Source: a virus. Taken from it: a stretch of DNA of 33,057 bases. How positions within the stretch are numbered: the stretch's first letter is position 1; the number at the start of each line of letters is the position of its first letter. Positions 1 to 33,057 of this stretch are shown here, piece after piece. The notes under the pieces are model-generated. The model did no database searches. It worked only from the letters and a program-made list of their open reading frames with translations, and was not told where the DNA came from. Both the position numbers and the translations under genes were made by a program. Location: positions 1 through 33,057 of IMG/VR virus record IMGVR_UViG_3300006334_000143. One strand, written 5' to 3'.

Positions 1-274
1 TTAATCCATCAGGAGTACAAGGAACTTTGATTGTTGCATTCTTTCCAAACTTACGAGAAAGTCGTAAACCCTCCATATACATTGCATCAAAATCTCCAAC
101 AACTTCCATACTTATATCATCAATACCCATATCAATCAGTTGTTGGTAAACTTCTTCTGGATCTCTACCACTCTTCATAATCAGAGTAGGATTTGTTGTG
201 ATACCATCAATCAAATCAGTTTGAAAGTGTTTTTCTATCAATTCTGTATCAGCGGTATCCAAAAATAACTTCAT
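1..274 (-). CDS. talC: Transaldolase TalC (5' part, cut by window edge)
   Basis: The start codon is at 274-272; 91 residues are visible before the window ends, roughly the first 40% of a TalC/fructose-6-phosphate-aldolase-type protein of about 215-220 residues. The N-terminus has the family signature (LFLDTAD at 4-9 region, then GITTNPTL at 24-31) and the segment TIKVPCTPDG carries Lys83, which aligns with the Schiff-base lysine of this family. TalC swaps three-carbon units between sugar phosphates in the pentose phosphate pathway. In cyanophages it is a well known auxiliary metabolic gene thought to push host carbon towards NADPH and ribose for nucleotide synthesis. It is divergent from the plus-strand gene at 376. 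A host-type extended -10 lies 23 bp upstream of the start. Seen: motifs and lysine. Known: role in cyanophages. Confidence 0.95.
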   Translation of the reverse strand, partial: MKLFLDTADTELIEKHFQTDLIDGITTNPTLIMKSGRDPEEVYQQLIDMGIDDISMEVVGDFDAMYMEGLRLSRKFGKNATIKVPCTPDGL

Positions 275-296
275 AGTGTTTCATTACTGTAACTAT

Positions 297-305
297 AGTA
301 TAGCA
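297..305 (-). promoter_or_regulatory. Extended -10 promoter element for talC
   Basis: Read on the minus strand this is TGC-TATACT, an extended -10 (TGn) element within the longer string TGTGCTATACTATAG. Predicted transcription start is near 290, giving a leader of about 16 bases before the talC ATG. The -35 region (about 325-320) is not recognisable, which is tolerated by extended -10 promoters. The same TGTGCTATA core is seen at 868 and 5119. Confidence 0.5.
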
Positions 306-341
306 CATATTTTTATAAAAGAAACCTTAAGTTTTTATTTG

Positions 342-348
342 CTAAATA
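342..348 (+). promoter_or_regulatory. T4-type late promoter before the secreted-protein genes
   Basis: CTAAATA (followed by AAG) matches the T4-like late consensus TATAAATA as it appears in cyanomyoviruses. It lies 27 bp before the ATG at 376, the usual distance, and nothing else occupies this intergenic stretch. It would place the plus-strand trio under late sigma control. Confidence 0.55.
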
Positions 349-375
349 AAGCTACATCAATAGGTAAATTTACAG

Positions 376-864
376 ATGAAAAAACTATTGCCTATATTAT
401 TGTTCGCAGGATTTAGTTCTCCTGCTTTTGCAGATATTACTCATAAACTAAGTTCAAGTATTCAATTACAAGTGAACGCAGCTGCAACACAGGTTGAAAG
501 AATTGGTAGCTCTTACAGTGTTTCTGGAAATGGTGTGGATACAACAGATGGCACAACTGTTAACACAGTATCTGCTGGTACTATCACATCAGGTGTTATG
601 GCACCAGGAACTATAGCAGCAACCCAAGACGTGCCAGGTGCAAGTTTCAGCTATAGCCAAACCTACATTCAAGGTGACGCAGTATCACAATCTGCACCAA
701 CAGTGGGACAAGTAAGCAACTTCTCAGACCAAGTTTCAACTGCAGCAGGTACTGCGGGTGACTTAGCAGGTACAATCACAACAGCGGGAGTTATGACAAT
801 AACAGCTGGTGGAGCTGGTACTGTGGCAACTGGACAATTTGTCAATGAGTTGACCGTCCAATAA
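376..864 (+). CDS. Secreted hypothetical protein (Ser/Thr/Gly-rich)
   Basis: A 162-residue protein whose function I do not recognise. Residues 1-19 form a clear Sec signal peptide: MKK, a hydrophobic core LLPILLFAGF, and an Ala-x-Ala site (AFA before DITHK). The mature part is rich in Thr, Gly, Ala, Ser and Val with no cysteine, looks beta-structured, and has low-complexity stretches in its last third. It is the first of three consecutive plus-strand genes with export signals, 19 bases before the next. A late-type promoter motif lies upstream at 342. The mature protein shares a loose pattern (PG-x-x-F followed by S-x-x-Y) with the next gene's product, so the two may be distant relatives. It could be a periplasmic or surface protein of the infected cell, or a virion protein. 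No function is assigned. Confidence 0.8.
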   Translation: MKKLLPILLFAGFSSPAFADITHKLSSSIQLQVNAAATQVERIGSSYSVSGNGVDTTDGTTVNTVSAGTITSGVMAPGTIAATQDVPGASFSYSQTYIQGDAVSQSAPTVGQVSNFSDQVSTAAGTAGDLAGTITTAGVMTITAGGAGTVATGQFVNELTVQ

Positions 865-886
865 GTTTGTGCTATAATGACAGATG
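850..886 (+). promoter_or_regulatory. Near-consensus sigma70-type promoter overlapping a start codon
   Basis: TTGACC at 850-855, a 17-bp spacer, and TATAAT at 873-878 preceded by TGC (extended -10). This is the best host-type promoter in the window. Predicted transcription start is at about 884-886, on the ATG (884) of the next gene, so the transcript would be leaderless or nearly so. The -35 lies inside the end of the upstream gene. Confidence 0.7.
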
Positions 887-1327
887 AAAAAGTACCTTGT
901 CCTAATTGTGGGTGTGTTTGTCCTTGCGAGTGCGAGGACTGCGATTGCTGTGCCAGTCGTACCTAATTTTACACAGGGCTCGATGACCAGTAACACGGAA
1001 ACCACAAGTACCGTGACTGAAACGATCAATAGTATGAATTATGATACAGGTTATCAATATGTTATTACAGGAACAAATATTCAACACGATGGTAACACTA
1101 TCTCCTCTCCATCAACAACAGGAAATAGTAATACATTAAATGGAGTGACTTCAACATGGACTGGATTGGATCTAGACAACAAACCAAACTTCACTCTGGT
1201 AACACCAGGAGAAGCCTTTCAATTTACAGAAAGTTATTCTGGCCCAGGTCTTTCAAATCACACAATAATACAGAGAACCACCACTATCCAAAGCGTCACA
1301 AACACGACAAGCACGTTCTCAAACTGA
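884..1327 (+). CDS. Secreted hypothetical protein (Thr/Ser/Asn-rich)
   Basis: A 147-residue protein of unknown function. It begins with a signal peptide (MKKYLVLIVGVFVLASA, about 22 residues, cleavage probably after TAIA), followed by a Thr/Ser/Asn-rich, cysteine-free mature domain likely to be beta-rich. The start is fixed by MKK plus the hydrophobic core. There is no Shine-Dalgarno, and a near-consensus promoter ends just before the ATG. The 3' part overlaps the next open frame (1156-2019) by 172 bases in another frame; the gene stops 10 bases after the point where that frame begins to encode its own signal sequence. Amino acid composition resembles that of the preceding gene. Exported location is inferred from the signal peptide only. 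Confidence 0.75.
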   Translation: MKKYLVLIVGVFVLASARTAIAVPVVPNFTQGSMTSNTETTSTVTETINSMNYDTGYQYVITGTNIQHDGNTISSPSTTGNSNTLNGVTSTWTGLDLDNKPNFTLVTPGEAFQFTESYSGPGLSNHTIIQRTTTIQSVTNTTSTFSN

Positions 1328-2019
1328 TATCGCTGTGTCTCACAGTTGGAACAGCGACCCCATCATTCGCTTCAGACATTGGGGGAGTTTCAGCGACAGC
1401 AAATCCAGTCGCCAATTCTTCAGGCTCAGTGACCAATCAAGCTATACAGGTTTTACAAGGACCGTATATAACGAATACTTATGGAAATGGTATACAGTGT
1501 CAAGGTCCTACCATGAACGTTACACCATTCCTTACAGGAAATATTGCCATAAAGCGTCCATATGAGGATTATTATATGGATCCTGTTTACAACAATGTTG
1601 ACGCAGATAATGACGATGTGCCAGATAATCCAGGCGAAATACTCTATTATATTCCAACACGAACAGGACAGAAAGATAGTAGCACAGTATCACTTGGTGT
1701 ATCTGCTACATGGTCTAAACCATTAGACAAAAAATTACAAGAGCAATGTAAACAGGCAGCAGACGCAAATATCGCATTGATGAATCAAGCAGTAGCAAAT
1801 AAAAGATTAGACTTTGAGATCGCAAGATTAAAGAACTGTGGAGAACTCATGAAGGCTGGAATTATATTTAAACCTGGTACAGAATATGCAAAGGTATGTG
1901 CAGATGTGATGTTAATAAATCCTGCAGGTGTCGTTGCAAATCATACACACGAGATCAAGACTAAACCACCCATCAGTAATGATGCGAGTTTATTGAAGAC
2001 TATATCAATCGGTAATTAA
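1156..2019 (+). CDS. Secreted four-cysteine protein; true start uncertain
   Basis: From about 1315 the frame encodes a signal peptide (VLKLISLCLTVGTATPSFA, then SD) and a mature region of about 216 residues. The mature region has four cysteines (in GIQCQGP, EQCKQ, KNCGEL and KVCAD), suitable for two disulfides, plus an acidic DADNDDVPDNPGE stretch and a helical segment around the last three cysteines. I recall similar conserved, uncharacterised proteins in cyanomyoviruses but no function. The only in-frame ATG is 1156, which would add about 53 basic residues in front of the signal peptide and lies inside the preceding gene; no ATG, GTG or TTG occurs close to the signal peptide. A GTT at 1315 is where homology-style reasoning would put the start. 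The stop overlaps the convergent gene at 2016 by four bases. Confidence 0.7.
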   Translation: MDWIGSRQQTKLHSGNTRRSLSIYRKLFWPRSFKSHNNTENHHYPKRHKHDKHVLKLISLCLTVGTATPSFASDIGGVSATANPVANSSGSVTNQAIQVLQGPYITNTYGNGIQCQGPTMNVTPFLTGNIAIKRPYEDYYMDPVYNNVDADNDDVPDNPGEILYYIPTRTGQKDSSTVSLGVSATWSKPLDKKLQEQCKQAADANIALMNQAVANKRLDFEIARLKNCGELMKAGIIFKPGTEYAKVCADVMLINPAGVVANHTHEIKTKPPISNDASLLKTISIGN

Positions 2020-2777
2020 CTTTTCTTTTTAATTGGTGGAAGTCCTTTCTTTTCACGATACTTATTTGTTTGAATTTCTGCACGGGTAGGTAGTTCAACA
2101 TTCTTACCTATTTTTTTCTGAATCGTAGTCCATATTTTTTTAATTACAGGTCGTATAATTCTTATTAGTAATGGTGTTGCAGCAGCACCTGCTGTAGCAA
2201 CGACTGCGAGTGCTGTCACAGTTGCTGCCTGATTTACTGGTGGGAGAAACTTTTCAACTACTGTAGTGGGCTCATATAATGTCTCACAGATCTTACCATC
2301 ATCACTAAGTTTATGACCTACAACCCTTTCATCACCTGTTTGAGTTGTGTCACCAACTCTTAAATTACCTGGACCAGGACAAGGAACCTCTTCTTGTTTT
2401 GCATCTGGTATTTCATCTGCTGTAAATTCTGGTGGTGATGGTGGTGGTTCCACAGGAGGTGGAGGTGTTTCTCTTGTAATTATTAATTGCTCTGGTTCAT
2501 AATTCATTGCATCATAAGAAGGAACCTCTGCATCACAAACTATCATTGCTCGGTCAGGATCATTTTCAACCAGATTTCGATCAATCGGTAGTCCATTATT
2601 ATGATATTGATTATCTCTGTGCATTTTTACACAACCAGGCATATCCACAATTGGATTACCAATATTCAATACTACGGGTGGAACTAGATGATCAACATTA
2701 GGTTGATGATTCATCCAATCTGGTACATAGATATTTGGAATTTTTACTTCCTTAACATGAATACGAGGGATTGTCAT
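2016..2777 (-). CDS. Proline-rich protein with C-terminal membrane segment
   Basis: A 253-residue protein of unknown function. The N-terminal half is Pro/Ile/Val-rich (repeated IP-x-I and VPP patterns), followed by a proline run around residues 115-128 (TPPPPVEPPPSPP). A hydrophobic, alanine-rich stretch at about residues 183-205 (VTALAVVATAGAAATPLLI) probably spans or inserts in a membrane, and a strongly basic tail ends in IKKKS. It is the last gene of the operon running leftward from 4756 and overlaps the gene before it by ATGA. A proline-rich extended segment next to a membrane anchor and two small membrane proteins suggests an envelope-associated or virion role, but this is inference. 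Confidence 0.75.
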   Translation of the reverse strand: MTIPRIHVKEVKIPNIYVPDWMNHQPNVDHLVPPVVLNIGNPIVDMPGCVKMHRDNQYHNNGLPIDRNLVENDPDRAMIVCDAEVPSYDAMNYEPEQLIITRETPPPPVEPPPSPPEFTADEIPDAKQEEVPCPGPGNLRVGDTTQTGDERVVGHKLSDDGKICETLYEPTTVVEKFLPPVNQAATVTALAVVATAGAAATPLLIRIIRPVIKKIWTTIQKKIGKNVELPTRAEIQTNKYREKKGLPPIKKKS

Positions 2778-2977
2778 TTTACTACAGTTCCAGTGGAACT
2801 TGGCATCATAAATTTAATTTGTTTGATAACCTCTTTTTCAATTACACTTCTCACCCAGTCTTGATTCTCTTTGATTCTAGATTCTCTAGTGAGATATACA
2901 TTCAGAGCTGATGCTCCCAACATAATAACGATAACAAAAGATGTCATCGCACAGATGTCAATAATAGTTCTTTTCAT
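2774..2977 (-). CDS. Small single-span membrane protein
   Basis: 67 residues with one N-terminal transmembrane segment (about residues 9-29, MTSFVIVIMLGASALNVYL region), then a charged, helical tail. Both ends overlap neighbours by ATGA, indicating translational coupling. The size and layout would fit a holin-like or spanin-like protein, but it has no lipobox and no paired lysis gene was found, so I leave it unassigned. Confidence 0.7.
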   Translation of the reverse strand: MKRTIIDICAMTSFVIVIMLGASALNVYLTRESRIKENQDWVRSVIEKEVIKQIKFMMPSSTGTVVK

Positions 2978-3387
2978 TCGTCCATCTCCCTAGTAATTTT
3001 CATACATTCTCCTACCATCTCAAAATCAAACAAATACTTACGACACCTATAGAAGTTGTAAAGATTTCTTGTTCTTCGATAGTACCATCCTCGTGCGGGT
3101 TGCATGTAATTCATGCTTATGTGATTATATAGAGGGTCAAAAAGTTCTTTGTCAAGAATATCTTCTGCTAAAAAATTTTCATAACTATTATTAAACTCTT
3201 CCTCACACTCTTCTCTGGTTCCTAAACCCTTGTCTGCTAATTTTCTACAAGCAAACAAAGTTTCAAAATTCTCCGTTTTTCTATCATACCACGCAGAATA
3301 ATGACCAGTTATAGCATTCAGTATAAGTAAAGGAATTGCAAATGTCAATGTAAAATTTACATATGCCTTTTTAAGTTTAGCCAGCAT
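2974..3387 (-). CDS. Hypothetical membrane-anchored protein
   Basis: 137 residues. A hydrophobic stretch at about 12-27 (FTLTFAIPLLILNAITG) is a membrane anchor or uncleaved signal; the rest is polar, aromatic and Arg/Tyr-rich with four cysteines (FACRK, EECEEE, YRCRK, GECMK) spaced in two C-x(n)-C pairs that could form disulfides outside the cytoplasm. I do not recognise the family. It overlaps the nuclease gene by 11 bases upstream and the 67-aa membrane protein by ATGA downstream, so all three are probably made together. Confidence 0.7.
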   Translation of the reverse strand: MLAKLKKAYVNFTLTFAIPLLILNAITGHYSAWYDRKTENFETLFACRKLADKGLGTREECEEEFNNSYENFLAEDILDKELFDPLYNHISMNYMQPARGWYYRRTRNLYNFYRCRKYLFDFEMVGECMKITREMDE

Positions 3388-3841
3388 CTAACGTACCAAA
3401 AGATCTACGTATCTCACGTAGTTCTTCAAAGTTCTTTTGTTTTGTACCACCGTCGTATGACCAAGCGTATCCTTCTTCGATCATTTTTTCGTTGAGCGAT
3501 AGTTCATCATCACCAATGTATAACCAACCAAGCAAGCGACCATACTTACCCATCCCACCTTTAAGTTCAGTTCGTATAGTGAGTTCATCATCTCCATCAA
3601 TTGCATCCTCCAAATTTTTTTTCATCCAGTTTGTAGCGTCTAGTCCCAGTGCTTTTTCTTCCAGATCTCTTGTTCTTTTCTCTGGTGTATCAACTCCTGC
3701 AACTCTAACTCTTTCTTTCTTGTATAGATCAAACCCAAGATCAATGGTGACATCAATAGTATCCCCGTCAACAACACGATTAATCTCCGTAACTCTAAAA
3801 TTATAGCAGGATTTCCTACTTGGTGGTGTCATCACTCCCAT
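3377..3841 (-). CDS. Staphylococcal-nuclease-like (thermonuclease) protein
   Basis: 154 residues, about the size of a single SNase domain. The Staphylococcus nuclease active site is intact: VDGDT with Asp27 (calcium ligand), Arg46 and Asp51-Thr-Pro-Glu54 in RVRVAGVDTPE, and Arg102 in GKYGR, matching D21, R35, E43 and R87 of the reference enzyme. It should be a calcium-dependent phosphodiesterase acting on DNA or RNA; in an infected cell it may help degrade host DNA. There is no signal peptide, so it is probably cytoplasmic. The ATG at 3841 has GGAG 11 bases upstream; a second ATG four codons in (3832) has GGGAG close by and is an alternative. The start overlaps the 41-aa gene by 26 bases. Confidence 0.88.
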   Translation of the reverse strand: MGVMTPPSRKSCYNFRVTEINRVVDGDTIDVTIDLGFDLYKKERVRVAGVDTPEKRTRDLEEKALGLDATNWMKKNLEDAIDGDDELTIRTELKGGMGKYGRLLGWLYIGDDELSLNEKMIEEGYAWSYDGGTKQKNFEELREIRRSFGTLDAG

Positions 3842-3941
3842 CTTTCATCTCCATAAATGACATCTTTAGTATATAGTAGATGTACCAAGAGACGATTACA
3901 ACAAGTATTGCAACCATGATAATTACTCCCCAGACTACCAT
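3816..3941 (-). CDS. 41-aa single-span membrane peptide
   Basis: MVVWGVIIMVAILVVIVSW starts a 41-residue peptide that is nearly all transmembrane helix, followed by a short tail (KMSFMEMKDGSDDTTK). Its ATG is one base after the stop of the preceding 51-aa gene, and GAGGAG lies 13 bases upstream inside that gene. It ends inside the nuclease reading frame. The hydrophobic helix with a polar tail and the tight packing support a real gene; the function is unknown. Confidence 0.65.
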   Translation of the reverse strand: MVVWGVIIMVAILVVIVSWYIYYILKMSFMEMKDGSDDTTK

Positions 3942-3942
3942 G

Positions 3943-4098
3943 TCAACAGGAATGCTCCTCTAATATAGGTTCTCCTACCTCAACAAAATTTAACTCACTG
4001 TTGTAAACCCAGTGCATCTTTCCCCATATATCTTTGAATTCTTCTTCCTCTAAATCCTTGATAAGGATTTTATCTTGCCAGTAAATGTGATATCTCAT
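3943..4098 (-). CDS. 51-aa hypothetical acidic protein
   Basis: 51 residues, MRYHIYWQDKILIKDLEEEE at the start and LEEHSC at the end; short, acidic and soluble with no recognisable motif. Its ATG overlaps the PTOX stop by ATGA and its stop is one base from the next ATG, so it is embedded in the PTOX operon. The aromatic, beta-strand-like start resembles other small conserved cyanophage proteins, but I cannot name a family. Confidence 0.65.
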   Translation of the reverse strand: MRYHIYWQDKILIKDLEEEEFKDIWGKMHWVYNSELNFVEVGEPILEEHSC

Positions 4099-4598
4099 GC
4101 TATCATTAACATTGCTTTATGTAGTTCTTTGGAATGTTCTAGTTCATCATTTGCTATTTCTTGTATCTTTTTATCCTCTGGATGATATGCACCATACTTA
4201 ACGTATGTCTCATAAGCATGCTTCTCAATCTTCATGTTGATGTCGTAAGCGTCCATAGGATCAACGAGATAGTAAACAACCATGACCCAATAATAAAATA
4301 GAACAAGATGTTTGGCAAAGAACCGATCAATCCAGTACTTATCGCCCTCCCTAAGTTCCATTTCTTCCAGATGTTCTGTTTCATTAAGTGCTTGATAAAA
4401 GTGTTCCTTCATTAAGTATACATGATCTTCGCCTCTAAGTCCAAGACTTTCACGAAAATGTAACACACTGATAAATGCAAAGTATGGTGCTCTGGCAATT
4501 ACTTCTAAAACCCAGAATCTTTGAAAGTCTCTACCTCTATAGAGAAAGTCTAGAATGTATATTGTAACATCTAGTACAAGTGTGTTTATTTTTTTCAT
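4095..4598 (-). CDS. ptox: Plastoquinol terminal oxidase (PTOX)
   Basis: 167 residues, a compact version of the alternative-oxidase/PTOX family (plant PTOX is about 350 including transit peptide). The RFWVLEVIARAPYFAF segment matches the PTOX helix RFWVLETIARVPYFAF. All six di-iron ligands are present: Glu32, Glu73-x-x-His76 (NETEH), Glu125 (EKHAYE) and Glu152-x-x-His155 (DELEH). The enzyme oxidises plastoquinol and reduces oxygen to water at the thylakoid membrane. In phage-infected cyanobacteria it is thought to act as a safety valve, relieving over-reduced photosynthetic electron transport and allowing ATP production while carbon fixation is off. It overlaps the 53-aa gene upstream and the 51-aa gene downstream by ATGA. 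PTOX is a known but not universal cyanophage gene. Confidence 0.95.
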   Translation of the reverse strand: MKKINTLVLDVTIYILDFLYRGRDFQRFWVLEVIARAPYFAFISVLHFRESLGLRGEDHVYLMKEHFYQALNETEHLEEMELREGDKYWIDRFFAKHLVLFYYWVMVVYYLVDPMDAYDINMKIEKHAYETYVKYGAYHPEDKKIQEIANDELEHSKELHKAMLMIA

Positions 4599-4756
4599 TT
4601 TATTTCTCGTATCATATGCAAAGAAAAAGGATGATCCTTTAGATAGGGAACATCCTCTCTTGCAAATCTTACCGCTTCAAATGCGTCCTGTGCGTATTCG
4701 CACATTGAGTGTGTCATGTTTTTTTGGTCATGATAACCAAGTTCGTAATGGTGCAT
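4595..4756 (-). CDS. 53-aa hypothetical protein upstream of PTOX
   Basis: 53 residues beginning MHHYELGYHDQKNM, with a helical middle (YAQDAFEAVRFAREDVPYL). There is no membrane segment and no recognised family. The stop overlaps the PTOX start by ATGA. It is the first gene of the coupled operon, and a weak late-promoter motif (4789-4782) is 26 bp upstream. Confidence 0.6.
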   Translation of the reverse strand: MHHYELGYHDQKNMTHSMCEYAQDAFEAVRFAREDVPYLKDHPFSLHMIREIK

Positions 4757-4781
4757 GATAGTTTCAATTCCAGTACATTAT

Positions 4782-4789
4782 TATTTATT
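4782..4789 (-). promoter_or_regulatory. Possible late promoter for the PTOX operon
   Basis: AATAAATA on the minus strand within an AT-rich 72-bp gap (4757-4828), about 26 bp before the 53-aa gene. It differs from TATAAATA at the first base. The stretch is so AT-rich that a chance match is possible. Confidence 0.35.
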
Positions 4790-4828
4790 ATTTTACTAAG
4801 TATAAATTACTATGTGTTGAGTTACTAA

Positions 4829-5086
4829 CTATACAATAATTCTTTTATACTTTACACCAGATTTTTTCTCTGTTGCTTTTATTAAAGCACCATATTCTTT
4901 ATACATTGCATCACCAGCAATAAAATTAGTTCTCCTACGTTCTAGTGCATCAAGTATCAAAGCATATTCTCTATCAGAATATAAGGGTTTGAGTTTCATG
5001 TCATTAAGTAATTCTAATTTTGTGTGTGTCAATTCATTTGAATAAAATTTTACGGGTTGCTTTCCGTGTAAATTGTCGCCACTCAT
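4829..5086 (-). CDS. 85-aa hypothetical protein
   Basis: 85 residues from the ATG at 5086 (MSGDNLHGKQ). An upstream in-frame ATG at 5119 would add 11 residues, but it overlaps a TGC-TATAAT promoter element, so 5086 is preferred. The middle (EYALILDALERRRTN, then MYKEYGALIKATEKK) is charged and helical and resembles a small all-alpha protein; there is no signal or membrane segment. It sits alone between the 51-aa gene and the PTOX operon. Family and function are not recognised. Confidence 0.65.
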   Translation of the reverse strand: MSGDNLHGKQPVKFYSNELTHTKLELLNDMKLKPLYSDREYALILDALERRRTNFIAGDAMYKEYGALIKATEKKSGVKYKRIIV

Positions 5087-5107
5087 ATTATCAGTTGTTC
5101 TGTTAAT

Positions 5108-5116
5108 ATTATAGCA
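5108..5116 (-). promoter_or_regulatory. Extended -10 promoter element (TGC-TATAAT)
   Basis: Minus-strand TGCTATAAT within TTGTGCTATAATATT, a consensus -10 with extended TGn. Predicted transcription start near 5101 gives a leader of about 15 bases to the ATG at 5086. No clear -35. It is very close in sequence and spacing to the talC element (297-305). Confidence 0.5.
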
Positions 5117-5121
5117 CAAAA

Positions 5122-5277
5122 TTAATCTTCTGCGGAAGATAAGTTTTGTTCTTGATAAAGTTGTAACTTATCAATTAATTTTTTGTATTGTTCCCACATC
5201 CACTCGGAACCCGTACTTTCCTGATAAAGTTCACATGCCCTTATCAGACGGTATATATCATCGTTTTTAAATCTCAT
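5122..5277 (-). CDS. 51-aa hypothetical protein
   Basis: 51 residues (MRFKNDDIYR ... SSAED). It is helical and soluble, with a WMWEQYKKLIDKLQLY segment that could form a short amphipathic helix or coiled coil. The start follows the DUF6321-like gene by 25 bases, and the stop lies just upstream of the promoter at 5116-5108. A small conserved-looking phage gene with no assignable function. Confidence 0.6.
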   Translation of the reverse strand: MRFKNDDIYRLIRACELYQESTGSEWMWEQYKKLIDKLQLYQEQNLSSAED

Positions 5278-5302
5278 AGCAATGTATTACTACATTACTA
5301 TA

Positions 5303-5614
5303 TTAGCAATTCCACTTCCTAAGTGACTTGTTTATGCGGGAATCAGGATCTCTGGCAGTTTTCTTTGAAGTTAATTTCTTTTTCATTCCTTTCATTCTAG
5401 CACAGAATGATGAGCGACGGGGATTTCCAACCTTCTTGCTTGGTGCTTTAAGGTCAGATCCAGGATTTGCTCTTTCGTAAGACTTCCTTCCTTTCTCATT
5501 AAGTCCACCTTCTTTGTTCTTGCCAGCCTTCTTTGTCCAGGCTGCACCTTCTAAAATTCCGTTATCCTGCACATTGGCAGACTCAGCGAGTCTTTTAAAT
5601 TCTTTGTATCTCAT
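5303..5614 (-). CDS. Basic DUF6321-like protein
   Basis: 103 residues, strongly basic (about 26 Lys/Arg). It carries the block AAWTKKAGKNKEGGLNEKGR followed by KSYERANPGSDLKAP, a SFCARMKGMKKK segment and a C-terminal LRKWNC. I recall this pattern from a small protein family (DUF6321) common in marine phages and their relatives; its function is unknown. High charge, no membrane segment and location next to gp16 are compatible with a nucleic-acid-binding role, but that is inference. A palindromic late-promoter motif sits 25 bp upstream at 5646-5639. Confidence 0.75.
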   Translation of the reverse strand: MRYKEFKRLAESANVQDNGILEGAAWTKKAGKNKEGGLNEKGRKSYERANPGSDLKAPSKKVGNPRRSSFCARMKGMKKKLTSKKTARDPDSRINKSLRKWNC

Positions 5615-5638
5615 ATACCATGTCAGGGTCTATGCATT

Positions 5639-5646
5639 TATTTATG
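5639..5646 (-). promoter_or_regulatory. T4-type late promoter between gp16 and the DUF6321-like gene
   Basis: CATAAATA on the minus strand, one base from TATAAATA, 25 bp before the start at 5614 in a 35-bp gene gap. It lies inside a perfect inverted repeat (TGCAT at 5633-5637 and ATGCA at 5644-5648). Confidence 0.55.
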
Positions 5647-5649
5647 CAA

Positions 5650-6051
5650 CTATCTCTTGCCACCACCCATTTGTTTAAGCATTTTTTGTAATTCTGTAGT
5701 GCTACCAACGAACATAGCATTGTTAGTAACATTCTTAGGACCTGTCTGTTCTTCATCAAGGTCTTTCATTTTCTTATGTAAGTCTTGTAATTTCTCTGTC
5801 ATATCAGCAACATGTTTCATTGCTGCTACAGCAACTTCGTATGCTCTAGGATGACCACTCTCCTGTGCTACTTCTAATGCACCTTTCACCGCTTCTTGAC
5901 CTTGGTCAATCAAAGAATACAACTCACCACGAGTATATTCATAATCTTTTTGTTGATCATCTTCTTTTGATTTTACCTTTGGCAAGTTAGGTTTCTCAAC
6001 ATGTTCTACGTCCATGTTAAGAAGTTCCTCCATATTATCTTCTAGGTTCAT
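5650..6051 (-). CDS. gp16: Terminase small subunit, gp16-like
   Basis: 133 residues (T4 gp16 is 164). The core YEYTRGELYSLIDQGQEAVK-like helix, followed by GALEVAQESGHPRAYEVAVA and a long charged helix (MKHVADMTEKLQDLHKKMKD), is the pattern of cyanomyovirus small terminases: two antiparallel helices that oligomerise into a ring. It regulates the large terminase (gp17, not in this window) and marks DNA for headful packaging. The start overlaps the gp15 stop by ATGA, keeping the T4 order 13-14-15-16. The gene that would normally follow, gp17, is displaced by the accessory block to the left. Confidence 0.88.
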   Translation of the reverse strand: MNLEDNMEELLNMDVEHVEKPNLPKVKSKEDDQQKDYEYTRGELYSLIDQGQEAVKGALEVAQESGHPRAYEVAVAAMKHVADMTEKLQDLHKKMKDLDEEQTGPKNVTNNAMFVGSTTELQKMLKQMGGGKR

Positions 6052-6848
6052 AAGAATTCAATCCCTTCATTAAATCCAAAGTCGTCACCAGCATCGACCA
6101 ATGCATCATCTGCTGCATCAATAACACCATCAGTATTGATATCAGTTTTTGCTTTTGGTGTATATGTTCTAGTAATAGTTCTGCGATTGATTGCCTGATC
6201 ACCAAGAGTTTCATGTATGATTGCTTTCTTGATAACATCTGATGTGTTGTAAGGACCGTATAGATAGGTCTTCATCTGGAAGTTAAGAGTGTAAACAATA
6301 TATCTACGTTCGTAGAAACTGTCATCCCATGTATCCTCATATGATACGTTGTTTAATACAACAGCAATATCTCTCTTCTCATTCATATCAGGTATCATGT
6401 TGAGAGTAACACTGAATGATGGTTGGAAATATGGTAGTATCTGCTCGGTAATTTGTAGAGCATCGTCTTGTGACTTAGCAATTACACCAAGTTCAAATGA
6501 TAGATTATATGGTACAGGAACATACTGCACTCTAACCTCACCACCATTATCATTGATTATAGTTTTGTATTTCTGGATGGGGGAAGTTTTACGGGTAGGA
6601 TCGTAGTCAATGCTAGTCATCTCAAAGTACAATCTTGGTAGAGTGATTGCTACTTTTCTGTTGCTAGTGTTTTCTTCTAGTCTTACAATAAATTTTTGTT
6701 TAGGACCGTATGCTAACGGTACTTTCATTTCTTCTAATACAGCACCAGTGCTTGGATCTGTGCTCTTCATACTAATATTATTGAAGAGTGTACCAAATGC
6801 TATGATGTTCTTACGAACTATCTGGTTGTAAAAATGATTGCCTAACAT
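6048..6848 (-). CDS. gp15: Tail sheath stabilisation and completion protein gp15
   Basis: 266 residues, close to T4 gp15 (272). The start MLGNHFYNQIVRKNIIAFGTLFNNI, the VPLAYGPKQKF segment and the region around QITEQILPYFQPSFSVTL are characteristic of T4-like gp15, which forms a hexameric ring at the head-proximal end of the tail and joins tail to neck. The C-terminus carries an acidic DINTDGVIDAADDALVDAGD stretch resembling a calcium-binding dockerin-like loop, an extension I do not expect in T4. Start and stop overlap neighbours by 1 and 4 bases. Confidence 0.93.
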   Translation of the reverse strand: MLGNHFYNQIVRKNIIAFGTLFNNISMKSTDPSTGAVLEEMKVPLAYGPKQKFIVRLEENTSNRKVAITLPRLYFEMTSIDYDPTRKTSPIQKYKTIINDNGGEVRVQYVPVPYNLSFELGVIAKSQDDALQITEQILPYFQPSFSVTLNMIPDMNEKRDIAVVLNNVSYEDTWDDSFYERRYIVYTLNFQMKTYLYGPYNTSDVIKKAIIHETLGDQAINRRTITRTYTPKAKTDINTDGVIDAADDALVDAGDDFGFNEGIEFL

Positions 6849-7738
6849 TATATGCTACCTGTAAAATTACCAAACTCACCGAATGGATTACCTTCTGACC
6901 AATCAACTATATTGTCAGCAGCATCTTCGATTTGTCTATTTGCATCGTACTCACTATTTGTATCCTGTAGTGTATCGAAGGTTGATACAACCCATACAGC
7001 ACTACTGGTATTACCCGTAAGTGATTCGTTTGCTGCAAATGTTCCAGTTCTATTGATTACCTGTAGTATTCTTGTAGAACTATCCCATGACTTAACTTCT
7101 GCTGTTGTAGAAGTAGTACCACCAGTAACAGTCTCACCAGTAGTAAAGTCTCCTGTGCCACCCACTCCCATAGACAAAGCAATAGCACTATCGAACAACT
7201 CCTCTATGGCATCTATCTCTGCAATACCTGTAGCAAGATCGTCTGAACCAACCTCGTATAGTTCTGCAGTCAGTGCATAGAATTGAATCTTACCAAACTG
7301 GAAGAATGGTTCTTCCTTTCCTACATATTTAATTTCATACAAATCTTCTGTAAGAGGATAATATAATAAATCTCCTTCGTTAGGTCTGCTAGGAACTGTG
7401 AGTTTTGCAGCCATGCCATGTTCTGCCACTTCCTCATCCCATCTATTTGTAGAAACACGAAAAATTATTTCGTCTGTAATACGTAAACCAAACTTGCTTA
7501 TAAATTCTGCATTGTCTCCAAAACCCATGACGTTAACTAACATCATTTCAATTTGAAATTGATCTTGGAATTTAGTATATCTAACCTCGTCTAACGTGCC
7601 ATCTGTTATAGCTGTTTTGGGTAGATAGTATATGTCAGAACCAAAGAGTTTGATTTGCTCATCCACAAGATTCTGAACCAAAGTTTGTTCGCCACTGTGA
7701 CCTTGGTGATAAGTTGGGAAGTAGGGACTTGTAGGCAT
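6848..7738 (-). CDS. gp14: Neck protein gp14
   Basis: 296 residues (T4 gp14 is 256). The N-terminal two thirds (SPYFPTYHQGHSGEQTLVQN start, GSDIYYLPKT, FQIEMMLVNVMGFG, DEIIFRVS, RPNEGDLLYYPLTEDLYEIKYV) is the conserved T4-like neck protein, part of the head-completion/neck collar. At about residues 195-255 a beta-rich module (TGETVTGGTTSTTAEVKSWD ... GTFAANESLTGNTS) is inserted, of a type otherwise common in phage fibre proteins, before a C-terminal segment ending NPFGEFGNFTGSI. It follows gp13 after a one-base gap and overlaps gp15 by one base. Confidence 0.92.
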   Translation of the reverse strand: MPTSPYFPTYHQGHSGEQTLVQNLVDEQIKLFGSDIYYLPKTAITDGTLDEVRYTKFQDQFQIEMMLVNVMGFGDNAEFISKFGLRITDEIIFRVSTNRWDEEVAEHGMAAKLTVPSRPNEGDLLYYPLTEDLYEIKYVGKEEPFFQFGKIQFYALTAELYEVGSDDLATGIAEIDAIEELFDSAIALSMGVGGTGDFTTGETVTGGTTSTTAEVKSWDSSTRILQVINRTGTFAANESLTGNTSSAVWVVSTFDTLQDTNSEYDANRQIEDAADNIVDWSEGNPFGEFGNFTGSI

Positions 7739-7739
7739 T

Positions 7740-8552
7740 TTATCCGATCATATCCATTGGTGGTATAGCGTACTTACTGAGAACCTCACCTTCGATTTTC
7801 TCAATTTCTGCTAGTGCGTCCATGTAAAGTTCTCTACCATTGAGTGTTACACCGCCAGGTAATTGAACATTGTTATACTTGATTAAGTTCTGACCCCACT
7901 GTTTCTTCAACAATGAAGTAGCATATCTTTTTACAAATATATCATTATACATTTCGGTTGCATCTGTAGGATCAATCATACGATGAGCCTCTATCAATAA
8001 GTTCTGTCCTTCTTGAAGAAAGTCCTTATCTATATCTAGATACAAACGATCACGACGCTGAGTATATCTAAACTGTTGAAATGAACCATTGTTTAAAACC
8101 ATATCTAGAGTCTCTAGATATTGCTTGGTCATATAGTAGTTTAAGATATCAAGAGATCCAAAGGCATACAAATCATTTAAGAATATTCTATATTCAATAC
8201 CAAATAAGTTAGAACGGATAGAGTTACCTACCATTCCAAATACCTTACTAATACCAGATACATGTGATGGTATAGGTATAAAATTTGTTGCTTCTTTCCA
8301 AGTGGTAGTTACACCAGCATCTACTTTAGTTGTATCAGTAGTTGCTGCAAGACGAGTTTTATCATCTGCAGTTATCTCGTGTACTAGATAACACCTCTCC
8401 ATACCATTGTAACAATTCTCTTGAAAGAACTGAAATGTGTCATCAATTACATTGTTTACTTGCTCATCATCTACGTTAACTTGCAAGACAGGTTCACCTA
8501 ATTGCCTCTTAGCATATGTAATCAATTCTGCTTTTGTACTTGGAGATGCCAT
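7740..8552 (-). CDS. gp13: Neck protein gp13
   Basis: 270 residues (T4 gp13 is 309). The start (TKAELITYAKRQLGEPVLQV), VDDEQVNNVIDDTFQFFQEN, the FGIEYRIFLNDLYAFG region and VKRYATSLLKKQWGQNLIK match T4-like gp13, which forms the head-to-tail connector neck with gp14. A strong late-promoter motif (8583-8576) lies 24 bp upstream. It is the first of the 13-14-15-16 block, all four genes being spaced by 1 base or overlapping. Confidence 0.93.
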   Translation of the reverse strand: MASPSTKAELITYAKRQLGEPVLQVNVDDEQVNNVIDDTFQFFQENCYNGMERCYLVHEITADDKTRLAATTDTTKVDAGVTTTWKEATNFIPIPSHVSGISKVFGMVGNSIRSNLFGIEYRIFLNDLYAFGSLDILNYYMTKQYLETLDMVLNNGSFQQFRYTQRRDRLYLDIDKDFLQEGQNLLIEAHRMIDPTDATEMYNDIFVKRYATSLLKKQWGQNLIKYNNVQLPGGVTLNGRELYMDALAEIEKIEGEVLSKYAIPPMDMIG

Positions 8553-8575
8553 TACCCACTATAATCCCTTCTTAG

Positions 8576-8583
8576 TTATTTAG
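8576..8583 (-). promoter_or_regulatory. T4-type late promoter before gp13
   Basis: CTAAATAA on the minus strand, 24 bp upstream of the gp13 ATG and overlapping the stop codon of the preceding 66-aa gene. Position and sequence fit the T4-like late consensus. Confidence 0.6.
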
Positions 8584-8780
8584 GAAGGATCTATGTTTGC
8601 GGGTGCTGCGTCAGGTGCTGGTGCATTTTCTTGCTCTAAAAGACCTAGAGTTTCTAGTCCTCCTACAAGTTTTAATTTATATTCTTTTGCTTTCTCTAAT
8701 TGCTTTTCTAACTCCACTATCTGAGCATCAGTCTTACCTATTTGCTCTTCAAAGTTAGTTTTTAGTTGTGCTGGATCCAT
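8580..8780 (-). CDS. 66-aa coiled-coil hypothetical protein
   Basis: 66 residues from the ATG at 8780 (MDPAQLKTNFEEQIGKTDAQ). Residues 10-45 form a heptad-like helix (IVELEKQLEKAKEYKLKLVGGLETLGLLEQ) that should be a coiled coil, followed by an Ala/Pro-rich tail. A TTG at 8789 overlapping the previous stop (TTGA) could add three residues; the ATG is chosen because similar small cyanophage proteins begin at MDP. It lies between the oxygenase array and gp13. Function unknown. Confidence 0.7.
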   Translation of the reverse strand: MDPAQLKTNFEEQIGKTDAQIVELEKQLEKAKEYKLKLVGGLETLGLLEQENAPAPDAAPANIDPS

Positions 8781-8785
8781 GGTTA

Positions 8786-9328
8786 TCAAGGTAAAAAATT
8801 AAAGTTTATTACGAATCGAGGTTTCTTTGTGGGTACGCTACTTGAATGATATCGTAGACCATCAAAGAAAACGCATCTACCTTTTACGGGAGATACTGTA
8901 CTATTTATAGGGTATTCAGCAAGCGGTTCTCCGTACATTCTTTCGCTAAAATACGTGTCACCATCACTGTCTGATGCATAGTATAGACATACCAAATGTG
9001 GATCTGGTAAGTCAACATGCATAGAATCATACTCTTTTGTTCTCACACCTGGCGTCTGTAAAAAACATCTGCCACGTATGACTTTAGATATTGATATGCC
9101 TGTATTATGACATGCTTCAAATACTAATGGAAGAAACATTCCAGAGTATTTACTTGTAGAATTACCATTCAATATGAACATATGAGAGAAACCTACTAAC
9201 TGACTCTCACCATCTTCACTAAGATTATCATGATATACCCATCTAAATTCTGTATCATATCTCATAGTGCTTTCTAAAAGATTTTGATAGTTAGGATTGA
9301 TACAGTTGTCTTTAATAATGTTCTTCAT
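8786..9328 (-). CDS. 2-oxoglutarate/Fe(II) oxygenase 7
   Basis: 180 residues. The double-stranded beta-helix (cupin) oxygenase triad is present: His104-x-Asp106 (SMHVDLPD) and distal His161 (RYHSSSVP), with Arg171 for 2-oxoglutarate binding (KKPRFVINFNF). Between them are typical strands (LVCLYYASD, GDTYFSER). The substrate is unknown: such enzymes hydroxylate proteins, nucleic acids or small molecules using 2OG, oxygen and iron. It is the last of seven tandem family members, starts 17 bases inside the previous gene, and resembles the EGxx/HVD phage-type subgroup more than the prolyl-hydroxylase-like members. It differs enough from its neighbours that recent duplication is unlikely. Confidence 0.85.
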   Translation of the reverse strand: MKNIIKDNCINPNYQNLLESTMRYDTEFRWVYHDNLSEDGESQLVGFSHMFILNGNSTSKYSGMFLPLVFEACHNTGISISKVIRGRCFLQTPGVRTKEYDSMHVDLPDPHLVCLYYASDSDGDTYFSERMYGEPLAEYPINSTVSPVKGRCVFFDGLRYHSSSVPTKKPRFVINFNFLP

Positions 9329-9908
9329 CTACACCCTCCACATTCCATATTAAGTTACCAGATACTGTTACCCTTTCTTTTTGTGTAGACTTAAAAGGAT
9401 ATACAGCATGTTTAGTTGTAGATGGAAACATAAGTATTACACCATTCCAAGTTTTATCTACTGGCAATACATCTGCTTCTAATTGAAAAGCACCATTACT
9501 ATTATGTGACTCTCTTTCTTCAGAACCATATGGTATGTCTGTAAAGATTACAAAACTCACTATACCAGTGTGTGTATGTATAGGATTGTATTCATACTGT
9601 TGCTGATAATTTACCCATAGGTTTCTCAGTCTTATAAAAGGAGTTACATTTTTTGTTTCTTGAAAGTCCCACGGGCATGTTTGATATACCTGTGACCATA
9701 ACTGTGTAGATAGTCTAACAACATATTCTTCAAACTGTGGACTCCAATCAGATAGACTTGACTGTTGTTCTAATGCACCAGCAAGTTTATCATTGTAATT
9801 CCAAGTCTCTTCCTCCCTTCTTCTCTGTGTGTAAGAAAGTAATTCTTGATATAAATTTTGTGGCATTTTCTCTGATAGAAAAGAGAAACTATCTTGACTG
9901 TATATCAT
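9312..9908 (-). CDS. 2-oxoglutarate/Fe(II) oxygenase-like protein 6 (HxH type)
   Basis: 198 residues. The first metal motif is His111-x-His113 (NPIHTHTGIVSFVIF) instead of HxD, with distal His167 (TTKHAVYPF) and Arg179 (KERVTVSGNLIW). This is a putative 2OG-Fe(II) oxygenase subgroup in which the acidic ligand is replaced by His. The N-terminal 100 residues are helical (YQELLSYTQRRREEE) with an aromatic, basic character. It overlaps the preceding gene by four bases (ATGA) and the next by 17. Activity is plausible but not assured because of the ligand change. Confidence 0.8.
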   Translation of the reverse strand: MIYSQDSFSFLSEKMPQNLYQELLSYTQRRREEETWNYNDKLAGALEQQSSLSDWSPQFEEYVVRLSTQLWSQVYQTCPWDFQETKNVTPFIRLRNLWVNYQQQYEYNPIHTHTGIVSFVIFTDIPYGSEERESHNSNGAFQLEADVLPVDKTWNGVILMFPSTTKHAVYPFKSTQKERVTVSGNLIWNVEGVDEEHY

Positions 9909-10420
9909 GCGTATAAATCTGCACTTAAACTATATCGTTTTTCATTTTGAATACCTTTGCCAGGCAAGTGTGGTAAGTTAGATGGAAAGATAAACCAAGT
10001 TAATTCTTTTTTAGGTAAAAAATATGGATCTCTTTTTGGCATAGGGAACATAGTAGTTCCAGACTCACCTAGTTTTATATACATTATACCAGATAATGTG
10101 AAAGGATTGTCTGGATTGTGTGAATGCATATATGGTTCTATTGGATTATCATTCCAATCTACATACACCCATGAATTTATTTGGAAATCAAATATATCCA
10201 TACCCCAATACCTAGAACAAGCATCATGAAATGTCCATTTTAATTTTTTGATAATAGGTTCATCATACTCTAAGAAATCATCTTTACCATCAGTAAAGGT
10301 AAGTTTAGATACATGAGCTATGTTTTTAGTGAGAGAATTGTTTTCAATATTAGTATCAATAAACTCTATAAGTTTATCTGCATCAATATCTACTGGATAC
10401 TCTCTAATTCCTAATACCAT
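9905..10420 (-). CDS. 2-oxoglutarate/Fe(II) oxygenase-like protein 5 (HxH type)
   Basis: 171 residues. Metal motif His99-x-His101 (YMHSHNPDNPFTLSGIMYI) resembles the P-x-H-x-H followed by SG-x-x-Y pattern of a putative 2OG-Fe(II) oxygenase family (TIGR02466 as I recall), with distal His151 (LPHLPGKG) and Arg162 (EKRYSLSADLYA). The strand order (WFIFPSNLPH, RYSLSADL) fits the double-stranded beta-helix. It is similar in type, though not closely identical, to the following gene (oxygenase 6). Its start overlaps the previous gene by 10 bases. Confidence 0.8.
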   Translation of the reverse strand: MVLGIREYPVDIDADKLIEFIDTNIENNSLTKNIAHVSKLTFTDGKDDFLEYDEPIIKKLKWTFHDACSRYWGMDIFDFQINSWVYVDWNDNPIEPYMHSHNPDNPFTLSGIMYIKLGESGTTMFPMPKRDPYFLPKKELTWFIFPSNLPHLPGKGIQNEKRYSLSADLYA

Positions 10421-10992
10421 TTTCTTGTATTCTGTTCAATTATCTTATCGTGAATCTCAGGATCACAAAATGAGAAAGCGATAGTAGTTCTAATCTCATT
10501 ACCTATTAATGTATTAGGAGGTTGTCCTTTATGTAACCAATTAGAAGGAATCAATGCACCTGTATTAGGTACATATGGTGTGTGATGATACTCGTCATCT
10601 GGTGTTTGACATACAAACTCACCACCCCATTCCTGATCCCAATGTGGTTGATTGAAGTATATAAATGTCCAGACATTGTGTTCTTCCCAGTCCTTATGAA
10701 ACATTGTATTCTGTCCTGCTGTCTGTCCATTAGCATGTATCTTACAGAGTTTGATATCTCTCCTAAGAAATTTCATTATCTTTAATCTAACTGTAGTAGC
10801 ACACTTAGTAAATATCAAATCAGTTCTTAGTGGATGCTGCCATGATACTGGATCACCCTGTCCATAAGATGCATTATTAAATGTCCATGTAGCAAGTGAG
10901 TTCATAGATGGTGATCTACGATCAAAGTAATCCCATAATGATATTCTCTCTTGTTCAGATAAAACATTACGAATGACGTGAGGTTTATTCAT
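10411..10992 (-). CDS. 2-oxoglutarate/Fe(II) oxygenase 4
   Basis: 193 residues. Triad His99-x-Asp101 (FHKDWEEH), distal His154 (NWLHKGQPP) and Arg168 (EIRTTIAFSF), with the conserved WGGEF turn at residues 122-126. The N-terminal segment (HVIRNVLSEQERISLWDYF) resembles the helical cap of small Fe(II)/2OG hydroxylases. It overlaps the previous gene by ATGA and the next by 10 bases. Chemistry: oxidative decarboxylation of 2-oxoglutarate coupled to substrate hydroxylation; substrate not known. Confidence 0.85.
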   Translation of the reverse strand: MNKPHVIRNVLSEQERISLWDYFDRRSPSMNSLATWTFNNASYGQGDPVSWQHPLRTDLIFTKCATTVRLKIMKFLRRDIKLCKIHANGQTAGQNTMFHKDWEEHNVWTFIYFNQPHWDQEWGGEFVCQTPDDEYHHTPYVPNTGALIPSNWLHKGQPPNTLIGNEIRTTIAFSFCDPEIHDKIIEQNTRKWY

Positions 10993-11522
10993 GCGTCACC
11001 CCATATCTGAATTGTATATCTATACTCAGGTGTGTCATGTGCAACAGTAGTTACTAAGTGACTTTCACTACAGTCATTTAATACTAGCATATTTTGTTCT
11101 GGTAGAACTGCTCTGTAAACATCAGTTTTATTTGGATCTTCATCTAAATTTAGATCAGCATGATCCATCCACACAAACCAACCACCAGCATTTGGATGCC
11201 AATGTTCATTCAGATATAATGTTGCACCAAACAAATGATGAGTGTCAGAATGTACTCCAATACCAGCACCTGGTTGCCATACATTATATCTACATGTCAA
11301 CTTTTTAAACTCAGGTGCATGTGGTTTCAAATGTATTGATATTTCATCGCTGAATACTTTTGGAATAGCAGTAGCAATAGTTGATCCATGAACACCTTGT
11401 CTTAAAAATGGTTTCCATGCAAAGTTACTAGAAGACCAGCAGTCAGTGTTTAACTTAGATCTAAAGTCGTCTACACATGCATCAAGTAATTGTTTAGGTA
11501 AAAAGTTCTTTATAATTTTCAT
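10989..11522 (-). CDS. 2-oxoglutarate/Fe(II) oxygenase 3
   Basis: 177 residues from the ATG at 11522, which overlaps the previous stop by ATGA; an in-frame upstream ATG at 11537 (five extra residues) is less likely. Triad His91-x-Asp93 (GVHSDTHHLFGATLYLN), distal His155 (SESHLVTTV) and Arg168 (EYRYTIQIWG). The PNAGGWFVW turn is the family's GG-x-F/E element. The N-terminal KIIKNFLPKQLLDAC is the usual helical start. Third enzyme in the array. Confidence 0.85.
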   Translation of the reverse strand: MKIIKNFLPKQLLDACVDDFRSKLNTDCWSSSNFAWKPFLRQGVHGSTIATAIPKVFSDEISIHLKPHAPEFKKLTCRYNVWQPGAGIGVHSDTHHLFGATLYLNEHWHPNAGGWFVWMDHADLNLDEDPNKTDVYRAVLPEQNMLVLNDCSESHLVTTVAHDTPEYRYTIQIWGDA

Positions 11523-12082
11523 ACCCACCAAAGCCATCCAGTTATAATATATTTGTCATGTTCTTCTGAAATCACACCTCTATGTTTATGTGTCAATCCA
11601 GCAGGAAAAATTAATGTTTTTCCTTTCTTTGCTTCTACAGTATATTCCTGATAAAAGAATTCAGTTCCTCCATTAGGAACATCATTTAGATATGTGATGT
11701 ATACAAATGCTCTATCACACCCATCAGATCCTGATGCATCCACATGCCAAGTATAAAAACCATCACCTGGTTTATAGTATTGAATCTGTGGTAGTCTTTG
11801 CATTACAAATTCTTGATTGTGAATAGTCAAAGAGTTCAAGTAATTATCAATAAATCCATTTAACTCTTCTTGGTATAAATCAAATTTATAATCACTAGGT
11901 TCTCCTAGAGGACCTGCGTCTTCAATAAAAAAATCTCTACTCTTTTTAACCTCAGGCATGACACTCCCACCACCTACACGACCAGCATAAGTCAAATCTA
12001 TTTTATCGGCGTCTTTGTATAGATCTATGAGACGATCACATATACTAAGATCACTCAATGTATATTCTTTTATAAATCTCAT
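11519..12082 (-). CDS. 2-oxoglutarate/Fe(II) oxygenase 2 (prolyl-4-hydroxylase-like)
   Basis: 187 residues. Prolyl-4-hydroxylase-type core: QYYKPGDGFYTWHVDASG with His113 and Asp115, a YITYLNDVPNGGTEFF strand-turn, distal His165 (LIFPAGLTHKHRGV) and Lys177 (DKYIITGWLWW) as the 2-oxoglutarate binder. The N-terminus is helical with an acidic FFIEDAGPLGEPSDY segment. It overlaps the previous gene by ATGA. Members of this subgroup hydroxylate proline in proteins or modify other peptides; the phage target is unknown. Confidence 0.88.
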   Translation of the reverse strand: MRFIKEYTLSDLSICDRLIDLYKDADKIDLTYAGRVGGGSVMPEVKKSRDFFIEDAGPLGEPSDYKFDLYQEELNGFIDNYLNSLTIHNQEFVMQRLPQIQYYKPGDGFYTWHVDASGSDGCDRAFVYITYLNDVPNGGTEFFYQEYTVEAKKGKTLIFPAGLTHKHRGVISEEHDKYIITGWLWWV

Positions 12083-12645
12083 TTATATGCAGGTCCTTGT
12101 GTCCACCCAACAAGAGAATGTCTAACACCTTTAGTCACTGGTTTAACTCTGTGTGGAGTATCAGCATGAAATATTATAACATCTTTCTTCTTTAATTGTA
12201 CCACATTTTTTTCAGTTGTCTGTATCTCAAATTCACCACCTTCAAAATCATCATTTAACATAACTGTAAAACTTATTTTACGTATCCTATTGTTAGGTCT
12301 TTTACCTTTTGTCCAACCCATCTCATCACAATGCCAATCATAGAAATCACCTACATCATATTTTGTACGTTGTAAAGGTTCCATAAAATTTACATCTAAA
12401 TTCCAGTCACATTTTGTATTAGCAAAATGCACAAGACCATCCATCATTGCATAGACTTCATCATTGTCTATCCAGCATAACTTTGAACTTCTATCTTTAT
12501 TATCTTTTGCTTGATATTTATTACCATCCCATTGATCTGTCTTACCTGATTCATAATCTTGATATGGTTTTATTGCTTTTTCTAATTGTGGAAAGAAATC
12601 ATCATCAAGATGGACTACCATGTATTGATGTTTAAATGAATTCAT
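12079..12645 (-). CDS. 2-oxoglutarate/Fe(II) oxygenase 1 (prolyl-4-hydroxylase-like)
   Basis: 188 residues from ATG 12645. An upstream in-frame ATG (12681) adds 12 residues, but 12645 overlaps the previous stop by ATGA as elsewhere in the cluster. Core: KYDVGDFYDWHCDEMGW with His105 and Asp107, FTVMLNDDFEGGEFEI, then VIIFHADTPHRVKPVTKGVR with distal His165 and Arg175, and SLVGWTQGP at the end. This is the most canonical P4H-like enzyme of the seven; the PV-T-x-G-x-R-x-SL-x-x-W ending is typical. First of the array, directly after the U32/methyltransferase gene. Confidence 0.9.
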   Translation of the reverse strand: MNSFKHQYMVVHLDDDFFPQLEKAIKPYQDYESGKTDQWDGNKYQAKDNKDRSSKLCWIDNDEVYAMMDGLVHFANTKCDWNLDVNFMEPLQRTKYDVGDFYDWHCDEMGWTKGKRPNNRIRKISFTVMLNDDFEGGEFEIQTTEKNVVQLKKKDVIIFHADTPHRVKPVTKGVRHSLVGWTQGPAYK

Positions 12646-14324
12646 TTTTGTAATACCATAACATGTATACCATTCCACCAACCATTAGGATCTTCTGGAA
12701 CTTTAGTTAATATTTTTCTCTCAAACAATAAATTTAATTTATGTTCTTTTACCCAGAACTCAGATGATTGCACAACACCCATAAAGTTTGCATCATCAAC
12801 AACAAGAATAAACTTGTCTGCAAGTGCAGGAATTAAAAATGTAAGATTATCATACTGAGCTTGTGGATCGTGGTCTGCGTCATAGAAAATTACATTAGGT
12901 TGTTTGTGTATATCTCTAGGAGTTAGATCTTGAATAGTCTTAGCACAAAAATATTGTTTCTCTTGTAGTCCTGCCCAAAATATTTTCTTAGGATCTTCAT
13001 ACCCTTCTACCTCTACTTCATCTCTAAAAGGTGATATCTCTTTCTCAGAATAATTATCTATAGCAAATGATTCTACATCTCTATTCATAGTAGCAGCATA
13101 GAATGTACTGCCAGCATGAACTCCTAACTCCATGTAGATTGCATCAGGTTTAGATAATAAATTATTTAAAAAATGTCTTACTATGTTAGATGACAGACCT
13201 TCATACTTATATCCTTCCTCTATAAAATTACTTTCTCTCCTTGCTGCCTTATCAATAGATTCTAATACTAATTTAATATCATCATCAAAATGTCTGTCGT
13301 TCTTTTTCATTCTAGATTGAACAACAGAATCACAATAATTACAGTCCCAACAATCAAACTTACAATTTTTAATTTTTTCTCGCCATATATCAATTGGTCT
13401 TTCTTCTAAAGAGACGTCTTCAATATACTCATTGAACTGTGGATGTAAAAGTTCTTCATTAGTTTTCCATCTATTAATAATAGACATACTCTCATAGAGA
13501 CGCATAGCATTTTCTCTACCATGCATCTTGAATACATCTATACCAAGATCAATAAATTCTTCCCAGTCTTCTCTCCATGGAGATATAGTTGCTGCTTTCA
13601 ATGATGCAGCAGGATCTTTCTCATCCCATGTAGAACAAGATACTCTACTGATACTATCATTAAAATATTGTGGATCATCTTTTTCTCTCACCATATTATA
13701 ATGGTAATGCTCTGGCATGATCGGGCATCCACCCCAACACCACTCATTAGAAAGTAATGATATCTTGACAGGTTTACCTATAGATGCACAATATTCTTTT
13801 GCTTTCTTAATTCTAAGTAGAGAATCTCTATCACGCATAAGATCTCTGTCTAGATTAATATAGTAGAATCCTGCCTTTGCAAGATTTACAATTTCATTTG
13901 GTCTAGTAACTTCTCTAAGTATAGTATTCTTTACTTTTAATTCTGGAAACTCTCTTTGTATCTGCCCAGTCAACATCCATGTTGTATGTGGTAGAGTAAC
14001 TATACGAACACCATTGTCATACAAGAATCTAAAATTCTCAATAAAAATATCCAAGTTCTCTTGTGTAGGAGGAACTTGGATATTATTAAATGTTGCAGAC
14101 AAAGGTATCCCAGTTTCCTGTGATACAAACAAAGCATTTAAAGTTGTCTCTCTAATGTCGCCATCAATTACATCACCCATCGCATCCTGTGTGAAGGGTG
14201 GCATACGACAAGTAAAATAGATATCGTAGATATATTCCTTGTGTTCTTTTAGAAAAGGAATAAATTGGTTTACTACAAAATCCTCAGGTAATTTAGTATT
14301 AAGAGGTAGCGAGAAACTTGCCAT
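12642..14324 (-). CDS. U32-like iron-sulfur domain fused to a SAM methyltransferase
   Basis: 560 residues, two parts. Residues 1-335: a TIM-barrel-like domain resembling the peptidase U32 / UbiU-UbiV / RlhA family. Cys39, Cys179, Cys196 and Cys200 (WCWGGCPIMPEHY) are spaced almost as the iron-sulfur cysteines I recall for UbiV, and GIDVFKMHGRENAMRLYESM matches the U32 FK-x-x-GR-x-x element. A second cluster, Cys321, 325, 328 and 331 (CKFDCWDCNYC), follows. Residues about 380-560: a class I methyltransferase resembling the Methyltransf_24/TylF group, with motif I IYMELGVHAGSTFY, acidic Asp423 (SFAIDNY), FYDADHDPQ and ILVVDDANF. U32 proteins in bacteria perform oxygen-independent or prephenate-linked hydroxylations of RNA or quinones. 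The substrate here is unknown. It overlaps the neighbouring genes. Confidence 0.75.
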   Translation of the reverse strand: MASFSLPLNTKLPEDFVVNQFIPFLKEHKEYIYDIYFTCRMPPFTQDAMGDVIDGDIRETTLNALFVSQETGIPLSATFNNIQVPPTQENLDIFIENFRFLYDNGVRIVTLPHTTWMLTGQIQREFPELKVKNTILREVTRPNEIVNLAKAGFYYINLDRDLMRDRDSLLRIKKAKEYCASIGKPVKISLLSNEWCWGGCPIMPEHYHYNMVREKDDPQYFNDSISRVSCSTWDEKDPAASLKAATISPWREDWEEFIDLGIDVFKMHGRENAMRLYESMSIINRWKTNEELLHPQFNEYIEDVSLEERPIDIWREKIKNCKFDCWDCNYCDSVVQSRMKKNDRHFDDDIKLVLESIDKAARRESNFIEEGYKYEGLSSNIVRHFLNNLLSKPDAIYMELGVHAGSTFYAATMNRDVESFAIDNYSEKEISPFRDEVEVEGYEDPKKIFWAGLQEKQYFCAKTIQDLTPRDIHKQPNVIFYDADHDPQAQYDNLTFLIPALADKFILVVDDANFMGVVQSSEFWVKEHKLNLLFERKILTKVPEDPNGWWNGIHVMVLQK

Positions 14325-14547
14325 AATCTACGATCACTGCTTCCATATATAAATGTTCTTCACCAGGTTTATCTACTAAGATATCCTTGTGTACTTCTGC
14401 TAATTGTTCCAACTTTACTTGATCCAATTGTGGATATGTAATAGTGTCGCCACTTGTATCCCCTAATTCATACCTTTGCCATATAGCATGATGAATTACA
14501 GGTAATAGATCAAGATGTCTACTTGTTGGATTAAAAAATCTATCCAT
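14299..14547 (-). CDS. 82-aa hypothetical protein before the oxygenase block
   Basis: 82 residues from ATG 14547 (MDRFFNPTSRHLDLLPVIHH), chosen because AAGGGGAC sits just upstream, a strong Shine-Dalgarno. A longer in-frame start at 14586 has none and lies inside the preceding gene. It overlaps the preceding gene by 8 bases and the next by 26. The sequence is soluble with a helical QLDQVKLEQLAEVHKDIL segment. No family recognised; it is the first gene of the putative oxygenase transcription unit. Confidence 0.75.
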   Translation of the reverse strand: MDRFFNPTSRHLDLLPVIHHAIWQRYELGDTSGDTITYPQLDQVKLEQLAEVHKDILVDKPGEEHLYMEAVIVDYGKFLATS

Positions 14548-15376
14548 TGTCCCCTTGTAATTTGTATTGGTTTTCACCCTGTCCACTATATTTATGTTCT
14601 AACAGTTTAGGCATTACTATACCATCCTGTGCCAACTGTGCTTGTAACTTAGGTGCGATCATTTTATTTAGTTTGTCAATACCACCACCAATCATACCAG
14701 AATACTGAACAGCAACACCAAGTGTTTCTACCTGATCTTCCTCTGGCATATCCATGATTGTAGTCATGTTACCAGAACCAATTCTACCATAAGAAATAAT
14801 ATCCATTGCTGCTTGTTTGCCCATACGAGCAATCCAATACATTCTTACTTCCTGATGATTCTCTTGACAATAATACTCTAAAGGATGCTCGTCGTCAACA
14901 TATTTGTCAACAACATTTAAGAAATACTTTAACTCTAGTTCAGATTGCCTGAGTTTCCTTTTCCAAATACCAATATCATAATCATTTTTTTCCATATCAA
15001 TTTGCATCAACTCTCTATCAAGTTCGTCAGGAAGCAATGGCATGTCCCTGTTCAATCTTTTTCTAAGAATCTCTGCCTTTCTAAGACTATTTCTATTCTC
15101 CATGTATGCATGATATCTAGTTTCTAGTTCCATCAATGCTTGACGGACTTTTCTCCATGGAGTTAATTGAGGGTCAGCAACAAAGTGCTCACACTCATAC
15201 TCTGTCATACCACTATCAAAACGCATAGATGCAGACAAGACATCAAAGTCTTTCTTAGTGAGTGCGAACTCGTCTACAAATGACTTTGATAAATGTATTT
15301 CGTTTGTGTCTGAACTTATTATATTTTTTACGTCTGCAATTATATCTGAAAAATTAGCGTCAGAATTTAAAGACAT
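14540..15376 (-). CDS. Putative virion structural protein (278 aa)
   Basis: 278 residues, highly helical and charged: long helices at about residues 80-165 (METRYHAYMENRNSLRKAEI-like stretch, then DYDIGIWKRKLRQSELELKY) and a C-terminal Gly/Met-rich segment (GRIGSGNMTTIMDMPEEDQ, YSGMIGGGIDKLNKMIAPKL). I believe similar proteins are conserved in cyanomyoviruses in this position, next to tail-fibre genes, and are treated as virion proteins, but I cannot name a T4 homologue. It overlaps the upstream gene by 17 bases. A helical scaffold, chaperone or baseplate role is equally possible. Confidence 0.7.
   Translation of the reverse strand: MSLNSDANFSDIIADVKNIISSDTNEIHLSKSFVDEFALTKKDFDVLSASMRFDSGMTEYECEHFVADPQLTPWRKVRQALMELETRYHAYMENRNSLRKAEILRKRLNRDMPLLPDELDRELMQIDMEKNDYDIGIWKRKLRQSELELKYFLNVVDKYVDDEHPLEYYCQENHQEVRMYWIARMGKQAAMDIISYGRIGSGNMTTIMDMPEEDQVETLGVAVQYSGMIGGGIDKLNKMIAPKLQAQLAQDGIVMPKLLEHKYSGQGENQYKLQGDNG
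14589..14596 (-). promoter_or_regulatory. Possible late promoter for the 82-aa gene and oxygenase array
   Basis: CATAAATA on the minus strand (then TAGTG), one base from the T4-like consensus, about 42 bp before the start at 14547. It is inside the end of the preceding coding region (codons for HKYS), so a coding coincidence cannot be excluded. Confidence 0.4.
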
Positions 15377-16169
15377 AGGGTTCTACCTCATACTCTGGTT
15401 TGCGATCCCAGTCAGTATCAGATTTTGTTCTCCCCATCTCAATCGCTTGCTTTTGAGGCAACATGATACCAATGTGATCTTCATATAATATATTTAGGTC
15501 CCATACAGAATCGCAATTTTCAAATTTCTTTATCAATATCTGGTATTGTACTAACATTGTAGATAGTTTATCTTCCCATGCTTCTGCATTTGTAAGTATC
15601 TTATTTGCAAGAGTGTCTTTGTCAATATGTCTTTCAGCAGATAGGTAGTCTAAGAAAGGAGTTTTACTACCACCTAGTCCTTTATTTTCTAACCATTCTC
15701 TTGCTTCATGCTTTTGGATTTCCCAAGATGCTACTTCTAGATCTGTAGTGTTCTTAAGATTCTTAAGACGTGTGTTGTATTCATCTTCAATAATTTCTTT
15801 TGCAAAATATATCATGAAGTCTACAACTTCTTTCTTAATTGCATCTGTAAGTTCAATGGGAACTTTTAAAACTGGGTTAGCAGGAGTCCATGCATAACCA
15901 GCTGAATCAACTGATGCAGCAACTTTACCATATGGTCTAATTTCTGAGAAGAAGTTTGATCCGTTATATGCTTGTGCTTTTGTAACTTCTAAGTATTTGT
16001 GTTCCCATTCTTTAGATATAGTTTGGAAAACTGTTTCACTGACCTCTACACATGAGAAGTGCATCAACGAAAACATTTCGCTGTAGTGCAGTCTGGTATC
16101 TCCAGAAGCAGTCATGTTTACAAACTGTTCTGGATTGATTTCTTTTTCGTTGACGATTAAGTATCTCAT
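15360..16169 (-). CDS. Putative virion structural protein (269 aa)
   Basis: 269 residues, mixed alpha/beta. The first 110 residues are beta-rich and aromatic (RLHYSEMFSLMHFSCVEVSE, WAPN-type turns), then a long helical region (TDAIKKEVVDFMIYFAKEII ... EAREWLENKGLGGSK) and a tail with VQYQILIKKFENCD. I do not recognise a domain. The start overlaps the fibre gene stop by one base (TAATG) and the end overlaps the next gene. Context suggests a tail or baseplate component. Confidence 0.7.
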   Translation of the reverse strand: MRYLIVNEKEINPEQFVNMTASGDTRLHYSEMFSLMHFSCVEVSETVFQTISKEWEHKYLEVTKAQAYNGSNFFSEIRPYGKVAASVDSAGYAWTPANPVLKVPIELTDAIKKEVVDFMIYFAKEIIEDEYNTRLKNLKNTTDLEVASWEIQKHEAREWLENKGLGGSKTPFLDYLSAERHIDKDTLANKILTNAEAWEDKLSTMLVQYQILIKKFENCDSVWDLNILYEDHIGIMLPQKQAIEMGRTKSDTDWDRKPEYEVEPYVFKF

Positions 16170-17455
16170 TATTGTGCTCGTTTAGCAGTTACAGAAGCGG
16201 ATGCTGAACAGCAACCACCAGAAGATGTTCCATAATGTCCTTTTGGTCTAGTAGCAGCTGGCATATTTGTTTCAACGTCAGTGGAGTAATCCCACTTAGT
16301 TGTATGGTTGTTCTGCTGACCATCATATTGTCCCATCATGTATCCTTTGTCTTGTCCCATCATCATGTTTTCTTCACCATAAGCACGAACTTTAGTTCCG
16401 TTCTTAAGACCAGCTCCAGATGATCCACTGTATTTAGTCCAAGGTGATGTAACGTTGTTACCAGTTCCACAGTAGAAGTGACCATACTTAGAAGGAAGTG
16501 GTTTACAAACTCCGTCAGGAGCCATGTTAGATGACCAACCAGCCCAACTATCGTTAGAATGATTGACGTAGTATCTACTACCACGGAAGGATACCCAAGA
16601 TCTATTCTCATCACCACAAGATGCAGTGTGGTCATTACCAGATGGTGAGTTACCTACCTGATACATGATCTCAGATGAGTAGTGAAGTTTACCTACAGCA
16701 GAGTTACCTCCACCTAAGTTATAACCAAACTGTTGTACCTGTGCAGTAGCAGTTGAGTTTCTATCTCGGTTAACTGGCATATTCCAACCACCAACAGTTG
16801 TATATCCCATAACTCCTCTAGGATCGTCTCCTTCCCAACCATATGGTGAGGTTGGAGAGTAAGTACCACCGCCTGGGTTTGATCCTGTAGTACCAAACAT
16901 TCGTCTCATACCTGTGTGTAGGTTGATCGAGTCTGTAAAGTTAGAAGATCCCGTGAAAGAGTTAACGCAACCATGACCATACCCGAAGTAATCACTCCAT
17001 GTACAGTCAGCGTAAGTAAGTGCTCTAGTTAATTGTTCTCCACAATAGAAAGTAATATCATTTGCATGCCATGTTTTATTAACCGTTCTCCAAGGATTAG
17101 ATCCTTTATACCCCGCCACCAGATAACCATGTGTTATCAAACTTCTGTATCTAAATCCTGTTAAAGGTGCAGACGCAACTGTCTGACCAGGATACGCCCA
17201 GAAAACACCATTACTTCCATCAGATACTAGATAAGAACCTCTAGTTACATCTGCTGGTTCTGGTATACCACCACCAACTTCATCCCAGTCTGAACCATTC
17301 CAAATCTGTGCCTTACCTTCAGATGTATTGAAGATTAATTGACCTACGTTTGGTGATGCTGGTCTATTCGAGTTATTAAAAGATGGCAGCTTAAGACCTT
17401 GCGTCGTTAAACTCGCATTACCTGTTAAAACTGTTCCAACTGTTAACTGAGACAT
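16169..17455 (-). CDS. Putative tail fibre/collar protein with distinctive C-terminal domain (428 aa)
   Basis: 428 residues. The N-terminus (QLTVGTVLTGNASLTTQGLK, RPASPNVGQLIFNTSEGKA, QIWNGSDWDEVGG) is the common cyanophage fibre N-terminal module, in which the GxLIxNTxxxxxxxWNGxxW pattern recurs. The rest is a Gly/Ser/Tyr/Trp-rich domain with conserved-looking cysteines (TFYCGEQL, YADCTW, GHGCVNS, TASCGDEN, DGVCKPL, FYCGTG, SGGCCSAS) and many aromatic residues, suited to receptor or sugar binding. It ends in basic TAKRAQ. A late promoter lies 25 bp upstream (17487-17480). Tail-fibre assignment is by composition and position; the specific receptor is unknown. Confidence 0.7.
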   Translation of the reverse strand: MSQLTVGTVLTGNASLTTQGLKLPSFNNSNRPASPNVGQLIFNTSEGKAQIWNGSDWDEVGGGIPEPADVTRGSYLVSDGSNGVFWAYPGQTVASAPLTGFRYRSLITHGYLVAGYKGSNPWRTVNKTWHANDITFYCGEQLTRALTYADCTWSDYFGYGHGCVNSFTGSSNFTDSINLHTGMRRMFGTTGSNPGGGTYSPTSPYGWEGDDPRGVMGYTTVGGWNMPVNRDRNSTATAQVQQFGYNLGGGNSAVGKLHYSSEIMYQVGNSPSGNDHTASCGDENRSWVSFRGSRYYVNHSNDSWAGWSSNMAPDGVCKPLPSKYGHFYCGTGNNVTSPWTKYSGSSGAGLKNGTKVRAYGEENMMMGQDKGYMMGQYDGQQNNHTTKWDYSTDVETNMPAATRPKGHYGTSSGGCCSASASVTAKRAQ

Positions 17456-17479
17456 GGTTACACTACTTTCCTATAATTG

Positions 17480-17487
17480 TATTTATG
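17480..17487 (-). promoter_or_regulatory. T4-type late promoter before the 428-aa fibre gene
   Basis: CATAAATA on the minus strand, 25 bp before the ATG at 17455 and overlapping the stop codon of the preceding small gene. Good sequence and position match. Confidence 0.55.
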
Positions 17488-17836
17488 GTTTTGGATGCTC
17501 TTCTTTAACAGCTTTAATATGAGCATACCATTTTGATGTTTCTTTACCTGGTAAACGACCTTCATCAATGTCATGCCAAAGCATGTCTAATTGCTCTGCA
17601 AACATATCATATTTAATTCTTCTTTCAAGATCGTAAGGAGGCACTGGTAGTTCTTTTTTCTCGATCTGACCAGTTCCTAAGTTGTAATGATACTCAGGTG
17701 CTTCGCACCCTTTTTCAATTTCATAAGGACCGTCTGCCCACATGAAATCTTCATGAACTTCAAATCTGGCATCAGAACCACCTTTTACGATTTGTATGAC
17801 CTCGCCAGTATATTTGTTAATTAGTGATTGATGCAT
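17483..17836 (-). CDS. Small tail-fibre-associated protein (117 aa)
   Basis: 117 residues. The C-terminal half (PPYDLERRIKYDMFAEQLDML, WHDIDEGRLPGKETSKWY, IKAVKEEHPKP) follows a pattern I know from short proteins encoded next to phage fibre genes, with the EQLDMLWHDID...AVKxxxPKP signature; they are usually called hypothetical or fibre-assembly-like. The N-terminus is a small beta-sheet (YTGEVIQIVKGGSDARFEVH). It starts two bases after the glycine-rich protein and probably aids assembly of, or caps, that fibre. Confidence 0.7.
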   Translation of the reverse strand: MHQSLINKYTGEVIQIVKGGSDARFEVHEDFMWADGPYEIEKGCEAPEYHYNLGTGQIEKKELPVPPYDLERRIKYDMFAEQLDMLWHDIDEGRLPGKETSKWYAHIKAVKEEHPKP

Positions 17837-17838
17837 GA

Positions 17839-18594
17839 TTATGTGTAGTTATAAACGATAATACAGCCTGCACCACCATAACTGTTATTGTGTGCAAAAC
17901 TGTTTTGTGAATAGTAACCGTAACCTCCTCCAGATCCCCATTGTCCATGAGTAATCTCTTCTTGGTTATTGGCATAGTGATGTGAACCACCAGGTTTGTG
18001 CCAGAAACTAGATCCTGCACCACCTTCTCTGTCTGCTCCGTGTGCCATTTCACCACCACCGCCAGGTAAGTTAATGTCACCACCAGATGCTGATCCACCA
18101 GGACCTCCCTGATATGGGTTATCTGTTTGACCACCTTGTCCACCAGCAGCAGTTACATAAGAACCAAAGGATGAAGTTCCTCCAGTTCCACCTCTACCAC
18201 CGTTACGAGCATATCCTCCACCACCACCATATGTGTAGTTGACAGAGTTTACACTAGAAACATCAATGTATTTAATAGCAGTTGCTCCACCACCGCCACC
18301 AGCACCACGGTAAGAGTTGTCATTAACTCTTGCTCCACCGCCACCACCTGTACAATATACAAGAACATGATTACAACCACTAGGTTTAGTCCAAGTTCCT
18401 GATCCACCAGAGGTTGACTTAGAGTTCCATGTACCATCTTGAGAAGTAAATGTTTGAATGCTTATCAAAGCACCAGGAGTTGCCATGGATGAATATCCAC
18501 TGCCATTCCACACTCTTATCTCATCATTTTGCAAATCCATAATATTAACACCAGCGGTGTTTTGGATCTGATCTACTTTTAAAATACCTGCCAT
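17839..18594 (-). CDS. Glycine-rich tail fibre protein (251 aa)
   Basis: 251 residues. A short N-terminal attachment segment (GILKVDQIQNTAGVNIMDL) of the kind that starts many cyanophage tail proteins, a linker with WTKPSGCNHVLVYCTGGGGG, then a long glycine-rich domain with runs such as GGGGGATAIKYI and GGRGGTGGTSSFG and a C-terminal AGCIIVYNYT. Glycine-rich sandwich domains of this type form distal fibre tips that bind receptors in phages. A late-promoter motif inside the end of the upstream giant gene lies 39 bp before its ATG, and AAAGGAA is a good ribosome binding site. Confidence 0.8.
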   Translation of the reverse strand: MAGILKVDQIQNTAGVNIMDLQNDEIRVWNGSGYSSMATPGALISIQTFTSQDGTWNSKSTSGGSGTWTKPSGCNHVLVYCTGGGGGARVNDNSYRGAGGGGGATAIKYIDVSSVNSVNYTYGGGGGYARNGGRGGTGGTSSFGSYVTAAGGQGGQTDNPYQGGPGGSASGGDINLPGGGGEMAHGADREGGAGSSFWHKPGGSHHYANNQEEITHGQWGSGGGYGYYSQNSFAHNNSYGGAGCIIVYNYT

Positions 18595-18606
18595 CTTTCG
18601 ATTCCT

Positions 18607-21600
18607 TTATACAATAGCCCAGTTACCACCACTATTTATAGTGACTGTATAACCGTTAGCAATGGTGATAGGTCCTGCACTAATACAGTTAATGTTTGCA
18701 GGAATTGTTATGTTTTCAGCAACAGTGTTACTGTTTGACTTGAATATACCGTAAGAGTCGATCCACTGTTTAACGCCATTAGCATATAGAGCACCATTCT
18801 CTATGTTAGTATCTCCAGAAATATGTAACTGATATGTTGGATCAGTTCTATTGATTCCAACTCTAGATAATCTGTAAATATCTAGATTGTTAGATGCTTC
18901 TGTCCATCTAGATGTTACGAACTCAGAGTTGTTCTGGAACAACTGTCCGTTAATGTTCATATCACCTTGAACATTTAGATAGTAACTTCTAGTTGTGTTT
19001 GATTCAGAGTCAACACCAGATATTGCTGATGTATTAATAGCAACTCTTCTGTCACCTCTAACATAAATTGCAGGAGTGCTATCCCAGTTCTGACCACCAT
19101 TGTTTGTAGATGGTGTTATCTCAAACGCATTGTTATGACCAATCTGGTTACCAAGTCTAAAGTTTCTTTGTGAGTTAGAACCTAAGAAGTACAGTGGAGC
19201 ACCAGAGTTATCATTAGCACTATCAATAGTGATACTGACCATATTGGTAAGATTTCTAGCTTGGTTTAGAATTCTTGTTCCATTTACATAGTAACCAAAT
19301 GGTGAGTTTACACCAGAATCATCATAGATTTGGAATTGAACTTTGTTACCATCTTCTGGTTCAATAAAGTCAAGACCTTCTGGATTTGCTCTGATTGCGA
19401 AATCAGCAGTAGCAGGGTTGTCATTACTATCAGAAGTTCCGTTAAAGTAAATTGTTGGATTAACATTTTGTAAGAAGATATCTCCACGAACATCTAAAGC
19501 TGCTACTGGATTTGTAGTATTGATACCAACCTCATTAGCAGATACATCAACAAACAAATTACCAGAAACATTAAGATCATTATTAATGTTAACGAAACTA
19601 TTGAGGTTTGTAAGACCAGCAACTGTAAGTCCAGAACCACCACCAGTGATGCTCAATGAACCAGTCATTGTATCACCAGTCTTCAATACGTTAAGTGATG
19701 CAGAACCTGTTAAGTTTGCTGTAATTGTTCCAGCAGAGAAGTTACCAGATCCGTCACGTTGTACAGCATAGTTTGGTGTGTTAGAACTTGCAAATTGTAT
19801 GTTACCTTGGTTCCAAACAACTTGGTTTTTAATTGTAAGTCCGTTAGCATCTACAACATCAACGTTAAGAGAACCAGATCCTGCAGATGCATTACCACCT
19901 GATGCTTCTATCTTAGCGTTGTAACTAGCAGCAAGCTGAGATGAGTTGAATAATATTCTAGGTGTAGTTGCGTTACCATCTTTTCTACCTAGTTGTAACT
20001 GTCCAACACCACCATCACTATGTAAGTTACAAACTTCTAGTGTGTTACCATCTTCAATAGTAAAGTCATCAAACTCTACTCTGTTAGATGCAGTACCAAC
20101 TGTTAGAGCACCAGCAAAGTTACCAGATGTAAGTCTACCAATTAGAATTGTGTAGTCATTAAAGTTATCATTAACATCATCGTTAGTAACAACGTTGTCG
20201 ATAACAAAACTACCAACACCCTGTGCGTTAGCATTGTAAAGGTTTACAGATGGGTTGTTAGGATCGCCAGGTATGAATGGTGCTGTATTTAATATTTGAC
20301 CTGAGACATATATTCTAAACTTAGGATCACCAGCAAATGCCTTGATTGTGACCTTATCTCTAAACTTAGTCTCACTAATAAATCTAGGAAGTCTATTATC
20401 AGATAATGTTCCGTAGTTAATGTTTAATGCATTCTGATACCATTTTCCTTGTCTGTTGTCTAGTTTGTCAGAATCCATTCCAGAATCAACACCATCACTT
20501 AATGATGTCCATACCTTTGCCCATGAATTCCATGTGCTGACTCCGTTACCAGAACCACGAAGATACATGTTGTCATCATTAGCAAATGCAAGTTGTCTTA
20601 CACCACCAAACGATGCGTCAAAACCAGATGCACCATTTCTTATACTTAGAACTAAGTGCTTAGTAGATGTTCCAGTTCCAATACCTGTGTTAACTGAAGG
20701 ATATGCAGTTCCTAATCCATTAGAACTGTTGAATACTGTGTTAGCAATAACACCTTCAACAAAACTGTTTGGATTTGGGTTAGATGTTGGGTTGTTAGTA
20801 CCAGTCTGTAATCTAATTGTGTTAGCAGAAGATCCACTAATGTCAATACCATATATACCACCCAATCTGTCTTGTGGAACTTGTCCAGCAAACAAATGAT
20901 TTGCATTGGTATAGTAATTACCTTGCTGTCCATCTAATAAGTCAGCATCCAGTCCACTATCAGGACCTGTCTTAAGTTCAACAGATCCGTTTCCTGCTTG
21001 ACCAATATTGAATTGTGCTTTCTTATATCTGGAAACACCAATTGTTCCGTAGAGGTCAGCAGAAATTGTTAGGTCAGTAACCCTGTTAATATCAAGAGAA
21101 ACGTTTGCATACTGTCTATTGACTGTACTTACTTTCGCATTTAATACTAAACTAGATCCACCACCAATTGATGTAGGTGCAACCGTAATTGAGAAGTCAG
21201 CATTGTATCCAGTACCACCATCAGTAACAGTAAGTTCTGTAACTGCGTTACCAGCAACAACAATATTTGCTTTTAGTCCTGTACCAGTACCACCCTGTAA
21301 AGGTTGGTCAAAATATTGTCCGTTTGTAAATCCTGATCCGCCGTTTGCAATGATAACATCATCAACAAATCCACCCTGTGTAAAGGTAGACTCAAATGTC
21401 ATTGGTGATTCACCACGCTCAAACTCAATAATTGTTCCTAATGGAATATTCTGAGTAACTGGATTGTTCAATGCTATGGTTGTTAATCCAGCAGCAGTAA
21501 CAACACCAGTGATACTTGTATTAGATTGTATTCCAGCAACACCAGCAAGAACATCGTGACCGATAAGAACGTCAGAGTTCGTGGTAAAGACCATGGATGA

Positions 21601-24600
21601 TGATCCAGTATTACACTGTGATGCTAGTTTAGCAAAGTATCTTGTCTCAGCACCCTTGACTGACTGAACTGCTAATGCAAAGTTCTGGTCACCTCTTAAG
21701 AATGTGAATGAGTTTGCAGCACCACCTGATGCTAATCTATCTGTTTCAATAACACCTGATGTAATATCTGATGCAGCAATCTGGTTAGATGATAGAGATA
21801 CCCAGTTGTTAACATTGAATGAAGATGTGTTAATCGTTCTGTTAATATTAACTGTATTTGCACTTGGTGTTGAACTATCATTAACAGTGTCTGTATCTTC
21901 AATCTTGATATTATTAACGATGTTACCATATAATCTACTCTCGATTAAAGGACTACCCTGTGCTTGTGTACCAGCACCTGGAGGAGCAGAGAATGTAACA
22001 GTAGGTTGTGTGGTATATCCTTTACCACCTTTAAATCCGTTGAACTCAACAATAGTAACAGTAACAACCTGACCATTTGCAATCGTACAAGTTGCTGCTG
22101 CTGATACAGCACCAGCTGCAGGGTTACCACCTGAGAAACTAACAGTTGGTGCAACAGTATATCCAGAACCACCGTTGGTGATATTGACTGTGTATACAAC
22201 ACCCTGTCTATATTCTGTTGACTGTATACGACCACCAGATATACTACCCTCGAAGATATCTCCAATTGTAAATGATAGACTGGTATCTACTGCAAATCCT
22301 AAGAATAAACTTTCTAAGTCATTGTTCAAGATGAATGACTGTGATGTATCCTGTTGGATTGCGATGTCACCAGCAAGTGCACCTTCTAGAGATGTTCTTT
22401 CTGCTTGACTTGCAACTGTAAATACACTGAATGGTCTTAGAGCAGGGATCTGGTCAATAGATATCTTACCAGAGTCAGTCAATTCAACCAGTGCTCTAGG
22501 AACTGCGTTGGTAGAATATGGTTTGTTGATGTAAGGTCCTAAAGAGTTAGTGATGTAGTCTCTAACCGCTTTCTGTGTAGGTAGTTTAGAGTCACTAGAG
22601 TTAGCACCACCCAATGTGTTAGATGCGTCAAAACCAGTAACAACAACGTCACCACCTTTCAACTTCAAGAATTCAACTTCAGAGATTGTAACCGTACCAG
22701 TAAAGGTAATCGCACCAGTTCTGTTTTCAATTCTAGCAAATGTACCAACCTTGAAGTCTCCAAGTTCGTCAGTACCAGAAACGTATACACGACCATATAA
22801 TTCAGAAACCTGTTCGTATGCTTCAATCTTAGTACCACCGTTCTCAGGTAGTGCTAGGTAGTTAGTACCTGATCCAGCAAATTCCCAAGTGTGTGATGAG
22901 GAGTTAACGATAGATGGTCTATGTAACTTAATATTCTTACCAAGAAGAACACCTGTAGATACTGGATTTCCACTGGTAAGATCAGTAAGATCCATACCTT
23001 GACCAGTACCATCATCAAATGTTAACTGTGCAGAGAATGGAGGACCTACAGTAACGCCAGCAACGACATCAATGAAGTATTCTATATTTGTATTTGTATT
23101 TCTATATCCTTCAATCTTACCAACATAATGCTCTAGTGGTTCTCTTCCTAATCCACTAACTGTAAGTATTGTTCTACCTGTAGGTGTAGCAGATACATTA
23201 CTGATTATACCTTGGTCAAATGAGTAGCACTCTGCTCTGTATCCAACACCACGGAGAGCATATGTACCGAAGTTTGTAGCAGAGTTAGTAATAGAACAAT
23301 AACCACCTGACTCAGCAAGTACACCATCTTGACAGAAAATAACAAACACAGAAACCAACTGTGTATAACCATCGTTGATAACTTTATATCCAGTACCACC
23401 AAAGGATACAATCGTGAATGCAGATGCAACCATCGACTTACCCTGATTAGGGAAGGATGCAGTTCCATCTAATTCAAGACCAGGAAATGGGCAGTTTGGT
23501 TGTTTAACTTTAGATCCATCAACCAGTGCACCACCACCTCCTAAGAAGGAGATAACAGATGCGTTCTGTGTATATGGAGATGCTTCAATAATTGGGAAGT
23601 CATCAAAGTCACCACGAATTGCTACTCTCTTATTAAATTCATCATATAAGAAACTATCAGGATATGTAAAGAGTAATGAAGCATCAAATAGAGTTCCATA
23701 AGTTCTTGCTGTAGAACCAGCAGAAGTTGTACCATCCAATATATCAGTCAATGTGCTCATGATTGTATTGATGGATGTAGCAACGTTAGCACATAATGGT
23801 GCAGCTCCTGCAGTGTATACAGATACAGAATTTGCATCCATTCTCTTAAATGTATGAGCAGCAGATGGTTGATGGATTACTGAATTACTTGCAGCACTTA
23901 CAAATGTATGAGCAGTCTGTGGAGAGTGTGTAATACCGTTAGGAGTTGCACTTACAAATGTGTGGTTTGTTGTGTTAGATGATGTTCCAACATTAACAGT
24001 CAATGTTCCAGTCTGTCTCTTTAAACCATTTGATGTTGCACTGACGAATGTATGTGCTCCACCTTCTGAGTTAGCACCAACATTAATATCAAATGTATTT
24101 TGTGTTACATTAGAAATTGCTAACCAACGTCCACTAACACGATCTGTAGCACGAGGATAAGTGTGATTAGTTGCATTACTGTCTAATGTACAAGTATAAG
24201 TTAATGAATTATCATCAAGTTTAATGTAATCACCATTAGAGAAACTATGATTTGAAATAGTTACAGTTATTATTCCTGTAGCAGGATCATATGGTGCATT
24301 TGTAATTGTATGTTGTGTTTCACCAACAGCAGAAATTGTTCTAGAAGTTCCTGATGCAGGATCAGATGCTCTTGGATATGAATGATTAGTTGCGTTACCG
24401 TCTTGAGCACATGTAAATGTAAGAGAGTTATCAAGAATTACAATACCTTTTCCAACACCTAAACCATGTTGACCGATGGTCAACTCCATATCTCCTGTAA
24501 CAGGATTATATTGTGCGTTTGTTGCACTCCATGTTTGGTTTGCACCAGACTGTCCTACGTCAACAGTGATAGTTTCAGCAGTAACTGCTACGATTGGAAT

Positions 24601-27600
24601 AGATCTTTCAGCAGCATAGTCTGTAGATGCACGAGGATAAGTCTTCTGACTTTGGTTACCATCCATCGCACAAGTAAATGTGAGTGAATCATTAGCAATG
24701 ACAACACCTTCATCTACAGTTAAACTATGAGAACCAATAGTTAAAACTAATAAACCAGTTGCAGGATCGTAAGTAGCATTTGTTGGAGTAAATGTTACGT
24801 TTGCTCCTGCTGTACCAACATCAACTGTAATTGTGTTTGTAGTTACTGCAGTTACAGGTCTATTATTTCCAAATGCTGGTTGTCCTTCTTGTGGATATTT
24901 GTGCTCTGTGATGTTATTATCCATCGCACAAGTCATTGTTAATGAATCAGGAGCAATTCTAACTTCATTAGATACCGTTACGCCATGTCCAGAACCAACT
25001 GTCAATTCTAGTAAACCAGTTCCTGGTTCATAAGAAGCATTTGTTGGAGATAATATATTGGATGCAGCACTCGCATTTACATCAAGAAGTATATTCCAAT
25101 CTTCAAACTTAGGAATAGGTGATGATAGTTGTGTAGGATTGTAAATTATAATAGTTCCATTAGCAGTAGAACCAGCGTATGTGTGAGCAACACCAGCAGC
25201 AGGACCTGCATCTCCAACATTACATGTAATTGTTGTTGTAACTCCGTTACTTACAAGGTTTGATATGTTAAAACTCTTTCCATAAGATGGATCTGTTTTT
25301 GCAGGACCAGGATGGTTTGCTGTTACACCATTATATGTACAAGAGAAATTAAGTGCTTCTTCCTTGAATGCAATTCTATCTCCAATAGCAACATCAATTA
25401 AAGGAGCAGGGAATGAAACAGTTAATTCACCTGATGTTGAATTATATGTTGAGTTGCTTGGTGTGACTTCAAGAACATTACCATCAGTCCAGTTACGCAT
25501 TGCTGCGATAGCATATAACTTTGCTCTTCCAACAGCATATAAAGTTGGTGCACGTTGTGCTTCTTGAACACCAGTTAATTGTGTTCCTGTAAAGTATGAT
25601 TCAGCAGCAGTTAAGATACCATCGTTACCACCTAATACTAAGTCTCTAATTAAACCATCTAATATTTTTCTAACATCTCTACGACATTTTCTTTCTGATG
25701 TGTCATCAAGATTTAAAAATGGGAAGTATGCTTCTGTATCACGTAATGCTTGATCTGCAATAAGAACTTTGTTTCTAGAAATTAGATATGCAGCATCTAG
25801 ATATGTTCCACTAGCATTGTTAGCGATAACATCATTCCATAAGAATGCTAGAGTATCAATAGCAGATGTTACATCATTACAAGCATTACCACTACCGTTA
25901 GCACTACCATCCGCATTTAACAAAGCGGTAGTTGTAATTACAGTGTCATCAAAGTATCTTGTTAGACTAGAATATTTTGGTGTATAGATTGGTTCTGTAG
26001 GAGTTCCATTTCCAGTTCTCCAGTTTCTTACGCAATATATTGCTAACTGTCTAGCATATTCAATAGCACGAACATTCTCTATAATTTCATCATCAATATA
26101 TGTTATCTTACCACCAACAATATACTTCTGAGCACCTTCAATAATGTTATGGTTTGTACCAAATTCTAAATCTCTTATAAGAGCGTTGATAAAGTGAATA
26201 ACATCTTGCTTACATTGTGTATCACCATCATCTCCTGATGCACTATAGGCACTGTATGCAGGATATATTTTATTACCAGCACTACAGGATAGAGTCATTC
26301 CCTCTAGTTTTATGACATCATCTTCTGCTAATCCTGCTATAGGTGATGCAGTTGTAACAGTAGCATTACCTGTGACGATATTATCATAAACAAAATTAGT
26401 TACGTTGACAGTGGTTCCACCAAATGTTACTGTACCACCAGAAACATATGTGTGTTCTTGTCCAGTAAGTCCAACAAATATTTTAAAATCATTTCCACCA
26501 CCAGCACCAATATCATAAACAGAATAATGGAATCTTGCAAACTGATTGTTAACCTCACCAAGAACTTCCTCAGCAATAAACTCTCTGTTGTTACGAAGGA
26601 ATGTACAAGCATCTTGGAATCTTCTTTCTACTGGTGTAGATATTGGGAAACTGTTTGGAGAGTTTAGAAGTGAAAGTGTAATAGACTTTGAAAAAGTTTT
26701 TACAATAGCAAATTGACCAGGATCCAGATTAGCATCTGTGATTGCTGGCATTTTTTTAGGAATTACAAATCTTCTGCAGCGACCATCAGCATCTTCAATT
26801 ACTTTGTAAATTCTTTGCTTACCATTTAATACTGATAAATCAGGACTAGAAGTTGGTAGTCCTTCAATTAAAATTTCTTGACCTTCTTTAAACTCGTGTG
26901 TATTATTTCTACCAACCAATGCGTTTGTATAGAATACAATACCACCTAAATCTTCTGCGTTACCAAACTGTGCATTTTGGAAACCACCTTGAGCAATACT
27001 AGCATCACCTTGTAAAGAGAAGTCAATTCTAGAAATAGGTAATGATGTGACATAATCTTCGTCAACAGATACAACCTCACCCTCAGCTCTAATTGATTGA
27101 AGATTATTTGTATTTAAAGTATTGACTGTAGCATTTCCTGTAAAGGTTTCTATTTGTGCTGTGAATACATTGTTCCAACCAGTAGAACCTAGAAGAGGTA
27201 CAAAGGTTACTTCCCATGCTGTAGGAGTATTAGGATCATTAGGTTCAATTAAAGCAACTTCATAATATCCAGTTGATGCAGTAAATGCTGCATTACCAGC
27301 ATCAGAAAGATATACATATGTTCCTGTAGGAATTGCACTTGTAGGATCTTGAGTATATGTAATTTTATTAGCAGCTGTCGTGCCTGATGTTGTTAATGAT
27401 TGTTGAGCACCAGTTGTAATCGAAACTACGTAATTAAATTGTTCACCTTCTACAAAAGAACCACTGACTAATTTAACATCAATATTACCAGAGACATATG
27501 CACTAGCACCAGTTGTTTGAGCAAAACTAACAGCAATAATATCTGCTCTAGCACCAGTGTTAACACCAACAACTTGTAAACCAGTAACTAGATTTGCTAA

Positions 27601-28953
27601 ACCAGTGTTGTCTTGGAAACCAACACGGAACTGTTGAGGTCCGAATATTTGATGACCTATAGGCCAAGATGTTCCAGCATCTCCATTTGCTTCTTTATCA
27701 ATTATGACTCTTTGCTTATCGTCAAAGACCATAGCAAAGTCCCAAGTAGCAACTGCGTCACCATTAGAGTCAATCTTATCTCTGTAGGTAACACCAATCA
27801 CATAGTTCTTATCACCAAACTTGAATATATGTTTCTGTGGGTTAGCAGGACGAATGATAACAAGACGTAAGTTATCTCCAACAACTGATGCATCAGGAGG
27901 TAGTGATATTGGGTTATCTTCTACGTAGTCACCACCAGATACAATAATAGTTTCTTTAACACCAGGTGTTGACCATGCTAATTGTGCTGCCTTCTTAATA
28001 CTTCTAACTGGGTTTACAGCAGATCGACCATCGTTAAGGTCGGAACCAATCTGTTGTGAAACGTAAATACGACCACCAACGTCATTCGTTGCTAGATTAA
28101 GGACGTATTCTGTAGTTGCAATCTTATCTGATCTGTCACCCAATAGAGGTGTAATAGATCTTGGAAATTCTCCTGCAGGTCCTGTTGCACTATATCCAAA
28201 TGCATTAGTATCTACAACACGGAAACCAATATGTTTGAAGTTAACTTCACCGTTTAATGCTTCTCCATCTGTATGTACAGGAGCATCAGAACCTGTCTGT
28301 CCAGAGTTTAATGCTTGGTATACGTTTGCTCCAAAATATCTGTAAGCATTTGTCTGTAAAATAATATTTGGAGACCAAAGAGTACCAGTATTGTTAACAA
28401 ATGTTTTTAAAGATGGTGCTCTAAATGCTGCGTTAGGAGTAACAAAATTATCAATGTCAAGGTTTAAGATTCTCGCAGTGTCAGAAATGATAGAAGTTGA
28501 AGTTCTAATCGCACCGTTAATATCAAGTTCATAGTCTACAGTATCAAGAACTGCTGTTGCAGCTGCACCAACACCACCACCACCTGATAGAGTAACTAAT
28601 GGAGCAGTAGAATATCCGTTGCCTGGTTCGTTAACAGCAACAGAAACAACTTGTCCATTAAAAATAAAAGCAGAACCTTGTGCTTGCACACCTCCACCTG
28701 GTGGTGCAGCAATTGTTACAGTTGGTGGAGATATATATCCAGAACCACCAGAATCTATCTGAACGTCATTAACTCTTTGACCCGTTCTGTTGATACCAAC
28801 ACGGGGCAATCCTGTACTAGAATCTAACTGCGTTCTAAGAATTTCCTTCTCATCAGAACCAGTTCCACTTCTAATTGTAAGTTCATTATCACCGATAAGT
28901 TTCGGGTTGACGCCCCTAAACTTTTCTTTATCGGAATTAATATGAATTGCCAT
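18607..28953 (-). CDS. Giant modular tail fibre/structural protein (3448 aa)
   Basis: 3448 residues, the largest gene here, built from repeated phage-fibre modules. N-terminus: SGYISPPTVTIAAPPGGG-type beta repeats (about 66-140). About 205-245: a P-x-HT-x-G-x-x-x-NG module (YQALNSGQTGSDAPVHTDG). From about 290: a right-handed beta-helix start (YVSQQIGSDLNDGRS, AAQLAW, SLPPDASVVGDN). About 780-1160: helical duplicated module with RNW ends. About 1160-1630: repeats of the SLTFTC-x-x-D-x-N...YPRA type. About 1770-1920: the rest of the beta-helix (SVISFLGGGGALVDGSKV, KSMVASAFTIVSFGGTGYKV). Later: PTQKAVRDYI, more SGYT repeats, two DAD/SD-x-LD-x-x-x-GxxY tail-fibre repeats, and a C-terminus of the type seen in cyanophage fibre proteins. 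It should be a long tail fibre or baseplate-attached fibre; which T4 counterpart it equals is unknown. Confidence 0.85.
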   Translation of the reverse strand: MAIHINSDKEKFRGVNPKLIGDNELTIRSGTGSDEKEILRTQLDSSTGLPRVGINRTGQRVNDVQIDSGGSGYISPPTVTIAAPPGGGVQAQGSAFIFNGQVVSVAVNEPGNGYSTAPLVTLSGGGGVGAAATAVLDTVDYELDINGAIRTSTSIISDTARILNLDIDNFVTPNAAFRAPSLKTFVNNTGTLWSPNIILQTNAYRYFGANVYQALNSGQTGSDAPVHTDGEALNGEVNFKHIGFRVVDTNAFGYSATGPAGEFPRSITPLLGDRSDKIATTEYVLNLATNDVGGRIYVSQQIGSDLNDGRSAVNPVRSIKKAAQLAWSTPGVKETIIVSGGDYVEDNPISLPPDASVVGDNLRLVIIRPANPQKHIFKFGDKNYVIGVTYRDKIDSNGDAVATWDFAMVFDDKQRVIIDKEANGDAGTSWPIGHQIFGPQQFRVGFQDNTGLANLVTGLQVVGVNTGARADIIAVSFAQTTGASAYVSGNIDVKLVSGSFVEGEQFNYVVSITTGAQQSLTTSGTTAANKITYTQDPTSAIPTGTYVYLSDAGNAAFTASTGYYEVALIEPNDPNTPTAWEVTFVPLLGSTGWNNVFTAQIETFTGNATVNTLNTNNLQSIRAEGEVVSVDEDYVTSLPISRIDFSLQGDASIAQGGFQNAQFGNAEDLGGIVFYTNALVGRNNTHEFKEGQEILIEGLPTSSPDLSVLNGKQRIYKVIEDADGRCRRFVIPKKMPAITDANLDPGQFAIVKTFSKSITLSLLNSPNSFPISTPVERRFQDACTFLRNNREFIAEEVLGEVNNQFARFHYSVYDIGAGGGNDFKIFVGLTGQEHTYVSGGTVTFGGTTVNVTNFVYDNIVTGNATVTTASPIAGLAEDDVIKLEGMTLSCSAGNKIYPAYSAYSASGDDGDTQCKQDVIHFINALIRDLEFGTNHNIIEGAQKYIVGGKITYIDDEIIENVRAIEYARQLAIYCVRNWRTGNGTPTEPIYTPKYSSLTRYFDDTVITTTALLNADGSANGSGNACNDVTSAIDTLAFLWNDVIANNASGTYLDAAYLISRNKVLIADQALRDTEAYFPFLNLDDTSERKCRRDVRKILDGLIRDLVLGGNDGILTAAESYFTGTQLTGVQEAQRAPTLYAVGRAKLYAIAAMRNWTDGNVLEVTPSNSTYNSTSGELTVSFPAPLIDVAIGDRIAFKEEALNFSCTYNGVTANHPGPAKTDPSYGKSFNISNLVSNGVTTTITCNVGDAGPAAGVAHTYAGSTANGTIIIYNPTQLSSPIPKFEDWNILLDVNASAASNILSPTNASYEPGTGLLELTVGSGHGVTVSNEVRIAPDSLTMTCAMDNNITEHKYPQEGQPAFGNNRPVTAVTTNTITVDVGTAGANVTFTPTNATYDPATGLLVLTIGSHSLTVDEGVVIANDSLTFTCAMDGNQSQKTYPRASTDYAAERSIPIVAVTAETITVDVGQSGANQTWSATNAQYNPVTGDMELTIGQHGLGVGKGIVILDNSLTFTCAQDGNATNHSYPRASDPASGTSRTISAVGETQHTITNAPYDPATGIITVTISNHSFSNGDYIKLDDNSLTYTCTLDSNATNHTYPRATDRVSGRWLAISNVTQNTFDINVGANSEGGAHTFVSATSNGLKRQTGTLTVNVGTSSNTTNHTFVSATPNGITHSPQTAHTFVSAASNSVIHQPSAAHTFKRMDANSVSVYTAGAAPLCANVATSINTIMSTLTDILDGTTSAGSTARTYGTLFDASLLFTYPDSFLYDEFNKRVAIRGDFDDFPIIEASPYTQNASVISFLGGGGALVDGSKVKQPNCPFPGLELDGTASFPNQGKSMVASAFTIVSFGGTGYKVINDGYTQLVSVFVIFCQDGVLAESGGYCSITNSATNFGTYALRGVGYRAECYSFDQGIISNVSATPTGRTILTVSGLGREPLEHYVGKIEGYRNTNTNIEYFIDVVAGVTVGPPFSAQLTFDDGTGQGMDLTDLTSGNPVSTGVLLGKNIKLHRPSIVNSSSHTWEFAGSGTNYLALPENGGTKIEAYEQVSELYGRVYVSGTDELGDFKVGTFARIENRTGAITFTGTVTISEVEFLKLKGGDVVVTGFDASNTLGGANSSDSKLPTQKAVRDYITNSLGPYINKPYSTNAVPRALVELTDSGKISIDQIPALRPFSVFTVASQAERTSLEGALAGDIAIQQDTSQSFILNNDLESLFLGFAVDTSLSFTIGDIFEGSISGGRIQSTEYRQGVVYTVNITNGGSGYTVAPTVSFSGGNPAAGAVSAAATCTIANGQVVTVTIVEFNGFKGGKGYTTQPTVTFSAPPGAGTQAQGSPLIESRLYGNIVNNIKIEDTDTVNDSSTPSANTVNINRTINTSSFNVNNWVSLSSNQIAASDITSGVIETDRLASGGAANSFTFLRGDQNFALAVQSVKGAETRYFAKLASQCNTGSSSMVFTTNSDVLIGHDVLAGVAGIQSNTSITGVVTAAGLTTIALNNPVTQNIPLGTIIEFERGESPMTFESTFTQGGFVDDVIIANGGSGFTNGQYFDQPLQGGTGTGLKANIVVAGNAVTELTVTDGGTGYNADFSITVAPTSIGGGSSLVLNAKVSTVNRQYANVSLDINRVTDLTISADLYGTIGVSRYKKAQFNIGQAGNGSVELKTGPDSGLDADLLDGQQGNYYTNANHLFAGQVPQDRLGGIYGIDISGSSANTIRLQTGTNNPTSNPNPNSFVEGVIANTVFNSSNGLGTAYPSVNTGIGTGTSTKHLVLSIRNGASGFDASFGGVRQLAFANDDNMYLRGSGNGVSTWNSWAKVWTSLSDGVDSGMDSDKLDNRQGKWYQNALNINYGTLSDNRLPRFISETKFRDKVTIKAFAGDPKFRIYVSGQILNTAPFIPGDPNNPSVNLYNANAQGVGSFVIDNVVTNDDVNDNFNDYTILIGRLTSGNFAGALTVGTASNRVEFDDFTIEDGNTLEVCNLHSDGGVGQLQLGRKDGNATTPRILFNSSQLAASYNAKIEASGGNASAGSGSLNVDVVDANGLTIKNQVVWNQGNIQFASSNTPNYAVQRDGSGNFSAGTITANLTGSASLNVLKTGDTMTGSLSITGGGSGLTVAGLTNLNSFVNINNDLNVSGNLFVDVSANEVGINTTNPVAALDVRGDIFLQNVNPTIYFNGTSDSNDNPATADFAIRANPEGLDFIEPEDGNKVQFQIYDDSGVNSPFGYYVNGTRILNQARNLTNMVSITIDSANDNSGAPLYFLGSNSQRNFRLGNQIGHNNAFEITPSTNNGGQNWDSTPAIYVRGDRRVAINTSAISGVDSESNTTRSYYLNVQGDMNINGQLFQNNSEFVTSRWTEASNNLDIYRLSRVGINRTDPTYQLHISGDTNIENGALYANGVKQWIDSYGIFKSNSNTVAENITIPANINCISAGPITIANGYTVTINSGGNWAIV
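18633..18640 (-). promoter_or_regulatory. T4-type late promoter inside the 3' end of the giant fibre gene
   Basis: TATAAATA exactly, on the minus strand, 39 bp upstream of the 251-aa fibre gene start. It lies within the perfect palindrome CACTAT-(2)-ATAGTG (18630-18643). It is coding for the last residues of the giant protein, so part of the match may be coincidence. Confidence 0.5.
23830..24056 (-). repeat. Short tandem repeats HTFVSA in giant fibre gene
   Basis: Four copies of an HTF-V-S-A-x-x-N-S/G core: HTFVSATSNG, HTFVSATPNG, HTFVSAASNS and a diverged HTFKRMDANS. Two adjacent units are exactly 18 residues (54 bp) apart; the first gap is longer by about 13 residues. They look like truncated derivatives of the longer repeat units just upstream in the protein. 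Function: extended or beta-helical fibre shaft, by inference. Confidence 0.6.
24060..25470 (-). repeat. Long tandem repeats (SLTFTC/YPRA type) in giant fibre gene
   Basis: At least five units of about 73-86 residues (220-258 bp). The pattern is T-N-A-x-Y-x-P-x-T-G-x-x-x-L-T-I, then SLTFTC, D-x-N-x-x-H-x-YPRA, and V-x-V-G-x-x-G-A. Unit starts are near 24295, 24515, 24775 and 25035, with a diverged first copy near 25450. Copies differ considerably, so they are old repeats, not a recent expansion. One cysteine recurs in each unit. Confidence 0.7.
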
Positions 28954-28993
28954 GTCTCAGTTTAACTCCCAGAACCTGTATTATCCTCAGTTA

Positions 28994-29000
28994 TATTTAG
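28994..29000 (-). promoter_or_regulatory. T4-type late promoter before the giant fibre gene
   Basis: CTAAATA (followed by TAAC) on the minus strand in the 52-bp gap between the giant gene and the 166-aa gene, 41-47 bp before the ATG. It is at the upper end of the usual distance, but this is a true intergenic site. Confidence 0.5.
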
Positions 29001-29005
29001 CATCA

Positions 29006-29506
29006 TCAAACCCAAGCTAGACTAGTAACTCTGGTAGATGCTGCCCATTTGATTGTGGCAGTAGTACCAGCTCTGACTGTTGAGTATGAAAATCTATTTG
29101 AAGCACCTACGGGAACGATAGACCAAGTTTGACCTGAGGGAATGTCATCTTTAATCACAGTCTCCATTGTAGACATAACAGAAACGTTGCCACTACCATC
29201 GCAATAGACTGCAGACTCTAGTTTGTTAGTAAAAACAACTCCAGAATCATTGACTGCGATAATATGACCAGTCACAAAATTCATAGTATTATTAGCGATA
29301 GGAATTTGAGTTCCCACACCATCCAATGCTAGAGATGCAGTATTGACACCTCTCAAAATATATGTTGTTGTATTGCTATCTGTGTATTGTGAATTTTTAA
29401 TTTCAAGTGTGTTGAAATCTTTACCATTCCTGAGTTCATCAATGACTGCGGTTCTAGCAATAGAAAAACCACCAGTTGAATCAAACTTGTCTATAGTAGT
29501 TGCCAT
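29006..29506 (-). CDS. Tail-fibre-associated structural protein (166 aa)
   Basis: 166 residues, beta-rich, without cysteine pairs or membrane segments. Features are an N-terminal SIARTAVIDELRNGKDFNTL, then YTDSNTTTYILRGVNTASL and IAVNDSGVVFTNKLESAVYC, with a C-terminal TVRAGTTATIKWAASTRVTS. This is the kind of short virion protein placed between fibre genes in cyanomyoviruses; I do not recognise a named family. It begins two bases after the stop of the 1164-aa gene and a 52-bp gap with a late promoter follows it. Confidence 0.7.
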   Translation of the reverse strand: MATTIDKFDSTGGFSIARTAVIDELRNGKDFNTLEIKNSQYTDSNTTTYILRGVNTASLALDGVGTQIPIANNTMNFVTGHIIAVNDSGVVFTNKLESAVYCDGSGNVSVMSTMETVIKDDIPSGQTWSIVPVGASNRFSYSTVRAGTTATIKWAASTRVTSLAWV

Positions 29507-29508
29507 TT

Positions 29509-32500
29509 TTATTTCTTAGTGATTGTTGATGAGAAAGTAATCTTCACTGAGTTAGTAGCAGGAACATTTGCTCCTAACAATATATTTAACCTTGCTTCGC
29601 TTGTAGCGGTAAATTCAAACGAAGGAACAATGAGTTGATAATCTGTTCTCAAGTTACCATACTCGGTATGGAATACATCTGTGCCATCATCTGTGACACC
29701 AAATTCAATAAACTCTTTTTCACCATCTTGTAAGTTTTCTGCAACAACAACTACCTTCGCTCCTTTCGCAGTTGCAACAGGATATATGTTAGATCCACCA
29801 TTGTTTGATGATCCTTTAGTTAATGTTATTGTCTCAGATAAGATTTTAACATCAGCAAGTTCAAACTCTTTTAGATCTCCATCAAAAACTTTAACGCCAT
29901 TATAATTACCAGTTCCAAAACCAGTATTCAAATACACATCACCTTGATCATCTAATCTAAGAATAGGATCTACATAAACACCTGTAGAAACACCAAGATC
30001 AAAATACTGTTTTGAAGTATGTAGGAACGTACTCAATGCATTTGTATTATCAAATGTAGTTTCTGCATTATTAAATGTCATCAAGTTTGCAGTAATCTCA
30101 AACTGTTGACTTGTCAGAGATCTAATTGTATCTACTGAATAGAAATCAAGTGCAGTTGTTGTTAACTGCATTGTATTGCTTCCATCATTGTAGAAATACA
30201 AGACGTTCTCATTTGCACCAGGTGCAGTCTCAGGAATTATATAAGTGTTTTGATCAACGTCTTTTACTCCACCAAGTGAACCCCAGTTGGTTCCATCATA
30301 ACCTTCGTAAGTTAGAGTTGTAGTATTATATCTGATAGATCCTTGCTCAGCTGTTCCTCTCTCAGCAGTAGTTCCATTTGGAATTACAAGAGATGTTGCA
30401 GCATCAACAATAACTCTCTTACCAGAGTTAGGTCTAAGTAACAGATCACTGATGTCTGTATTAATTACATTATCAAATAATCTTAAGTCGCCATTAATAC
30501 TTAATGGAAGACCTCCTAAAGGTCCTATTCTTAACTCCTCAATATCCTCAAATGTTAAAGGAGCAACCGCTAACTGAGAATATGTAAGTTCACAAGAACC
30601 GTTTTGTAACGCACCAGATGTGTGAACTGGTTCAGCACCACTTGTAGCAGTTGTACCAGCTTGTGTTACTTCATATAAGTTATTTTTGTACTTAAGGTAT
30701 TGACCTACAGTTACAGGAGTATTTGCATTCCACTCAGAATATGCAGGAGCAGATACGTTCACAGAACGTAACTTCTTCATGTTTACAAATTCTAAATGAT
30801 TTGGTGTAACTCTAATTGTATTAATATTATCGTTGATAAACCATAGAGTGTTATCATTAGCACCGACAGTTTCTTCTGCTAAGATTGTAGTATTTCCATC
30901 TAAGTCTCTTACACCACCTAGAGATGACCATGATGTAGAGTTAGTGCTATACCCTTCATACTGATTTGTATCTGTGTTATATCTGATACAACCATCTTTT
31001 ACAATACCAGCAGTAGGTCTCTCTGCTGTAGTACCAACAGGAATAGCAATAGCAGTGTTGGTTAAGACATCAGCAATTCTTCCTGTGTCAGGAGCAACTA
31101 TAACGTCATACCCACCAAGAGATGATAGACTATTATTAGAACTTAATAATTTAAGATAATCACCAACACTTACAGAAGCACCTTTTAATTCTCCAGTACC
31201 TGTAATGTTACCACTCGTTGCTGCAATTTGAATTGTAGATCCTACATTAAGACCAGCAGCATCAACAACAAGATTATTTGTTAATGGATCTGTAACCGCA
31301 AGAGATAGGTTCTCGTTTGCAACCGCAGTAATAGAACTTGTTATAGTAGCTTTAAGATTTGCAGTCGCACTAACTGTTGCATTTGCAATTGCAGCAGCAA
31401 CTATATCTGCCTCTGGTGTTACTAATTTTTGTACAGTAAATTCACCGTCATCTACTTTACCTTTTACAACTTCTTCTACAACAACATCGGTAACTGTTAT
31501 CTCAAGACCACTACCAAATGTCTTAGGGTTATTTGTGCTGACAGTCATTACTGCCTCATCACCATCATCACCACCCTCGTTAATATGATCTGCATTTTCT
31601 GTAGCACAGAAGTAGTAAAGATTAGGTGTGTCGTCAGCGATCTTAATTGTATGATTTGTTCCGTCTACAGTTACACCTGTAGTATATGTTGCACCAAAGA
31701 AATTAAATACGACTGCTCCAGCAGTGGTTGGGTTTGCACTTAATGTAAGTGTAGTTCCGTTAACGACTGTTAGTACAGTTGTACCACTTGGAATAATACC
31801 ATCTCCAGATACTTTTTCAACAGCAAATCCTGCTTGAATACCAGTTGTCGAAGGAACTGTAATAGTTGGAGAACTAGCACTTAACGTTGTACTTACATTT
31901 TCAACTCTACTAGGTGCCCATCTACCATCAGGGAATTGAGATAAAGCAAATACATGACTACCATTTGTAGCATCACTTAGATCAAATGTATAACTGTTAC
32001 CAGCATACACTGTCCAAGAAGGAGTCATTACTGCTCCGTTACCATCGTTAAGATCTATAAAGTAACGATATTCAGTAACAGCAGTATTAATATTATATGC
32101 TACAGAAGGTGCAGAATCTTTTACAAGAGTAAATCCATCTTGGAAACCAAATGTATCAATAACAATATAAGAAATATTATTACTGCCATTAACCTTAACT
32201 TTCTGAATTTTAACTGGAGTACCAGCAGACGTAACATTAGTTACTGATATTGTGACGTTATCAGCAGGAGTTGATCCACCAATAGATGCACCTGGTATTG
32301 TAATTGTATCATTTGCAGCATAGAAGTAACCTTCAGATCCTGTAGTAACAACTACAGATAATACCTCACCATTAACTCCTCTAGTAACATCAAACGTTGC
32401 ACCAGCACCATTTCCTGACGTTCCAGTAGGTGCAACAGCAGTATAGTTAGCATTTGCTCCACCACCAACTGTTGTCGATACTGTAACTGTACTTGCAACA

Positions 32501-33003
32501 ATACCACCACCAGCATCCCTAACTAAATCTCCTACACTAAACGTATTAGCTGGAAGAGTGGTGCTTGTAAATACAATTTTATCAACCTCTAAGTTAGTAA
32601 CAGCGTATACCTCTGGTTGTACAAGATCAAATGCACTTACATTTAAGATATCTCCTACAGTATAACCATTACCACCATCTACTATAGTTACTTCACTAGC
32701 AAAACCTAGAGTTCCAACAGTATACTGGAATCCACTACCACCACCATACTCAGGTTCAAAGTTAACAACTAAATCACCAGCTAAGGTTGGTAGAATTGAT
32801 ATCTCTACAGTTGTAGCATCTACAACTTGTGTAACTGTAGATCCAGCAATAATTTCACCATTACCACTTTGTTTTACTACGATCATTCCAGCAACAATAC
32901 CAGTAGTGCTTGCAACTGTTAAGTAAGTTTGGTTTTGGTTAACAACTTTTATATCTCTTTGTATTGCAGTTTCAGTAACAATTGTTTCAGAAGAAATTGT
33001 CAA
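29509..33003 (-). CDS. Large modular tail fibre protein with cupredoxin-like domain (1164 aa)
   Basis: 1164 residues, starting at TTG (33003) because a stop lies upstream in frame and no ATG is nearby; the TTG overlaps the previous stop (TTGA). Modules in order: a TG-I-x-AG-x-x-V-x-K-x-SG module (about 30-90); SGYT-type repeats; a cupredoxin-like beta domain at about 320-480 (TPSWTVYAGNSYTFDLSD, SHVFALSQFPDG, then LYYFCATENADH) that is interrupted by a second copy of the first module; then two copies of an IRYNT...YEGY...LGGV module (about 660-745 and 875-965); and between them a P-VHTSG-x-x-x-NG carbohydrate-binding-like module. The C-terminus is beta-rich (SFEFTATSEARLNILLGANV). Assigned as a tail-fibre protein from module content and position; the exact T4 equivalent is unclear. 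Confidence 0.8.
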   Translation of the reverse strand: MTISSETIVTETAIQRDIKVVNQNQTYLTVASTTGIVAGMIVVKQSGNGEIIAGSTVTQVVDATTVEISILPTLAGDLVVNFEPEYGGGSGFQYTVGTLGFASEVTIVDGGNGYTVGDILNVSAFDLVQPEVYAVTNLEVDKIVFTSTTLPANTFSVGDLVRDAGGGIVASTVTVSTTVGGGANANYTAVAPTGTSGNGAGATFDVTRGVNGEVLSVVVTTGSEGYFYAANDTITIPGASIGGSTPADNVTISVTNVTSAGTPVKIQKVKVNGSNNISYIVIDTFGFQDGFTLVKDSAPSVAYNINTAVTEYRYFIDLNDGNGAVMTPSWTVYAGNSYTFDLSDATNGSHVFALSQFPDGRWAPSRVENVSTTLSASSPTITVPSTTGIQAGFAVEKVSGDGIIPSGTTVLTVVNGTTLTLSANPTTAGAVVFNFFGATYTTGVTVDGTNHTIKIADDTPNLYYFCATENADHINEGGDDGDEAVMTVSTNNPKTFGSGLEITVTDVVVEEVVKGKVDDGEFTVQKLVTPEADIVAAAIANATVSATANLKATITSSITAVANENLSLAVTDPLTNNLVVDAAGLNVGSTIQIAATSGNITGTGELKGASVSVGDYLKLLSSNNSLSSLGGYDVIVAPDTGRIADVLTNTAIAIPVGTTAERPTAGIVKDGCIRYNTDTNQYEGYSTNSTSWSSLGGVRDLDGNTTILAEETVGANDNTLWFINDNINTIRVTPNHLEFVNMKKLRSVNVSAPAYSEWNANTPVTVGQYLKYKNNLYEVTQAGTTATSGAEPVHTSGALQNGSCELTYSQLAVAPLTFEDIEELRIGPLGGLPLSINGDLRLFDNVINTDISDLLLRPNSGKRVIVDAATSLVIPNGTTAERGTAEQGSIRYNTTTLTYEGYDGTNWGSLGGVKDVDQNTYIIPETAPGANENVLYFYNDGSNTMQLTTTALDFYSVDTIRSLTSQQFEITANLMTFNNAETTFDNTNALSTFLHTSKQYFDLGVSTGVYVDPILRLDDQGDVYLNTGFGTGNYNGVKVFDGDLKEFELADVKILSETITLTKGSSNNGGSNIYPVATAKGAKVVVVAENLQDGEKEFIEFGVTDDGTDVFHTEYGNLRTDYQLIVPSFEFTATSEARLNILLGANVPATNSVKITFSSTITKK

Positions 33004-33057
33004 ATATTTTTTAAATATTCAATATAAAAATTCATGGATTGTAATACCAATGATTGC
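33000..33057 (-). CDS. C-terminus of an upstream gene (partial)
   Basis: 18 complete codons plus the stop remain before the window edge, encoding QSLVLQSMNFYIEYLKNI. The stop TGA overlaps the TTG start of the 1164-aa gene as TTGA, which supports a real coupled gene. It probably belongs to the structural (baseplate or tail) block, but the fragment is too short to identify. Confidence 0.45.
   Translation of the reverse strand, partial: QSLVLQSMNFYIEYLKNI

Follow-up and report, generated by a model that had tools for sequence, protein, structure and literature searches.

Seven diverged, conserved genes of the 2-oxoglutarate oxygenase type in tandem between fibre and neck genes of a viral genome fragment

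A run of seven overlapping genes (A to G) that are distinct, selectively maintained and conserved was found on the minus strand at 8786-12645 of the 33,057-nt IMG/VR record IMGVR_UViG_3300006334_000143, marine cyanophage DNA which was analysed over its whole length and is called here the window. By their iron triad, an Arg/Lys residue and their profile matches, the seven products are assigned to the Fe(II)/2-oxoglutarate (2OG) oxygenase superfamily, with the corresponding fold predicted for C, and they would presumably be active enzymes. 2OG oxygenases are common genes of marine phages that lack an explanation and are as a rule classed with metabolic genes; that they also form tandem arrays, kept by selection and partly masked by wrong names, in the virion region turns this vague question into a testable one.

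Gene layout and superfamily assignment

The ORFs A to G were all open, adjacent and overlapping (Table 1), as an earlier note on this DNA had described; the coordinates of G count from an ATG, the ORF list starting it at a TTG (12681). From H to S, all eight junctions overlap, by 4-19 nt. The array sits between the fibre genes and the neck gene, i.e. within the virion-gene region, in agreement with the same note. When 24 such genes were placed at random among 230, both numbers being assumed for this fragment, a run of seven occurred at a frequency of 5e-6 in 200,000 trials. Neither RNA families nor tRNAs were found in the window.

Table 1 Features of the window in and around the array
Feature	Position	Strand	Description
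Neck protein (head-tail adaptor Ad2)	7740..8552	-	phrog_211 4.7e-45
CTAAATA heptamer	8577..8583	-	Late-promoter-like boundary after array; 31 nt upstream of neck gene
S	8580..8789	-	69-aa ORF at the end of the block; phrog_580
A	8786..9328	-	2OG oxygenase-like; HVD...H...R; phrog_274
B	9312..9908	-	2OG oxygenase; HTH...H...R; PF13759
C	9905..10420	-	2OG oxygenase-like; HSH...H...R
D	10411..10992	-	2OG oxygenase-like; HKD...H...R
E	10989..11537	-	2OG oxygenase; HSD...H...R
F	11519..12082	-	P4H-like 2OG oxygenase; HVD...H...K
G	12079..12645	-	P4H/PKHD-like 2OG oxygenase; HCD...H...R
H	12642..14324	-	560-aa companion, first gene of the block; phrog_1458 5e-228; 4-nt overlap with G
Fibre-assembly/fibre-tip protein	17839..18594	-	Gly-rich (25%); phrog_863 'tail fiber assembly' 3e-73
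Tail fibre	18607..28953	-	3448 aa; phrog_5342 E 0

The iron triad reads HxD in A, D, E, F and G and HxH in B and C, with the distal His present in 7/7 and followed by an Arg in six members and by a Lys in F; this Arg/Lys is the 2OG-binding residue of Fe(II)/2OG oxygenases. The earlier note had listed the two triad types in the same proportions, along with an Arg/Lys. Triad and Arg/Lys were invariant in all the orthologs kept (distinct, with at least 45% identity over 90% of the window protein), namely 23 for A, 26 for B, 24 for C, 29 for D, 18 for E, 31 for F and 29 for G.

Profile searches of each protein, proposed earlier as a check, placed B, E, F and G over a curated Pfam 2OG cut-off and linked A, C and D through PHROG or iterated profiles. 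PF13640 gave 3.7e-15 for G, 1.3e-11 for F and 3.8e-7 for E, with D (4.7e-5) and A (0.003) below the cut-off; B matched PF13759 at 3.2e-10 and C stayed below the cut-off in Pfam (0.11). PHROG families named 2OG oxygenase were matched by A, B, C, F and G, in A at 3e-4 only (phrog_61), the stronger match of A being to phrog_274 (1.5e-34); phrog_81 was matched by B (2e-20) and C (5.8e-8). D (4.9e-17) and, weakly, E (9.7e-4) matched phrog_274 alone in PHROG, and an iterated profile begun from D reached all seven members. The family phrog_274 bears the name 'DNA endonuclease V'. Homology to that enzyme was not found for A, D and E: the S-CREM1 protein annotated as a pyrimidine-dimer glycosylase belongs to phrog_624, which none of the three matched. 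A link of D and A to FlmC was also discarded (22.5 and 16.7 bits against a cut-off of 240).

Among solved structures, the profile of B with five relatives matched PDB 3bvc (5.6e-14) and that of F with three relatives the prolyl 4-hydroxylase (P4H) 3itq (8.5e-9), while the profile of G with four relatives matched the PiuC PKHD hydroxylase (1.5e-8) better than a solved P4H (1.8e-4). In NCBIfam, G matched the Fe2+-dependent dioxygenase NF003974 (1.3e-16) and the PKHD-type YbiX (8.7e-7), both below cut-off. C, the weakest member by Pfam and the one of the seven on which the fold was checked by a model, is predicted to adopt the double-stranded beta-helix of 2OG oxygenases: the best of five AF2 models (pLDDT 80.8; the others 80.2, 74.2, 56.2 and 45.7) aligned in a structure search with 3bvc_A (Z 16.4, rmsd 2.7, 161 residues aligned). 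Its structural matches include a P4H with EF-Tu from P. putida and PHD2, and also the antibiotic-pathway enzymes PolD, SnoN and AviO1. The earlier division into two P4H-like, two HxH-type and three other members holds, F and G being P4H/PKHD-like, B and C HxH-type and A, D and E the others.

Divergence, selection and order in relatives

Within the array, BLAST at E<0.05 linked F and G (31% over 94 aa, E 3e-4) and a 30-residue stretch of A and B (E 0.009), and nothing else. Shallow hhalign comparisons paired C with B (E 1.5e-5), with no match for A-G and A-D. For six of the seven, other phages hold stronger matches than the array does, C having none at 1e-5. A fresh tandem duplication, already doubted in the earlier note, was rejected because the members are so far apart in sequence. 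The dN/dS values were 0.093 for A, 0.138 for B, 0.165 for C, 0.077 for D, 0.114 for E, 0.123 for F and 0.196 for G, i.e. 0.08-0.20 across the array compared to 0.08-0.12 for the neck/sheath genes.

The search for the same ordered block elsewhere showed the order G-F-(E)-D-(C)-B-(A) in 31 contigs, the window counted. E, C and A are absent singly or in pairs, E from 17/31 complete blocks, and the gene order is kept in 31/31; S comes after A or, where A is missing, after B. The otherwise intact blocks lacking E, C or A argue against an obligate seven-step pathway, and with it against the action 'in sequence' suggested earlier. On a wider scale, runs of at least four 2OG genes were present in 23/112 locus groups of a sample biased to 2OG genes. 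Labelled virion genes lay at most three genes away in 8/22 array groups versus 13/88 groups with shorter runs (p 0.03, with incomplete labelling), a modest association that does not sustain a strong general rule that arrays adjoin virion genes. Because the greedy gene caller overlooked the Gly-rich gene of loci L029 and L160, the runs and flanks of locus groups may be slightly off.

The heptamer CTAAATA occurs at -31/-32 of the neck gene in 33/33 contigs, the window counted (0.57 expected from shuffles), and within H to A on the sense strand in 0/32; sites further upstream vary among relatives. Against a late-expression reading, it differs in one base from the published late motif NATAAATA and its count over the whole window is at chance level; its informative feature is only the fixed position before the neck gene. 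Sigma-70-like promoters were fewer in the window than in shuffles.

Related arrays in cyanophages

The earlier note considered that cyanophages hold single copies of this superfamily and that such a string was striking. The single-copy statement does not hold: published counts, in the accounts as available, reach 5 per genome, and the available text of PMC9602691 gives 24 for S-SCSM1. Nor is the string without precedent; longer arrays of the same kind exist in other cyanophages and have been little noticed. In Syn9 (NC_008296), gp45-gp54 are small 2OG/cupin-type genes that adjoin one another on a single strand, behind genes for fibre and Gly-rich fibre-assembly proteins, with A-like (gp51, gp53), F-like (gp50) and HxH-type (gp45, gp47, gp48) members. 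They differ from the window in being ten by our own reading (gp46 and gp54 on weaker evidence), in the JmjC_2 member gp49 (1.3e-16, also matching the ribosomal oxygenases NO66/MINA/L16 arginine hydroxylase), in the DUF6445 member gp52 and in two Trp halogenases upstream; neither H nor the neck gene is in the flanks shown. Several of these Syn9 genes are misnamed. S-CREM1 has nine adjacent, author-annotated 2OG/JmjC genes (ORF72-80, OP535465; PMC9964418) whose content and site are of the Syn9 type; PMC9964418 lists ten such genes and, in its available text, mentions neither tandem layout nor tail fibres. Halogenase genes precede the arrays of Syn9, S-CREM1, S-WAM1 and P-RSM6.

S-SCSM1 also has many diverged 2OG genes, four of them adjacent beside tail-fibre genes, three under a 2OG name and one as 'minor coat protein', whereas the others are dispersed across its genome. 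The available text of PMC9602691 discusses host reprogramming and 2OG/nitrogen balance, with no mention of tandem layout there; its account of 45 virion proteins names no 2OG oxygenase, so that the array enzymes probably do not form part of the virion. The S-SSM6a halogenase/carbamoyltransferase/2OGFeDO cluster (PMC7824862, as far as available) likewise groups hydroxylating enzymes behind large ORFs, taken for fibres by size and place; of three proteins tested against 2OG profiles, the A-like AGH07740 and, weaker, AGH07735 matched. It differs by its carbamoyltransferases and halogenase, neither being found among 31 ORFs of the window, itself a fragment, scanned with PHROGs, array neighbours included. 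In the same slot as the array, S-CAM4 (NC_031900, gp161-gp156) has an H homolog, a 2OG gene, an S-like ORF and then neck Ad2, but one clear 2OG gene (gp158) plus gp160 (phrog_1644) and gp159 (phrog_2415), not seven. The nine 2OG genes of S-SZBM1 are said, in the part of its description available, to be scattered, and other cyanophage 2OG genes adjoin DNA, tRNA or photosynthesis genes. Structurally similar 2OG oxygenases resembling human EGLN3, PHROG 61 included, are widespread in marine phages and are treated in the available text of PMC12774648 as single proteins, with no mention of gene arrays.

Candidate roles of the array and its companion gene

The Gly-rich protein of the window is homologous to the protein upstream of the arrays in Syn9, S-CREM1, S-WAM1 and P-RSM6 (phmmer 1.7e-29 to 1.3e-17 in a 17-protein set, hence small-database E-values) and was found in 12/12 window-lineage relatives with enough upstream sequence, as well as in L029 and L160. 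Five or six genes lie between it and the array, both in the window and in Syn9.

We tentatively prefer the reading of the array as a late cassette of independent putative protein hydroxylases, with fibre-tip proteins as the likeliest substrates. It would be transcribed with the upstream fibre genes late in infection, as suggested by the short overlaps and by the late-type motif right after the block and none inside. Each enzyme would use Fe(II) bound through HxD/H...H, 2OG bound through the Arg/Lys, and O2 to hydroxylate one or more side chains particular to that enzyme, probably independently and not as a pathway, because E, C and A can be missing while the order is kept. In favour of protein substrates, several solved relatives are hydroxylases of proteins: for F and G these are P4H and PiuC-type PKHD, for the C model PHD2 and a P4H with EF-Tu, and for Syn9 gp49 NO66/MINA/L16 arginine hydroxylase. 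The invariant catalytic residues and dN/dS near neck/sheath values are consistent with this reading. The substrates might be newly made fibre-tip phage proteins (the Gly-rich protein, the tail fibre and the products of genes at 14540-18594), because, in the window lineage as in four cultured phages, homologous Gly-rich fibre proteins precede the arrays; hydroxyl groups could perhaps adjust adhesin stability or receptor contact, and individual enzymes might be gained or lost as substrates change.

Against fibre-tip substrates stand the modest virion-gene linkage, the intervening genes, the resemblance of C to PolD, SnoN and AviO1, and the cyanophage 2OG genes that are scattered or lie by non-virion genes. 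A collagen-like fibre substrate was rejected, as the ten window virion proteins tested had no collagen-like repeats (longest GXY run 4) and included no GXY-rich protein for prolyl hydroxylation by F or G. Fibre-tip hydroxylation, if true, is a post-translational route to adhesin diversity, and sequence-based host-range prediction overlooks a layer if phages chemically modify their own adhesins. Somewhat doubtful is the broader proposal that marine T4-like phages use modular protein-hydroxylation cassettes, with up to ten 2OG oxygenases and sometimes halogenases, to diversify receptor-binding fibre tips post-translationally.

Two other explanations are serious rivals. The enzymes might hydroxylate host proteins, such as ribosomal proteins or an elongation factor, and bias translation or host machinery to the phage; the structural match of C to the P. 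putida P4H with EF-Tu and the ribosomal-oxygenase likeness of Syn9 gp49 point this way, but 0/7 window members matched JmjC in Pfam, and a host-takeover set would need neither the virion-region placement nor the repeated fibre-tip linkage, which makes this rather unlikely. Tailoring of a small molecule, lipid or surface glycan (a halogenated metabolite, a capsule decoration), proposed in the available part of PMC7824862 for the S-SSM6a cluster, is also unlikely, though it would account for the union there of carbamoyltransferases, a halogenase and an A-like 2OG gene, for the halogenases ahead of the four cultured arrays and for the antibiotic-pathway matches of C; the dispensability of E, C and A and the lack of halogenase and carbamoyltransferase in the ORFs scanned speak against it, the latter with the reserve that the window is a fragment.

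Action on nucleic acids, by repair or base modification, is improbable: AlkB-type repair was suggested for Syn9 2OG genes (PMC2984593, in the part available) and some cyanophage 2OG genes lie by uvsX/uvsY/helicase or RusA, but the Pfam matches listed at E<=1 include neither AlkB nor TET/JBP for any of the seven, the G profile reached TET-like chains at 0.45-0.8 only, and replication genes are not adjacent to the block. We judge very improbable a shift of host 2OG to succinate that alters nitrogen signalling, put forward for cyanophages in PMC3037559 (available part), since one enzyme would be enough for it, and seven diverged, selected proteins point to different substrates.

For the companion H, a reading as a U32-type hydroxylase was dropped, Pfam and PDB giving no match, and its predicted model (pLDDT 47.8) was too poor for use. 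Its N-terminal part carries conserved Cys in a fold that was not recognised, and its C-terminal domain is Methyltransf_24-like (PF13578 2.8e-5, slightly under cut-off).

Seven oxygenase-like genes among virion genes

The gene content of this 33-kb IMG/VR virus fragment is T4-like cyanophage. On one side of the block are located the genes of the terminase small subunit, the sheath stabiliser and the neck proteins Hc2 and Ad2, and the opposite side carries several genes of the structural region, together with those for a fibre-assembly protein rich in Gly and a tail fibre of 3448 aa. An ORF check confirmed that the seven ORFs A to G reported in the earlier note are real, and the overlapping layout also held, with 8/8 junctions from H to S overlapping by 4-19 nt. 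G most likely begins with the ATG at 12645 and then overlaps the preceding gene by 4 nt. H exhibits a Methyltransf_24-like C-terminus fused to a part of unknown fold, in which Cys 196, 200, 230, 321, 325, 328 and 331 are invariant (16 sequences), and many cyanophage records hold DNA that corresponds to at least the C-terminal half of H. Near the neck and terminase genes there is a gene for a plastoquinol terminal oxidase. The stretch ~178-261 of Hc2 matches fibre/baseplate profiles and the stretch 54-144 of the tail fibre matches Hc2 profile positions 224-313; from these matches, the two proteins have perhaps a domain in common.

Features of the window and of two compared loci, with profile ties, distinct orthologs kept in window-lineage contigs and median dN/dS
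Feature	Position	PHROG	Orthologs	dN/dS
Plastoquinol terminal oxidase	4095-4598
Sheath stabiliser				0.076
Neck protein Hc2	6848-7738			0.120
Neck protein Ad2	7740-8552			0.082
S (69-aa ORF closing the block)	8580-8789
A (minus strand, as B-G)	8786-9328	phrog_274	23	0.093
B	9312-9908	phrog_81	26	0.138
C	9905-10420	phrog_81	24	0.165
D	10411-10992	phrog_274	29	0.077
E	10989-11537	phrog_274 (weakly)	18	0.114
F	11519-12082	phrog_61	31	0.123
G	12079-12645	phrog_61	29	0.196
H (560-aa companion opening the block)	12642-14324	phrog_1458
Gly-rich protein	17839-18594
Tail fibre	18607-28953
SpeD-like gene, L015	7082-7459
Three paralogs, S-SSM6a (L252)	219312-221705 (14313-16706)	phrog_4205 (first)

A to G are 2-oxoglutarate (2OG)-oxygenase-like. 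B, E, F and G passed the Pfam cut-off; D, A and C were below it. Iterated profiles from 38 seeds were run over 2410 genes from 170 loci, with at most one match per seed in the reversed-sequence control, and the D-seed profile reached all seven genes and none of the other window genes tested. The pattern of the iron triad plus the 2OG Arg/Lys was present in 99.7% of the 620 matches of 140-280 aa compared to 20% of 592 same-size genes without a match. For C, the weakest by Pfam and the one member modelled, structure prediction bore out the assignment: the model (best pLDDT 80.8, with two of five models poor at 56 and 46) matches 3bvc with Z 16.4 and rmsd 2.7 over 161 aligned residues, and also 2rg4, SnoN and prolyl hydroxylases. 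With shallow profiles, profile-profile comparison matched C to B (E 1.5e-5), and zero matches were obtained for A with G or A with D.

Conservation and modularity of the block

Searched for in relatives, as had been suggested, the same gene order was kept in all 31 contigs surveyed (window included, each with H plus S or the neck gene). Their content was GFEDCBA in 14, GFDCBA in 13, GFDCB in two and GFDBA in two, so that G, F, D and B were never missing and E, C and A are dispensable. This modularity suggests that the enzymes probably act independently. L015 carries an additional, S-adenosylmethionine decarboxylase-like (SpeD-like) gene between G and F, and L017 and L019 have an ORF or gap of similar size there.

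The array is maintained by selection. Iron ligands and Arg/Lys do not vary among the distinct orthologs retained from window-lineage contigs, and dN/dS was computed as the median pairwise value (Nei-Gojobori script, pairs with dS 0.1-2). The values of G and C are above those of the neck genes, and these two are thus somewhat looser.

A CTAAATA heptamer was found 31-32 nt upstream of the neck gene following the block in 33/33 contigs, compared to 0.57 expected from shuffles, and in sense inside H to A in 0/32. It resembles the cyanophage late promoter NATAAATA, from which it differs by one base, as given in the accessible text of PMC2984593. We infer that the block may be co-transcribed late with the upstream virion genes.

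Arrays in other phages

The array is not unique, as comparable or longer runs occur in Syn9 (ten adjacent genes, gp45-gp54, read here as 2OG/cupin-type) and S-CREM1 (nine, ORF72-80, named 2OG or JmjC by the authors). In Syn9, gp45, gp48 and gp50 are over the Pfam 2OG cut-offs, gp49 is JmjC_2 (1.3e-16), gp52 is DUF6445, and gp47, gp51 and gp53 have weaker 2OG evidence; gp46 and gp54, with zero Pfam matches, were assigned from motif, shared PHROGs and S-CREM1 counterparts. In the record, 'minor coat protein', 'DNA endonuclease V' or 'ferrochelatase' is the name given to five of the ten. 2OG-oxygenase-looking proteins, among them A, D and Syn9 gp46 and gp51-gp54 (L050), stand under the PHROG names of phrog_274 ('DNA endonuclease V') and phrog_1644 ('minor coat protein') and, with less certainty, of phrog_2954 and phrog_3531 ('ferrochelatase'); a protein annotated pyrimidine-dimer glycosylase belongs to phrog_624, not phrog_274. 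Cyanophage 2OG gene counts may be too low.

In the accessible text, ten 2OG/JmjC genes are counted for S-CREM1 with the tandem layout unmentioned (PMC9964418), 24 2OG-oxygenase genes for S-SCSM1 (PMC9602691), and nine, described as scattered, for S-SZBM1; our profiles place four adjacent 2OG genes of S-SCSM1 beside tail-fibre genes. The longest run in 154 distinct loci, a biased sample nearly all chosen for holding a 2OG gene and including proteins detected by their own seed alone, was one gene in 48 loci, two in 28, three in 13, four in 13, five in 16, six in 19, seven in 13, eight in one, nine in one and ten in two. In the larger set of 232 loci, 23/112 relatedness groups had a run of at least four. 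L122, a distant viral contig of 12,319 bases, carries 11 2OG-like genes, and interspersed among them are one gene resembling tryptophan halogenase and one resembling gp43.

The window array is a real, conserved and little-noticed feature, and gene content of its kind is already present in public records. A non-exhaustive full-text search, covering accessible parts of articles including PMC3037559, PMC2984593, PMC9602691, PMC11561400, PMC9146016, PMC12774648, PMC9964418, PMC10452541, PMC7029224 and PMC7824862, found no description of tandem 2OG arrays as such and no demonstration of phage-fibre hydroxylation.

Neighbourhood and candidate function

Homologs of the Gly-rich protein (22-25% Gly; E-values from a 17-protein set) lie upstream of the arrays of Syn9, S-CREM1, S-WAM1 and P-RSM6, where one or two tryptophan halogenase genes intervene, unlike in the window. 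The protein was present in L029, in L160 and in 12/12 window-lineage contigs that extend far enough upstream. The arrays of the distant T4-like phages L089, L094 and L132 adjoin neck genes. Across all groups, arrays are modestly associated with labelled virion genes: 8/22 array groups having three or more flanking genes compared to 9/59 singletons and 4/29 pairs or triples (8/22 vs 13/88, p 0.03), with labels assigned by similarity to a few reference genomes.

Solved relatives include P4H (prolyl 4-hydroxylase) for both F and G, PiuC-type PKHD for G and ribosomal oxygenases for Syn9 gp49, and the C model matches P4H with EF-Tu and PHD2; no solved chain was found with the A profile. Together with location and modularity, these protein-hydroxylase relatives favour A to G as putative independent protein hydroxylases of the late infection stage, whose likeliest candidate substrates would be fibre-tip proteins of the phage. 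The C model also matches antibiotic-pathway enzymes, and no collagen-like repeats were found in the fibres, which counts against fibre substrates. The related S-SSM6a cluster contains carbamoyltransferases as well as an A-like 2OG protein, and for this cluster a halogenated metabolite or decoration of the capsule was proposed in the accessible text of PMC7824862. That cluster is preceded by large ORFs, fibre-like by size and place. Between these ORFs and the halogenase/carbamoyltransferase/2OG cluster are located three paralogs with 16-18% Gly, the first also Cys-rich.
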